A stretch of 53,292 bases of DNA from IMG/VR virus record IMGVR_UViG_3300045977_000215, positions 1-53,292 of that record; one strand, written 5' to 3'. This document shows, piece by piece, positions 1-53,292 of this stretch. Each line of letters starts with the position of its first letter. The first letter of the stretch is position 1. Both the position numbers and the translations under genes were made by a program. The stretch comes from a virus. The notes beneath the pieces are model-generated. The model made no database searches and was not told the origin of the DNA. It was given only the letters and a program-made list of their open reading frames with translations.

Positions 1-127
1 CAGGACGACGGGCGGCCGCTGGTGGATCAACTCATGGGAGATCGGTGATGGATCGGCTTCCGGATCTGACAGCGCTGCGCGACCTGTTCGACTACGACCC
101 GGATTCCGGCCAGTTGTTGTGGCGCGC
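1..127. repeat. Direct terminal repeat, left copy (circular contig overlap)
   Basis: Bases 1-127 are identical to 53166-53292. The exonuclease gene at 52299-53213 ends inside the right copy and the HNH gene begins at 48 inside the left copy, so the two ends join without a break in gene order. An overlap of exactly 127 bp is what a de Bruijn assembler with k=127 leaves on a circular contig. A true terminal redundancy is possible but not needed to explain it. Confidence 0.95.
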
Positions 128-539
128 GCGTGGCCGCAAACGGCGCCGTGGCTGCAAGGCGGGCACACCAGGGGCCAGGGGGTACATCTACGTCCCGGTG
201 CTCGGCCGACGCGTGAGGGCGCACCGGGTGATTTGGAAGTGGGCGCATGGTTGGGAGCCGCCAGAGATTGACCACCGGGACGGTAATCCCGCCAACAACC
301 GGCTCGCCAACCTTCGTCCCGCGGCGCATCGTCTCAACGTCCGGAACGCGCGTCGCCGGGCCGGTAAGTCACTCCCGAAGGGGGTCTCGTTCCACCGAGC
401 GAGCGGAAAGTATCAGGCCCGCGTGCGACTGGATGGGCGCTTGCACCATCTCGGCGTCCATGTCTCGCCGGAGATAGCCCACGCCGCCTATGCCGAGGCC
501 GCGCTCCGCCTTCATGGCGAGTTCGCGAGGATCGACTGA
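48..539 (+). CDS. HNH endonuclease with C-terminal AP2-type DNA-binding domain
   Basis: A 163-residue protein, probably a free-standing homing endonuclease. Seen: an HNH core with AHR at 58-60, IDHRDGN at 74-80 and NNRLANLR at 83-90, then an AP2-like region (about 111-160) with KGVSFHRASGKYQARV. Pairing of HNH with AP2 is common in phage homing endonucleases. The ATG at 48 overlaps the stop of the upstream exonuclease as TGATG across the circle junction; a GTG at 45 is the alternative start. It sits between the exonuclease and the Sak4-like ATPase, two genes that normally act together, so it is probably a mobile insertion. Confidence 0.9.
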   Translation: MDRLPDLTALRDLFDYDPDSGQLLWRARGRKRRRGCKAGTPGARGYIYVPVLGRRVRAHRVIWKWAHGWEPPEIDHRDGNPANNRLANLRPAAHRLNVRNARRRAGKSLPKGVSFHRASGKYQARVRLDGRLHHLGVHVSPEIAHAAYAEAALRLHGEFARID

Positions 540-1534
540 TGGCGTTCGAGTTCCGGCCAGCGACCCGCGAGAACGTCTCGCTCTTGATCGGCATCGCGGG
601 CCCATCCGGCAGCGGCAAGACGTATTCGGCGCTCCGCATGGCGCGCGGCATCGCCGGAGAGAAGCCGTTCGCCGTCATCGACACGGAGGCGGGCCGGGCG
701 CGTCATTACGCCGACCAGTTCCGCTTCGATCACGGCGACCTCCGGGCGCCCTTCCGGCCCGACGCCTACTTGGACGCCATCCGGGCCGCGGAGGAAGCCC
801 ATTACCCGGTGGTTGTCGTGGATTCCTTCTCGCACGTCCACGCGGGCGAGGGCGGGGTGCTCGACTGGCAGGAGGAGATTCTCGACGAGATGGTCGCGCG
901 CGCGCAGCAGCGGGGCCAGAAGCGAGCAGAGTGGGAACTCCGGGAGTCCTACAAGCGGTCCGCGTGGATCGAGCCCAAGATGTCCTACAAGCGGATGGTG
1001 CAGCGGCTCCTCCAGGTGCGGGCGCATCTCATCCTGTGCCTGCGCGCCGAGGACAAGATCGACTTCGTGAAGGGGGAGGACGGCAAGACGAAGGCCGTCC
1101 CGATGGAGACCCTCGCCGGATTCCGCGGCTGGATTCCCATCTGCGACAAGCGCTTGCCGTTCGAGCTCACGGCGTCCGTGCTCATGCTGCCGGACCGTCC
1201 GGGCGTCGCGATCCCCATCAAGGTGCAGCAGCAGCACCGAGAGATGCTCGCCAACGATGCGCCCGTGAACGAAGAGACCGGCCAGCGGCTCGCGGCGTGG
1301 GCCAAGGGCGCGCCGCCGGTCCCGGTCGAGGCGCCAGCGCCGACGGTGCTCGACCAGGTGCGCGCCGAGCTGGAGCGGCGGCACCCGGGCAACACGGACA
1401 AGGCCAAACAGTCGAGGGGGCTGCTGGTCGCGCGCGCCTTCGGCGTCGACTCGTGGGCCGCGGTCCAACGCATGGACCCGGCACTCCAGGCCGATGGGCT
1501 GGCGCGCCTGCGGGCGATCGAGGACGCGGCGTGA
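539..1534 (+). CDS. RecA-like AAA ATPase (Sak4-like recombination protein)
   Basis: A 331-residue ATPase. Walker A is GPSGSGKT at 21-28 and Walker B is PVVVVDSF at 90-97. The fold order matches phage Sak4/AAA_24 single-domain RecA-like proteins, which promote annealing or strand pairing with a partner exonuclease. The exonuclease lies two genes upstream across the circle junction. The start ATG overlaps the HNH stop (TGATG). The C-terminal 70 residues are charged and resemble the tail found on this family. Function in recombination is inferred from family and context. Confidence 0.85.
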   Translation: MAFEFRPATRENVSLLIGIAGPSGSGKTYSALRMARGIAGEKPFAVIDTEAGRARHYADQFRFDHGDLRAPFRPDAYLDAIRAAEEAHYPVVVVDSFSHVHAGEGGVLDWQEEILDEMVARAQQRGQKRAEWELRESYKRSAWIEPKMSYKRMVQRLLQVRAHLILCLRAEDKIDFVKGEDGKTKAVPMETLAGFRGWIPICDKRLPFELTASVLMLPDRPGVAIPIKVQQQHREMLANDAPVNEETGQRLAAWAKGAPPVPVEAPAPTVLDQVRAELERRHPGNTDKAKQSRGLLVARAFGVDSWAAVQRMDPALQADGLARLRAIEDAA

Positions 1535-1785
1535 CGCCCCGCGCACGGCCGCCACTCCGCACCGTGCGCGCCGGCGAGCATGCGGAACTCCTCGCGCGGC
1601 TCCACGCGGACGAGGAGGCCCTCCGCGCGCTGGTGACGGTGCTGGACGAGGCAGACCTGGCGCGCATCAGAATCTACTCCGTCGTCGGCGACCCGTCCGT
1701 GCGCGCGCTGGTGGTCACGCTCGTGGACCAGCTCGCCCCCGCCCTGCGCGCGGCGCACGAGGCGCTGGGGGACATCGCGCCGTGA
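1531..1785 (+). CDS. Small hypothetical protein, 84 aa
   Basis: GTG at 1531 overlaps the ATPase stop (GTGA). The protein is helical and acidic-leucine rich (LHADEEALRALVTVLDEADL) with no recognised domain. The coding frame keeps high third-position GC, and the 4-base overlap suggests translational coupling to the ATPase. Function unknown. Confidence 0.6.
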   Translation: MTPRARPPLRTVRAGEHAELLARLHADEEALRALVTVLDEADLARIRIYSVVGDPSVRALVVTLVDQLAPALRAAHEALGDIAP

Positions 1786-1943
1786 TGCGATCGGCTACGC
1801 TCTCTCGCACCAGGATCCCAATCGACCGCGGGGATGGCGACGCCATGACCTTCCGCGACTTCGCCCGCTCGTGGGTGAGCTGTAGCGCCCACTCGCTCGT
1901 GTTCCCGTCCGCGGCGACCTTGGTCGCGCGGTGGAACACATGA
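1785..1943 (+). CDS. Small hypothetical protein, 52 aa
   Basis: ATG at 1785 overlaps the previous stop as TGATG, and the stop at 1941-1943 overlaps the next ATG at 1940. This double overlap is the main support. No recognised domain. An internal ATG at 1845 (MTFRDFARSW) is an alternative start. Function unknown. Confidence 0.45.
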   Translation: MRSATLSRTRIPIDRGDGDAMTFRDFARSWVSCSAHSLVFPSAATLVARWNT

Positions 1944-2254
1944 CCCGGTGCAAGGGCTGCGGCGCCGAGGTGCTCTGGCGCAAGACGCCGGCCGGGCGCT
2001 ACATCGCGCTCGACCCCGGGCCGGAGCTGTTCCTGCGCCTGATCCCGACTGCGGAGGCGACCGACGAGGAGCGCGCGGCCCCGCGCCGGACGATCGTGCA
2101 ACCAGACGTGCGCGTGGTGGTCGGCCACGAGGTGCCGTCGACGTCCACGCGCGGGGCGCCGGTGCGCGGGCGGATTGCGCACTGGGCCACCTGTCCACAG
2201 GCGAACGCATTTCGACGGAAGGAGACGAGCCCAGATGCCCAGACGCCGCAGTGA
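1940..2254 (+). CDS. Zinc-ribbon phage protein, 104 aa
   Basis: The N-terminus shows CKGCGAEVLW (Cys4, Cys7) and a later HWATC, giving a CxxC...HxxxC set consistent with one zinc site. This arrangement recurs in small early proteins of phages with unknown role. The start at 1940 overlaps the upstream stop (ATGA). A GTG at 1931 would add three residues and is less likely. Confidence 0.7.
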   Translation: MTRCKGCGAEVLWRKTPAGRYIALDPGPELFLRLIPTAEATDEERAAPRRTIVQPDVRVVVGHEVPSTSTRGAPVRGRIAHWATCPQANAFRRKETSPDAQTPQ

Positions 2255-3284
2255 CGACGACGACCAACCGCCCCTCGTGCCGCTGAGCGAGGAGGAGATG
2301 CAGAAGGCCGGCAAGCGGCTGGCGAAGCTCACGGGCGAGCTGGCCGCGATGGAACTGGACCACGCGGAGATTCGCAAGGAGCAGAAGGGTGACGCTCCTC
2401 TCCTGCCGCGTCTACGGCCTGCCGGTCGCCCAGGGCCGCCCGCGATGACCAAGCGGGTGGACGACGGCGCCGTGATCGAGGCGTATCGGCGCACGGGGAG
2501 CGTGCACAAGGCCGCGCGTGAGGTTGGGCTCAATCACTCCTCTGTCCATGAGCGCCTCATCCGCCTGGGCCTGAACAAGCCCGCCAATATTCTCACTGGG
2601 GCTGAGGTGGAGCGGCTCCGGCTGGAATATCGCATCTTCCGGGACGCTGGCCGTCTCGAAGACCTTGCGCGATCCATGGGGCGCAACAAGACGTTTCTGT
2701 GTGCCCGCGCGCGCGCCCTCGGGCTCACGATCAGCCGTAATGGAGGACCGAGGCCGTGGCTCGGCAAGTGGAAGTACATGAGTGAGGAGGCGGCGGGCGT
2801 CCTGTTCGACCGATTCCGGCGGTCGAGCTTGGGGCTGGAGCGATTCTGCCGCAAGACACACTTCGACTCTCTCGGATTTAGTCGGACGATGCAGCGCCAC
2901 TTCCCGGCCGAATATGAGGCCGTGATCGAAGCAAAGGCGCCCCGGCAGACGCTCTACCGGCTCGGGCGCGCGTTTGAGTACCGCGTGCGGGATGACCTCA
3001 AGGGATACCACTACTTCGTGCTCCGATCCCCCCGATCGCTGTCCCCCGTCGACCTCGTGGCGATCCGGCGCGGGGCGGTGCTGTTCGTCCAGTGCAAGCG
3101 AGGTGGCGCACTCGGCGTCGGGGAATGGAACGAGCTGTTTGCTCTCGCCGGGTCGGTTGGCGCTATCCCGCTGTTGGCCGAGATGCCGGTCTCTCGGGGC
3201 ATCACATACTGGCGCCTCCTCGACTTCAAGGATGGGACGAAGAGGGCGCAGCCTCGCGGGGCCTACCAGCCGGAGCATGCGTAA
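2235..3284 (+). CDS. HTH domain plus Hjc-like Holliday junction resolvase/nuclease domain
   Basis: A 349-residue protein starting at ATG 2235 behind AAGGAG. Residues about 80-112 form a helix-turn-helix (VHKAAREVGLNHSSVHERL). The C-terminus (about 240-320) carries the PD-(D/E)XK pattern of archaeal-type Hjc resolvases: Glu248 in AFEYR, Asp273 in PVDLVAIR, Gln286-x-Lys288 in FVQCKR. It likely cleaves branched DNA during replication or recombination. The first 50 residues look like a separate charged module, and an internal ATG at 2445 (MTKRVDDGAV) could start a shorter product, so an old fusion or frameshift is possible. Confidence 0.75.
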   Translation: MPRRRSDDDDQPPLVPLSEEEMQKAGKRLAKLTGELAAMELDHAEIRKEQKGDAPLLPRLRPAGRPGPPAMTKRVDDGAVIEAYRRTGSVHKAAREVGLNHSSVHERLIRLGLNKPANILTGAEVERLRLEYRIFRDAGRLEDLARSMGRNKTFLCARARALGLTISRNGGPRPWLGKWKYMSEEAAGVLFDRFRRSSLGLERFCRKTHFDSLGFSRTMQRHFPAEYEAVIEAKAPRQTLYRLGRAFEYRVRDDLKGYHYFVLRSPRSLSPVDLVAIRRGAVLFVQCKRGGALGVGEWNELFALAGSVGAIPLLAEMPVSRGITYWRLLDFKDGTKRAQPRGAYQPEHA

Positions 3285-3374
3285 ATGAGCAAGGGCTACG
3301 ACCTGGCGCCGGGGGTGGCGATCACGGTCACCCGGATTGTGGACGAGCCGGCGCTGGTCACGAGGACGCCATGA
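3285..3374 (+). CDS. Very small hypothetical protein, 29 aa
   Basis: ATG at 3285 directly follows the resolvase stop, and its TGA overlaps the ATG at 3371 (ATGA). It reads MSKGYDLAPGVAITVTRIVD and then nine more residues. Support is only the tight packing between two genes. Function unknown. Confidence 0.4.
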   Translation: MSKGYDLAPGVAITVTRIVDEPALVTRTP

Positions 3375-3526
3375 GCGATCGCGCCCACACGAAGACCGAG
3401 CATCCCTGCGAGGACTGCGGCCGGCCCTTCCTCGGCCTCCCCGTCGCGCGCTACTGCCCGGCGTGCCGCTGGCGGCATCTCACCGACCGCGGGCCGATCG
3501 CGGCGACCGAGGGGGTGTTCCGGTGA
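3371..3526 (+). CDS. Small zinc-ribbon protein, 51 aa
   Basis: Contains CEDCGRPF followed by YCPACRWRH, a four-cysteine CxxC...CxxC zinc ribbon. Start overlaps the preceding stop (ATGA). Probably DNA/RNA-binding or an adaptor; function unknown. One of several small CxxC proteins in this genome. Confidence 0.65.
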   Translation: MSDRAHTKTEHPCEDCGRPFLGLPVARYCPACRWRHLTDRGPIAATEGVFR

Positions 3527-3569
3527 GCGCCCGCCGCGCGCTGGGTCGGACCGGGGTTCGGGTGGGGCG

Positions 3570-3917
3570 ATGAGCTTCCCCGCGCGCTTCCCCGGCCGCT
3601 GCGCCCGCTGTGCCGGGCCCATCCGCATGGGCGAGCTGATCGACTACGACCGGGCCACCAAGAAGGCGTGGCACCCGTCGTGCCCGGAGCAGGGCGCGCT
3701 CCCGATGGAGGGGCGGGAGCCGGGCGAGGTGGTGGCACCGAAGAAGCGGGGGGCGGCTCGGCGGGCTCGATCGACGGGCGAGATCGCCGGCCCGCGCGTG
3801 GTGGAGGAGCACGGGCACGCGGACGTCGTTACCTGCGAGCACTGCGGAGGCTCCGCGGCGGGGCGGCCGGTTGTGCACGTGGACTGCGCGGGGCGGCTCG
3901 GGGAGGTGCCGTTCTGA
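3570..3917 (+). CDS. Double CxxC zinc-binding protein, 115 aa
   Basis: The N-terminal ribbon has CARCAGPI and WHPSC. The C-terminal site has CEHCGG and HVDC. A basic linker (KKRGAARRARS) joins them, suggesting nucleic acid contact. ATG 3570 follows a 43-base spacer after the previous stop. It precedes the replication initiator and may belong to the replication operon. Function unknown. Confidence 0.65.
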   Translation: MSFPARFPGRCARCAGPIRMGELIDYDRATKKAWHPSCPEQGALPMEGREPGEVVAPKKRGAARRARSTGEIAGPRVVEEHGHADVVTCEHCGGSAAGRPVVHVDCAGRLGEVPF

Positions 3918-3918
3918 G

Positions 3919-4794
3919 ATGGGGAAGACCTACGGCCAGCCCCGCTACCATGCGCTCTTCGATGACTTCTGGTTGGAGCCGAAGCTCGATGGGTGCTCGC
4001 TCGAGGAGCGTGGGTTCGCGGTGTTCCTCTTCTCCAACAAGCGGCTCCGGCCGTCTGGCATCTACCGCATGACCGACCTGCAGGCGGCCTCTGACCTCGC
4101 CATCCCGGTCAAGCGCGTCACGGCGTTCATGGCCGACCTTGCCCGTCGCCGGTTCATCGTCCGCGACGGGCTCTGGATTTTCGTCGTCGGCTACTTCGCT
4201 CTCCAAGCCAAGCAGCCCTTTCTGCTGAAGGGCGCCGAGTACGATGTCGGCGCGTGCGACTCCATTCCTATCCTGACCGCGTTTGGCGAGAAATATCAGC
4301 ATCATCGCCAATGGTCGCGCGACCGTCTCGCGACCCTCTCACTACGGTCGAAGGAAGATGCACCTTCACCTGCACCTTCACATTCACCTGCACCTAACAC
4401 ACATGTGGGCGCCGTCGGCAATCGCGGGGCGACCCTCGGCCCGAACGGGCGTGTGTGTGTGTCCACCGAGGATGGGTTCGATCGCTTCTGGGCACTGCTC
4501 CCGAGTGCCCGGAAGGTGAACAAGCCGGATGCGCGGAAGGCGTGGGCGGCGGTACAGCCCGACGCTGCACTCACCGAGAAGATCCTGACCACGCTGGCGG
4601 ACCAGCTCACGTGGCCGCACCTCTTGCAGGAGGACTTCCGGTATTTCCCGCATCCCCACCGCTGGTTGGCGAAGCGACGCTGGGAGGACGAGCCCGGGCA
4701 GCCGGACGGCCTGGAGCACAACCGCGGACAGTCGCGCCGGAGCGCGAACGCCGCGTGGGCCGGACGAACCGAGGCGAAGGACGTGCAGCTATGA
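3919..4794 (+). CDS. Replication initiator / helicase-loading organiser (O-like)
   Basis: A 291-residue protein. The N-terminal 130 residues resemble the winged-helix replisome organiser domain of phage O-type proteins (FAVFLFSNKRLRPSGIYRM, then helix-rich DNA-binding segments). A low-complexity linker (SPAPSHSPAP) follows, then a C-terminal segment with WPHLLQEDFRYFPHPHRWL, a pattern seen in phage O/DnaT-like proteins. It is immediately followed, with ATGA overlap, by a DnaC-like loader, the usual initiator-loader pair. Direct repeats in its linker-coding DNA may be the origin. ATG 3919 was chosen over GTG 3871, which would overlap the upstream gene by 47 bases. Confidence 0.7.
   Translation: MGKTYGQPRYHALFDDFWLEPKLDGCSLEERGFAVFLFSNKRLRPSGIYRMTDLQAASDLAIPVKRVTAFMADLARRRFIVRDGLWIFVVGYFALQAKQPFLLKGAEYDVGACDSIPILTAFGEKYQHHRQWSRDRLATLSLRSKEDAPSPAPSHSPAPNTHVGAVGNRGATLGPNGRVCVSTEDGFDRFWALLPSARKVNKPDARKAWAAVQPDAALTEKILTTLADQLTWPHLLQEDFRYFPHPHRWLAKRRWEDEPGQPDGLEHNRGQSRRSANAAWAGRTEAKDVQL
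4360..4394. repeat. Iteron-like direct repeats inside the initiator gene (candidate origin)
   Basis: TTCACCTGCACC occurs at 4365-4376 and 4383-4394, an 18-bp period. GCACCTTCAC occurs at 4360-4369 and 4372-4381. Lambda carries its replication origin as iterons inside gene O, so repeats in the linker-coding part of an O-like gene are a reasonable origin candidate. They also encode a Ser-Pro-Ala repeat, so simple protein low complexity is the alternative. Confidence 0.4.
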
Positions 4795-5342
4795 CCGAGG
4801 AGCGAAATCCCTACGATGACTGGGACCGGAAGATGGGCCTGCCGCAGCGGTTGATGGCGGCCAGCCTCGCGCACTCGAGCCGGGAGACCGCGGCGTTGGA
4901 ACGCGTCCGACGCTACCTCGCCGACGAGTACAAGGCTGGCGCATGTCTGGTGCTGAGCGGGCCAACGGGCGTTGGAAAAAGCTGGGCCGCCGCAGCGTTC
5001 TTCCGCCACCTTGGCGGCGTGGCAAAGCGGTTCATGTATTTCCCGGGTCTGTGCGGCGCCTGGCTCGACCCGGAACGGAGGACGGACGCGCTGGAGCGCG
5101 CGAAGACGGCGCCGTTTGTGGTCTACGACGACTTTGGGACCGAGTACGCGAAGGAGGGCGGGTTGGTCGACGCCTTCCTCGACGAGATGATCTGGTACCG
5201 AGAGGCCGAGGCGCTGCCGTGCATGTTCACGACGAATCTCACCTCCGAGCAGTTGCGCAAGCGGTTGCCGGATCGGCTCATTGACCGGATGCGGGGCGAT
5301 TGGGGGCACGTGTTCGAGTGTCCGGGCGAGAGTCTGCGGTGA
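4791..5342 (+). CDS. DnaC-like helicase loader ATPase
   Basis: A 183-residue AAA+ protein. Walker A is GPTGVGKS (57-64), Walker B is VVYDDFGTE (110-118), sensor 1 is TTN (147-149), and the arginine-rich end (RLIDRMRGD, 162-170) fits the arginine finger region of DnaC/IstB-type ATPases. It would load the host replicative helicase at the origin bound by the upstream initiator. No phage helicase or polymerase gene is seen, so replication probably relies on the host. ATGA overlap with the initiator implies coupled translation. Confidence 0.88.
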   Translation: MTEERNPYDDWDRKMGLPQRLMAASLAHSSRETAALERVRRYLADEYKAGACLVLSGPTGVGKSWAAAAFFRHLGGVAKRFMYFPGLCGAWLDPERRTDALERAKTAPFVVYDDFGTEYAKEGGLVDAFLDEMIWYREAEALPCMFTTNLTSEQLRKRLPDRLIDRMRGDWGHVFECPGESLR

Positions 5343-5382
5343 AACGCCTGAGCGCCGCGGTGGTGCAGGAGCGCGCGCCGCG

Positions 5383-5512
5383 ATGACCCGAGCGAGCGAG
5401 TCGCCGAGGGCGGGGGCCCCTGGCGATCGGGAACGAGCGGCGGCTCAGGGCGGCCGAGTTCCGGGAGCAGATGGCGCGCATCATGACGCGAGGAATGAGG
5501 AGTCAAGCATGA
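5383..5512 (+). pseudogene. Probably frameshifted small gene between the DnaC-like gene and 5509
   Basis: One frame ends with LAIGNERRLRAAEFREQMAR... and a TGA at 5510-5512 that overlaps the next ATG (5509) as ATGA, as real neighbours do. That frame has a TGA at 5384-5386 and no ATG or GTG start after it except short internal ones. A plausible start (ATG 5383, behind GGAG) is in another frame. A shift near the G5C4 run at 5412-5420 would join the two halves into one peptide. This may be a sequencing error, a decayed gene or a recoding site. Confidence 0.3.
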
Positions 5513-5682
5513 CCGACACCGAGACAGTCTGGCTCGTCTGGTCCGGCGAGTACGACGCTCGTGGCGTGCTGTTCGTCGCCACGACGCTGGAAGCCGCCGT
5601 CGCCCACCTCAAAGCCATCTATGCCACCCCCGACGTGGGGACCTGGGGTGCGGTGGGAACCCAGGACGATGCCAGGACGTAG
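5509..5682 (+). CDS. Small hypothetical protein, 57 aa
   Basis: ATG 5509 follows GAGGAG at good spacing. The sequence (TVWLVWSGEYDARGVLFVAT...) looks like a compact alpha/beta domain with a YDARGV motif, as in small phage proteins of unknown role. The frame stays open upstream to ATG 5383, but the Shine-Dalgarno favours 5509. Confidence 0.6.
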   Translation: MTDTETVWLVWSGEYDARGVLFVATTLEAAVAHLKAIYATPDVGTWGAVGTQDDART

Positions 5683-6142
5683 AACCCTCCGCGGCTCGTA
5701 TCCCCGTACCCTGGGAAACCACTCCGGCTGGCGAGGACGCGAATGGCGTAAGCGCTACCGGGCCCTCCTCCGGCAGTTTCCCGCCATCGAGCCCTCAGAA
5801 CATCTCCGCCTGGAGGCCTCCCGCGTCGCCGCCAGGTGGGTCATCTGGATCGACTCCCAGATGGACCTCACCAACGCCCAACATCGTAAAGAAACAGGCA
5901 AAGGTAGGCGCTCTACACGACAGGAAATACGCCAACTCCAGAAGCGCGAAGGCCTCAATGATGACGCCTACCAGAAAGCGTTGGGATGGCTGACTCAAGC
6001 ATCAGTTGCTGCCTATGAAGGGCCCCGACCAACGACAGGAGCCGAGTTGCTATCCAACGGCGTTGCGGAAAGACATGATTCAGCACACAAGGTGTATGAT
6101 AATAAAGCAACGTCAAATCAGGAGGATACAAATGCGGAATGA
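5669..6142 (+). CDS. Hypothetical protein, 157 aa
   Basis: Starts at ATG 5669 inside the end of the previous gene and ends just inside the recombinase gene. Basic, helical and Trp/Arg-rich (GREWRKRYRALLRQFP). The last third is clearly poorer in GC than its neighbours, which suggests acquired DNA or embedded regulatory sequence for the recombinase. A terminase-small-subunit-like role is conceivable from size and position, but no motif supports it. Confidence 0.55.
   Translation: MPGRRTLRGSYPRTLGNHSGWRGREWRKRYRALLRQFPAIEPSEHLRLEASRVAARWVIWIDSQMDLTNAQHRKETGKGRRSTRQEIRQLQKREGLNDDAYQKALGWLTQASVAAYEGPRPTTGAELLSNGVAERHDSAHKVYDNKATSNQEDTNAE
6095..6124 (+). promoter_or_regulatory. AT-rich leader with TATGAT box and AGGAGG Shine-Dalgarno for the recombinase
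   Basis: TATGAT at 6095-6100 resembles a -10 box in an unusually AT-rich stretch. No good -35 lies 16-18 bases upstream. A strong AGGAGG at 6119-6124 precedes ATG 6132. The ribosome site is convincing; the promoter is tentative. Confidence 0.35.
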
Positions 6143-6716
6143 CGTTGCGAATGTGGGGGGGTTTATCGGCTACGCCAGAGTCTCCACGCATGACAAGCAG
6201 GACGTCTCCCTCCAGGTCGACGCCTTGCGGTCGGCTGGGTGCGAGGTCATCCACGAGGAGAGGGCCTCGGGTGGACGTAGGGATCGGCCAGTCCTCCTCA
6301 CGGTCTTGGATGGTCTACGTCCAGGGGATGTCCTCACGGTGTGGAAGCTCGACAGGCTCACCCGTTCACTCTCGGACATGCTCTGGCTGTTCGAGCGCAT
6401 CCATGCCGCGGGGGCTGGCTTCCGATCGCTCACCGAGGCCATCGATACCACCACGCCGGCCGGCCAGATGCTCGCCCACATGCTCGGGGCCTTCGCCCAG
6501 TTCGAGCGGGCGATGATCACGGAGCGGGTGCGGGCAGGCGTCCAGGCCGCCAAGGCTCGGGGCGTCCAGCTCGGGCGCAAGCCAAAGCTGGGCTACCACC
6601 AGCAGCAGGAGGCCAAGCGGCTGATCGTGGCGGGACAGAGCCAAGCATCGGTGGCTCGCCTGCTCGACGTCGACGCCTCGACGATCTGCCGGCTGGTCGC
6701 GCGCGCCGGGGCATGA
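6132..6716 (+). CDS. Serine recombinase, resolvase/invertase type
   Basis: A 194-residue small serine recombinase. The catalytic serine is Ser18 in YARVSTHDKQ. The family motif KLDRLTRS and the segment GQMLAHMLGAFAQFERAMI follow. The C-terminus (LGRKPKL...SQASVARLLDVDASTICRL) is the Hin/Pin-like HTH. This size class resolves multimers or inverts segments; it is not a large serine integrase. With no other integrase in the genome it may resolve multimers of a plasmid-like prophage, or invert DNA. Start chosen by AGGAGG seven bases before ATG. Confidence 0.92.
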   Translation: MRNDVANVGGFIGYARVSTHDKQDVSLQVDALRSAGCEVIHEERASGGRRDRPVLLTVLDGLRPGDVLTVWKLDRLTRSLSDMLWLFERIHAAGAGFRSLTEAIDTTTPAGQMLAHMLGAFAQFERAMITERVRAGVQAAKARGVQLGRKPKLGYHQQQEAKRLIVAGQSQASVARLLDVDASTICRLVARAGA

Positions 6717-6788
6717 CCACCCCCGCCGGTCGTTCTTGGCCGAAACGCGGCTGTGCGAGTCAATACCCTTTTTTTCCGGAGGCTTGGG

Positions 6789-7193
6789 ATGCGTCAGACG
6801 AATGAGCAGAGGGAGTACCGGGCGGAGTTGGAGGGGCATATCAGGCAGTCCGGCGAGCGGTGGCGGATACGGAGAGACGACGAGGGATATGCCTACATTC
6901 CCGGTAAGTATGGGCGGATTGAGTATTACGGGGCGGACGGGGATGGCGTGAGGAGGCTGCGGGTCTACACGCACAGCATGCGGGTGGAGAGGGCGCTGGA
7001 GAGGATGGGGGGGCTGAGGGTGCAGCAGCGTGGCGACCACGAGGCTCGGCTGTCGTGGAACCCCCGTACAGAGGCAGATGCTGGGGCGCTGATGGCGGTC
7101 TGCGCGTCGATCAAGGCCCGGGTACGGCGTCGGAGCACTTTGGGGCCCGGAACCCATCCTGTACGGGGGTTTGGGGTGGCGAGGGGAGTATGA
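6789..7193 (+). CDS. Hypothetical phage protein, 134 aa
   Basis: ATG 6789 follows GGAGG. The region RRDDEGYAYIPGKYGRIEYY followed by a beta-rich middle resembles a small uncharacterised phage family found near packaging genes. The last 25 residues look unstructured, and their DNA contains one arm of a 13-bp inverted repeat. The 72-base spacer upstream has a run of seven T at 6769-6775 without a clear hairpin. Confidence 0.6.
   Translation: MRQTNEQREYRAELEGHIRQSGERWRIRRDDEGYAYIPGKYGRIEYYGADGDGVRRLRVYTHSMRVERALERMGGLRVQQRGDHEARLSWNPRTEADAGALMAVCASIKARVRRRSTLGPGTHPVRGFGVARGV
7059..7171. repeat. 13-bp inverted repeat upstream of the terminase gene
   Basis: AACCCCCGTACAG at 7059-7071 is the exact reverse complement of CTGTACGGGGGTT at 7159-7171. 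The arms are 87 bases apart, inside the 3' part of the gene at 6789-7193 and about 360-470 bases before terL. Position fits a packaging (cos/pac) or recombinase site; nothing in the sequence decides between them. Confidence 0.45.
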
Positions 7194-7417
7194 CGTGGCG
7201 CGCCTGGTCACCTCCGGCGATTCCGTGGCCGCTGGAGCGATGGTACACGGTGGCCGAGGTGGCGGCGCAGCTGGGGCGGAGTTCATCGCGGGTCTTGACG
7301 CTGATCAAGCGGCACAATCTGCCGCGGCGAAAGGTCCGCCAGGGGAAGCATCCCCGGCGAGTGGTGGAGGTGAAGGGGACGACGTTGCGGAGGCTGCAGG
7401 AGATCACGCGGCGATGA
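7190..7417 (+). CDS. Small HTH DNA-binding protein, 75 aa
   Basis: Reads as a MerR/excisionase-like helix-turn-helix: WYTVAEVAAQLGRSSSRVLT then a basic wing (KRHNLPRRKVRQGKHPRR). ATGA overlap with the previous gene and GAGGGG just upstream. It lies directly before terL, so it may supply the small-terminase DNA-recognition role or control late genes. It is shorter than typical TerS proteins. Confidence 0.65.
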   Translation: MTWRAWSPPAIPWPLERWYTVAEVAAQLGRSSSRVLTLIKRHNLPRRKVRQGKHPRRVVEVKGTTLRRLQEITRR

Positions 7418-7529
7418 CGATGTCCCCATACGGGATCACCCTTCCGCTCACGCATGCACTGACCCATTCGCCTACCCCTAGCATTCTGACGTAGTCTCCC
7501 GCCTACCACCTGTGGCATACGCGTAGAGC
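7418..7529. other. 112-base non-coding gap before terL
   Basis: No convincing ORF. It is pyrimidine-rich on the plus strand (many C and T runs near 7440-7510). No promoter with both boxes or intrinsic terminator was found. It could hold a packaging start site. Confidence 0.4.
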
Positions 7530-9104
7530 GTGGCCACCAGTCCGCGTCTGCCCACCATCGTGGAATTCGTGCGCACGATGCTCGGGCTGTCGCTCTCGCC
7601 GGCCCAGGAGACATTGCTGCGCGCGATCTACGGGCTGCCGCTGGAATCCGCGGAGCAGGAAGCGATCTTTCAGCAGTGCACGGGGCGGGGGACGTATACG
7701 CCCGGCAAGCCCTTTTCCGAGGTGACGGTCCTGGCGGGCCGGCGCAGTGGGAAGGATTCGCGGATTGCGGCGCCGATCGCGTGTTACGAGGCGATCTTCG
7801 GCGGGCACGAGCCGTATCTCGGGCGGGGGGAGGCGGGGGTGATTCCGCTGGTGGCCCAGGACGAGCGCGGGACGCGGATCGCCTACAAGCTGATCCACCG
7901 GTATCTCACGGACTCGCCGCTCTTGAGCCGGATGGTGAAGGACGTGCGGCAGCGCGAGATCGACCTCACGAACGGCCTGTCGGTCTATTGCTTCGCGTGC
8001 TCGGCGAAGTCGCTCCGGGGGTGGGGCTCGCCGGCCGCGGTCATGGACGAGGTCGCGTTCTTCCGGACCGAGGCGGGGACCGTGGTGGACGACGAAGTGC
8101 AGTCGTCGATCCGCGGGGCCGGGGTCGCGTTTCCCCAGCAGCGCCTGGTGAAGATCAGCACGCCGAACGGGAAGAGCGGTGTGCTGTGGGAGGACTTCAA
8201 GCGCTACTGGGCCCAGGACGCCGCGGATGTGCTGGTGTGGCACGCCCCGACGACCCTGATGAATCCGACCGTCACCGACGAGCGACTGGCGCGGGAATAC
8301 CGGCGCGACGCCAAGAAAGCGGGCCGGGAGTACGAGGCGCTCTTCGTCGACGACGTCGAGGCGTTTCTGACGCAAGCCCACATCGAGACGGCGATCGCGC
8401 ATGGCCGGTCCACGGACCTGGCGCCGATCGCGCCGCGGCCCTACTACGTGGCGGGGGTGGACCCGTCCGGCGGGGTGCGCGATGCGTTCGCGCTGTCGGT
8501 GTGCCACGTGGAGGACGGGACGCGGATCGTCCAGGACCTCGTGCGCGCGTGGAAACCCTCACGGACGGAGAAGGCCCGGCTGAGTGAAATCTGCGCGGAG
8601 ATCGCCGCGCTGATCCGGCCCTACGGGATCGCGTCGGTGACGGGTGACAAGTACGCCGCACAGTGGGTGAGCCAGGAATTCCAGCGTGTCGGGGTGTCCT
8701 ACACGCCCTACGACGGCGACAAGTCGAGCGCGTATCTGGCCTTCGAACCGTTCATGACCTCGGGTCGGGTCGAGGTGATCGACGACGCCGAGCAGGTCCG
8801 CGAGCTGACGTTGCTGGAAAAGCATCTCCGCGTGGGGGGGAAACCGCCGCGGATCGATCATCCGAAGGGCAGCCACGACGATCTGGCCAACACGCTGGCG
8901 CTCTGCGTCGCGACCCTGGCGCCCAATCTCTCCCCCGCGGTCGATGTCAGCGTGGCGCCGCCGACCGAGCTGGTGACGCGGCCGGGGATGCGCCTCGGCC
9001 AGGCGCCGGACCTGGAGGACCCCGACCGGACAGGCCGCACGCCGACGCGGTTCTGGTCCGAGCGCGGGCGCGCGCGGTTCTGGCGGCAGGAGGTGGCCGC
9101 GTGA
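7530..9104 (+). CDS. terL: Terminase large subunit
   Basis: A 524-residue packaging motor. ATPase half: Walker A-like AGRRSGKD (69-76), Walker B AVMDE (170-174), coupling motif STPNG (210-214). Nuclease half: acidic residues at Asp311 (AGVDPSGG), Asp373 (TGDKYAAQW) and Asp450-Asp451 (SHDDLAN), the RNase H-like set of terminase nucleases. It cuts concatemers and drives DNA into the procapsid through the portal encoded next. GTG 7530 has a weak ribosome site; an ATG at 7578 is the alternative start. Confidence 0.96.
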   Translation: MATSPRLPTIVEFVRTMLGLSLSPAQETLLRAIYGLPLESAEQEAIFQQCTGRGTYTPGKPFSEVTVLAGRRSGKDSRIAAPIACYEAIFGGHEPYLGRGEAGVIPLVAQDERGTRIAYKLIHRYLTDSPLLSRMVKDVRQREIDLTNGLSVYCFACSAKSLRGWGSPAAVMDEVAFFRTEAGTVVDDEVQSSIRGAGVAFPQQRLVKISTPNGKSGVLWEDFKRYWAQDAADVLVWHAPTTLMNPTVTDERLAREYRRDAKKAGREYEALFVDDVEAFLTQAHIETAIAHGRSTDLAPIAPRPYYVAGVDPSGGVRDAFALSVCHVEDGTRIVQDLVRAWKPSRTEKARLSEICAEIAALIRPYGIASVTGDKYAAQWVSQEFQRVGVSYTPYDGDKSSAYLAFEPFMTSGRVEVIDDAEQVRELTLLEKHLRVGGKPPRIDHPKGSHDDLANTLALCVATLAPNLSPAVDVSVAPPTELVTRPGMRLGQAPDLEDPDRTGRTPTRFWSERGRARFWRQEVAA

Positions 9105-10762
9105 GTCTCCCGCGCTGGCTCGCCTGGCTGGCCCCCACGCCGGACCCGCGCGTGCTGGACCTCGAGGCGCGCCTGGCCAGCGTGGAGGCGCAGACGGAGA
9201 CCCGCGTGCGCGAGGCCTTCGCCATGGGCGCCCTCCGCGCCGAAGACCAGGCCGACCTGGCGCAGGGCTATCGCCGGCTCTCGGATGCGCAGGGCAAGAA
9301 TCCGTGGCGCCGCGATCTGCAGCCCCTGGCGCAGGACCAGATGCAGCGCCTGGTCTACTGGCTCTGGGAGTCCAATCCCCTCGCCAAGTGGCTCATCGAG
9401 ACGCCGGTGAATTTCATGCTCGGCGAGGGCGCCTCGGTCATCAGCCAGAACGATCAGGTGCGCGCGGTGATCGAGGCGTTCTGGGGCGACCCCGTCAACC
9501 AGCTCGACCGGCGGCTGCGGACCTGGGCGCGAGAACTCCTGCTCTACGGGGAACTGTGCCTGCCGGTGTCGGTGAATGCCATTGACGGGCATGTGCGGCT
9601 CGGCTACGTCGACCCGCTGGCGATCGACGAAGTGGTGACCGATCCCGATAACGCCTTGATCACGACGGCGGTCCGCATCAAGTCCTCGGTCACGGGCGGC
9701 CCGAAGCAGCTCCTGAAAGTGATCCGCGAGGACACGCGCCGCGCCTCCTCGACGCACGGTCTCCTGATGCCGAACGCGATGCTGGAACGCGATCTCGCCA
9801 CCGGCGAACCCTACGCGGGGGCGTGCTTTCTGTTCCAGATCAATCGCGTGTCGAGCGCGCGGCGCGGCCGGAGTGAATTGCTGCCGGACATCGACTGGCT
9901 CGATGGCTTCGACGCATTCCTCTTCGACTCGATGGACGCCGCCAGCCAGTTCAACACCTTTCTGTATGACGTGACGCTGGAGGGCATGAGCGAGGATCAA
10001 ATCCGCGCGTGGCTGGCCAACAACACGCGGATGAAGCGCGGGATGATCCGCGCCCACAACGAAAAGGTGAAGTGGGCCGAGGTGACGCCCGACCTCAAGG
10101 CCCAGGACAAGGACGCCTACGCGAAGCTCCTCCTGAGCTTCATCCTCGGTGGCCATTCGATCCCGCTGCACTGGTACGCCAGCGGCGAGGGGGTGTCGTT
10201 CGCGAGCGCCAAGGAGATGGGGCTCGTCCCGGTGAAGGCGTTCACCAGCCTCCAGCAGGAAGTCCGCCGACTCATCGCCGATCTGGTGCGCTTCGCGATT
10301 CATCAAGCCATCCGCGTCGGCGCGTTGCCGGAGACCGTGGTCGTCGGGCAGGTCGACGCGGCCGGATCCTCCACGGCGATCACGGCGCCGACGGACTGCG
10401 CCTTCACCGTCGTCCTGCCGGAACTCTCGATGCGCGACCAGGCGGCCATCGTCGCCGCGATCAACGGGTTGACGGCCGCGACCCAGCAGGTCGTGGCCCT
10501 CGGCTGGATGCGTCCGGAGACGGCGGCCCGCGTCCTCGCCAACATGTATTCGCAGCTCGGCATGGACATCAAGCCCGAGGAGGAGTACACGCCGGGCGCC
10601 GGGCCGCAGGGTGCCGCGCTCCAGGACTACCCCCAGCAGGACCTCCAGCGCCTCATGGCGCAACTGCAACGGGTCGGGCGCGGCGATGGCGAGAACCTTG
10701 GCCAGCCGAAGGACGATCAGACCGCGCGCCGCGCGAGTGTCGCCGCGGGGGGATCGGCATGA
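9101..10762 (+). CDS. Portal protein
   Basis: A 553-residue protein in the canonical place between terL and the MuF-like gene. GTG 9101 overlaps the terL stop and follows AGGAGG. The N-terminal third (LAKWLIETPVNFMLGEG), a mixed alpha/beta middle and a long helical C-terminus (SLQQEVRRLIADLVRFAIHQ) fit dodecameric portal proteins. It forms the DNA channel at one capsid vertex. Identification rests on gene order and overall pattern rather than a short motif. Confidence 0.85.
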   Translation: MSLPRWLAWLAPTPDPRVLDLEARLASVEAQTETRVREAFAMGALRAEDQADLAQGYRRLSDAQGKNPWRRDLQPLAQDQMQRLVYWLWESNPLAKWLIETPVNFMLGEGASVISQNDQVRAVIEAFWGDPVNQLDRRLRTWARELLLYGELCLPVSVNAIDGHVRLGYVDPLAIDEVVTDPDNALITTAVRIKSSVTGGPKQLLKVIREDTRRASSTHGLLMPNAMLERDLATGEPYAGACFLFQINRVSSARRGRSELLPDIDWLDGFDAFLFDSMDAASQFNTFLYDVTLEGMSEDQIRAWLANNTRMKRGMIRAHNEKVKWAEVTPDLKAQDKDAYAKLLLSFILGGHSIPLHWYASGEGVSFASAKEMGLVPVKAFTSLQQEVRRLIADLVRFAIHQAIRVGALPETVVVGQVDAAGSSTAITAPTDCAFTVVLPELSMRDQAAIVAAINGLTAATQQVVALGWMRPETAARVLANMYSQLGMDIKPEEEYTPGAGPQGAALQDYPQQDLQRLMAQLQRVGRGDGENLGQPKDDQTARRASVAAGGSA

Positions 10763-12459
10763 TCGCCCGGGTCACGTTGCAGTCCACGCCGCAGGAACGA
10801 TTCATCGAGCAGATCGCCGCGATTCGCCGGCAGCTCGACGCCTTGCCCGCCGAGGCCGTGCGCGCGCTGACCGAGGAAGTCGACCGCGTGCGGCGCCAGG
10901 TGCTCGCCGAGATCGCCGCCGGACCGGAGGGATTCCCAGAGTACCGACTCCGCGACCTCGCCCGACGCCTCGCCGATGTGCTGGGCCAGTTCGCCGCGCG
11001 CTACGAGACGGTCCTCGGCCCGATCCAGGCGCAGATGTATACCGCGGGGGCGGAGCTCGCCGCGCGCCCCCTGGTGGACGCCGGGGTGACCTACGCCGTG
11101 CCGCAGATCACCCGGCGGCAGCTCGAGGTGCTGCAGGGCTACCAGGCCTCCCTGATCTCCGGCGTGGCCGAGGACACGGTCCGGGCCATCACGTCGACCC
11201 TTCGACTCGGCGCCCTCCGGGGCGAGAGCGTGCCCGAGATTCTCACCCGCGTGGCCGGCCGCCTGGACGATCCGGGCCCGTTCGGTACGCTGGCGACCCG
11301 CGCGGAAGCGATCACGCGGACGGAGCTCGGCCGTGCGCAGGCCATCGCGACCCAGGCCGGCCTCGACGAGACACGGCGCTTTGTCCCCGATCTGAAGAAA
11401 CAGTGGCAGCACTCTGGCAACCGCGGGCCGTACCGCCGGCTCGGGCATGTCGAGGCGCACGGGCAGACCCGGGACGTCGACGCGCCCTTTCGCGTCCGGC
11501 CGGCCCCGGGCCACCGCTACGAGAACCTCATGTTCCCGCGGGATGCCGCAGCCAGCCCGGAGAACTCCGTGTTTTGCTTTCTGCCGGGAACACTGGTGAG
11601 CGGCCGGTTTGTCGGCGCGCTAAAAGCCAGGTACGCGGGGCCGGCGCGGGAGATCAAGACCGCGCGGGGACAGCGGTTGCGCGTCACACCCAATCACCCC
11701 GTATTGACCTCGGACGGTTGGCTCCCTGCGGGCGAGATTCAGGAAGGCCAGGCACTGCTCGGCTATCGCGGGCATGAGAACGGGTCGTTTTTGGGGCTGG
11801 GGGATGTAGATGCCCAGGACCGACCAGCCAGCATCGAGGATGTATTCCAGGCGCTCTCGGTTCAGTCCGCCCCACTGCCCGCCCCCTACGCCATGCTGAA
11901 TCTCCATGGCGATCAAGTCTGGACATATGGCGATGTCCAGGTTACGGGGTCCTACCGGGAACTGTTGCTCTACCGCGACGCCCGCGCCGCGGAGGAGCGC
12001 AGCGAGTTCGTCCTCATGACGGAACCGTCGATGTTGTCCGGCGTACATGCTCTGAGCCCTCAACGTCTTGGTCGCCAGGCTATCTCGCTGGCCGGTTCTG
12101 GCCGCGTGGGCGTTGGCGTATTGACGTCGCGCCCTGTCGGGCTCGGCCCGAAGCCGGGCCCACACGAGATGTCCAGCGTCGGCACTTCCTCGGAGCTGGA
12201 CGCCGCGCTTGGTGAAGTGGCCCGTCAACGCGCAGCGGGATATCCCGGTGTCACGGCTCAGCTTGAGGAGCGATACCCCGGCCTGGTAGAGGCCGATCAG
12301 GTCGTCAAGGTTCGGGATATCGAGCATCGCGGCCATGTCTACGACCTCCAGTCGCCGATGGGGGTGCTCGTCGCTGACGGGATTATAGCCAGTAATTGCG
12401 GATGCATCTCCGTTCCCTGGCGCGAGGAATGGGCCGGCGACCTGGGACGCGCCGCGTGA
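10759..12459 (+). CDS. MuF-like head morphogenesis protein interrupted by an intein
   Basis: A 566-residue precursor with extein residues 1-272 and 547-566. The N-extein is helical and carries a MuF-type minor head domain (ARAEAITRTELGRAQAIATQ, then KKQWQHSGNRGPYRRLGH and DAPFRV). The intein occupies 273-546. Splicing would join NSVF directly to CGCISVPW, restoring the Cys-x-Cys ending typical of MuF domains, so the insertion hits the most conserved spot. Start ATG overlaps the portal stop. Without splicing the MuF domain would be split, so head assembly may depend on splicing. The mature protein would have 292 residues. Confidence 0.88.
   Translation: MIARVTLQSTPQERFIEQIAAIRRQLDALPAEAVRALTEEVDRVRRQVLAEIAAGPEGFPEYRLRDLARRLADVLGQFAARYETVLGPIQAQMYTAGAELAARPLVDAGVTYAVPQITRRQLEVLQGYQASLISGVAEDTVRAITSTLRLGALRGESVPEILTRVAGRLDDPGPFGTLATRAEAITRTELGRAQAIATQAGLDETRRFVPDLKKQWQHSGNRGPYRRLGHVEAHGQTRDVDAPFRVRPAPGHRYENLMFPRDAAASPENSVFCFLPGTLVSGRFVGALKARYAGPAREIKTARGQRLRVTPNHPVLTSDGWLPAGEIQEGQALLGYRGHENGSFLGLGDVDAQDRPASIEDVFQALSVQSAPLPAPYAMLNLHGDQVWTYGDVQVTGSYRELLLYRDARAAEERSEFVLMTEPSMLSGVHALSPQRLGRQAISLAGSGRVGVGVLTSRPVGLGPKPGPHEMSSVGTSSELDAALGEVARQRAAGYPGVTAQLEERYPGLVEADQVVKVRDIEHRGHVYDLQSPMGVLVADGIIASNCGCISVPWREEWAGDLGRAA
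11620..12336 (-). CDS. Putative homing endonuclease encoded antisense within the intein
   Basis: A 238-residue protein read from 12336 down to 11620. Residues about 10-50 form an HTH (LIGLYQAGVSLLKLSRDTGI, then SRCALTGHF). Residues about 108-178 resemble Vsr/DUF559/EDxHD-type PD-(D/E)XK nucleases: Glu108/Glu110 in HEDELAALL, Asp134 in NLDIAI, Glu145-x-Gln147 in IAMEIQ, then RLEYILDAGWSVLGIYI, the R...GW signature of that fold. GGAGGT lies seven bases before the ATG, and TATAAT lies about 46 bases upstream, both on this strand. The last 35 residues are only the reverse of blocks A and B. It is codon-aligned with the intein frame, a phase in which chance ORFs are common; the motifs and signals are what make it credible. 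Probably drives intein homing. Confidence 0.72.
   Translation of the reverse strand: MAAMLDIPNLDDLIGLYQAGVSLLKLSRDTGISRCALTGHFTKRGVQLRGSADAGHLVWARLRAEPDRARRQYANAHAARTGQRDSLATKTLRAQSMYAGQHRRFRHEDELAALLRGAGVAVEQQFPVGPRNLDIAICPDLIAMEIQHGVGGGQWGGLNRERLEYILDAGWSVLGIYIPQPQKRPVLMPAIAEQCLAFLNLARREPTVRGQYGVIGCDAQPLSPRGLDLPRRPRVPGF
12344..12349 (-). promoter_or_regulatory. Shine-Dalgarno GGAGGT of the antisense gene
   Basis: The minus strand reads GGAGGT at 12349-12344 with seven bases before ATG at 12336-12334. This full-strength site decides the start of the antisense gene over longer in-frame extensions reaching 12705. Confidence 0.65.
12382..12387 (-). promoter_or_regulatory. Consensus -10 box (TATAAT) for the antisense endonuclease gene
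   Basis: On the minus strand 12387-12382 reads TATAAT exactly. Transcription starting about seven bases on would give a leader of about 40 bases carrying GGAGGT before ATG 12336. On the plus strand the same bases are part of ATT ATA codons (Ile-Ile before Ala-Ser-Asn), rare choices in this GC-rich genome. No good -35 sits 17 bases upstream. Confidence 0.5.
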
Positions 12460-12644
12460 GCCCGTCCAGAACCCCCGAGCCGCGCCGGCCCGTGGCGGCG
12501 TCACCGCCGACGCCGGTGAGTCCCCCGGCGCCCCCGCCACGGGTCCGGCCGGCGCTGATCCCGAAACTGAGCGCCCTGCATCTGGCGGGATTACCGCATG
12601 ACGCCGAGCGGTGCCCGACGTGCCGCACCGAGGAGAAACCATGA
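12456..12644 (+). CDS. Proline-rich small protein, 62 aa
   Basis: GTG 12456 overlaps the MuF-like stop (GTGA), and the frame ends over the next start at 12641. The first 35 residues are Pro/Ala/Arg-rich; the end has ERCPTCRTE, a single CxxC. Function unknown; gene call based on overlap at both ends. Confidence 0.45.
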   Translation: MSPSRTPEPRRPVAASPPTPVSPPAPPPRVRPALIPKLSALHLAGLPHDAERCPTCRTEEKP

Positions 12645-12850
12645 TGGACGAGAAGACACCGACCCCGTCGCCGGAGGCGCCCATGTCCGAGGCGCTCGCG
12701 GACAAGCACTACGAGCAACGCCGGGCCGGCCTGCTCCCGCCCGATGCCGCCGCGGATCAGAAAGTCCTCGCCGCCCGGGACCGGAAGGCCAAGGACGCTG
12801 CGGCCGCGGCACTGGCCGAAGCGGCCCGTCGCGCAGCCCGGGGCCGGTAG
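12641..12850 (+). CDS. Small charged head-region protein, 69 aa
   Basis: ATG 12641 follows GAGGAG. The sequence is a single long amphipathic, Ala/Lys/Arg-rich helix (DRKAKDAAAAALAEAARRAA). Small helical proteins between the minor head protein and capsid genes are often scaffold-like, but there is no direct evidence here. Confidence 0.55.
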   Translation: MMDEKTPTPSPEAPMSEALADKHYEQRRAGLLPPDAAADQKVLAARDRKAKDAAAAALAEAARRAARGR

Positions 12851-12859
12851 GCCGCCGCG

Positions 12860-15379
12860 ATGATCCGGCAGGAGGGCGGGAAGTGGGTCCTGCGGTCGCG
12901 TGACGGCGACAAGGTGCTGGGCCGGTTCGACTCCGAAGACGACGCCACGCGCCACGAGGCACACGTCTCTCGGTTCTCGGAGGCGGTGGTGGCCGCCTGG
13001 CATGCGCGCCAGCCGGACTCGGTCGACGCCTGGCGCGTGAGCGAAGTCTTTGACGACGTCGCCGTGGTGTCAAAAGATCGGATGTTCCGCCGCGTGCCCT
13101 ACACGATCGAGGGCGACGCGGTGACGTTCGGATCGCCCGTCGAGATCAACGTCCACTTCGAGGAGATCGGCGAGTCGACCCCACTCGGCCGGCCGACGGA
13201 GCCCACCGGCTCGACCTGGGAGGTGCGCGTCCTGAAATTCGGTCGCTCGCTCAACGGGTGGCTCTGGACTCGGGAGGCCGGCGAGAAGCTCCTAGCGCAC
13301 CTGAGCTCGGCGCCGGTCGGGTGCTACGCCTACCAGGGCGTGACCGCGCACGCGGCCGAAGAGGCGGTGCTGTCGGCCAACGGGCCGGTAGTGCGCAACG
13401 TCGTCGGCGATATCCAGGCGCCCCGGCTCGAGGCGGACGGCGTCTATGCCCAGTTGCACATCCACGAGGACGCCGGCTGGCTGAAGACGAAGCTCCTCGG
13501 TCTGCAGGCTCGCGGCGTCGTCGATAAGGTGCTCGGGCTCTCGATCGATACCCTCGCCGGCTACGTCCCGGTGCAATTGCGCGAGGGCGCCACGAAGGCC
13601 ATCAAGGAGATCGGCCGGCTGATCTCGGTGGATATCGTCACCTCGCCGAGTGCGGATGGCCGGTTCGTGCGGGCTACGGCCGGACCCTTGCTCATGCCCC
13701 ATTCCACCACCACGCAGGAGGACCTCATGACCCGCGAGCAGATTCTCCAACTCATCCAGGCCAATCGGCCCCAGCTCCTCGCGGGCCGGGCGATCGAATC
13801 CATCACCGACGAAACCCTCCAGCTCTTGCTCGGCGACGCCATCAAGCTTGCCGCGCCAGCTCCTGCGCCGGCCCCGACGCCTCCGCCGCCCTACCAGGGC
13901 GGCGCGGGGACACCGCCCGCTCAAACGCCGCAGTGGGCGGCCGACATGGAACGCCGCTACGCCGTCAGCGTGACCCAGGCGCGCGTGGTCGAGGCCCTGG
14001 CTGGCGCCGTCACGCTGTCGGAGCTGGCGCGCGAGCGCGTGCGCAAGGCGTTCGTGGACAAGGTGGCGGACGCCGCGGAGATCGCCGCGCGCATCCAGGA
14101 AGAGCGGGAGTACCTCGCGGCGCTGTCGGGGTCAGGGGAGATTCGCGGCTTCGGCGCGACCCGGACGGAAGTGCTCGCGGCCCCGCTCGACAAGGTGCAG
14201 GCCGCGATGGACAAGATGTTCTTCCAGGACCTGGAGCCGGGGAGCCTCGACCTCGCGCGGTCCTTGGCGAATTCGCCCTTCACGCCGACCGCGCGCGCTC
14301 GGCTGCTGGAGTCCTACAAAGCCCGCGATGCCGCCATGAGTCGCGACCCTGGTCTGAAGTTCAAGGGGCTGCGCGATGCCTACGCGACCATCACCGGCGA
14401 CGAGGACATCACCGGGCATGTCGTGCGCGCCCGCGCCTCGGAAGCCATCCTCTCCACGACCTGGGCGGACATCCTCGGCAACACGCTCTATCGTCGCCTC
14501 TTGATGGATTACGCGCTCCCGCAGTACAACGAGCGCTCCATCTGCGACTTTGGCACGGCGCCGGACTTCCGGACCCGAGAAGTCGTGCATCTGAACTACT
14601 TCGCCGATATCTCCACGGTCGATCCGGAGTCTGCGGACTACACGGAGATCGCGGCGCCCGGGGACGACAAGGTCACCTATGCGGTGACCCAGCGCGGGAA
14701 CATCCTGACCATTTCGCGCAAGACGATCATCAACGACGATCTGAGCGCGGTCTCGCGGCTCGTCGGGCGCCTGGGTCGCTCCGCCCGCCGCACCCTGGCC
14801 AAGCACATCTGGGCCTTCTGGAACACCAATGCGGTGTTCGATGTCGATAGCGTGGCGTGGTTCAACGCGGCCCACGGCGCCAACACCTCCACGACGGTGC
14901 TCTCCGCGGATGCGACCGGCGCCGCCGCGGTCCGCGTCGGCATCACCGCCCTGATGAATATGGCCGAGCCGGGCTCGACCGAGAAACTTGGCATCCCGGA
15001 CCTCAATCAGCTCTGGCTCGATGTGCCGATCGCGCTCTGGACGGTGGCGGATGCGCTGAACCGCGCGCCGGAATTCGGCGCCGGCACCAAGAACCTCGTG
15101 TCGGGTCTCTTCGGCGCCAATAACGAGCGGGTGAACGCGAATCCGCTCCTGACGGATGCGACCGACTGGGGCGTCCACATGTCACCGGGCACCAGCGGGC
15201 GCGAGTCGCTGCGCGTGGACTTCCTGCAGGGCCGCGAAGAGCCTGAGTTCTTCCTGGCCGACCAGCCGACCGTGGGCCAAGCGTTCATCGCGGACAAGAT
15301 TCAATACAAGATTCGTCACGAGTACGGCGGCGACCTCATGGACTACCGCGGCGCCTTCAAAGCCATCGTGGCCGGCTAA
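12860..15379 (+). CDS. Prohead protease fused to major capsid protein
   Basis: An 839-residue fusion. Residues 1-280 resemble a phage prohead serine protease: AQLHIHED (His200, His202), GLSIDTLAG (Ser228) and LISVDIVTSPSADG (254-267). Residues 290-370 are a helical scaffold-like segment with a Pro/Ala linker (PAPAPAPTPPPP). Residues about 480-839 look like an HK97-fold capsid protein. Processing would release capsid subunits after assembly. ATG 12860 has no clear Shine-Dalgarno, whereas an internal in-frame ATG at 13727 (Met290) has AGGAGG five bases upstream, so a separate scaffold-capsid product is likely. Confidence 0.85.
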   Translation: MIRQEGGKWVLRSRDGDKVLGRFDSEDDATRHEAHVSRFSEAVVAAWHARQPDSVDAWRVSEVFDDVAVVSKDRMFRRVPYTIEGDAVTFGSPVEINVHFEEIGESTPLGRPTEPTGSTWEVRVLKFGRSLNGWLWTREAGEKLLAHLSSAPVGCYAYQGVTAHAAEEAVLSANGPVVRNVVGDIQAPRLEADGVYAQLHIHEDAGWLKTKLLGLQARGVVDKVLGLSIDTLAGYVPVQLREGATKAIKEIGRLISVDIVTSPSADGRFVRATAGPLLMPHSTTTQEDLMTREQILQLIQANRPQLLAGRAIESITDETLQLLLGDAIKLAAPAPAPAPTPPPPYQGGAGTPPAQTPQWAADMERRYAVSVTQARVVEALAGAVTLSELARERVRKAFVDKVADAAEIAARIQEEREYLAALSGSGEIRGFGATRTEVLAAPLDKVQAAMDKMFFQDLEPGSLDLARSLANSPFTPTARARLLESYKARDAAMSRDPGLKFKGLRDAYATITGDEDITGHVVRARASEAILSTTWADILGNTLYRRLLMDYALPQYNERSICDFGTAPDFRTREVVHLNYFADISTVDPESADYTEIAAPGDDKVTYAVTQRGNILTISRKTIINDDLSAVSRLVGRLGRSARRTLAKHIWAFWNTNAVFDVDSVAWFNAAHGANTSTTVLSADATGAAAVRVGITALMNMAEPGSTEKLGIPDLNQLWLDVPIALWTVADALNRAPEFGAGTKNLVSGLFGANNERVNANPLLTDATDWGVHMSPGTSGRESLRVDFLQGREEPEFFLADQPTVGQAFIADKIQYKIRHEYGGDLMDYRGAFKAIVAG
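13716..13729 (+). promoter_or_regulatory. Internal ribosome site and in-frame start at the protease/capsid junction
   Basis: AGGAGG at 13716-13721, five bases, then ATG at 13727-13729, in frame with the fusion (Met290). A nested product of 550 residues (13727-15379) would begin exactly where the protease domain ends. This recalls nested scaffold starts such as lambda C/Nu3. Confidence 0.65.
13884..13904 (+). repeat. 9-bp hairpin in the scaffold/capsid linker
   Basis: CGCCGCCCT (13884-13892), ACC loop, AGGGCGGCG (13896-13904). It is a perfect stem inside coding DNA for the Pro-rich linker. No T-run follows, so it is not an intrinsic terminator. It could affect translation speed or be a by-product of codon choice. 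Confidence 0.5.
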
Positions 15380-15400
15380 CGCGAGAGGAGCCACACCCCC

Positions 15401-15793
15401 ATGGCCGCACCAAACTTTCCAGCGCTGGGGTCCAGCATCGTCCCGGTGGTCATCACGCTGCAAGGCACCATCGCGGCGGCGACGATCGCCGATATCGTCA
15501 AGTTCAACATGCCCTTTGATGCGTGGCTGCTCTATGCGACCTGCTGTGCCCAGGCGAAAGGCGGGACGCAGGGCACGTCGACGCTCACCGTGCTCAATGC
15601 TGGCCAGGCCGTGACGAACGCCATGGACCTGGCGACGCCGGCCGCCAAGACGGTAGTGGAGGGGACGCTGGTGGCGGCCGAGCAGGATATCGCGAAGGAT
15701 GCCGCGGTCACGGCGGACCTCGTCATCTCGGGGGGCTCGGCCCCGACGCTGAGCCACATCACCATCACCCTCTGGTTCCAGCGCCGGGGGTGA
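15401..15793 (+). CDS. Probable capsid decoration/stabilisation protein, 130 aa
   Basis: ATG 15401 follows GAGAGGAG. Predicted all-beta and Ala/Thr-rich (VPVVITLQGTIAAATIADIV) with hydrophobic beta strands to the end (SHITITLWFQ). Small beta proteins directly after the capsid gene often decorate the shell or bind the head-tail interface. Family not recognised with certainty. Confidence 0.6.
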   Translation: MAAPNFPALGSSIVPVVITLQGTIAAATIADIVKFNMPFDAWLLYATCCAQAKGGTQGTSTLTVLNAGQAVTNAMDLATPAAKTVVEGTLVAAEQDIAKDAAVTADLVISGGSAPTLSHITITLWFQRRG

Positions 15794-15797
15794 TCGC

Positions 15798-16466
15798 GTG
15801 ATCTCCGACTGGCAGACCTTGGTGGAGGCGAAGGTGCAGGACACCGCCGGCATCCTGTCGGCGATGGACTACATCAACGCCATCGCTGAGGCGGTCGGTC
15901 TCTACTCCGACGACTATCCGCGGGAGCGCGTGACCACAATCACCGGAAACGGCGTGGCCATGGACTTCGCGCTCCCGGCCGACGCCACCGACGTGGTCAG
16001 CGTCGAGTACCCCGTCGCTCAGCAGGAACCGGAGTATCTCGACGAGGACGACTGGCTGGTCATGACCCAGCCGGACGACACGCAGATGCTCCATCTGACC
16101 GCGCTGGTGCTGCCGAATGCCGCACCGGCGCGGGTCCTCTACAGTGCCCCGCATAGCGTGACGGCGACGGTCGACACGGTGCCGCTGGCGGATCGAGGGG
16201 CCGCGTCGAATCTGGCCGCGGCCGTCTGCTGCCGTCAACTCGCGGCGTATTACTCGCAGACCTCGGACTCCACCATCGCGGCGGACGCGGTGAACTATCG
16301 GACGAAGAATCAGGAGTATCTCGCCCTGGCGCGCGCCTACGAAGAGGCCTACCAGCGGGCCGTCACGGGCGGGGGACGCGCGGCCAGTGTCAGCAAGGAC
16401 GTCGAGGATGTTGCGATGTTCGCCCAGGGGTCTGGCGTGCCCCGCTTCTACCACGGACGGCGATGA
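15798..16466 (+). CDS. Head-tail connector (adaptor) protein, 222 aa
   Basis: GTG 15798 follows the previous stop by four bases. The central region with a hydrophobic helix bundle (AAAVCCRQLAAYYSQTSD) and the position after the capsid gene fit gp6/gp15-like adaptors that dock on the portal. Ends with ATGA overlap on the next neck gene. Confidence 0.65.
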   Translation: MISDWQTLVEAKVQDTAGILSAMDYINAIAEAVGLYSDDYPRERVTTITGNGVAMDFALPADATDVVSVEYPVAQQEPEYLDEDDWLVMTQPDDTQMLHLTALVLPNAAPARVLYSAPHSVTATVDTVPLADRGAASNLAAAVCCRQLAAYYSQTSDSTIAADAVNYRTKNQEYLALARAYEEAYQRAVTGGGRAASVSKDVEDVAMFAQGSGVPRFYHGRR

Positions 16467-16963
16467 TTACCTACACCGTGCGGACAGCCGGGCCGATCTT
16501 CTCCGGATCACTCGCCCAGCGGTTCGATGCCGAGATACAGGGAGAACTCGCCCAGCTCGGCGCGCTGGGGCAGCGGCTCGTGGTGCAGGGGACACCGCGT
16601 GGCATCGCGGCCGGCGGCGGCGGGTTGGCCGGCTCGATCAGCATGGCGATGCGGGGCACACCGGCCGCGCGGGAGTCCGTCGTGTCGTCGTCGCTCTTCT
16701 ATGCGCCCATAGTCGAGGTCGGCCGGCGACCGGGTCGCAGACCGCCCGTCGAGGCTATCCTCTTGTGGACGCGCCGCAAGCTGTCGGTGCCTGCGCGGGA
16801 TGCTCGGCGCGTCGCGTTCCTCATCGCCCGCAAGATCGGCCGGTCCGGGTTCAGGGGCTCGCACATGTTCCAGCGGGCCGCCGAGCGGATATCGCCGATA
16901 GCGTCAACGCGGTGGGCCGCGCTGGGCGAGCGGCTGGCCCGCCTCGGCAATGGGACGGCCTGA
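16463..16963 (+). CDS. HK97 gp10-like neck/tail completion protein
   Basis: 166 residues. SSSLFYAPIVEVGRRPG is the Y-A-x-x-x-E-x-G core of HK97-gp10-like proteins, followed by a conserved basic RVAFLIARKIGRSGFRGSHM. It joins head and tail during maturation. Overlaps both neighbours by 4 bases and 1 base. Confidence 0.8.
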   Translation: MITYTVRTAGPIFSGSLAQRFDAEIQGELAQLGALGQRLVVQGTPRGIAAGGGGLAGSISMAMRGTPAARESVVSSSLFYAPIVEVGRRPGRRPPVEAILLWTRRKLSVPARDARRVAFLIARKIGRSGFRGSHMFQRAAERISPIASTRWAALGERLARLGNGTA

Positions 16964-17463
16964 TGGCCCTGGCGGATATCCGGGCGGCGGTGAAGGCGCG
17001 CATCGAGGCGGTGCCTGACGTCGGGAAAGTCTGGCCCTATGAGCCGCACGTCACGCGGACCGAGGACCGGGAGACGTACTTCGTCTCGCATAACGAAATC
17101 CGCGCCTGGACTATTACCCGGGAGTCGACCCAGGAGATGGATACCGGCCCGCGGACCCACGATGACGCCATGGCGGCCGTGAACTTGGCGACGCATGGCC
17201 TCGTGCTCCGGCACTACCGCTCGATGAACGGGCATGCGGCCAGCGAGGAGGCGTTTCAGGACGCCATCGAGGCCGTCCGCGATGTGCTCCGCTACGAAGA
17301 GCGGAGCCTGCTCGGGCTGCCGTCGGTCCACACGTGCGGTCCGCCGTCGGTCCGGATCGCCGAGGCGAGGATGCTCGGGATTGCCGGCGCCGGGGATGCC
17401 CTCGTGCATTACGCCGAGGTGTATCTGCCGGTCGTAGAGTCGGTGAGCCCGCCGTGGCCATGA
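16963..17463 (+). CDS. Probable tail terminator protein, 166 aa
   Basis: Starts TGATG on the neck gene. An alpha/beta protein with an N-terminal helix (ADIRAAVKARIEAVPDVG) and a later beta segment (HYAEVYLPVVES), matching the size and order of siphovirus tail terminators, which cap the tail tube before joining to the head. Assigned mainly by order. Confidence 0.65.
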   Translation: MALADIRAAVKARIEAVPDVGKVWPYEPHVTRTEDRETYFVSHNEIRAWTITRESTQEMDTGPRTHDDAMAAVNLATHGLVLRHYRSMNGHAASEEAFQDAIEAVRDVLRYEERSLLGLPSVHTCGPPSVRIAEARMLGIAGAGDALVHYAEVYLPVVESVSPPWP

Positions 17464-17708
17464 AGGACACCCTGCGCATCCGGCGTGACGGCTGCCAGGT
17501 GCATGTGACCCTCAAGGGCCGCATCCAGGCCGTGCCCTTTCCGCGCCTGCCGCGGATCGAGGCCGCGGGCACGGTCATCGGCGACCTCGTGGATGTGGAC
17601 TTGCGACTGACGGCCGACGAGGCGTGGAAGGCCGGCGAGATGTTGCAGGAACTGGCTCGACAAGCGGAGCGCTATACCCGCGACCTGGTCGCGACACCGG
17701 GCGCGTGA
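17460..17708 (+). CDS. Hypothetical neck/tail protein, 82 aa
   Basis: ATGA overlap with the preceding gene. A beta-rich N-terminus followed by a helix (TADEAWKAGEMLQELARQAE). No family recognised. It lies between the terminator and tail-tube genes. Confidence 0.6.
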   Translation: MKDTLRIRRDGCQVHVTLKGRIQAVPFPRLPRIEAAGTVIGDLVDVDLRLTADEAWKAGEMLQELARQAERYTRDLVATPGA

Positions 17709-17720
17709 GGAGGGGATGAG

Positions 17721-18230
17721 ATGAATGTCACGGGCTCGGTGTCCATCGTTGTCGATCTGGTCGCGAGCAAGACCATCGCGACGGGGCTCACGCCGTCCGT
17801 CCCGGTGCGCAAGACCTTCAGTTGGCCCATCACCAACGGCACCGGCGCCGACCAGGCGAACGAACTCTATGTGGCCGAGCGGACGGTGCCCACCGGCGCG
17901 ACGGACTCGCTCGACTTCTCGGGGACCTTAACCGATCTGTTCGGGGATACCTTCGTGCTCGCGAAGCTGAAGATGATCGCCATCAGCAATCGCACGACGA
18001 GCACCACGAACCTCACCATCCAGCGTCCGGCCGGCGCGACCGGCGTGCCGATCTTCGGCGCCGTGAGCGATGCCCTGGCCCCGCTGACGCCGGGCAATGC
18101 GATGTGTGTGTGGTATCGGGCCGCCGCGGGCATTGGCGTGACGACCGGCACGGCTGACATTATCGAAGTCGTGAACTCCGCGGGCGCGTCGAACACCTAC
18201 GACATCATTGCCCTCGGCACGGACGCCTAA
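17721..18230 (+). CDS. Beta-rich virion protein, 169 aa
   Basis: ATG 17721 behind GAGGAGGGG. Thr/Ala-rich beta sandwich (TFSWPITNGTGADQANELYV). Possibly a decoration or tail-tube-associated protein; it precedes the clearer tail-tube gene. Role inferred only from position. Confidence 0.6.
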   Translation: MNVTGSVSIVVDLVASKTIATGLTPSVPVRKTFSWPITNGTGADQANELYVAERTVPTGATDSLDFSGTLTDLFGDTFVLAKLKMIAISNRTTSTTNLTIQRPAGATGVPIFGAVSDALAPLTPGNAMCVWYRAAAGIGVTTGTADIIEVVNSAGASNTYDIIALGTDA

Positions 18231-18257
18231 GGCTCGGGCGGGGAGGGAGACCAGACC

Positions 18258-18680
18258 ATGCCAGCGTCACTTGCAAAAGGCACCGTTGTCCAGACGGAGA
18301 CCACGGAAGGCAGCGGCATCTACACGACGATCCCGCTGCAGACGAATCTCCAGGGGCCGCAGTTGACCTCGACCGAGCACAACGTGTCCTCGCATGACAC
18401 GGTGGGCCTCGTGATGGAATTCCTCGGCGGCATGATCGACCCCGGCTCGATGACATTTTCCATCTGGGAAGACGTCTCGCTCGCGGCCCATCGCCAACTC
18501 GTCGCCGACAAGCTGTCTCTGGTCCAGAGGAATAACAAGAAGCTCTGGCCGAACGGGTACTTTCAGACGCTCCGGTCATATGTCCGGGATTACAACCCGA
18601 CGCACGGTGTCGACGCGCCGCACACCGCGCAAGTGCAGCTCCGCTGCACCGGGTTGCCTGGCGTGATCACTGCGCCGTAA
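18258..18680 (+). CDS. Major tail tube protein candidate, 140 aa
   Basis: Immediately upstream of the frameshifted tail chaperones, the invariant position for the siphovirus tube protein. Typical order of beta strands around GLVMEFLGGMIDPGSMTFSI and a loop-helix (AAHRQLVADKL), as in gpV-like tube proteins. It stacks in hexamers along the tape measure. Confidence 0.75.
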   Translation: MPASLAKGTVVQTETTEGSGIYTTIPLQTNLQGPQLTSTEHNVSSHDTVGLVMEFLGGMIDPGSMTFSIWEDVSLAAHRQLVADKLSLVQRNNKKLWPNGYFQTLRSYVRDYNPTHGVDAPHTAQVQLRCTGLPGVITAP

Positions 18681-18828
18681 AGCGATTCACCCGCGGCCTT
18701 CCCGGCGTCGGCCCTCCCTCCCGGGGGCTGCCCGCGAGTGGCCGAATAGCGCGGCACCGGGAGCGGCTGGCCGCGGAACCGACTACCCGGGCCCCGGCAG
18801 CGGGTCCGGCCGAAGGGGGAGATGAGCG
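18681..18828. other. 148-base GC-rich intergenic region with inverted repeat
   Basis: No ORF. CCGCGGCC at 18691-18698 pairs with GGCCGCGG at 18769-18776. There is no T-run, so it is not a standard terminator. It may attenuate transcription between the abundant tube gene and the chaperones. The end holds GGGGGAGATG, serving as ribosome site for 18829. Confidence 0.45.
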
Positions 18829-19269
18829 ATGAACCTTGTGCCGACCACCGTCCTGCTGGATCGCGAGCGCGAGCTGCGCTTCGACTACGACGCGATTGAT
18901 TCTCTGTCGAGCCTCCCGCGGGTGACGCGCGACGGGATGTCGCCGTTGGAAATCTGGGGCCAGGCCAACGGATTTCAGACGCAGGCGATGGCCATGATGT
19001 TGTGGGCCGGGTGCCGTCACGCCGACAAGAATCTCACCCTCGACGACATGCGCCGTATCCTGCGCTCCGCGCTGAAGGGTGGGCGCACCACGCACAAGGA
19101 GCTGAACGGCAAACTCAATGCCGCGATGAACCAGTCGGGCGTGCTCGGCATCTTCAACCCGGCGCTCTCGCCCGATGCGGATGACGCGGATGAGGAAAAC
19201 CCTACTCCAGCGCCGGCGATGACGCCGATCGCGTCGAGCTCTGGCGACAGCAGGCCGCACGGCGAATAG
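18829..19269 (+). CDS. Tail assembly chaperone, short form (G-like)
   Basis: 146 residues. Opens with VPTTVLLDRERELRFDYDAI, the pattern of phage tail chaperones that coat the tape measure before tube polymerisation. The frame ends in an Asp/Glu/Pro-rich tail just after a slippery heptamer, so most ribosomes make this short form while some shift to the long form. Confidence 0.82.
   Translation: MNLVPTTVLLDRERELRFDYDAIDSLSSLPRVTRDGMSPLEIWGQANGFQTQAMAMMLWAGCRHADKNLTLDDMRRILRSALKGGRTTHKELNGKLNAAMNQSGVLGIFNPALSPDADDADEENPTPAPAMTPIASSSGDSRPHGE
19197..19203 (+). promoter_or_regulatory. -1 programmed frameshift site (A-AAC-CCT)
   Basis: AAACCCT at 19197-19203 is read A AAC CCT in the chaperone frame and fits X-XXY-YYZ exactly. 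The -1 frame has a TGA at 19191-19193 immediately before it and is then open to 19652, so only slippage at or after this point can yield the extension. Confidence 0.78.
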
Positions 19270-19652
19270 CCGAGACACGCCGTGTCGCCATCCGCCTCCT
19301 CGGCATCTCACACCGCAAGTTCGGGCGGTGTACGCCCATCGAGATCGAGGAGCGCATCGAGGGCGCGAAGTGGCGCCTACAACTCCGCTACGACCTCGCG
19401 GCATGGGGAGTCCTGCAGGCATTGGCCAAGCATGAGGGGGGACGCATCGCCCTCAGAGACCTGCTGGGGCGTGAGCCGATCGACTTGGACCCGCGCATCA
19501 AGCCTGTGCGGGAAGGGCCGACGCGAGAAGAAATAGAGATGTTCGAAAAGGCCGGTAGCCCAGGCGGGGTGATGACCGAGGAAGAGATCGCGACTGCGTA
19601 TGACGAGCTGATCCCGCCGTCGCATCGGCATCTGTTCGCGCTGGAGTCCTGA
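19203..19652 (+). CDS. Frameshift extension of the tail chaperone (GT-like long form, from 18829)
   Basis: After slippage at 19197-19203 translation continues in the -1 frame for 149 residues, giving a 274-residue fusion starting at 18829. The extension is clearly protein-like (DRVELWRQQAARRIAETRRV, LQLRYDLAAWGVLQALAKHE) and has no good start of its own. In lambda-type phages the GT form links tube subunits to the tape measure. It ends TGATG on the tape measure gene. Confidence 0.8.
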   Translation, partial: YSSAGDDADRVELWRQQAARRIAETRRVAIRLLGISHRKFGRCTPIEIEERIEGAKWRLQLRYDLAAWGVLQALAKHEGGRIALRDLLGREPIDLDPRIKPVREGPTREEIEMFEKAGSPGGVMTEEEIATAYDELIPPSHRHLFALES

Positions 19653-22600
19653 TGGCCACTACCGCGAACACGGTCGAGCTTCGGATCGTCGCGAGCGGTG
19701 CCGACCAGGCCGCGCGCCAGCTCCAGGGTGTTGCCGCCGCCGGAGCCCATGTTGGCACGGTCACCACGTCGGGCGCGTCTCAGGCGTCCGCCGCCCTCAA
19801 CGGGCTGAGCGGTTCCCTGAAAGGGGTGCAGGGCGCCGCCGCTAACGTCAGCACGGCGATGCAGACGGCCGGCCTCAACACCGGCATGCTGGGCCAATCA
19901 CTCGCCGCGCTCGCGACGCCGCTGGGCGCCGTAGCTGTTGCGCTCGGTGCGGTGGCCAGCGCAGCGATAGCTGGCGTCCGCGCTATGTCGACCAACGCCG
20001 ACGAAGTCAAGCGCCTCGTGGCCGTGTCCGGGCTCAGCGCGGAGGCGGCCGACAATCTGGCCGATACGTTCCAGCTCCTCGGCAAGGACAGCACGGCCCT
20101 CACGAACGCGATGTTCAAAATGGGCACCGAGATCGACGGCGGCGGGAAGGCGCTGGCGAAGCTCGGCGTCAATCTCCAAGACAGTAGCGGGGCGCTCAAG
20201 AGCGAAGGCGAATTGTTCCTCGAAGTGCGCGACCGCATCTCGGAGATGGGCAGCGCAAGTGAGCGGAGCGCCGCGCTGACGCAACTCTTCGGGCGCGCCG
20301 GTCGTGAGTTGGCCGACGTCATGTCCCTCTCGCGTGAGGAATTCCGGCGCGTCGCCGAGCAAGCAGGCGCGTACAGCGAGTGGAACGAGACGCTGCAAGC
20401 TCAGACGGTGGAATACCAGCGCGCGCTCGCGGCGCTCGGTCTCCAGTTCGACGCCTTGGCGCAGACGATCGGGCGGACGGTGATTCCGCCGCTGACGGAG
20501 TTCCTCCGGTACCTCTCGGAGGTGATCGCCAAGTCCAAGGACCCGATCGACTTCGTCATTCGGTTCACGTTCGGCGCGAACCCGTTGACGGAAATATCGT
20601 CGGCCATCCGAGCCCAGATCGACGCGGTGGGCGAGGCGCTGTTCCCGACGATTCGCGCCAAGATTCGCGCGCAGATCAAGGCCGAGATGGACGCGGCCGG
20701 CGAGTTCGCGCGGGAACTGGCGCGCGGCGAGTCGATGTCGACCATGGGCGCGACGGCGCAGCGGACGCCGTTTGTGCCCAAGGTCGACGACCAGGCGATG
20801 AAGCGCGCGGCCGCAGAAGCGGAGAAACTCGCTAAGCAAATTCGCGACATCGACGAGGCGCTGCGCGAGGCATCAACGGGATTTGATGCCGCCGTGCTGG
20901 AGGCCGGCTGGCAGCGCGTCGAGTCTGGCCTGGAGAAAGCCTACCAGCAGGCCGCCGAGATAGACGCCCTGCTCGCATCGATCCCGGCCGACTTCGATGC
21001 GGCAATGCTGGAAGCCAAGTGGGCGCGCGTCGAGGCAGGGATGGAGCGCGCCGTAGCACAGGCGCAGGCCATCGACGCGGCGCTCGCCGCGATCACAGAC
21101 GACTTTGACGCTGAGGTCCTGGAGGCGGGCTGGCGCCGACAGGAGGCCGCGCTCGACAAGGCGGCATCGCGCTCCGAAGAGTACGCGACATCGCTCGCGA
21201 TCATCGGCGCGCAGGCGCAGATTCTCGGACGAGACTTTGATGCGACGGGTGCGCGCATCTCGATCCTGCAAGGGCACCTCAACGCGCTCCTGTCGGCGAG
21301 CCGCGGTGAGATCACGCCGGCTATCGCGGAGCTGGGCGCGACGATACGCATGGAACTCGCCGACCAGTCCCTCTACCAGTCCATCGAGCAGGGCTTTCTC
21401 TCCATCACCGACACGTTCTCGAAGATGGCGACGGGGCTGATTCAGGGCACGCTGGATATCGCGGACGCGTTCAAGAATCTCGGCCAGTCGCTGCTCATCA
21501 ACTTCGTCAACGTCGTCCTCCACGAAGTCTTCGATCCGATCCTGAAAGCCGCCGCGTCCTTCGTCTCCGACCTGCTCGGCATGTTGCTGGGTCGCCAGAG
21601 CACCGGCGCCGCGGGCGGCCTGCTCGACGCGATCGTCGGCGCGTTCTCGGGCGCAGGCGGATTGGGCGCGAGCACGGGCGGCGGCACCATCAACCCCGAA
21701 CTGCTCGGCGCGGGTGCGACTGGCACCGGCGGCGGCTTCGGCATGGTCGCTGACGTCGGTGGTTACCTGGCCACGGCGTACTCTGCTGCCGCGTGGGCGC
21801 TCGATAAGTTGGGCATCGCGAAACTGCCGTCCATCCTGGACCTCGTTGGCAAAGGGCTTACCTATGTAGGGGAAGCTGCCGGGCTGATTACACCGGCGGC
21901 CACGGCTGCGTCGGCTGAATTCGCAACGCTGGCAACGTCACTCGGGCTGGCCGGTACAGCCGCGGCGGCCGCCGGAGCAGCGGCGGTATCCATGAGCGGC
22001 GGCGTGGTGGGGCTCACGTCTGCGGTCGGCGCCTTCGGTCCTATCGCCACGACCACGGCCGAGGCGATCATCGTTGGCGGCGGCGCGTTCGGTGCCACCG
22101 CCGGAGGCACGGTCGGGAGCGCGGCGACCGGCGCCGCAGCATCGGGAGGCATCGCGGGCGGCAGTCTCGCGGTGATGGGCGCGGGCTTTGTGCTCGGGCT
22201 GCCGTTCATCCTCAAAATGCTGCAAGACTTCGGGGTGCTCGGCCGCAGTCACGCTGACGTCCTGCACGAGAGATTCCAGGGGGCTCGGGCGGCGCAAGGT
22301 GTGCTGATCGATGTCAACGCGGCGCTGCCGGACCTGACGCTGCAGAAGGCGCAGACCGATGCGAGCGTCCGCGGCAATCTGGCCTTGCTGGGGAGTTTCG
22401 CGACCTTCTGGCGCGATACCGCCAAGGCTGAGCTTGAGGCGGGCATGGGTGGCGCCGGTCAGGAGTGGCGCCTGGCGCTCTCCAACAAATTCATCGAGCA
22501 GCTCGGCGAGCTGGATATCGCGGCGGACTGGAAAGCCGCGATGGATTTAGGCCGAGAGAACACGGGGATCGGCCTGCTCCACGGCACCGTGCCGTTTCAG

Positions 22601-25063
22601 GACGTGGGCGCATGGGAGAAAGTGCTGGAAGCGTACTCCGACGTCTTGGCCGTCCTGCTCGCCAGCGCCGACGTCGAGCGAAGGCGCGCGGAGGAGATCG
22701 AACGGTTCAACCGCGAGGTCAGGCCCGGTCTGATCGCGGACCTCCTTGGCGATCCCGTCCAGATCGCGCTCCTGCTCGACCTGCCCGCCCTCGCGCAGGA
22801 AGGCGAGGAGACGGCCGACACCATGACGCGCATGGTCGTCGCGCTGGACGGCATCGGCCAGGCGATGGACATGCTCGGCGTCCGCGCCGCCCAGCTTCGC
22901 GGCGACCTCGATATCCCGGCGCAACTGGTCGAGCGTCTCGCGGAGATCGACAAGGCGATCGACATCGCCAACGTTGCGCCCGTCACGACACAAGACCCGG
23001 CGAAGATGAACGCCGCGATCCAGGACCTCATCACCCTGGAGGAGCAGCGTCTGGCGCTGATCCTGGAGACCACCGCCGCGCTCCGGTCCCAGATGCAGGC
23101 GCAGGCCGCGTCGCTCTCTAGCGGATTCGTCGCGCTGGCGCAGGCCGCACCGGTGCTCAATGACCTTGGTATCGCCGTCTACAACATGACGTATGCGCTC
23201 GGCGACGTCATCAACATCCTCGGCGAGGTGGGCGATGCCGCGGGCCAGCTCGCCACCGTCGGGAGTCAGGTGGCGGCGTTCGCCGCCGAGATCAGCGGCG
23301 CCGACCCGGCCGTGATCCTGGGGAGTGCCCGGGCTCTGGCCGCTGGCCTCAGCGCCACGGCGGCCAGTGTCAACGCGCTGGAGGATGCCCAGCAGCGCAT
23401 GGCCGGTCTGACGCAACTCCTCGGCGCCCTGACGACGGGCTACCAGGAGGCGACCGCAGCCCTGGCCGCCCACTTCGCCGAGCTCCAGGCGCAGGAGGAA
23501 GCCCTCCACGCCTCCAGGATCGACGCTCTGCAGTCGGAGGTCGATGCGGCCACCCGGATCGTCGAGGCGTACTACGGCTCCCAGAGGGACGCCCTGACGG
23601 CGCTCCTGGCGACCTCTCGCCAGTTCTCGGAGTCCGCTCGACGCGTCCGGGATCAGATACTCGGCATCCAGCTCGCGCCTACCACGTCGGCGCTCAACCC
23701 GGCGGATCGACTCGATGTGGCCCTGACCGAGCTAGGCGCCGCCTTCGCCAAGTTCCAGGCGACGCCGACCGCTGAGTTGGCCGACCGTGTCGGCGAGCGC
23801 GTGGGGCAAGCCCTGACGGCCGCCGGCGAGGTGTTCTCGCGGCCCTCGCCGGCCTTCGCCGCGTTGAGCGGTGACATGATCTCGATTCTGGAGACGGTGG
23901 CGGCGACCGCGGAAGCGCGCGTCGTCCCCGAGGAGGCGTCGCGGATTCTGCTGGCGTCGATCGACGCCTCGGAGACGGCCGCCCTGATCGAGCTGGGCGC
24001 GATCAACTCGGCCACGGCCGCCACAGAGGCCTACCTCAAGGGCACCCTCACCAAGGAGAATCTCGACCGGCTGCAAGACCTCGGCATCATCTCGCTGGCC
24101 CAGAAGGAGATCGCGACGGCGCTGGGTTCGCCGCTGACCGTCGAGACCGGTCTCAAGGAAATCCTCTCGGGCCTTGGGCTCTCACCCGAGACGGAGCAGT
24201 CGCTCAACGCCATCGCCGGCGTAGTGGCGGCCGGCAGTAGCGCGGCGCAGGCGATCAAAGACCTGAACACCGACCACGCCGCGAAGCTCGACGCCATCGC
24301 TGAGGCTGAGGCCGCGTGGGGCGCAGTGCTCAACCTGGAGCTAGCCAACATCGCGGGTCAGATCGTCGGCACGACAGCCGAGGTGCTCGATGTCGCCACC
24401 GAGGTAGGCGTAGTCAACTCGACGCTCTGGCACATCAGCACCCAGACGAACGGCATCTGGGGCGCGGCCAATGCCCTGTTGACTGAGCTGGTGACGACGC
24501 GGGCCGACCTCGTGCGCGTCATCGGGACCGCACCGGTCGATCAATTCATGCGCGACAGGGCCAAGGAGACCGCGGATAGCCTGCAGAATCTGCGCGAGTC
24601 GATCCATGGGTCACTCTGGCTGCTCGTCAGCGGACGGCTCGACGCCATCCTCGATCAGGGCGGCCCGCAGGCTGTGGCCGACGCGCTCAAGGGGCCCGCT
24701 GAGCAGACGGCGAGGAACACGTCGCTCATCGCGGCCAACATCTACTGGATGACCCACGCGCTGCGCGGGGGCATTGGCTTGGAACAGGTGGCGCTTCCGC
24801 AAGCCGCCACGGGGATGTGGGACGTCCCGCGCGACCAGGCGGTCTTCGTCCATCGCGGCGAGATGATCAAGCCCGCCGCCGCCGCTGAGTGGGAGCGCCG
24901 CGGGGGCCTGTCCGTCCAGACGGCGTCCGGATCGCGCACTGAGACAGAGCGCTCGGTGAATATCACGCTCAACATCTCCGGCGCGGACGATCCCCGGCGC
25001 GTCGGCGACGAAGTGATCCGTCGACTCCGGCGCGAGCTGGGGTTGTACGGGAAGACGCTCTGA
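19652..25063 (+). CDS. Tail tape measure protein, 1803 aa
   Basis: The largest tail-shaft gene, right after the chaperones. Long Ala-rich helical stretches, three tandem 37-residue repeats near residues 410-520, Gly/Ala hydrophobic segments near 650-860 that could insert in membrane, and a C-terminal DQAVFVHRGEMIKPAAA motif common to tape measures. Using the usual 1.5 angstrom per residue rule it would set a tail of roughly 270 nm. It may also help DNA cross the cell envelope. Confidence 0.95.
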   Translation: MATTANTVELRIVASGADQAARQLQGVAAAGAHVGTVTTSGASQASAALNGLSGSLKGVQGAAANVSTAMQTAGLNTGMLGQSLAALATPLGAVAVALGAVASAAIAGVRAMSTNADEVKRLVAVSGLSAEAADNLADTFQLLGKDSTALTNAMFKMGTEIDGGGKALAKLGVNLQDSSGALKSEGELFLEVRDRISEMGSASERSAALTQLFGRAGRELADVMSLSREEFRRVAEQAGAYSEWNETLQAQTVEYQRALAALGLQFDALAQTIGRTVIPPLTEFLRYLSEVIAKSKDPIDFVIRFTFGANPLTEISSAIRAQIDAVGEALFPTIRAKIRAQIKAEMDAAGEFARELARGESMSTMGATAQRTPFVPKVDDQAMKRAAAEAEKLAKQIRDIDEALREASTGFDAAVLEAGWQRVESGLEKAYQQAAEIDALLASIPADFDAAMLEAKWARVEAGMERAVAQAQAIDAALAAITDDFDAEVLEAGWRRQEAALDKAASRSEEYATSLAIIGAQAQILGRDFDATGARISILQGHLNALLSASRGEITPAIAELGATIRMELADQSLYQSIEQGFLSITDTFSKMATGLIQGTLDIADAFKNLGQSLLINFVNVVLHEVFDPILKAAASFVSDLLGMLLGRQSTGAAGGLLDAIVGAFSGAGGLGASTGGGTINPELLGAGATGTGGGFGMVADVGGYLATAYSAAAWALDKLGIAKLPSILDLVGKGLTYVGEAAGLITPAATAASAEFATLATSLGLAGTAAAAAGAAAVSMSGGVVGLTSAVGAFGPIATTTAEAIIVGGGAFGATAGGTVGSAATGAAASGGIAGGSLAVMGAGFVLGLPFILKMLQDFGVLGRSHADVLHERFQGARAAQGVLIDVNAALPDLTLQKAQTDASVRGNLALLGSFATFWRDTAKAELEAGMGGAGQEWRLALSNKFIEQLGELDIAADWKAAMDLGRENTGIGLLHGTVPFQDVGAWEKVLEAYSDVLAVLLASADVERRRAEEIERFNREVRPGLIADLLGDPVQIALLLDLPALAQEGEETADTMTRMVVALDGIGQAMDMLGVRAAQLRGDLDIPAQLVERLAEIDKAIDIANVAPVTTQDPAKMNAAIQDLITLEEQRLALILETTAALRSQMQAQAASLSSGFVALAQAAPVLNDLGIAVYNMTYALGDVINILGEVGDAAGQLATVGSQVAAFAAEISGADPAVILGSARALAAGLSATAASVNALEDAQQRMAGLTQLLGALTTGYQEATAALAAHFAELQAQEEALHASRIDALQSEVDAATRIVEAYYGSQRDALTALLATSRQFSESARRVRDQILGIQLAPTTSALNPADRLDVALTELGAAFAKFQATPTAELADRVGERVGQALTAAGEVFSRPSPAFAALSGDMISILETVAATAEARVVPEEASRILLASIDASETAALIELGAINSATAATEAYLKGTLTKENLDRLQDLGIISLAQKEIATALGSPLTVETGLKEILSGLGLSPETEQSLNAIAGVVAAGSSAAQAIKDLNTDHAAKLDAIAEAEAAWGAVLNLELANIAGQIVGTTAEVLDVATEVGVVNSTLWHISTQTNGIWGAANALLTELVTTRADLVRVIGTAPVDQFMRDRAKETADSLQNLRESIHGSLWLLVSGRLDAILDQGGPQAVADALKGPAEQTARNTSLIAANIYWMTHALRGGIGLEQVALPQAATGMWDVPRDQAVFVHRGEMIKPAAAAEWERRGGLSVQTASGSRTETERSVNITLNISGADDPRRVGDEVIRRLRRELGLYGKTL
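20876..21210 (+). repeat. Three tandem 111-bp (37-aa) repeats in the tape measure
   Basis: Copies anchor at TTTGAT 20882, TTCGAT 20993 and TTTGAC 21104, each 111 bases apart. Encoded consensus is FDAAVLEAGWQRVESGLEKA plus an AxxIDAxLAxI part. DNA copies have diverged at third positions, so the duplication is old and held by protein selection. Confidence 0.8.
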
Positions 25064-25133
25064 TGATCTGCCCCCATCTGCGGCCAGCCGGCGCGCTTTG
25101 CCGGGGACGCCTAGAGCTGCAGGGACGGAGGCC

Positions 25134-25271
25134 ATGAGACGGCAATCAGGCTGGGGCTATATAGCGATGGAGCATGCCTACTTTGATTGGATCTTCAGCC
25201 CCGAGTATTGGACGGCATGCCCACCGGGCGCATCACCATCGTGGGCGCGCGGTATATGGCGGCTGGGCTAG
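25134..25271 (+). CDS. Small hypothetical protein, 45 aa
   Basis: ATG 25134, stop directly before the ATG at 25272. Aromatic-rich (EHAYFDWIFSPEYW). A 24-residue ORF (25063-25137) overlaps both the tape measure stop and this start and may be only a coupling leader. Two other frames are open here, so this call is tentative. Confidence 0.35.
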   Translation: MRRQSGWGYIAMEHAYFDWIFSPEYWTACPPGASPSWARGIWRLG

Positions 25272-26084
25272 ATGGCGAGCCAGTCTTACATCTCCTTCTC
25301 CAACCTCGCGAAGACGGCGACGATCACCGTCTCGTCGGAAGCCAGCGGCTATCCCAAGGCCAACCTCCAGGAGCCGGAACTCCTCGGCCTGCCCTGGCGC
25401 GCCACGGTGGCCACGGACTCGTGGATCGTGATCGACCTCGGCAGCGCAATTCCCTTCGATCGCCTGTCGCTGATCGGCGCCAACGTCACCAGCGTCAAGA
25501 TTCAGCAACACACCTCCGACTCGTGGGGCGCGCCCGCGTACGACTCCGGCACGCTGACCATCGGCCGCGATCCCGACCAGCGGCTCTATCGCCTGACGGT
25601 GGCGAGCGGCGGAAATTTCACGCGCCGGTTCACGCGCATCGTCATCCCGACGCAAACGCCGGTGAGCGGCTCCACGTTTGAGCTAGCGGGCATCCACCTC
25701 GGAAATTTCACCACTATCCCGCACGGCATCGCCGTCTTCCCAGGCTATCGCGCCGCCCGCGCCAGACCCTTCGTCTCGCACCGGGCGCAGCTCGGCGGGT
25801 GGAGCGTGGCGTACCCGAGCGGCGACACCTTCTCGACGCCGCGCTATTCCAGGTTTGCCGCGAAGAGCACCACGACGCCAGGCATCGGCGACGAGTACGC
25901 GTCGTGGCTCGCGATCGACCGCCAGATCGACGCGGCGCCCAAGGGCATCTTCTGCCTCGCGCTGCCCTGGCTCGGCCCGGGCGCCGTGGGGATGTTCCGC
26001 CAGGTGAATGACCACGACTGGCAGGACGACGGCGCCACGGTCATGCGAGACGCCTGGGACCTCGACGAAGCGAGTGTCGGCTGA
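25272..26084 (+). CDS. Distal tail / minor tail protein, 270 aa
   Basis: Follows the tape measure as distal tail (Dit-like) proteins do. The N-terminal part has a discoidin-like beta pattern (WIVIDLGSAIPFDRLSLIGA), and the rest is beta-rich with a Trp-rich end. It likely forms the hub at the tail tip. Family assignment is from order and fold pattern. Confidence 0.65.
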   Translation: MASQSYISFSNLAKTATITVSSEASGYPKANLQEPELLGLPWRATVATDSWIVIDLGSAIPFDRLSLIGANVTSVKIQQHTSDSWGAPAYDSGTLTIGRDPDQRLYRLTVASGGNFTRRFTRIVIPTQTPVSGSTFELAGIHLGNFTTIPHGIAVFPGYRAARARPFVSHRAQLGGWSVAYPSGDTFSTPRYSRFAAKSTTTPGIGDEYASWLAIDRQIDAAPKGIFCLALPWLGPGAVGMFRQVNDHDWQDDGATVMRDAWDLDEASVG

Positions 26085-26809
26085 TGGCCATCTTCACCTT
26101 CGTCCGGCGACACCTGGCCATCTTCGGGTTCTCGCCGACCGCACCCGGAGAACCCGACGACCTCAACGGGCACATGCTGGAGGACGGCCTCGGCAAGGAT
26201 TACTGGGGGCAAATCTACCTGGACTCCGAGGCCACGAATGAGGCGTTGAGCAATGATGGCCGCGCGTGGACCAACTGCCCGCTGCGGTACTCGCTGATCG
26301 CGAGCTCGGCCGCGATCGCCAACACCACCACGCCGTCGTACTTCAGCAAGACGATCACCATTCCGGCGCCGTCGGCCAACTTCCTCGGGATCAACGTCGC
26401 GGGGACGATGGTGCGCGTGACCGCGATGGGATCGATGGGGACGAAGGCGTCGTCGCCGGGCGGTCTTGTCAACGCGGGCATCTACCGCCCGACGGGGAAC
26501 CTGGTGTTTGGCGAAGCGGGCGCCGTCCCGGCATTCGCGGGGGGCCTGGGCGGCGCCGGGTGGGCGATCCAGTCGATTAGTACAGTGCGGACCACGGGGG
26601 CGAGCGGTACGATGTCGCGGGGTGCGCTGTCGAGTTTCCCCGGCGTCGTGGGAACCTGTCAGGCCGCAGGCACGCTCACCACGATCGACATGACGGCCGC
26701 CATCGAGATCGGCGTGGCGTGGGCCTGGGCGACGGCCGACGTCGCGAACACCGCGACGCTCACGCAACTCCTGGTCGAGATCGCCTACCCAGGATCGACG
26801 GTGAGCTGA
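26084..26809 (+). CDS. Minor tail structural protein, 241 aa
   Basis: TGATG overlap with the distal tail gene. A short N-terminal region (MAIFTFVRRHLAIFGF) followed by a Gly/Ala/Thr-rich beta protein. No recognised domain. It ends a few bases before a good ribosome site for the next gene. Confidence 0.6.
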   Translation: MAIFTFVRRHLAIFGFSPTAPGEPDDLNGHMLEDGLGKDYWGQIYLDSEATNEALSNDGRAWTNCPLRYSLIASSAAIANTTTPSYFSKTITIPAPSANFLGINVAGTMVRVTAMGSMGTKASSPGGLVNAGIYRPTGNLVFGEAGAVPAFAGGLGGAGWAIQSISTVRTTGASGTMSRGALSSFPGVVGTCQAAGTLTTIDMTAAIEIGVAWAWATADVANTATLTQLLVEIAYPGSTVS

Positions 26810-26823
26810 GAAAGGAATAGCCC

Positions 26824-27231
26824 ATGGCATTTCAGGCTTCTGTCGCCGTCCGCAACGCCAAGCTCGACGCCGTGGAAACGGCCATTGGCACTTCGGCCGT
26901 GCTCAAAATCCGCACGGGCTCGCAGCCGGCTTCCGTGGCGACCGCGGATAGCGGCACGGTGCTGGCCACGGTCAATCTACCGTCCGACTGGATGGCGGCC
27001 GCGTCGAGCGGCACGAAGGCCATGGCGGGAACGTGGCAGGACAGCTCGGCTGATGCGACCGGGACGGCGGGGCACTACCGCATCTACGCCAGCGACGGCA
27101 CGACGGCGCATTTGCAGGGCAGCGTGACGGCTACGGGCGGGGGCGGGGACCTCACGGTTGATAGCGTGAGCTTCACGGCCGCGCAGTCCTTCACCATCAC
27201 CTCCTATACCTGGACCGAAGGGAACGCCTAG
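26824..27231 (+). CDS. Tail-associated protein, 135 aa
   Basis: AAAGGAAT precedes ATG 26824. Starts with FQASVAVRNAKLDAVETAIG, a pattern shared by small structural phage proteins located before fibre genes, then beta strands with a glycine turn (ATGGGGDLTVDSVSFTA). Probably a fibre base or adaptor. Confidence 0.65.
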   Translation: MAFQASVAVRNAKLDAVETAIGTSAVLKIRTGSQPASVATADSGTVLATVNLPSDWMAAASSGTKAMAGTWQDSSADATGTAGHYRIYASDGTTAHLQGSVTATGGGGDLTVDSVSFTAAQSFTITSYTWTEGNA

Positions 27232-27240
27232 CAGCCGACT

Positions 27241-30200
27241 ATGGCGATCACCGTCACGCTGCGCTCGCAAACAGCAGACGCGACCGACGCCTCGTTTTAT
27301 GGCATTGCGAGCGTAACGCCCTCGTCCAATAAGCTCAGCCTGTTGGCCGTCACGTCGCATCGGGGCACTGCGACACCGACGGTGCCAACCGTGACGGGCT
27401 GCGGGCTTACGTGGGTCCAGGTCGCGACGGTCACCTACAACACGCTGGCCTCGGCGGACTCGCGCCTCACGGTGTTTCGCGCGATGGGCGGCTCACCGAC
27501 CGAGGGGAACATCGTCGCGGATTGGTCCGGCGTGACGCAGCAATGCGGGCTCCTGAGCTGGGCCGAAGCGGATGGCGTCGACACGGGCGGCACCAACGGC
27601 TCGGCGGCCGTGGTGCAAGCGGTCACCAGCGCGTCGAACGCCGCCACGTCCATCGGCGCGTCGCTCTCGCCCTTCGGCGACGGGACGAACAATGCCGCCT
27701 GGGCCGTGGCGACGCACGACGGATCGGTCTCCGCCATGACCGTCACGGCGAACGGCTACACGGAACTCGGGACACAGCAAACGATCACGGCGCCCAACGC
27801 GCGCATCGGCTCGGCGTGGCGAGTGGGGGACGCCGATCCATCCTTTACCTGGACGGCCAACCGCGACGTCGCGATGATCGCCGTCGAGATCAAAGCCGCC
27901 GCAACCGGTGTCACCGGCAGTGGCGCGGTCACCTTCGACGGGATGACCTCCAGCGGGGAGGGTAGTGTCGGCGGCGGCGGTGGCGCGGCCATCGACCAGG
28001 GCTACGACTTTCGGGCGTCGGAACCATACGTTACCGATGCTGATGGCGAGATATGGGTCGGCGGTGGCACGGCGAATGGGTGGTCGACCGATGATGTCAA
28101 CGCGACGGACGGTAGTACGGGCGTGGACTACCGACTCGCCGGGAGTTGCTGGATTGAGAACGACGGCACGCAGGGGACGTACTCGATCACCTTGCCGTCG
28201 ACCGGGACATTCACGATTCGCATCGCGGCCGGCGCAGTAAGCTTTGCGTCAGATGAACAGTTCGTCCAGATTCAGGATGACACAACGCCGGTCCTCACTA
28301 TCAATCAGGCGGCCGGCTATGGGATCGCCCAGTTCTACGACGCGACGAACACGCTCCGGACTAGTGCGTCGGATTGGGTCAGCAACAACGCCTCGGTTGA
28401 TCTGACCTTCACGACCACGACGCTGCGCATTCTCCTCGGCACGGCTGGCTCAAACCCGAGCACGTGGTCCGCTATCGCCCATCTCCACATCTTCAGCGCG
28501 GGAGGGGGGGGCGGTGGCCCGGTCGAAGGCGTCGGCGCCGTGACCTGGGCCGGGATGACGTCCAGCGGGTCCGGCATCGGGCCGGGCGGGTCGTCCGGCA
28601 AGCCCGCGCAGGGCGCGACGGTCAACGCCGCGCATGCCCTGGCGCCGGTCCACTGTTGGCTCATGGATGAGGCGACGGGCCGTCCGCACGATATCGGCAC
28701 GGCGGCCTTGCCGCCGCCGTCGCTCGACACGCCGACATGGAGCACGGTCGGCGGCTTCGGGGCGGTCACGCAATGGGACGGGACCAAGCACACGGAGTAC
28801 GGGACCGGCAATCTCCTGGCGGGCTCGACGAAGTTCACCATCGTTCTGTCTGCGAAGCCGGACGCGACGCTCGGATGGAACCAGACCGGCGCGTTTCTCT
28901 CGAAGAAGGTCTCGGCTGGGTCTGGATTCATCCTGATGTTCGGCCCCAGTGCGTCCGGGTTCACGTCGTCGATGTGGTTCGAGGTCGGCATCGGCACCAC
29001 CTACGGCATTGATTACGGGTGGTATGTTCCCACGCCGAGCGGCACTCAGCAGCAGATCATCGTGGCCTACGATGCCGCGCGCGCGGCCGGCGACCGCGTG
29101 CGCCTCTACATCGACGGGACGCAGATCACCGATGGCCACAACGGCGGTAGTCCGGTTTCCGTCGAGGGCACGCCGACCGTCCCGAGCGATACGACGACGA
29201 TGATCAAGCTCGGCGAAGGCGCGAAGTGGTCGGAGACGCAAGACGGCAAGGAGTTCAAGGGCGACCTCGGCTATCTCTACATCATCAACAACTTCTTCCC
29301 GACGGCCGGCGAGGTCGCGTCCCTCGCGAGCAACCCGTTCCCGTTCGCGCGCACATCGCCGCTGCTCACCGCGATCTCGGCGACCGGGCTCACGAACACA
29401 ACGGCCACGATCACGTGGACCACCGAGGTGAACGCCACCTCGCGTGTCGAGTACGGGATTACGGATTACGCGCAGTCCGCCACGGATGGCGCGCTGGTCA
29501 CGGCGCACAGCATGCCGCTGTCCGGGCTCACGCCGAATACCGTCTACCAGTTCCGCGTGAAGTCGACGGCGAGCAGCGTGACGGCCACGTCGGGACATTT
29601 CAGCTTTCAGACGACGCCGACCCCGGCAGTGCTCGGGCCGGTCCTCATCGATAAGCTCAGTTCCACTAAGGTGCGGGTCTCCTTCGCGTCGGACATCCCG
29701 ACCACGGCTGTCGTGGACTATGGCGTGACGGTCGGCTACGGGAGCCAGGTCACCGATACGACTCTCCAGACATTGCACCGCATCATGCTGTCTGGTCTGT
29801 CTGCCGCGACGCCGTATCACATCCGGGCCACGGTCACCACGGCGAGTCTCGTGAGCACGCTGTCGCCTGACCGTGTGTTCCAGACCACCATTGCGGACAT
29901 CGTGGCGCCGGCTGCCATCACGAATCTGTCGGTGCTCGCCAACCGGATCGCCCAGAACGGAGTCCGTCTTCGGTGGACGGCGCCTGGCAGCGATGGCACC
30001 ACCGGGCGGGCCGCAACCTACACGGTGAAGCGTTCCACGGCGATGATTAACGAAGGGAACTTTGCTGCGGCGACAACGGTCGCCCAGACGATCGACGCGA
30101 CGATGGCCGGTGGGACGGAGGAGGTGATCGTCCCAGGACTCAACCCGTCGACCACGTATTTCTTCGCGGTGAAGACGACGGACGCAGAAGGCAACACCTC

Positions 30201-33200
30201 GGCTGTCTCGAACATCCCGTCGACGACGACGCTCGCTGGCCGCGCGGCGCAAGACGTCTGGGGTGGCGATACGCGTATCCAGTCGCCGACCGGCATCAAT
30301 GTCGGCTGCACGTTCTCGGGTGTGTCGACCGGGATGACGTCGACCGTCTTGACGCACGCGGGCGCGAGCTTCCCGATTGATGGCCGCCTCGTGGGCAAGC
30401 TCATCTGTCCGAACACCGCGTTTGTGGACGCACCACCGAATAACCGACAACTCTGGTACCGGATCGCCAGCAACACCGCCACCACGATCACTATCGTGGG
30501 AGGGCCCGATGGCGCGCTGACCGATCACGCGACGTCGGGTAACGCCTACATGATCACCGGCGTCTTCCGAGTCGAAAAGATCGGAGACCAGTGGTGGTTC
30601 ATCGATCCGGAGGGCTACGCCTACTGTCATCGGGGCGCGGTGGGCGTGGTCGACAAGTTTGGCGGCGGCTTCGAGACAACCAACGTCTACACGGCGATCT
30701 ACCTGGAGACTGCGGCCGGGACGAAGACGGCCAACCTGCGCCTGGAAGGTGCGTCATGGGCCATGGACCCAGCGGCGGCGCCTGGCGATGTTATCGACTC
30801 CAGCGGCGTCACTTGCCAAGCCGTCAACGACAAGATGTACATTGGTCACTCCCGCCCCTTCGCCGAGACGTACTTTCAGATGAGCCAGGTGGGTGTGGGT
30901 GGGGCGATCCAGTGGTACTACTCCATCAGCGGCGGCAGTGGCTGGCAACTCCTCGGCGTGGGCGGGGCGACCGGGCATCCGTACAACACGCTCGCGTTCT
31001 CCGGCAATGCGAACTACACCGATCAGTCCTGGGCGTTCCACATCTCGGATACGGGAACGATTCAAGGCAATGGGCAGGGCTACAACGGGCTCCGGGTCTC
31101 GTGGTTTCGTCCGGAGCAGTATCCGGCGCCGACGGATTGGGCTCCGGTGACGCTCTCCGGCACGGACGGCGTCGCTCGGTACTATCTCCGTGGCGTCGTG
31201 ACCACGCAGTTCACGACGGACCCGAAGGTCAATGCGTGCTTCGATTGTACGCGTCAAAGCCAGTTGATCGACCTCAAGTATCAGGGGGCCTCCGTCTCGA
31301 TCGGCCAAGGGCTCTGGGATCAGATGAGAGGGTGGGGTCTGACGGGGTGCGGCTACTCGTCGAGCTACGCCGACTACGCGATGGCGGCCGGGCTCGTGCG
31401 GCATGCCCCGATCTGGCATCACACCAACGTGACGTATAACGCCGAGCCGATCGTCAAGAATATGTACTCGCAGGTTCCGAACTCGGGCTCGCCTGATATA
31501 GGGCGCTCCATCTACGGGGTGTCGACGGGTCTGACGGCCACGACGTTGACCGATAGCACGGCGCCCTTCGGGGCCGTCAATAGTCTCGTGGGCAAGCGGA
31601 TGGTGCCGAACACCGCCGCCGATAACTCCACCTTCTCGTATTCCTATCCGATCGTCTCGAACACCTCTACCGTGGTCACAATCTCTGGTGGGGATACGGC
31701 CAGCATGCTCGACCATGCGACCGTCGGCGACCAGTGGAAGATCGCGATGGAGATCGGTCGCGAGCAGGTCGACGTCTGGGAGCCGAGCCTGTACGACAGC
31801 GCCGGGGACATCCTAAACTATCCACCGTCCAGTCCCTACGTCTGGTGGCACTTCCGGCCCAATCCGAATGTCCTCTTCTACGTCACCGACGAGCCCGACT
31901 TTATTTACGGGATGTCCTGGGAGTACGAGCGCACGCACATGATCTATTGCGTGGCCGCGAGCAATCCCTATCGCGTCGAGAACCTCAAGCACGGGCCGGT
32001 CGGGGGTGGAGATCACCGGCTCTTTGCCAAGTACGCTTGGCGCGACTATCTGAGATACAAGTACAAGCCCGCGGCCGAGTCGAAGACGCCGCTGACGCGC
32101 GAGTCGACGGTGCCGCTGTACACCTACACCGGGAGCGCTGACGATAACACGGCGCTCACCAATCTCAACGCCGCGTGGAACACGGCCTACACCACGTGGG
32201 ACACGCAGAGCGGCAGCATCGCGGCCGGGACGAACGCCTGGAAGTGGGACAACACGACCGGAACTGGATTTATGGATGAGAACGGCATCCACCTCGTGAC
32301 GACGTTCCCGCCACTGGCCAACGGCAGCGTCGGCGCGCACGTCAGCTATGACAACCTGGAGGCCAACTGCCGGACCCAGGCTATCTACAACGATATCCGC
32401 GACTTCTCGGCACTTACCGCGAGCAAGTACACCTACATCGTGTACGACCAGCTTCACGCGCGATCACCGAACCTCGTCGCGAGCTTCTTCTACGGACCCT
32501 CGCCGGAGCAGGCGCGGGCCATCAACGAATATGCCGATATCGAATGGACGTCGACCAGTCCGCTCCTGACGCGCGCCGAGAATGCCGCGGCGAATAATAC
32601 GGCGCTCCCTGGCCACGTCGTATATCGCTATTTGAACGACCACGAGAGGCCGCTCTACTACGAAGTCTATACGATGTGCACGCAGGACTCGCCGATCAAC
32701 TACGGCGGCGTGGTGTCGTCGGTCTCCTACTCCAGCGGCACCAACCGTACGGAGATCACCTGGACGCTGGGGCAACCGCTCCTGATCAGGAACAGCGTCG
32801 ACAAGTTCATTCACGTCGTCGAGAGCGACACCGCGCACCGGATCGTCGATTTCGTGGGGACGACCCTGTACGTTGCCGGAGATCAAACCGCGTTCGTGGC
32901 GGTCGGGAACACCATCGAGGTTCCGGATGCTATCGCGCTGGCCTGGGGCTATCCTGACTGGCCGAAGACGCATGCGTCGGCAGCCGCCGCGGAGCGCGAC
33001 GAGCTGTCGTCGCTCGTCATGACCGCGCGGGCGCCAGACGGGACGTACCCCGTCGCCGGCATCTCGAAGTGGGGATTCCAGGACAACCCGCAGATGCTCG
33101 GCTATGAGACCTCGGCATGGGGGTGGAACACCTCGCAATTCAACGCCTACGACGGCATTGAGAACGTCGTCCCGGCCACGAAGGACGCCAACGGCGTGTG

Positions 33201-33624
33201 GCGCGGTGGCGAGTACAAAGCCTACGGCGATTACGTCACCACCATGCGCGCGTTCATGCTGAGCCTAGAGGACACGCTGGTCCTCCGGACCACGGTCCCG
33301 CTGGCGCCGACCTTCGTGAGCACGACGGCAGTGACGTGGGACGCCAACGAGCTGGAGACCTTCAGCGTGGCGACGGCCGGGAGTCCACCCGCCGCCATCA
33401 CGCTTGATGCCGGATCGCTCCCGGCTGGGACGGCGCTGCTGAGCAACGGAGACGGCAGCGCGGTCCTCGGGGGCGTGCCGACCGTGACCGGCACGTTTCC
33501 TATCACGCTTCGCGCGACGAATTCAGCCGGGACTGTCACCCAAGCATTCACGATCCATCTGGGCGCGGCCCCGCCGAGTCCGACGCTCGTGACCAGAAAA
33601 CTATTGCTCGGAGTAGGAGCGTAA
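27241..33624 (+). CDS. Giant multi-domain tail fibre with Fn3 repeats and glycoside-hydrolase-like region, 2127 aa
   Basis: Seen in order: N-terminal beta domain (1-225); two glycine-rich MTSSG linkers (near 235 and 440); a LamG/concanavalin-like domain (about 470-700); three fibronectin-III-like domains (about 704-1000; ATITWTTEVNATSRVEYG, GLTPNTVYQFRVKS); a region opening with RVEKIGDQWWFIDPEGY (near 1110) that resembles agarase-like (beta/alpha)8 enzymes, with YVTDEPDFIYGMSWEYE near 1547 as a possible acid-bearing active-site loop; a putative Ig domain near 2025-2107; and a C-terminal TRKLLLGVGA. A roughly 75-residue module is duplicated (30319-30540, 31516-31720). Likely binds and degrades a surface glycan. 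Confidence 0.78.
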   Translation: MAITVTLRSQTADATDASFYGIASVTPSSNKLSLLAVTSHRGTATPTVPTVTGCGLTWVQVATVTYNTLASADSRLTVFRAMGGSPTEGNIVADWSGVTQQCGLLSWAEADGVDTGGTNGSAAVVQAVTSASNAATSIGASLSPFGDGTNNAAWAVATHDGSVSAMTVTANGYTELGTQQTITAPNARIGSAWRVGDADPSFTWTANRDVAMIAVEIKAAATGVTGSGAVTFDGMTSSGEGSVGGGGGAAIDQGYDFRASEPYVTDADGEIWVGGGTANGWSTDDVNATDGSTGVDYRLAGSCWIENDGTQGTYSITLPSTGTFTIRIAAGAVSFASDEQFVQIQDDTTPVLTINQAAGYGIAQFYDATNTLRTSASDWVSNNASVDLTFTTTTLRILLGTAGSNPSTWSAIAHLHIFSAGGGGGGPVEGVGAVTWAGMTSSGSGIGPGGSSGKPAQGATVNAAHALAPVHCWLMDEATGRPHDIGTAALPPPSLDTPTWSTVGGFGAVTQWDGTKHTEYGTGNLLAGSTKFTIVLSAKPDATLGWNQTGAFLSKKVSAGSGFILMFGPSASGFTSSMWFEVGIGTTYGIDYGWYVPTPSGTQQQIIVAYDAARAAGDRVRLYIDGTQITDGHNGGSPVSVEGTPTVPSDTTTMIKLGEGAKWSETQDGKEFKGDLGYLYIINNFFPTAGEVASLASNPFPFARTSPLLTAISATGLTNTTATITWTTEVNATSRVEYGITDYAQSATDGALVTAHSMPLSGLTPNTVYQFRVKSTASSVTATSGHFSFQTTPTPAVLGPVLIDKLSSTKVRVSFASDIPTTAVVDYGVTVGYGSQVTDTTLQTLHRIMLSGLSAATPYHIRATVTTASLVSTLSPDRVFQTTIADIVAPAAITNLSVLANRIAQNGVRLRWTAPGSDGTTGRAATYTVKRSTAMINEGNFAAATTVAQTIDATMAGGTEEVIVPGLNPSTTYFFAVKTTDAEGNTSAVSNIPSTTTLAGRAAQDVWGGDTRIQSPTGINVGCTFSGVSTGMTSTVLTHAGASFPIDGRLVGKLICPNTAFVDAPPNNRQLWYRIASNTATTITIVGGPDGALTDHATSGNAYMITGVFRVEKIGDQWWFIDPEGYAYCHRGAVGVVDKFGGGFETTNVYTAIYLETAAGTKTANLRLEGASWAMDPAAAPGDVIDSSGVTCQAVNDKMYIGHSRPFAETYFQMSQVGVGGAIQWYYSISGGSGWQLLGVGGATGHPYNTLAFSGNANYTDQSWAFHISDTGTIQGNGQGYNGLRVSWFRPEQYPAPTDWAPVTLSGTDGVARYYLRGVVTTQFTTDPKVNACFDCTRQSQLIDLKYQGASVSIGQGLWDQMRGWGLTGCGYSSSYADYAMAAGLVRHAPIWHHTNVTYNAEPIVKNMYSQVPNSGSPDIGRSIYGVSTGLTATTLTDSTAPFGAVNSLVGKRMVPNTAADNSTFSYSYPIVSNTSTVVTISGGDTASMLDHATVGDQWKIAMEIGREQVDVWEPSLYDSAGDILNYPPSSPYVWWHFRPNPNVLFYVTDEPDFIYGMSWEYERTHMIYCVAASNPYRVENLKHGPVGGGDHRLFAKYAWRDYLRYKYKPAAESKTPLTRESTVPLYTYTGSADDNTALTNLNAAWNTAYTTWDTQSGSIAAGTNAWKWDNTTGTGFMDENGIHLVTTFPPLANGSVGAHVSYDNLEANCRTQAIYNDIRDFSALTASKYTYIVYDQLHARSPNLVASFFYGPSPEQARAINEYADIEWTSTSPLLTRAENAAANNTALPGHVVYRYLNDHERPLYYEVYTMCTQDSPINYGGVVSSVSYSSGTNRTEITWTLGQPLLIRNSVDKFIHVVESDTAHRIVDFVGTTLYVAGDQTAFVAVGNTIEVPDAIALAWGYPDWPKTHASAAAAERDELSSLVMTARAPDGTYPVAGISKWGFQDNPQMLGYETSAWGWNTSQFNAYDGIENVVPATKDANGVWRGGEYKAYGDYVTTMRAFMLSLEDTLVLRTTVPLAPTFVSTTAVTWDANELETFSVATAGSPPAAITLDAGSLPAGTALLSNGDGSAVLGGVPTVTGTFPITLRATNSAGTVTQAFTIHLGAAPPSPTLVTRKLLLGVGA

Positions 33625-33631
33625 AAGGGCC

Positions 33632-34342
33632 ATGGCCGACAATGTCACCGCGAACGCAGGGACCGGCGGCTCCACCTTCGCCACCGATGATATTAGCGGA
33701 GTCCACTACCCGCGGAGCAAGGTCGTCTGGGGCTCGGATGGCGTCGCGACGGATACAGCTGATAGCGGAGGATCGAGGCTCCCGGTCAAGGTCGGCGACG
33801 CGCTCCCGGCCGGCACCAACAACATCGGCGACGTCGACGTGCTCACGATGCCGGGCGTGGTCGGCGACGTGGCGCATGACGCCTCAGACTCGGGCAACCC
33901 GCTCAAGATCGGCGGTGTCGCCAGGACGACCGACCCGACTGCCGTATCCGCGGCCGGGGATCGCGTCAACTTCATCGGGGACACGCTCGGGAAACAGGTG
34001 GTGCTCCTGGGCGCGGTCCATGATCGCCACACGAACGGCAAGGGGACCTTCACCAACTCGACCGCGGCCGACCTGATCGCGGCGGCTGGCTCTGGCGTCA
34101 AGATCGTTATCACGAATGTCCTTGTCACGAATGCCCACGCGACGGTCGGCACCAAGGTGGAGATTCGGGACGGGACGACGATGAAGGTACAGGGGTTTGC
34201 GGCCGCTGGGGGTGGCGGCTTCGCGCTGTCGCCAGGCGTGCCGATCATGATCAGTACGGCCAACACCGCCATCACGGGTCGCTGCGCCACCACGGGCGCT
34301 GACGTGGACATCTTCGTCAGCGGATACACGATCAGCAACTAA
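33632..34342 (+). CDS. Virion surface protein, 236 aa (paralogue of 36624)
   Basis: Begins MADNVTANAGTGGSTFATDD, close to MADNLTVTSGNTGSW of the gene at 36624. A beta-rich protein with a C-terminal domain (KIVITNVLVTNAHATVGTKV) typical of small fibre or head-decoration proteins. It sits between the giant fibre and the baseplate hub, suggesting a tail-tip accessory role. Confidence 0.65.
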   Translation: MADNVTANAGTGGSTFATDDISGVHYPRSKVVWGSDGVATDTADSGGSRLPVKVGDALPAGTNNIGDVDVLTMPGVVGDVAHDASDSGNPLKIGGVARTTDPTAVSAAGDRVNFIGDTLGKQVVLLGAVHDRHTNGKGTFTNSTAADLIAAAGSGVKIVITNVLVTNAHATVGTKVEIRDGTTMKVQGFAAAGGGGFALSPGVPIMISTANTAITGRCATTGADVDIFVSGYTISN

Positions 34343-36426
34343 TGCACCTCACGCATCTCGTCCTCTACTCGTTTCTGTCGGGCGCCGGGGCGCCTGGCCT
34401 CACGCCTGTCGCGCGAGAGGTGCCGCAGAGCGTAGAGTTTCTCGTCCAAGTGGGCGACGTCCGCATCGGGACGTGGGCGCACGTCGGTGCGTCGTGGCTC
34501 CTGACGCCTGAGTTGTGGCTCACCACGCCGGACGCGTGGCTAAGCTTGCGCCCATCCTACCGGCCCGCGCTGCTCGATCCGGGCGTGGTGGAAGTGCGCC
34601 TGCAACGGACGTCGTACGGATTCCAAGACGTCTCCCTCTGGCGGTTCACCGTCGACAACCTCGACGGGCGGTACAACGCGCTGTGGAACGCGCAGGGCCA
34701 GCCTGTCACGCGGTGGCGCCACGATCGCCGCGCGAGCCCTCCGGTGACCATCGAGGAATTCACTGGCGTCCTCGATCGCGTGACCATCGGCGACGGGCGC
34801 GATCCCGGCATCCTCATCTGCGAGGCGACGAGCCAGGATTTGAGTGCGCTGGACACGCTGATCCCGGCGCGCCTGACGAGCACTGACCTCTTCGGCGAGT
34901 CGTGCCCCGAGCCGGGCGTGCCGATCAAGAAGGTCATCGGCGACGCGAAGAAGGTACGCCTGCCGTACGTGATTGACGACACCGTCCAGAGCATCTTTTG
35001 GTACGGGCCGCTCGAAGGCTCGGTCACCATCACGGCCGTGTACCGCAACCGCATCGGGACGGATCAGGTGGAGCAGCTCGACCCCTCCGAGTACGAGGTG
35101 GCGTACCACGAGACGCTGCGCTGGACCGCGGTGCGCACCTATCGGCGCCAGTCGGCCACGGGCGGGGGATTCCATGCGCTGTACGCCGACGTCTCGTCAC
35201 CGGCGACCGAGCGTAGTCCAGCCGTCGCGCTCGGGCTGCTGATGAATGATCCGACGTGGGGCTGTGGGCAACCCGTCGATTGGGCCGCCGTCATGACCGA
35301 GGCGGCGCTCCTGCCAGCGGAATTGCGCGTCGACGGCGTCATCGGGTGGGACGAGCAGCAGCGCCCGGCCCGCGACTACCTCGACTGGATACTCATGCTC
35401 CGCGGCGGCCGGCCGGTGCTGGATCGCGAGCGCGGCTGGCGCGCCGAGTTCGACTCGCTCGCGGCGACCGAATCTATGATGGTGCTCCGCGACGACGCCG
35501 GCCCCGGAGAGCGGACGCTGCTGGAGATCGGCCAGCGCGAGATGCCGCCACTGAACGAGCGCGTGAAGACGCTACGGCTCCGCTACGGGTGGGACGATCC
35601 CACGCAAGCGCTCCTCTACTCCGCGGCGGACCGGGCGGTGAGCGACAAGGGGCGCGTGGAGATCATCGAGAATCCGATGCTGAGCGACCCGACCTCGGCG
35701 GACCACGCGGCACACTACATCGCTCTCCGCAAGGGCGACGAGGCCGACCTGGTGCGGGACGCCGTGGTCCACGAAGGCGGCCGGCGCATCCGCCCGGGGG
35801 ACATCGTCCACGCGATCTGCCCGCAGCTCCAGATCGACGGTGAGGATCGCCTGGTGATCGGGGTGGCGCTCGACGCGGGCCGCCAGCGTCTCCACCATAT
35901 CCGGCACTCGCCGGCCAAGTACACGCACGTGGCGGGCGCGCTGCCGACGCCGCAGGTGCTGACGGCTGCCGGCGGCGCGCTCGTGGCGCCGTTCGGCAAC
36001 GTCAATACGGCCGCTGACGCCGTGGAGAACGCGGTGCGCATCGTGACCGCGGATCTCGAGGTTGCGGAGGTCGACTTCGCCGGAGACCAAGAGATTGTCT
36101 CCACCCTGTTCCAGTCCGAGGGCGGCGCGGTCATGATCTTCGCGTCGGCCACCATGCAGGACTTCGTGCCGAGCTCCGGGGCGCCGTCGGTCTCCATCAA
36201 GATCATCGTGGACGACTTCGCGACGCCGACGAATAGCGTGGTGACGCCGACCATGAGCCTGCCCGCGAGCTGGGCCGATCCGGCCGAGTTCCGGCACGCG
36301 CTGCTCGATATCGACGTGACGGTGCTCTCGCGCGGGACGCACAAGATCACGCTGCAAGGCGTCGGGGGTGGTGGCACGTGGACGGCGTTCGGCCCGCGTA
36401 TCACGATCGTGGAGTTTCGACGCTGA
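34342..36426 (+). CDS. Baseplate hub / tail-associated protein, 694 aa
   Basis: A large protein after the fibre genes. The N-terminal half (VEVRLQRTSYGFQDVSLWRF, NLDGRYNALW) looks like a hub domain, with a middle segment LNERVKTLRLRYGWDD and a phage-type IRPGDIVHAICPQLQIDGED region found in tail-tip proteins. The C-terminus is a beta sandwich. It would bridge the tail tube to fibres. No lytic active site was recognised. One-base TAATG-type junction with the gene before. Confidence 0.65.
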   Translation: MHLTHLVLYSFLSGAGAPGLTPVAREVPQSVEFLVQVGDVRIGTWAHVGASWLLTPELWLTTPDAWLSLRPSYRPALLDPGVVEVRLQRTSYGFQDVSLWRFTVDNLDGRYNALWNAQGQPVTRWRHDRRASPPVTIEEFTGVLDRVTIGDGRDPGILICEATSQDLSALDTLIPARLTSTDLFGESCPEPGVPIKKVIGDAKKVRLPYVIDDTVQSIFWYGPLEGSVTITAVYRNRIGTDQVEQLDPSEYEVAYHETLRWTAVRTYRRQSATGGGFHALYADVSSPATERSPAVALGLLMNDPTWGCGQPVDWAAVMTEAALLPAELRVDGVIGWDEQQRPARDYLDWILMLRGGRPVLDRERGWRAEFDSLAATESMMVLRDDAGPGERTLLEIGQREMPPLNERVKTLRLRYGWDDPTQALLYSAADRAVSDKGRVEIIENPMLSDPTSADHAAHYIALRKGDEADLVRDAVVHEGGRRIRPGDIVHAICPQLQIDGEDRLVIGVALDAGRQRLHHIRHSPAKYTHVAGALPTPQVLTAAGGALVAPFGNVNTAADAVENAVRIVTADLEVAEVDFAGDQEIVSTLFQSEGGAVMIFASATMQDFVPSSGAPSVSIKIIVDDFATPTNSVVTPTMSLPASWADPAEFRHALLDIDVTVLSRGTHKITLQGVGGGGTWTAFGPRITIVEFRR

Positions 36427-36608
36427 TGCCGTGCCCATCGTGCGGCTGTGGGACGAGCGACATGCTCTGCGCTTGGCACATCGAGCTGGTGGTGCCGTGG
36501 CACGAGTCGAACAAGATCATGTGCGATTTCTTCCACCGCGGCGTCGTGCCGTGCCGGCTCGCCGAGAGCGAGCGTGAGCCGGAGCACACGGCCCCGATGA
36601 GCCAGTAA
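36426..36608 (+). CDS. Small Cys/His-rich protein, 60 aa
   Basis: TGATG overlap with the hub gene. CPSCGCGTSDMLCAWH at the N-terminus plus two later cysteines gives a probable zinc site. An intracellular zinc protein amid tail genes is unusual. Function unknown. Confidence 0.6.
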   Translation: MPCPSCGCGTSDMLCAWHIELVVPWHESNKIMCDFFHRGVVPCRLAESEREPEHTAPMSQ

Positions 36609-36623
36609 AAAGGGGGGGCTGGA

Positions 36624-37004
36624 ATGGCCGACAACCTCACAGTGACATCCGGCAACACCGGGTCATGGACGGCAGCGACGGAGGACATTGGCGGCGCCCA
36701 TCACCAGCGCATTGTCCCGTATCTGCGGAGTAACGCGACGACGACCGGCTTCAACGCCACGACGTCGTCGAGCGCGGCGTTGGCAGCCAATACAGCACGC
36801 CGCGGGCTCATGATTCAGAATATGTCGGATACGGATGTCTTCGGCGCCTTCAATGCGACACCGGTCGCGACGGCCGGATCAGAGGTGGGCTTCCTGATCG
36901 CGGCGCGCGGATACGTGGAGTTCTTCACCATGGTCGACACGCGGGCGGTCAACGTCATTCATGCAGACGCAGGGAACAAGCGTCTGCTCATCACGGAGTG
37001 GTAA
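36624..37004 (+). CDS. Virion surface protein, 126 aa (paralogue of 33632)
   Basis: Preceded by a G-rich ribosome site. MADNLTVTSGNTGSWTAATE parallels the N-terminus of the 33632 gene. The domain ANTARRGLMIQNMSDTDVF is a jelly-roll-like pattern common in small phage receptor or decoration proteins. Probably attached to tail or head. Confidence 0.65.
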   Translation: MADNLTVTSGNTGSWTAATEDIGGAHHQRIVPYLRSNATTTGFNATTSSSAALAANTARRGLMIQNMSDTDVFGAFNATPVATAGSEVGFLIAARGYVEFFTMVDTRAVNVIHADAGNKRLLITEW

Positions 37005-39107
37005 ATGCGCAGAGTTCTCACGCTGTTGATCCTTCTGGTCGCGGTGTCGCCAGCCTGGGCGCAGGTGCAGTACGATCGGGACACTGCCGCGACCGCAAAA
37101 GACAAACTCGATATGGTCGGCTGCGTCCGACGAGACGCGACGTCGGGCGCCACCGTCACCACGGACGGGGACCGGGCGCCCTGCATCGTGGACGCGAACG
37201 GTATGCTGTGGGTCACGCTCGGCACCGTCGCGACCGCCATGCCGTACTCCACGAGCGGCACCCTCCAGAGCGCGGCCACGGCGAACGGCAACGGGACGAC
37301 GCTGGCCACCGCGAATCTCGTGGCGGCCGTGCTCACTGTCAACTGCGCCTCGTGCTCCGGCGGCACTACGATCAACTTCGAGGGGACGGAGGACGCCACG
37401 AACTTCGTGGCGCTCCAGGCGCACCAGCTCGGCACCAATACCATCGCCACGACCACAGCCACGGCGGGCCTGACCTATTGGCATCTCCCGGTGGCTGGCC
37501 TCCAGTCTATCCGGGCGCGCATCTCGGCCTACAGCGCGGGGACGGTGACGATCACGGGCCACACCTCGGCGAACGACACGCGGGCTCAGGTGATGAACGC
37601 GAACGTGGTGAACACGCCGACGGTAACGGTCGGAACCTTCCCGGACAACGAACCGTTCAACGTGGCGCAAATCAACGGCGCGACGCCGCTCATGGGCACG
37701 GGCAACACGGGGACGGGCTCGCTCCGGGTCACTATCGCCACGGACCAGGCGCAGTTGACAAACGCGCTGAAGGTCGATGGATCGGCGGTCACGCAGCCTG
37801 TAAGCGGGACCGTCACGGCCAACGCCGGGACAAACCTCAACACGAGCTCGCTCCTGACGACGTCGGCCCATGACGCGGCGTTCGGGACGGCGGGCACGGC
37901 GGATGCTCAGGTGCGCTCGATTCAGGGCATCGCGTCGATGACACCCGTCCAGGTGAGCCAGGCCACCGCCTCCAACCTCAACGCCACGGTGGTCGGCACG
38001 GGCACGCTGGCCGTCCAAGTGGACGGGGCGGCTCTGACCGCGCTGCAACTCATCGACAACCTACCCAACACCATCGGCTCGACGACCTCGGGCCAGAGCG
38101 GCGCCCTGGGGCTCGGCGCAGTCACCACGGCCGCGCCGACCTACACTACGGCGCAGACTCACCCGCTATCCCTCCAGACGGATGGCGCGCTACGGGTCGC
38201 CGGCGCAGTCTCATGCTCCAATTGCACCGGGAGCGGTGCCAGCCATACGGACGACGCGCTCTTCACCGTGGCGTCTGGCGCCGTGGCGCCAGCCGGCTTT
38301 CTCTTCGACGACGCCGGGCCGGACTCAGTGAATGAGGGCGACGTAGGCGTGGGGCGCATGAGCGCCAACCGGGTGCCCTACGCGACCATTCGCGATGCTG
38401 CCGGCAACGAGCGCGGCGTGAACGTGACGGCTGGCAACGCCCTGGTGGTCGACGGGTCTGCGAGTACGCAGCCGGTGAGCGGCACTGTCACCGTCGGAAC
38501 GTTCCCGGATAACGAGCCGTTCAATGTCTCGCAGATCAATGGCGTGACGGTCCTGATGGGGGCCGGCAATACCGGCACGGGATCGCAGCGTGTCACCGAG
38601 GCGACGGACAGTCAACTCTCGGCCGGGGTGGGCGCGACGGGCGACGCGGCGGCGACAGCTGGAAGCACCGGATCCGTCACCGCGAAGCTCCGGCTGATGA
38701 CGTCTCAGCTCGACGCCATGTCGACGACGTTGACTTCGATCGCCGCAGACCAGACCGGCGCGTCGGTCCACTACCGGACGAGCGCGGGCGCGACCGAAGA
38801 CGAGCACGAGATCAAAGGGACGGCCGGGCGTCTGTTCAGCGTCACGGTGACCAACACCAACGCCGCGGCGCGATATCTACGGTGCTACAACCTGACCGCG
38901 GCTAACACCACCCCGGGCACGTCCACGGTGTTCTTCGGGCTGGCCATCCCGGGCGCCACCACGGGCGCTGGCTTCACGACCAACTTCGGGCCGGCCGGTA
39001 TAGCGTTTGGCACGGCGCTAACCTGCGCATTTACGACCGGCGCGGCGGACACTGACGTTGCCGAGGTGGCGGCGAATGAGATCAAGGCCGTCTACGCGTA
39101 CAAGTGA
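37005..39107 (+). CDS. Secreted or signal-peptide-bearing fibre-like protein, 700 aa
   Basis: Residues 1-20 (MRRVLTLLILLVAVSPAWAQ) are a textbook Sec signal peptide with an AWA cleavage site. The rest is Thr/Ala/Gly-rich beta repeat. A block with VGTFPDNEPFNVAQINGA followed by GNTGTGS occurs twice (37627-37740 and 38491-38610), preceded or followed by PVSGTVT. A Cys pair (CASC, CSNC) appears in each half. The sequence type is that of phage fibre proteins, yet the signal peptide implies export across the inner membrane. It directly abuts the upstream virion gene. Confidence 0.75.
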   Translation: MRRVLTLLILLVAVSPAWAQVQYDRDTAATAKDKLDMVGCVRRDATSGATVTTDGDRAPCIVDANGMLWVTLGTVATAMPYSTSGTLQSAATANGNGTTLATANLVAAVLTVNCASCSGGTTINFEGTEDATNFVALQAHQLGTNTIATTTATAGLTYWHLPVAGLQSIRARISAYSAGTVTITGHTSANDTRAQVMNANVVNTPTVTVGTFPDNEPFNVAQINGATPLMGTGNTGTGSLRVTIATDQAQLTNALKVDGSAVTQPVSGTVTANAGTNLNTSSLLTTSAHDAAFGTAGTADAQVRSIQGIASMTPVQVSQATASNLNATVVGTGTLAVQVDGAALTALQLIDNLPNTIGSTTSGQSGALGLGAVTTAAPTYTTAQTHPLSLQTDGALRVAGAVSCSNCTGSGASHTDDALFTVASGAVAPAGFLFDDAGPDSVNEGDVGVGRMSANRVPYATIRDAAGNERGVNVTAGNALVVDGSASTQPVSGTVTVGTFPDNEPFNVSQINGVTVLMGAGNTGTGSQRVTEATDSQLSAGVGATGDAAATAGSTGSVTAKLRLMTSQLDAMSTTLTSIAADQTGASVHYRTSAGATEDEHEIKGTAGRLFSVTVTNTNAAARYLRCYNLTAANTTPGTSTVFFGLAIPGATTGAGFTTNFGPAGIAFGTALTCAFTTGAADTDVAEVAANEIKAVYAYK

Positions 39108-39889
39108 TGATGATGAGACGCCTACTACTCATATCGGCGCTGATCGTAGGATGTCCCGCGGCGGCATGGGCGGCAGTCGCCTTCGACGCCTTCGGCTACG
39201 AGCGGTGCATGGTGACAGGCGCCACGTGCACCAGCGACACATCGAACACGTACGCCATCACGGTAGGAGCCGGGTCTGAGCGACAGTTAGCGGTCTTTGT
39301 GTTCATCGGGTGCTCGTCTGCGAGTACGGCCCCGGCCATATCAGGCGTGACGTATGCCGGCCAGGCGCTGACCCAGATTGCCGCAGTGAATCCCCACCAG
39401 GCTCGTCGGGGGGAGCTGTGGGCTCTACCGGCCGGTACCGAGCCAACCAGCGGGACCAACAACGTGGTGATCACGCTCGCCGCAGCCCTCAGCACGAACT
39501 GCGGCGGGAACGGGTCAATGCAGAGTGGGGCGATCTCGGCGACAGGAGTAGACCAGACAACGACCTTCACCAGCAGCAATACGAACTCAGGCACGAGCAC
39601 CACGCCCACAGTCACCCTCTCCTCTAGCGGGGCGAATGACCTGGTGGTGCATGCGGTGTGCGCTGGAGACGGTATCACCAGCACAGCGGAAGGCACGGAG
39701 CGATGGAACGACGATAACACGCTCAGCAGTTGCGGCTCCTCTGGTGGAGCGACCGTGCCGGGTGGAGACACATCACTTGCATGGACCGTCCCGAGCGACT
39801 CGTGGATTATGCTCGGGGCATCCTTCAAGGCCTCCGGTGGGGCTGCGGCCGGAGCCAGTCGCCAAATGCTCCTCGGGGTAGGGCCATGA
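39107..39889 (+). CDS. Exported beta-sandwich protein with C-terminal LLGVG tail, 260 aa
   Basis: N-terminus RRLLLISALIVGCPAAAWA is a signal peptide (AWA cleavage; VGC could alternatively act as a lipobox). The body has the same domain pattern as the first 225 residues of the giant fibre (GVTYAGQALTQIA..., GATVPGGDTSLAWTVPSDSW). The C-terminus ASRQMLLGVGP matches TRKLLLGVGA of the giant fibre. Start ATG 39107 overlaps the previous stop as TGATG; GTG 39104 and ATGs at 39110 and 39113 are alternatives. Confidence 0.72.
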   Translation: MMMRRLLLISALIVGCPAAAWAAVAFDAFGYERCMVTGATCTSDTSNTYAITVGAGSERQLAVFVFIGCSSASTAPAISGVTYAGQALTQIAAVNPHQARRGELWALPAGTEPTSGTNNVVITLAAALSTNCGGNGSMQSGAISATGVDQTTTFTSSNTNSGTSTTPTVTLSSSGANDLVVHAVCAGDGITSTAEGTERWNDDNTLSSCGSSGGATVPGGDTSLAWTVPSDSWIMLGASFKASGGAAAGASRQMLLGVGP

Positions 39890-41199
39890 GCATAGCTGTC
39901 GCCATACTCCTGGGGCTGCTCGCGGCGGCGCCTGCCAGCGCGGCCGTCCTCGTGGCGGCGAGCTGCAGCAATGCCGATGTCCAGACCAAGGTCAATGAGG
40001 CATCGAGCGGCGACACAGTGCAGCTCCCGGCTCCCTGTACGCCGACGTGGTCGGCTAACGTCAGTATTCCGTCCACCAAGGGCATTACGCTCGACGGTGA
40101 CGGCGCCACCGTGGCCGGGAAGGGCGTGACGATCGCGCCCCATGCCACGGTCTCAACCCGAGTGACGAACTTCACATTCTCGGCCACCGGAGTTGAGGAT
40201 CTCATCAGAGTGACCGGGACGAGTCTTACCACGGCGCGGTGGCGCCTGGACCACGCGACCTTCACCGGCGACGCGCATCGGATGATCCGCGTCGATGCCT
40301 CGCCGGGCCTCATCGATCATGTGACGTTCACGGCGCTCGGCTGGGCGTCCGAGTTCATTCACGTTGAGGGGTGGGGCTCGTCGAGTAGTGCCGGGTGGAC
40401 GAACGCGCATACGCCCGGCAGCGACGAAGCGGTCTATATTGAAGACAGCACGTTTACGACCACGTCATCCGAGAGTGGCAATGCGTGGATACAATCCTAT
40501 TACGGTGCGCGGATCGTGTACCGATACAACACCTTCAACTACACAAAGACGGATGCCCACGGCACGGCCGGCAACATCGGGACTCGATGGTGGGAATTCT
40601 ACGGCAACACCTTTGATCTCGCGGGCGGCGCCAACCCTGGCGGGAGCGCGATGAATCTGCGGGCGGGCAGCGGGATTATTTTCGGCAACATCCGCGTGGG
40701 GAATCCTGGGCAGGTCGGGCTCTGCGAGGAAGACTCTGGCTACCCAGCGCTCTATCAGATCGGCCGTGGTCAAGATCAGTCCCTGTACCCCGCCTATGCC
40801 TGGAACAACGGCACATTCAGCTATGGTATCAATAGCTGCGAGGCGACGCCGGCTGCGAATATGGTGGCTTTGAATCGCGACGTGTACGTTGATACCGGCG
40901 CATCCTGCACCGCCGGTGGCGCCTGTACGACTGGCGTGGGGAGCGGCACCACGCTCCCGACGACCTGTACGACCAACACCGGATTTTGGAAGACGGACGA
41001 AGGCGAGTGGTGGGCGGCGAATGCCGGCAACGATGGCCGGCTCTACAAGTGTACGTCCACCAACACCTGGACGCTCTACTACACGCCGCTGATCTATCCG
41101 CACCCGCTCCAGGGCGTCGCAGGAGGCTCGCCGCAACTCCCACTCGCCACGACGCGCCCGGTAGTGTCGTCACGGCCGCTGGCGACGTCACGACCCTAA
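39886..41199 (+). CDS. Exported right-handed beta-helix protein (pectate-lyase-like), 437 aa
   Basis: MSIAVAILLGLLAAAPASAA is a signal peptide with ASA cleavage. The body shows beta-helix coil rhythm (STKGITLDGDGATVAGKGVT, YYGARIVYRYNTFNYT, GSGIIFGNIRVGN), the fold of polysaccharide lyases and phage tail spikes. At least eight cysteines (CEED, NSCEA, SCTAGGAC and others) suggest disulfides formed outside the cytoplasm. Probably a depolymerase or surface spike. It overlaps the previous gene by 4 bases (ATGA). Confidence 0.75.
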   Translation: MSIAVAILLGLLAAAPASAAVLVAASCSNADVQTKVNEASSGDTVQLPAPCTPTWSANVSIPSTKGITLDGDGATVAGKGVTIAPHATVSTRVTNFTFSATGVEDLIRVTGTSLTTARWRLDHATFTGDAHRMIRVDASPGLIDHVTFTALGWASEFIHVEGWGSSSSAGWTNAHTPGSDEAVYIEDSTFTTTSSESGNAWIQSYYGARIVYRYNTFNYTKTDAHGTAGNIGTRWWEFYGNTFDLAGGANPGGSAMNLRAGSGIIFGNIRVGNPGQVGLCEEDSGYPALYQIGRGQDQSLYPAYAWNNGTFSYGINSCEATPAANMVALNRDVYVDTGASCTAGGACTTGVGSGTTLPTTCTTNTGFWKTDEGEWWAANAGNDGRLYKCTSTNTWTLYYTPLIYPHPLQGVAGGSPQLPLATTRPVVSSRPLATSRP

Positions 41200-41212
41200 G
41201 GAGACCACGCAC

Positions 41213-41662
41213 ATGGCCAATCTCGTCTACAACAAGGGTCTGGAGGAACTTGGCAAGGCGCTTACGGACCTCGACGCCTCAGACCTCCGCATGCTGCTCG
41301 TGCAGTCGACGTACACGGCGAACAAGGATCATCTCACCGTCGATGACGGCACGGCCAACGACCCGGCCAGCCACGAGGTGAGCGTCAGTGGCTACGGGCG
41401 CCAAGCTCTGGCGAACAAGGTGGTGACGCGGGACGATACCAACGATTTTGCGTATCTCGATGCGGACGACGTTGTATTTGTGACGCTGGCCACGGGCCAG
41501 ACCGTCGGTGGCGCGGTGCTATTTCGCCATACGGGTGCTGACGGCACCGCTGTGCTGATCGGATTTTACGATCTCGCGGACACCCCAACGAATGGTGGCA
41601 ATATCACAGTTCAATTCAACACGCCCGCGAACGGCGGCGCACTCAAGCTGGAGAGTCTGTAG
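41213..41662 (+). CDS. Phage structural protein, 149 aa
   Basis: AAGGAGACC precedes ATG 41213. Begins MANLVYNKGLEELGKALTDL, then beta strands (DDVVFVTLATGQTVGGAVLF). This pattern occurs in small tail or collar proteins of many phages, exact role unknown. No signal peptide, unlike its upstream neighbours. Confidence 0.7.
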   Translation: MANLVYNKGLEELGKALTDLDASDLRMLLVQSTYTANKDHLTVDDGTANDPASHEVSVSGYGRQALANKVVTRDDTNDFAYLDADDVVFVTLATGQTVGGAVLFRHTGADGTAVLIGFYDLADTPTNGGNITVQFNTPANGGALKLESL

Positions 41663-41699
41663 GGCTGAGGCCGATGCATGATCTTGGCGTGGTGGCCTG

Positions 41700-42248
41700 A
41701 TGCTGTTACTGCTGCACACCCTACCCGGGGCAGGGGATACCACGCTTGCCGCCGGGGCGCAGACGGTCCGCATCAGTGCCCCCACGGTGACGCTCGTGCC
41801 TGGGTCCGTCACCCTGGCGGCGGGCGCACTCACCATCCGCGTCTCCGCCCCGACCGCGACGCTCGTCCCGACGGGCGGGGGCGTCCTCGCGGCGGGCGCG
41901 CTGACAGTGCGGGTCTCTGCACCATCGGCGCAGATCGTCGGTGGTCCGGTGACGGTAGCGGCGGACGCGCTCAGGGCGCGTGTCACGGCTCCCGCAGCGA
42001 CGGTCGCCACAAGCATTGCGCTCGCCGCTGGGCTGCAGCGGGTCCGCGTCACACTCCCGGTCGCGACGCTCGTTCCTGGGGTCACTACGCTGACCGCGGG
42101 CCTGCTCGGCGTGCGGGTGATCCTGCCGGCCCTCGGCCAGCCCATCGGGCCGGAGAATCTCCTGTCGGAGCCGGTCGAGCTGATCGCCGACGACGACGCG
42201 GTTTCGATGGTCGCCGACGATGACACGATCTTACTCTTGGTGACCTAG
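41700..42248 (+). CDS. Six-fold repeat protein, 182 aa
   Basis: After a short hydrophobic start the protein is six imperfect repeats of 21-24 residues with consensus VTLAAGALTVRVSAPTATLV. It ends with an acidic tail (ADDDAVSMVADDDTILLL). Each unit would give two beta strands, so an elongated beta stalk or solenoid is likely. Probably a fibre stem. No strong ribosome site is seen before ATG 41700. Confidence 0.65.
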   Translation: MLLLLHTLPGAGDTTLAAGAQTVRISAPTVTLVPGSVTLAAGALTIRVSAPTATLVPTGGGVLAAGALTVRVSAPSAQIVGGPVTVAADALRARVTAPAATVATSIALAAGLQRVRVTLPVATLVPGVTTLTAGLLGVRVILPALGQPIGPENLLSEPVELIADDDAVSMVADDDTILLLVT

Positions 42249-42260
42249 GGGGGGACACAC

Positions 42261-42602
42261 ATGGCCGCTGCGAGCGACATCGTGCGCACGGTGGGAGATC
42301 GACAGCTAGCGATCCGTGGGGCATTCAAGCGCCGCGTGAACGGCACTACCACGCCGATGGACCTGACCGGCGCCACGATCACGTTTCGCATGGTGGAGGC
42401 GCTGGCGCCGCATAGCGTCGTCGTCAACTGGAGTGCTGCGGTCATCCAGGACGCGGCCGAAGGGCTCGTGTATTACGCGCCGACTGCTGGTGACGTGGAC
42501 ACCGAGGGCACGTACCTGGCCTACTTCCGCTCGTCGCTGGGCGGACTCGACCTGACGTTGCCGACCGCTGGCTTCCAGGTGCAGCTCGTGGCGGCGAAAT
42601 GA
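42261..42602 (+). CDS. BppU-N-like baseplate/fibre anchoring protein, 113 aa
   Basis: Pattern RQLAIRGAFKRR..., MDLTGATITFRMVE, GLVYYAPTAGDVDTEGTYLA matches the BppU N-terminal fold used to anchor receptor-binding proteins to the baseplate. Here it is a stand-alone domain. A G-rich ribosome site (AGGGGGGG) precedes ATG 42261. Confidence 0.72.
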   Translation: MAAASDIVRTVGDRQLAIRGAFKRRVNGTTTPMDLTGATITFRMVEALAPHSVVVNWSAAVIQDAAEGLVYYAPTAGDVDTEGTYLAYFRSSLGGLDLTLPTAGFQVQLVAAK

Positions 42603-42823
42603 GCGAGCGCCTTATCATCACCACGTCCGCCATCGGCGTGGCCCATTTCTTCGCCTTCTGGACGCCGGACGGCTGGCGCCTGCTCCGCGCGTATGAGACG
42701 CCACCGACGCATGGTCGGTGGGTGGCGCTCTCCGATCTGTGGCGCTACGACGTCGGCGCCATCGACGCCGACGAGGCGCGCCTTGTCGCGTTGGCGCCGG
42801 CCACATCCGATCCGTGGGCATAA
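42599..42823 (+). CDS. Small hypothetical protein, 74 aa
   Basis: ATGA overlap with the preceding gene. An alpha/beta sequence with aromatic core (AHFFAFWTPDGWRLLRAY). Not recognised. Packing in the operon and good third-position GC support it. Confidence 0.6.
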   Translation: MSERLIITTSAIGVAHFFAFWTPDGWRLLRAYETPPTHGRWVALSDLWRYDVGAIDADEARLVALAPATSDPWA

Positions 42824-42845
42824 CACCAACCCGAAAGGAGCGTCC

Positions 42846-43868
42846 ATGATCGTCGGGCTCTTGATGATTGCCGTACTACTCTCCTTCGCCACACCTGCCC
42901 TCGCCGCGCTCCACTGCGTGCAGGGCACCATCCGGCCACCCTCTCGGTGCGAGGCCATCTACGATTCGATCTACGCCGCGCAGGATGCGGCCGGCCCTCG
43001 GGATGAGGTCCGCGTGTTCGGCACGACGCTGACGCCGACCACCGTCGTGCTCAAGGCGCGCAAGCTGACCGGGCACCGGGCCGTCCTGGACGCGCGCGAC
43101 AATCCCGGCGTGGTGCTCCACGTCGGCGACCTGGAGGACGTCTCCACCTTCGACCTCGACGATCTGACCATCCTGCACCCGGGAACCGCTGATGCTGTCG
43201 GGGTGCGATTCGCCCAGCTCGACGCGAGCGCCGGGACCACCGGGCTCGTCATCGAGGGGCCACGCGGCGGGCAGGGGATCGGCGTGGACGTGATCCCGGG
43301 CGCCGGGCGCGTTGATGTCAAGGGCAACGTCTCGACATCCATCATCTCCGGCGTCGGCGTGGGTATTCGCGTGACCGATGCGGTGGGCCGATTCAGCGCC
43401 GACGGCATGGTGATCCGCGACGTCAAGACGGGACTCCAGACGACGGGCTTCTACCTCGACGGCAGGGATCACTCCGGCCTCGGGCAGATATTCCGCAGCG
43501 AGATCGCCTGCCAGCGGCCGGAGTCCATCGGGCTCCATGAGATCAGCCCAGCGCTACAGGATCACTCGCGCCTCAACATCCACTCCTGCTCAGTCGCGGT
43601 CCAGATCGAGTGCCGGCCGGGCTACGGGTGCGGGCGCGGTGGCGCCTATGACTTCCTCACCATCGCGACCTCGCCATGCCCAGAGGCCAAGCCTGGCCTG
43701 CCGGCGGTGTGCTCGCCCTGCGTGGCCGTGCGGACGGTGCAGGAGGACGGCACGGTGCTCGACGGCCACCAAAATGATCCGACGTGCGGGAGCAATTGGG
43801 ACGCGCAGACGACGATTGACGCCGTGAAAATCACGCCGCACGCGACGATCTGCCGCAAGGTGTTCTGA
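42846..43868 (+). CDS. Exported Cys-rich beta-helix protein, 340 aa
   Basis: MIVGLLMIAVLLSFATPALA is a signal peptide (ALA cleavage). The body repeats beta-helix coils (STFDLDDLTILHPGTADAVG, GVGVGIRVTDAVGRFSADGM) as in pectate lyase and tail-spike folds. Cysteines cluster at the ends (CVQG, CRPGYGCGRGG, CSPCVAV), consistent with disulfides. AAAGGAG lies before the start. Second beta-helix protein with a Sec signal in this genome. Confidence 0.72.
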   Translation: MIVGLLMIAVLLSFATPALAALHCVQGTIRPPSRCEAIYDSIYAAQDAAGPRDEVRVFGTTLTPTTVVLKARKLTGHRAVLDARDNPGVVLHVGDLEDVSTFDLDDLTILHPGTADAVGVRFAQLDASAGTTGLVIEGPRGGQGIGVDVIPGAGRVDVKGNVSTSIISGVGVGIRVTDAVGRFSADGMVIRDVKTGLQTTGFYLDGRDHSGLGQIFRSEIACQRPESIGLHEISPALQDHSRLNIHSCSVAVQIECRPGYGCGRGGAYDFLTIATSPCPEAKPGLPAVCSPCVAVRTVQEDGTVLDGHQNDPTCGSNWDAQTTIDAVKITPHATICRKVF

Positions 43869-43892
43869 GCCGGCCGCTGCGGCCGAGGATGA

Positions 43893-44213
43893 ATGCCCGA
43901 GCAGGAGCCGGGATGGCTGAGCGATGCGACGCGTAGACTCCTGGCCGAGCATGCGGCGATCCTGGCCCGTCTCCATCGCGCGGAGAGCGATCTTGCGGAC
44001 TCGATGCGCGAGCGGATCGCCAGCGATGCGCTCGCGGCGCGAGAGCATCGCGAGCTCCGCGATGAGTACCTCGCGGGATTCAAGGCGATCGAAAAGAAAC
44101 TCGAAGGGTTGAAGATGTGGGCCATCGGCGTGCTCGGGGCACTTGTGATCAATCTGCTGATCTTCATCATCAACCAGATGGGCAAGGTCCTTGCTGCGAT
44201 CAACCCTCGATAA
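43893..44213 (+). CDS. Coiled coil plus C-terminal membrane helix protein, 106 aa
   Basis: Residues 15-70 form a coiled coil (REHRELRDEYLAGFKAIEKK) followed by one hydrophobic helix (MWAIGVLGALVINLLIFII). The layout recalls XhlA-like proteins that work with holins. Upstream spacer 43869-43892 contains CGGCCGC-T-GCGGCCG, a short palindrome. Confidence 0.6.
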   Translation: MPEQEPGWLSDATRRLLAEHAAILARLHRAESDLADSMRERIASDALAAREHRELRDEYLAGFKAIEKKLEGLKMWAIGVLGALVINLLIFIINQMGKVLAAINPR

Positions 44214-44970
44214 GCTGGCGGTGCTCGGCCGGAGTGGCGCGCTCCTCGCGTCGGTCTCGGGCATTCTCCTGTTCGCGTTGCTCGTGCCGTTCACGCTGCG
44301 CCAACTCTACTGGCTCACGGAGTCGGAGCGGATCGTGGAGGAGACGGCCGACCCGGTGATACTAGATTTTCTGGCCGATCCGAATGTAAACCCGCCGGTA
44401 CCGCGCGACACGTGGTCAGCGGGCCAGACATTTTACGTCGAGCGGACACTCTGCGTCTACAAGCAGGTGACGGGTGTGGTGGAGCGCACGATCGTGGACA
44501 CGGCGCGCATCCCGATCAATCCGATTCAGCTCTCGACGCTGCTGTATCTGGACGCCTCGGCCTATGACGCCACCGGCCGATTGCTTCGGCCGCCGTGGTG
44601 TGGCAAGCGGCTCTCCGAGGTGACGGTGCCCACGCTGTTCGCCGGAGCCTCCGGGCCGGCAGCGCTCCACGCACGGATAGACGCGCATCTCAATCCGCTC
44701 AAGCCACATGTGTTCATTACGTTGCGTCCGGCCCGGTTCATTCTGTCGCATGTCCCGGCGCCGCGCGTGGATGATGCCGAGGCCAAGGCCTCGCGCGAGG
44801 CACTCGACGTGCGCACGCTGCTCATCACGCGCCGGCTCGACTTGCTCATGGAGCGATTCCGCGACGCCGAGCGGCATCTGGAACAGGTGCAGGCGTACCA
44901 GCGGCAGCTCGACAAGCACCTCCGTGCGCAGCGCGTGCTCCCGCCTGCGCCGGGAACAGGAGAGCGCTGA
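44191..44970 (+). CDS. Membrane-anchored hypothetical protein, 259 aa
   Basis: An N-terminal anchor (LLASVSGILLFALLVPF), then a soluble domain with paired cysteines (TLCVYKQ, PPWCGKR) and a C-terminal coiled coil (RFRDAERHLEQVQAYQRQLD). Start is uncertain: TTG 44191 overlaps the previous gene and follows AAGG, GTG 44221 is the alternative. It lies in the block where lysis genes are expected. Function unknown. Confidence 0.55.
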   Translation: MLRSTLDKLAVLGRSGALLASVSGILLFALLVPFTLRQLYWLTESERIVEETADPVILDFLADPNVNPPVPRDTWSAGQTFYVERTLCVYKQVTGVVERTIVDTARIPINPIQLSTLLYLDASAYDATGRLLRPPWCGKRLSEVTVPTLFAGASGPAALHARIDAHLNPLKPHVFITLRPARFILSHVPAPRVDDAEAKASREALDVRTLLITRRLDLLMERFRDAERHLEQVQAYQRQLDKHLRAQRVLPPAPGTGER

Positions 44971-45134
44971 TGGCCTCGTCTGACGTGACGGTGCGCGTGG
45001 CGGTGTCGCCGGACCTGGAGGCGCTCGCGAAATGGGTCCGCGCGGAGAACGCCGTCCGGCAGTGGCTCTACCTCCCGCACTGCGCGGCCCGGCCCCTCGA
45101 GCCGGCCCCGGAGGAGATGGCAACCACGCCATGA
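44970..45134 (+). CDS. Small hypothetical protein, 54 aa
   Basis: TGATG overlap upstream and ATGA overlap downstream. Sequence MASSDVTVRVAVSPDLEALA then a Trp-containing helix. No recognised domain. Confidence 0.55.
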   Translation: MASSDVTVRVAVSPDLEALAKWVRAENAVRQWLYLPHCAARPLEPAPEEMATTP

Positions 45135-45460
45135 CCGACGATGACGAGCTGGAGAAGCTGCGGCGACGTGTGGCGGACCTGGAGGGCGCGATCCTCGCGC
45201 AAGGCGAGCTGATCCGCGCCATCGTAGAGGGCCGCGTGTCGCTGGCCGAGGCCCGCGTGACCGCGCGTGTGTGCCAGAGCGAGGCCGCCGCAGTGCCCGG
45301 GCGCTACCTGCTCGACGTCATCGCGGGCTTGATTATCGCGATCGTGGCGATCGGTGGGCTACTCTACTATCTGGTGGTACATCCGTGGCCGGCGTGGGGC
45401 ATCTACATCCCGCCGCCGCATTCGTCCCAAATCCCAACCGAGGAGGCATATCGAGAATGA
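45131..45460 (+). CDS. Coiled coil plus membrane helix protein, 109 aa
   Basis: Coiled coil from residue 5 (ELEKLRRRVADLEGAILAQG) and a membrane segment (LLDVIAGLIIAIVAIGGLLY) near the C-terminus. A second XhlA-like layout in this block. ATGA overlaps at both ends link it into one translational unit with 44970 and 45457. Confidence 0.6.
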   Translation: MTDDDELEKLRRRVADLEGAILAQGELIRAIVEGRVSLAEARVTARVCQSEAAAVPGRYLLDVIAGLIIAIVAIGGLLYYLVVHPWPAWGIYIPPPHSSQIPTEEAYRE

Positions 45461-46125
45461 CTTGGCGAGGCGCACTCTACACGTTCGCGGCGACCGCACT
45501 TATCATCGGCGCCGGCACGGCCTACTACGCGGTGGCCGTCCAGCCGGACCCGTCTGTCCGCACCATCCCCATGAGCTGGCAGAATCGCGACACCGCACGG
45601 CCCGTGCTCAATCTCGGCGTCGACGCCAAGGGCTTGACGCTCGACCAGTACGTCTCGCAAGGCGGCAAGTCGCAGGACTACCGGCCCGTGGAGACGTCCA
45701 CCGTGCGCGCGGGAGGGATGATGTTCATCCTCCGCTACCAGGAGTTTCGTAACAAGCTGGCCGAGCCCATGATCCAGAGGCGCTTGCTCTGCGGGAAGGT
45801 GACGACGGGGCGGAACGGGGTGCCAGTGGTCGACGTGGATGGCATGGTGCCGTATGACCTCGGGGCGATCCCGGCGCCGAGTCGCACCGATGGCGCCGCG
45901 GTCAAAAATCACCCGACGCCCATCCCGCGGTGGGTGATGCTCGACGGCGCGGGCCAGGCCATTGCGACGCCGCGGACGTGCGTGTACAGCGCGTCGGCGA
46001 AATTTATTAAAAATCCGGTGCAGTCGGTGGACCTCAACTTCGCCAGCGTTGCCGTGACGGTGGCGCCGCCAGCTGAAGGCGCGCCGGCTGAGCGGACGGG
46101 GGCGGGGAACAACGGCAAGCGATGA
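45457..46125 (+). CDS. Membrane-anchored hypothetical protein, 222 aa
   Basis: One N-terminal membrane helix (YTFAATALIIGAGTAYYAVA) followed by a periplasm-facing domain. The body resembles 44191 in layout (cysteines in RRLLCGKV and PRTCVYS; AKFIKNPVQSVDLNF). Possibly a lysis or envelope protein; unrecognised family. Confidence 0.55.
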   Translation: MTWRGALYTFAATALIIGAGTAYYAVAVQPDPSVRTIPMSWQNRDTARPVLNLGVDAKGLTLDQYVSQGGKSQDYRPVETSTVRAGGMMFILRYQEFRNKLAEPMIQRRLLCGKVTTGRNGVPVVDVDGMVPYDLGAIPAPSRTDGAAVKNHPTPIPRWVMLDGAGQAIATPRTCVYSASAKFIKNPVQSVDLNFASVAVTVAPPAEGAPAERTGAGNNGKR

Positions 46126-46141
46126 CAACAGGAGGCGACCC

Positions 46142-46378
46142 ATGGGCATCATCGGCGCGGTTGTGGCGAGTAGCATGAGCCTTCTTGGGCTCGTCATCTT
46201 GCTCATCGCCATCGGCGTGGGACTGTGGGCGCTGAACACCTACGCTGCGGCGATCATCGACCCCAAGATTCTGACCATCATCAACGTCGTCGTGGTCGGG
46301 GCGGTGATCGTCTGGCTGCTCTATCTCGTCGGCCTGCTGCCGATCGGCGCCGCCATCCCTGTGCCGAAGGTGCAGTGA
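46142..46378 (+). CDS. Two-helix membrane protein, Thivi_2564-like, holin candidate, 78 aa
   Basis: AGGAGG precedes ATG 46142. Two membrane helices: SLLGLVILLIAIGVGLWALN and TIINVVVVGAVIVWLLYLVG. The pattern LLWxxNTY...ILxIINVVVV...WLL matches a small bacterial membrane family (Thivi_2564-like). In this genomic position a holin role is plausible but unproven. Confidence 0.62.
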   Translation: MGIIGAVVASSMSLLGLVILLIAIGVGLWALNTYAAAIIDPKILTIINVVVVGAVIVWLLYLVGLLPIGAAIPVPKVQ

Positions 46379-46599
46379 TGCCGGCCATCGATTGGGTGTC
46401 GGTCGGGCAGGGACTCCAGGCCAGCGTGCGCCCGATCGTCACGTTCATCTTCGCCGCGGCGATCGTGCTGGGCTTCCTCCAGGGGCGGCTGTCAGGCGAG
46501 ACGTTCATGGGGACGGCCGGCGTCATCATGGCGTTCTGGTTTGGGCAACGGGCCGAGCAGAGGACCGAGCAGCGCGCGGAGCTCCGGCCGGAGAAGTAG
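46378..46599 (+). CDS. Two-helix membrane protein, holin-like, 73 aa
   Basis: TGATG overlap with the previous gene. Two hydrophobic segments (RPIVTFIFAAAIVLGFLQG, FMGTAGVIMAFWFGQ) and a charged C-terminal tail (AEQRTEQRAELR), the class II holin layout. Last plus-strand gene before the convergent minus-strand operon. Confidence 0.62.
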   Translation: MPAIDWVSVGQGLQASVRPIVTFIFAAAIVLGFLQGRLSGETFMGTAGVIMAFWFGQRAEQRTEQRAELRPEK

Positions 46600-46624
46600 G
46601 GCGCGCCCTCGACGGCCTTCGTCG

Positions 46625-46882
46625 CTAGCGCCCGACCCAGCGATAGCCCATGAGTTCGCCGGGCACGGGCTCCCATCCCAGCTCGCGCATGCACTTATTC
46701 TTCAGCGCGCCGCCGATTGCCTCCCCGACGAAGGGGACGGGGACGAAGGCATAGCCGATGTTCTCCCACCGACAGACCTCGTAGGCGCCGGCCAGCTTGT
46801 CGGCGTTGCCGTAGCCCACGACCTTGGGGCCGCAGCCGACAACAACCACGGCGAGGAGCGCGAGCGCGACTAGGCGCCTCAC
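46625..46882 (-). CDS. Lipoprotein, 85 aa
   Basis: GTG start at 46882 overlaps the stop of the upstream minus gene. Signal peptide with lipobox: RRLVALALLAVVVVGCGPK, lipidated Cys17. Mature part is short with CRWE and KNKCMRELGW. Second of two lipoproteins apparently transcribed with the repressor, so likely made in the lysogen. Candidate for superinfection exclusion or surface modification. Confidence 0.7.
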   Translation of the reverse strand: MRRLVALALLAVVVVGCGPKVVGYGNADKLAGAYEVCRWENIGYAFVPVPFVGEAIGGALKNKCMRELGWEPVPGELMGYRWVGR

Positions 46883-47157
46883 GGATCGACGCCCTGCACG
46901 GTGTAGCCCTTCGCCTTCATGCAGGTGACGTAGCCCATCTCGTAGTCGCTCTTCGCCACCTGGTAGCCGATGAAGCCGGACAGCCAGCCCATGCCCTTCG
47001 CGTCCTGAGCTTGCTGCTCGCATGCCGCTTGATCCTGCGCCGTCTGGGCCGTCGCCGCGCCGGTGCGCGAGACGGGGTACTTCTGCGGGGCGCCAGAGAT
47101 CGAGCAGCCGGCGAAGACAAGGGCGGCGATGACGAGTGCGGCCAATCGTGTGCTCAT
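46879..47157 (-). CDS. Lipoprotein, 92 aa
   Basis: Signal peptide MSTRLAALVIAALVFAGCSI with lipidated Cys18. Mature part has two more cysteines (AACEQQ, VTCMKAKGY) and a glycine/aromatic segment (GWLSGFIGYQVAKSDYEMGY). The end CMKAKGY parallels CMRELGW of its neighbour, so the two may be distant paralogues. ATG at 47157 overlaps the stop of the gene starting at 47528. Confidence 0.75.
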   Translation of the reverse strand: MSTRLAALVIAALVFAGCSISGAPQKYPVSRTGAATAQTAQDQAACEQQAQDAKGMGWLSGFIGYQVAKSDYEMGYVTCMKAKGYTVQGVDP

Positions 47158-47528
47158 GCTTTTCTCCTCTCACGCCGCTGCTGCCGGAGCGCATCCCGTC
47201 GCTCGCGGGGGAAGGTCCCCCGCGCGGGGGCGGGGTCGGCAAGGGGCTTGCGGGGCGACGTGGCGTCGAGCGGCGGCGCGGGCTCCACAGGTGGCGATCG
47301 GAACTCCAGGCGTTCCCGGGCGAGCGGCATCGTCTCGGCCGATGCGACGAGCAGGGCCATGAGCCGGGCCGTGCGGACGTGCATCGTGAGGATGTCCAGC
47401 AGGGCGGCAGCGTCCAGCTCCATGCAGAGCGTGAGCCCGTCCCACACCTCCACAATGGCGCCCGGGCGGATCGGCTGGCGCCAGCCGTCTGCGCTGAGGT
47501 AGCAGTCGATCCCGATCACCGGGGCCAC
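47154..47528 (-). CDS. Hypothetical protein, 124 aa, in the repressor operon
   Basis: GTG at 47528; its stop overlaps the lipoprotein ATG. N-terminal half is a compact beta/alpha domain (IGIDCYLSADGWRQPIRPGA, CMELDAAALLDILTM); the C-terminal half is basic and disordered (RERRDALRQQRRERR). No family recognised. A weak ribosome site leaves the start uncertain. Confidence 0.5.
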   Translation of the reverse strand: MAPVIGIDCYLSADGWRQPIRPGAIVEVWDGLTLCMELDAAALLDILTMHVRTARLMALLVASAETMPLARERLEFRSPPVEPAPPLDATSPRKPLADPAPARGTFPRERRDALRQQRRERRKA

Positions 47529-47618
47529 CGGCGGGCGGCTGCGGAGCGTGGTCGAACGTGGCCCGTGGGCTGCGGGCCGGTGAACGACCGGTGCTGCACG
47601 ATTGTTTCCACGCCATCG
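47529..47618. other. 90-base gap between repressor and downstream minus genes
   Basis: Contains CCGGT-GAACG-ACCGG, a small perfect hairpin, without a T-run. No strong promoter was seen, so readthrough from the repressor is the simplest route of expression for the three genes downstream. Confidence 0.35.
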
Positions 47619-48098
47619 CTAGGCGGCCAGCGGCCAGGCGACGTCGGGTGTTGACATAATGCTTCGTGACGGACGCGGCCGGCGGGGCTGAGATCGACGT
47701 GCCACACCATCGGTGGTGGTGGTGGGCAGCGGCTCAGGCCGCGCATTCCCGTTCGCGCCGCGGAGAGGGCGCGGACCGCGTCCGGACCGCCGGGCCGGGG
47801 CAGGGGCGAGAGGCTTGGGGCCGCGGCGTCGTGGCTCCATATACGATGCAGGCCGTTCGCCGATGGCCCACTTCGCGCCGTCATCGTTGATGACCTTGAG
47901 GATATCGCCGATGGGGAGCGTGTAGAACGCGCAGAAGCGCGCGATCCCCGCCAGGCCGTACTCGCGCGACTCGCCGCGCTCCCATCGCAACACGGTCGTG
48001 TAGGGGAGCCCCGTTGCCGTCGCCATGTCGCGGGCGTTGCCGTGGTGGCGCTCCATGATGAGGTGATGCACGAGCATCGGGAAGCTCTCGACCTTCAT
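47619..48098 (-). CDS. XRE-family repressor (CI-like), 159 aa
   Basis: ATG 48098 follows GGAGGG by six bases. HTH at about 21-45 (NARDMATATGLPYTTVLRWE). The C-terminal half is basic, Pro/Arg/Thr-rich and lacks the LexA-type peptidase motifs of classical CI, so it would not be expected to self-cleave. It diverges from the cro-like gene across a 139-base control region with two matching operators. Likely maintains lysogeny and represses the early promoter. Confidence 0.8.
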   Translation of the reverse strand: MKVESFPMLVHHLIMERHHGNARDMATATGLPYTTVLRWERGESREYGLAGIARFCAFYTLPIGDILKVINDDGAKWAIGERPASYMEPRRRGPKPLAPAPARRSGRGPRPLRGANGNARPEPLPTTTTDGVARRSQPRRPRPSRSIMSTPDVAWPLAA

Positions 48099-48237
48099 AC
48101 CAGCCCTCCATCGGCCGGATAAATCCGCCACCGTGGCGGTGATTCACCCTACACCAGAACCCGGAAGTTGACTACCGGACGCCGGGCGTAATTTTTATCT
48201 TGACGTAGTATCACCACCGTGGTTATATCCGCCCGTG
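48099..48237. promoter_or_regulatory. Repressor/cro control region with two operators and an early promoter
   Basis: Operators GCCACCGTGGC (48127-48137) and ACCACCGTGGT (48213-48223) share the core CCACCGTGG. The second lies between TTGACG (48200-48205) and TATATC (48224-48229), an 18-base spacer, so binding would block this rightward promoter. The first is just upstream of the repressor. A TTGACT at 48168-48173 may mark another promoter. Confidence 0.7.
48200..48229 (+). promoter_or_regulatory. Early rightward promoter with leaderless start
   Basis: -35 TTGACG, 18 bases, -10 TATATC. Expected transcription start about 48236, at the GTG 48235 / ATG 48238, so the cro-like message would have almost no leader. 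There is no Shine-Dalgarno in front of this gene, in agreement. Confidence 0.55.
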
Positions 48238-48465
48238 ATGCTCACCTACAACCGCGTCGCCATCCGGACCCTTCGGCTCGCACGGGAGATCGACACCGAT
48301 ACCCTTGGCCGTCGCGCTCGCCTGACCGGCCGCGCCATCCGCGCCATCGAGCGCGGCTCGATTCCTCGCGCCGACACCCTCGGCCGCATCGCGTCGGTGC
48401 TCGGCGTGGGCGTAGAGACGTTCTACGTCCAGCGGACTACCAAGCGGGCGGGGGTGACCGCATGA
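48238..48465 (+). CDS. Cro-like XRE-family regulator, 75 aa
   Basis: A compact HTH protein: LGRRARLTGRAIRAIERGSI is the HTH, followed by DTLGRIASVLGVGVETFY as in XRE/Cro. First gene of the rightward operon and divergent to the repressor. GTG 48235 adds one residue. Probably turns off repressor synthesis. Confidence 0.82.
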   Translation: MLTYNRVAIRTLRLAREIDTDTLGRRARLTGRAIRAIERGSIPRADTLGRIASVLGVGVETFYVQRTTKRAGVTA

Positions 48466-48716
48466 CGTCTCGCCGGATCGCCGAGTGCGAGGTGTGCGGC
48501 GCGGAGATTCACCCTGAGCGACTCGCCGAACTGCGCATGGTCGTGACCGTCGCCGGCCAGGATCACGACCTCGGGGGGAGTGGCGTGCCGCGCTCGGCGG
48601 ACCTCTGCTCGCCGGCGTGCGCCTTGTTGCGCGCGTGGGCGCTGATCGAAAGAGCGTACGGCCGCCCGCTGATGGACCCGCGCCAGGCCGCGGCGCTGCG
48701 CGAGGGGCTGGGGTGA
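48462..48716 (+). CDS. Zinc-finger protein, 84 aa
   Basis: CEVCGAEIHPERL at the N-terminus and LCSPACALLRAW later form a CxxC...CxxxC site, a small treble-clef-like layout. ATGA overlap with cro and TGATG with the methyltransferase, so co-translated with both. Function unknown. Confidence 0.65.
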   Translation: MTSRRIAECEVCGAEIHPERLAELRMVVTVAGQDHDLGGSGVPRSADLCSPACALLRAWALIERAYGRPLMDPRQAAALREGLG

Positions 48717-49450
48717 TGGCTGGTCCGCTGATCCTGTCCATCTTTCCGGGCATCGACCTCCTGGGCCGCGCGTTCGAGGAGGTGTGGCCAGAGGCATGCG
48801 TGGTGCGCGGGCCGGACCTGCTCTGGGGTGGAGATATCCGCACGTTCCATCCGCCGGCCGGGCGCTTCGATGGCGTCATCGGCGGGCCGCCGTGTCAGGC
48901 GTTCTCGCGGCTGCGGCATCTCGTCGAGCACAACGGCCACGCGGTCGCGCCGAATCTGATCCCGGAGTTCGAGCGGGTGGTGTCCGAGGCGAAGCCGGCG
49001 TGGTTCCTGATGGAGAACGTGCCGGCCGCGCCGGCGCCGAGTGTCGCCGGCTACGACGTCTACACGCAGATGATCCAGGACTGCCACGTCGGGGGCGAGA
49101 CGCGCCGGGTGCGGGCGTTCTCGTTCGGCCGTGCGTGGGGCCGCGGGCCGCTGTCGATCGAGTGGGCGGCGCTCCACACGAGCGACCCGATGCCGGCAGC
49201 ACTCGCGGCTGGATTCGATGCGGGCGGGAAGGGAGGGCGAGAGCGTGCCCGGACGGCGGCGTCCCTAGGCCACAAGACGCTGGCGACTCTATCGGCGAGC
49301 CTGCAGGCTCAGGGGCTGCCGCCGGACTTTCTCGCCGAGGCGCCCTTCACCGTGGCCGGAAAGATCAAGTGCGTCGGGAACGGTGTGCCGAGGAAGATGG
49401 GCCACGCCGTCGCCAAGGCCGTACGGCGTGCGGTGGAGGTAAAGGCGTGA
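48716..49450 (+). CDS. DNA cytosine-5 methyltransferase, minimal phage form, 244 aa
   Basis: Motif I ILSIFPGIDLLGRAF (6-20), motif IV GGPPCQAFSR with catalytic Cys60, motif VI ENVP (100-103), motif VIII-like ETRRVRAF (128-135), motif X VGNGVPRKM near the end. The variable region between VIII and X is only about 70 residues, so the recognition domain is very small. No partner nuclease nearby. It probably methylates phage DNA against host restriction. Confidence 0.88.
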   Translation: MAGPLILSIFPGIDLLGRAFEEVWPEACVVRGPDLLWGGDIRTFHPPAGRFDGVIGGPPCQAFSRLRHLVEHNGHAVAPNLIPEFERVVSEAKPAWFLMENVPAAPAPSVAGYDVYTQMIQDCHVGGETRRVRAFSFGRAWGRGPLSIEWAALHTSDPMPAALAAGFDAGGKGGRERARTAASLGHKTLATLSASLQAQGLPPDFLAEAPFTVAGKIKCVGNGVPRKMGHAVAKAVRRAVEVKA

Positions 49451-49638
49451 ATCGCACCGGCGCGCCGAGGATGCCGCGCGTCCGGATCGTCTGCGACCGG
49501 TGCGGGCGGGACGTGCCCATCCAGCGCGGGCATCGCTATCGCATGCATCGCGTCGAGCCCTACGCGCAGGGCCGTCCCACGCCCGCGTGGTGCGCGAACA
49601 GCGGGATGCGCGTCGTGCCGGCATGTGGGAGTGCGTGA
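49447..49638 (+). CDS. Small zinc-ribbon protein, 63 aa
   Basis: GTG 49447 overlaps the methyltransferase stop. CDRCGRDVP near the N-terminus and two later cysteines (WCANS, PACGSA). Very basic. ATG 49471 could be the true start. Function unknown. Confidence 0.55.
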   Translation: MNRTGAPRMPRVRIVCDRCGRDVPIQRGHRYRMHRVEPYAQGRPTPAWCANSGMRVVPACGSA

Positions 49639-49778
49639 TGGATAGCCCGATGTGGCCGCTGGCGCTCGGCCTGTCGCTCGCGTGCTGGGCCATCGTCGTG
49701 GCCGTCGTGCTGCTGGCGCTCGGCGAGAAGGCGGTCATGGCGTGGGCGGAACGCAATGACGACGAGGAGACAGCATGA
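49638..49778 (+). CDS. Single-pass membrane peptide, 46 aa
   Basis: TGATG overlap upstream, ATGA overlap downstream. One hydrophobic helix (LACWAIVVAVVLLALG) and an acidic tail (RNDDEETA). Function unknown. Confidence 0.55.
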   Translation: MDSPMWPLALGLSLACWAIVVAVVLLALGEKAVMAWAERNDDEETA

Positions 49779-50074
49779 GGAAGGGACTCGCGGCAACACT
49801 CTTGGCTTGGCAATTTCTACTGCTCCCGCATGAGGGGCCGCCCACCGTCGTCGGTCCGTTCCGGACCGAGCAGGGCCGCCGGGGCGCTGAGGATCGACGT
49901 ATGGACTTCGCCGCGGGGCTCGGTGGAGACCGGGCGCCGGAATTGGCCGGCGCGGTGGGGCGGAGGGCTAGGAACCTCCCCACGCCCGCGGCGATGCCCT
50001 TATTGGGGGCGGCAATCGAACTGGATACACGCCTGGATACGATACCGCCACCCACATCCCGCGGCGCTTTTTGA
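49775..50074 (+). CDS. Hypothetical protein with hydrophobic N-terminus, 99 aa
   Basis: MRKGLAATLLAWQFLLLPHE followed by GPPTVVGPFRTEQ looks like a small exported phage protein. The rest is Arg/Gly/Ala-rich and less convincing, and a second frame is open over the same DNA, so the 3' part may be frameshifted. ATGA overlap supports the start. Confidence 0.45.
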   Translation: MRKGLAATLLAWQFLLLPHEGPPTVVGPFRTEQGRRGAEDRRMDFAAGLGGDRAPELAGAVGRRARNLPTPAAMPLLGAAIELDTRLDTIPPPTSRGAF

Positions 50075-50102
50075 CCACGTTAGAGCATTTGGAGGAGGCG
50101 CG

Positions 50103-50282
50103 ATGAGCCCGCTGGCCTACGAGTTGGAACGCGATGCCCTGCGGCTGGCGCGCGCCGCCCTGGCGCCGTATCCGCTGCCGTCTCGCGTCGTGCGCGAGGA
50201 GGAGACGGCGACGCTTGCGGAGACGCTCCGGCGCGTCGTCGTCGAGCATCTCGAATCGCTGGGCCTGGAGGTGGCGCGGTGA
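50103..50282 (+). CDS. Small helical protein, 59 aa
   Basis: GGAGGAGG precedes ATG 50103. Predicted all-helical and acidic (EEETATLAETLRRVVVEHLE). GTGA overlap with the next gene. Function unknown. Confidence 0.6.
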   Translation: MSPLAYELERDALRLARAALAPYPLPSRVVREEETATLAETLRRVVVEHLESLGLEVAR

Positions 50283-50476
50283 CGCTCTGGGACGTGGGCT
50301 TCGCGTACCTCGCGGCATGCGCGGGCTTCGCGGTGGGCTGGGCCTGCTGCACGCTGCTCCATCGCTGCCCGCCGCCTGTGGGGATCGGCGATCTTGACGA
50401 CGCCTATCGCCGCGGCAAGGCGGATCGCGATGCAGAGCTCGCCGCGGAGATCGGCGCGCTGGAGCGGATGCTGTGA
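50279..50476 (+). CDS. Membrane-anchored small protein, 65 aa
   Basis: GTG start. Hydrophobic Cys-containing helix (YLAACAGFAVGWACCTLL), then a charged helix (AYRRGKADRDAELAAEIGAL). Function unknown. Confidence 0.55.
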   Translation: MTLWDVGFAYLAACAGFAVGWACCTLLHRCPPPVGIGDLDDAYRRGKADRDAELAAEIGALERML

Positions 50477-50694
50477 GCCCGCGCGTGCTGACGGATGAGT
50501 GGCGGCCCGTGCCGGGATATCTCGGGCTCTACGAAGTATCCTCGGCCGGGCACATTCGGTCGGTGGGGAGGTTCCGCGATGGAGTAATTCAGGCGACGCC
50601 AATCCAGAGCATGAGTATCCGTGGTTCTTCGGCGGCATCAGCGACGCGGAGTATGCCGAGCACGTCCAAGGATGGTTGGAGGAGTCGGCGATGA
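50473..50694 (+). pseudogene. Truncated NUMOD4-type homing endonuclease remnant
   Basis: The first 35 residues (WRPVPGYLGLYEVSSAGHIR) are a clear NUMOD4 DNA-contact motif, which normally precedes an HNH domain. Here no HNH follows. After about 50590 this frame becomes nonsense-like, while another frame reads DANPEHEYPWFFGGISDAEY, a protein-like stretch continuing into the next gene. It looks like an inserted endonuclease that has been largely deleted or shifted. Confidence 0.6.
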
Positions 50695-51002
50695 TCGTAC
50701 GTCTCAGCGTCAAGCCTGGGGCGCGCCCGGTGACTGTCGAGGCCGTGGCCGCGCTGGGCGGCTTGGCTCTGCACCGCGACCCGTGGAATCGGACCGCGTG
50801 GGCGATTACGCATCTCGCGTCCGGGCAGCGCGCGTTGGAGTCTCAGTCGCGTCTCGCCGGCCTGCGCGGGCTGGCGGTGCTCAATCAACCGGGGGTGGAC
50901 TGGCGCCGGCGGGACATCCCGATCCAGGCCCCCCAGGCGTACGCGCGGGCGCATGCGCGCGCCAAGGCCGCGGTCGAGGCGCTCGGCGAGGAGGCGTGGT
51001 GA
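50691..51002 (+). CDS. Hypothetical protein, 103 aa
   Basis: GGAGGAG precedes ATG 50691. N-terminal beta strands (MIVRLSVKPGARPVTVEAVA) and a C-terminal Ala/Arg-rich helix. The same frame upstream to about 50600 also looks coding, so the original gene may have been longer before the NUMOD4 insertion. Confidence 0.55.
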   Translation: MIVRLSVKPGARPVTVEAVAALGGLALHRDPWNRTAWAITHLASGQRALESQSRLAGLRGLAVLNQPGVDWRRRDIPIQAPQAYARAHARAKAAVEALGEEAW

Positions 51003-52066
51003 TGGCCACCGTCCCGCGCCGCGCGCTTCTGGGCGCCGGCCTCTTCGCCGGCCTCTGGCCGGCCGCCCGCCCGCCCGCCGAGGCGCAGAGCCGCCATGCT
51101 CACGCCCTTGACCACGGCGCCTGTCGCTTCGAGCCGGGCGACGGCACCTACGGATTCCTGCGGCCGCACAATGGCGATGGCCTCCAGGTGGCGGGCCGTC
51201 GCTACGAGATTCCGTGGTTGGGCGATGGCGGGAGCGCGCCGTGTCGCATCGCGAGTGCGGACCTGGCGCCCGGACAGACGTATTTGATCTTCGCCACGGT
51301 GCAGGGCGGCGTCCTCCAGCTCGTGGCGCTCCCGCACCGGCCGCGGATGCACGCGCCGAGTCTCACCCGCGGCAACCGCGGCGTGGAGGTGCTCGCGCGT
51401 GACGGGCGCCCCGTGAGCGACGAGCACACGCTCGTGGGGATGATCGCGACGCACCCCGTGGATAAGACGTTCGCCGCGAACGGCTTTCGCGGGACGTGCC
51501 TCTCCTGGTTCCATCGCGCGAATCTCTACGTGAGCGATGGCGGTGGGTGCGTCGAGGTGACGCGCGCGCTGATGGCGGAGCACGGCGTGTGGAATGACTA
51601 CCTCCAGATGCCGCACGTCAACCTCTGGGCCGCGCAGTGCCGAACGCGCAATGTGGACCTGGGAGGCCACCGGGGCGAGGACTCGCCGCCGTATCCATCT
51701 GGCCTTCCGGTCCTCGCGTGGGATACCAGCGGGCGGGGGCGGCTCGGCGCGTCGCAAGCCGGGTGCAGCATCATGGTCGGCCACAACGGCGGCATGTGGG
51801 CCGATGAGGGGGTGATCGCGGGCGCGGTCCCTGGCCTCGATAGCGGGCCCTACTTCGGGAGCCCGGTCGGCGGCGGCAGTCCGGTGCCTCACCAGCCGAC
51901 GTATACCGGCGGGTGGCATTCCCTCGACGGCGGCACCAGCGGCTCCCTCTGGGGGCGCGAGGGACTCTCGCAGATCACCGTCTGGGCCTCCTGCTCGTGG
52001 ACGACGGACAATCCCGCCGCGCGGGCCGCGATGTGGCTCGTGCCGTGGGTGTGGACGGCGGGATGA
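51002..52066 (+). CDS. Tat-signal exported protein, 354 aa
   Basis: VPRRALLGAGLFAGLWPAAR carries a twin-arginine start and hydrophobic core, ending AEAQ as cleavage region. The body is beta-rich and Gly-rich with Trp/His motifs (CLSWFHRANLYVSDGGGCVE, SQITVWASCSWTTD) and resembles receptor-binding or fibre head proteins. It is far from the tail module, among early genes. TGATG overlap with the gene before. No enzyme motif recognised. Confidence 0.65.
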   Translation: MATVPRRALLGAGLFAGLWPAARPPAEAQSRHAHALDHGACRFEPGDGTYGFLRPHNGDGLQVAGRRYEIPWLGDGGSAPCRIASADLAPGQTYLIFATVQGGVLQLVALPHRPRMHAPSLTRGNRGVEVLARDGRPVSDEHTLVGMIATHPVDKTFAANGFRGTCLSWFHRANLYVSDGGGCVEVTRALMAEHGVWNDYLQMPHVNLWAAQCRTRNVDLGGHRGEDSPPYPSGLPVLAWDTSGRGRLGASQAGCSIMVGHNGGMWADEGVIAGAVPGLDSGPYFGSPVGGGSPVPHQPTYTGGWHSLDGGTSGSLWGREGLSQITVWASCSWTTDNPAARAAMWLVPWVWTAG

Positions 52067-52302
52067 GGCCGCGTGTGTCGGAGCCGGTGGCCGAGCAGGA
52101 CCGTGAGGACGCGGCCCGGCGCGCGGATCAGGCGCGGGACGATGCGGCGTATCGGGCGCTGAGCGATGAGAAGCACGCGGCGATGCTCGGCACGTTGTCA
52201 TCGTGGGAGTGGGAAGGGCGTGCATGCGAGCCGCTGGACGAGTGGACGAGCCCGGAGCCGGAATTGGCGCCGGACGCCCGTCCGACGAGAGGCGACACAT
52301 GA
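52063..52302 (+). CDS. Small charged protein, 79 aa
   Basis: ATGA overlaps at both ends. A long charged helix (AEQDREDAARRADQARDDAA) followed by an acidic Trp-containing tail. It may be an accessory to the exonuclease it precedes; function unknown. Confidence 0.55.
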   Translation: MRPRVSEPVAEQDREDAARRADQARDDAAYRALSDEKHAAMLGTLSSWEWEGRACEPLDEWTSPEPELAPDARPTRGDT

Positions 52303-53213
52303 TCGATCGCCCCGGCTGTTACGCGATCAGCGCGGCCGAGTACCACGCGGACCCCGTGGCGACACCGTCGCTCTCCTCGTCGGTCGCGCGCATGCTCCTG
52401 GCGCAGTCCCCGTATCACGCCTGGTACGCGCACCCGAGGCTGAACCCGGCGCACGTCCTGCAGTACGCGGACCGCTTCGACCTCGGCACGGCGGCGCACG
52501 CGTACATCCTCCAGGGCGCCAGTCCCTTCGCGGTGGTGGAGGCCGACTCGTGGCAGACCAAGGCTGCGCGGGAGCAGCGAGACGTGGCGCGCGCCGCTGG
52601 CAAGGTCGCGATCCTCGTCGAGCAGTGGTGCCGTGTCCAGGCGATGGCGCGGGCCGTGCGAGCCCGCCTCCTGGTGCACGGCGCCTCCCCGCGCCCGCTG
52701 GCCGATCCCGGCGAGGCCGAGCAATGCCTGGTCTGGCAGGACACGGGCGGCGTCTGGTGCCGCGCGCTGCTCGACTGGCGGCACATCGGCGCCGACGTGA
52801 TCGATGATCTCAAGACCGTCGGCGGGAGCGCTGAGCCGGACGCCTTCATCCGGGGCGCGCTGTACCGCGAGCGGTACGACCTTCAGGCGGCGTTCTACGC
52901 CCGCGGCTACCGCGCGGTGTTCGGACGCGAGCCGGCGTTCCGCTTCGTCGCTGTCGAGCAGGAGGCGCCGCACGCGGTCTCCGTCGTCGGGCTCGCACCG
53001 CTGGCGATGGATGTCGCCGATCGGGCCGTCGCCCGGGCGATCGAGCAGTGGCGCCGCTGCGTGGCGAGCGACATCTGGCCCGCGTACCCGCGCGCAGTCT
53101 GCTATGCGGAGGCCCCGCCGTGGGTGGTCGCCGAGGAGGAGGCGCGCCAGTATGCGGCGCGCGCGCAGGACGACGGGCGGCCGCTGGTGGATCAACTCAT
53201 GGGAGATCGGTGA
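52299..53213 (+). CDS. RecE-like PD-(D/E)XK exonuclease, 304 aa
   Basis: Starts AISAAEYHADPVATPSLSSS, the N-terminal pattern of phage RecE/YqaJ-like exonucleases, then FDLGTAAHAYIL (His-bearing motif), CRALLDWRHIGADVIDDLKT (Asp...Asp-x-Lys active site) and YDLQAAFYARGY. It resects double-strand ends for recombination with the Sak4-like ATPase across the circle junction. It ends TGATG on the HNH gene. Confidence 0.88.
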   Translation: MIDRPGCYAISAAEYHADPVATPSLSSSVARMLLAQSPYHAWYAHPRLNPAHVLQYADRFDLGTAAHAYILQGASPFAVVEADSWQTKAAREQRDVARAAGKVAILVEQWCRVQAMARAVRARLLVHGASPRPLADPGEAEQCLVWQDTGGVWCRALLDWRHIGADVIDDLKTVGGSAEPDAFIRGALYRERYDLQAAFYARGYRAVFGREPAFRFVAVEQEAPHAVSVVGLAPLAMDVADRAVARAIEQWRRCVASDIWPAYPRAVCYAEAPPWVVAEEEARQYAARAQDDGRPLVDQLMGDR

Positions 53214-53292
53214 TGGATCGGCTTCCGGATCTGACAGCGCTGCGCGACCTGTTCGACTACGACCCGGATTCCGGCCAGTTGTTGTGGCGCGC
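53166..53292. repeat. Direct terminal repeat, right copy
   Basis: Exact copy of bases 1-127. The HNH gene at 48-539 starts again here at 53213 and runs off the end. Counting this segment once gives a circle of 53,165 bp. Confidence 0.95.

Follow-up and report, generated by a model that had tools for sequence, protein, structure and literature searches.

A MuF-like head gene in the viral genome analysed here is interrupted by an intein that very probably is mobile and whose homing endonuclease has a gene of its own, encoded antisense within the intein DNA; cleavage and homing by this nuclease are inferred. Well over a hundred further phages and prophages show this two-strand layout. It is likely that these loci represent a large class of selfish elements with dual coding: a splicing domain and a homing endonuclease lie on opposite strands, and the conserved splicing blocks also serve the nuclease gene as promoter, ribosome-binding site, start codon, and C-terminus.

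The sequence analysed was the virus record IMGVR_UViG_3300045977_000215 (53,292 bases), referred to below as the window. The head genes in the window are in the usual order of terminase, portal, MuF-like protein, and fused protease and major capsid protein (Table 1). The head maturation protease and major capsid protein were apparently fused in a single ORF (12860-15379; PHROG matches). Further downstream, in the region 30400-43868, four long stretches or ORFs (30400-33624, 34342-36426, 37005-39107, and 42693-43868) gave no PHROG match at E 0.001.

Table 1. Features of the intein locus and its surroundings. Positions are those of the window.
Feature	Position	Strand	Basis or remark
Terminase	within 7530-9104		PHROG matches
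Portal	within 9065-10762		PHROG matches
MuF-like minor head/head morphogenesis protein, 566 aa including the intein	10759..12459	+	PHROG head morphogenesis matches; Phage_Mu_F weak; ATG and TGA checked
Intein, 274 codons, Cys1 to Asn274	11575..12396	+	Pfam Intein_splicing; invariant residues across 29 inteins; Foldseek
Block B, TPNH (TxxH)	11686..11697	+	Antisense to the C-terminal YGVIG motif of the minus protein; intein and minus-protein alignments
Antisense homing endonuclease gene (predicted), 238 aa	11620..12336	-	ATG at 12336, stop TAG at 11622-11620
Helix-turn-helix domain, residues 10-43 of the minus product	12208..12309	-	AlphaFold helices; HTH families in relatives; structural matches to HTH domains
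Vsr/PD-(D/E)XK-like nuclease core, residues 102-204	11725..12033	-	E108, N132, D134, E145, and R162 present
Start codon ATG of the minus gene	12334..12336	-	Antisense to the block F His codon (CAT)
Shine-Dalgarno sequence GGAGG of the minus gene	12345..12349	-	Antisense to Asp-Leu-Gln of block F
Candidate -10 box TATAAT of the minus gene	12382..12387	-	Antisense to Ile-Ile of block G (ATT ATA)

A class 1-type intein in the MuF-like gene

The insertion site of the intein precedes the conserved Cys in the MuF motif (...F/C...N/CGC, with slashes at the junctions). Its sequence contains Cys1, TPNH in block B, GHVYDLQ in block F, IIASN in block G, and a +1 Cys, and the signature of class 1 inteins (Cys1, TxxH in block B, a terminal Asn, and a +1 Cys, Ser, or Thr) is thus present. 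C1, TxxH, and N274 were invariant in an alignment of 29 inteins. Pfam Intein_splicing matched the MuF-like protein with E=3e-8, and this match was split around the middle of the intein. The N- and C-terminal parts of the intein model predicted by AlphaFold had pLDDT values of mostly 87-97, while almost all values for residues 132-223 were below 50; the Foldseek matches of this model were intein structures, and the HINT fold was recognisable. A Pfam scan of the plus frame found no nuclease domain in the intein. The plus-strand element is therefore, as predicted from sequence and model, a class 1-type intein expected to splice, which agrees with a preliminary description of this DNA that had read blocks A, B, F, and G on the plus strand and had noted the lack of an in-frame endonuclease.

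The penultimate residue of block G is Ser in the window and His in many relatives. A penultimate His is common in class 1 inteins but is not universal. Noncanonical penultimate residues are known in working phage inteins (PMC5050341). In the plus-strand alignment, an HGD motif and Leu130 were conserved in the middle of the intein.

The minus-strand gene encodes a predicted HTH-nuclease protein

The minus-strand ORF is exactly codon-aligned with the intein frame. When its product from the window was used as a direct query, a Pfam scan gave no match, and a comparison with PHROG gave only weak HTH matches, none of them below E 0.03. The nuclease assignment of this protein was made via its relatives, for which a family was built first. 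PF18741 (MTES_1575 REase) was matched in 39 of the 48 family members, and DUF559, HTH_58, and many other HTH families were also matched (Pfam). The family profile matched 3hrl (E=4.7e-8) and the catalytic domain of I-Bth0305I (3r3p, E=1e-4) in the PDB, as well as Vsr weakly (E=0.05). The AlphaFold model of the minus product had a mean pLDDT of 93.2, and Foldseek placed I-Bth0305I first and Vsr second among its matches with modest E-values (0.02-0.09). In VIA-align comparisons, residues 102-236 gave Z scores of 10.4 for Vsr, 9.9 for 3hrl, and 9.6 for I-Bth0305I, and residues 1-49 matched HTH structures. The conserved acidic active-site residues of Vsr/I-Bth0305I-like nucleases are present in the window copy. 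Judged from these profiles and models, the minus product is predicted to consist of an N-terminal HTH and a Vsr/I-Bth0305I-like nuclease fold. A 238-residue protein with an HTH and a Vsr/PD-(D/E)XK-like core, starting at ATG 12336, had been proposed from the letters alone; profiles, Foldseek, and VIA-align all support it, and since both nuclease and HTH families were matched, the concern that the product belongs to no such family falls away.

G119, N132, D134, E145, R162, and Y212 were invariant in an alignment of 17 family members. Across 48 members, R49, D134, E145, R162, and Y212 were kept, and E108 and N132 were nearly invariant. The window protein has Arg at the position of the near-invariant Tyr131, and the canonical Lys of PD-(D/E)XK is absent from it. 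For the histidine of the EDxHD signature, no clear equivalent is seen in the window (EIQHGVGGG); ExFGGxWH occurs in one subgroup of the family. In five loci (L004, L007, L008, L010, and L012), the N-terminal HTH of the minus protein was apparently duplicated. The minus proteins thus seem to acquire and lose specificity modules without closure of the plus frame.

The antisense arrangement is widespread

Homologues of the minus product were found by tblastn in 37 phage records, with approximately 30% identity over most of the length. The hosts of these phages were Pseudomonas, Cronobacter, Vibrio, Gordonia, Mycobacterium, Idiomarinaceae, and Rhodococcus, and in every phage record examined the homologue lay opposite an intein-bearing head gene. 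A search for related loci with the plus-strand intein as a single query found nothing. A scan of IMG/VR gave 198 matches, from which 80 loci were kept, and both frames were open in all of them. The pattern employed in this first wide scan was itself antisense to block B, and a rescan used only nuclease-core patterns, giving 504 matches (near-duplicates are contained in both match counts). In 103 of the 104 loci of the nuclease-core scan, the homologue was antisense to and codon-aligned with a plus-strand ORF that is open; a recognisable block B was present in 83 of the 103. Since the scan based on the nuclease core alone finds 103 of 104, the antisense arrangement is not an ascertainment effect of block B. 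When nine loci were scanned with Pfam, an intein match was obtained in all nine and a match to MuF or minor capsid protein 2 in eight; two were fused to a portal protein.

The sole exception among the 104 loci, in a Thermoleophilia genome (L103), is a free-standing homologue with its nuclease core at about 2501-2800, which is convergent with and lies just downstream of an intein-less MuF gene. The frame antisense to this homologue contains stops, as expected if the plus frame stays open only where the intein needs it. It is possible that L103 represents the ancestral or an escaped form of the antisense nuclease.

Two further loci look like cases of nuclease decay after fixation, in which the intein was kept: the MuF intein of Rhodococcus phage REQ3 (L013) has a shortened antisense ORF without the HTH part, and the L118 intein, from which the block F His has been lost, carries a short minus ORF. 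These shortened ORFs, together with the Arg at position 131, raise the question of whether the window copy is likewise decaying and no longer cuts, a reading that is compatible with a homing system for the family as a whole. We regard this as unlikely for the window, where the ORF is full-length, the start codon, Shine-Dalgarno sequence, and -10 box are intact, and E108, N132, D134, E145, and R162 are all in place.

A MuF ORF of Scytonema (L108:815-3604) contained two Hint-type domains, namely an N-terminal PT-HINT match followed by an intein with an antisense nuclease.

Purifying selection acts mainly on the minus frame

The window contains many long minus frames that are open, and the codon-aligned phase favours them; the minus ORF might thus be a chance product of antisense reading in a GC-rich gene. 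The preliminary description had itself warned of this. The warning was right in principle, but it is answered by comparison, that is, by the homologues and the positions of substitutions. When antisense frames overlap in codon alignment, plus position 1 lies opposite minus position 3. Over 1847 codons of the overlap in ten independent close pairs, the differences at plus positions 1, 2, and 3 numbered 447, 117, and 241, respectively; in the N-extein, 249, 165, and 520 differences were counted over 1337 codons in seven of these pairs. The substitutions in the overlap pile up at plus position 1, which is minus position 3, and this indicates that selection acts on the minus protein. By this measure, which is independent of ORF length, purifying selection in the overlap is mainly on the minus frame. 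The two-strand comparison of substitutions that had been suggested for this locus therefore speaks against purifying selection confined to the plus frame.

No minus-strand stop occurred in 23,930 overlap codons of 138 non-redundant loci, as compared with 517 expected from extein codon usage, an expectation that is inflated by ascertainment since the loci were found via the minus protein. Because of this bias, the stop count is supporting evidence only, and the conclusion rests on the substitution positions. The minus frame was also conserved in AT-rich loci, and the nuclease and HTH homology, the high pLDDT, and the selected start and Shine-Dalgarno codons described below likewise disagree with a chance origin. 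A chance ORF, which is rejected by the codon-position test, has in our estimation a negligible probability.

It could also be argued that the middle of the intein, as an in-frame linker with a DFHGD motif, is itself the selected sequence and that the similarity on the minus strand is its shadow. The conserved HGD motif and Leu130 make some constraint on the plus strand likely. However, the minus reading outscored the plus reading in 136 of 137 comparisons of the overlap alone with the window, and in 1459 of 1500 random pairs. Variation was highest at plus position 1, the opposite of what selection on the plus strand would give, the intein middle was predicted with pLDDT below 50, and HGD is antisense to the VAVE motif of the nuclease. 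On the strength of the codon positions and the minus-versus-plus scores, selection on the plus strand was rejected as the source of the minus similarity; we consider it very improbable.

Expression signals of the minus gene lie within the splicing blocks

The preliminary description had placed a Shine-Dalgarno sequence ahead of ATG 12336, and GGAGG was indeed found at 12349-12345. The codons of the splicing blocks that lie opposite these signals were biased and departed widely from the usage in exteins. Block F His was encoded by CAT in 42 of 48 cases, where 19.6 +/- 3.1 would be expected. For the Leu opposite the Shine-Dalgarno sequence, CTC was used in 45 of 53 cases, and CTG, for which 21 cases were expected, did not occur. 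These biases are strong evidence, at the level of codon choice, that the start and Shine-Dalgarno signals of the minus gene are selected in the codons of block F.

The second Ile of block G was encoded by the rare codon ATA at 37 of 64 sites, as against an expectation of 7.9 of 58, and a perfect minus-strand TATAAT was present in 24 of 129 loci, including the window. In a few loci the block G pattern was misplaced, which weakens the -10 signal and does not create it. When the region upstream of the minus gene was scanned for generic sigma-70 signals, the excess was only slight (8.1 versus 7.6 in shuffled sequences). These observations are suggestive of a promoter of the minus gene whose -10 box is antisense to block G. 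The codon biases of the block F His and the block G Ile could partly have other causes. In a small control, conventional inteins in the same genomes (three usable cases) were without the block F His, the TATAAT, and an open minus frame.

Mobility of the intein

Intein-free alleles were searched for with the two flanks joined as a query, and relatives from Pseudomonas, Gordonia, and Salmonella were covered. Among the matches listed for P. aeruginosa phages, 14 records had the intein and 23 were without it, the latter being contiguous with 95.5-97.8% identity. Contiguous intein-free alleles were also found in phages of Gordonia, with identities of up to 97.5% (the value around the site for Rofo, which is intein-free, against Fosterous, which has the intein), and in those of Salmonella, with up to 90%. 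Between two loci whose 900-base flanks were 91.6% and 95.6% identical, the whole intein was 99.4% identical, and in another pair the intein was 93% identical with flanks of 73% and 81%. The contrast is not universal, since the reverse was seen in Gordonia phages Fosterous and Vivi2 (intein 89.5%, flanks 93-96%). As far as allele comparison goes, the intein is shown to be patchily distributed and to move horizontally between phages, independently of the host gene. Ordinary recombination could also give a patchy distribution and such contrasts in divergence. For the window copy, mobility may be presumed from its relatives. The dual-coded mobile element envisaged in the preliminary description thus gains support from the open frames across loci, the selection on the minus strand, and the intein-free alleles of relatives, with homing as its probable mode of spread.

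The antisense gene may be real and yet serve mainly another purpose than homing, as a DNA-binding regulator or as a nuclease against competing phages. Proteins with an HTH and a nuclease can have such roles, and homing endonucleases can also act in phage exclusion. The near-exclusive residence of the gene in inteins at MuF-type genes, however, fits homing, as do the intein-free alleles in close relatives and an intein that moves faster than its flanks, and even the free-standing copy lies beside MuF. We therefore hold a main role other than homing to be distinctly unlikely.

Proposed mechanism

Under the preferred explanation, a mobile intein with an antisense homing endonuclease gene, the self-splicing HINT domain on the plus strand would keep the MuF head protein functional. 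The nuclease gene, located on the minus strand between and partly within the splicing blocks, would be expressed in cells from its own Shine-Dalgarno sequence and ATG, and probably from its own -10 box. The nuclease would cut MuF alleles that lack the intein, at the conserved Asn-Cys codons or close to them, and repair of the break would copy the intein together with the antisense gene into the cut MuF gene. The long variable middle of the intein may then be nuclease-gene sequence that is read through in the intein frame, for the most part disordered, and tolerated. Both frames are able to stay open because, in the codon-aligned phase, each has to avoid only TTA, CTA, and TCA, for which Leu and Ser synonyms exist. 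If this mechanism is correct, dual coding uncouples the expression of the nuclease from host-gene expression and splicing.

Relation to known systems

I-DsqI, a His-Cys homing endonuclease of Didymium squamulosum, is encoded antisense in a nuclear rDNA group I intron, and its expression and cleavage were shown (PMC9548176). It resembles the present case in that the homing endonuclease gene lies on the strand opposite the host gene of a spliced element. It differs in that the element splices as RNA, so that the overlap does not force two protein frames, and in being eukaryotic and of another nuclease family. The TerL inteins of mycobacteriophages are bifunctional, with an in-frame LAGLIDADG homing endonuclease domain (PMC5050341). 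They share with the window intein blocks A, B, F, and G, mobility among phages, and the location of the nuclease information between blocks B and F; their LAGLIDADG domain, unlike the separate antisense gene of another family in the window, is translated in frame and released by splicing.

In work on 'fractured genes', EDxHD/Vsr-type endonucleases are reportedly situated between the halves of split genes. EDxHD/Vsr homing endonucleases are carried in introns, including phage group II introns (PMC12350094). With I-Bth0305I, the best Foldseek match, the window protein shares the catalytic fold, acidic core residues, and a separate DNA-binding module, whereas the EDxHD/Vsr enzymes are carried in sense by introns and the window copy has no clear EDxHD histidine. 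The nuclease core also resembles nucleases of the PF18741 MTES_1575/DUF559 type, such as 3hrl, although the window copy itself falls below the match threshold, in contrast to most of its relatives. To our knowledge, nucleases of this type are not known as intein-borne.

Inteins have been described as carrying their endonuclease in frame and releasing it by splicing. A full-text search of open-licence PMC papers turned up no description of an intein with an antisense endonuclease, in agreement with the preliminary description, to which no such case was known. In the passages of a Salmonella Jerseyvirus paper that deal with it, an intein-containing capsid morphogenesis gene is noted and the antisense gene goes unmentioned (PMC8425127). 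The two-strand arrangement of intein and nuclease thus appears to be undescribed before.

The hundreds of loci found here offer an alternative to the in-frame endonuclease that annotation has missed: in the carriers that were looked up, the plus-strand gene alone was annotated, under 'hypothetical' or 'minor capsid', with no entry for its antisense partner. Single cases of antisense protein-coding overlap in prokaryotic viruses are usually disputed. The intein/nuclease loci provide a large, conserved, and measurable overlap of this kind, in which codon alignment lets the substitution positions reveal the coding strand. Many pairs of phages with and without the intein exist for direct tests of homing. 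These results also suggest that other apparent mini-inteins are worth reading on both strands.
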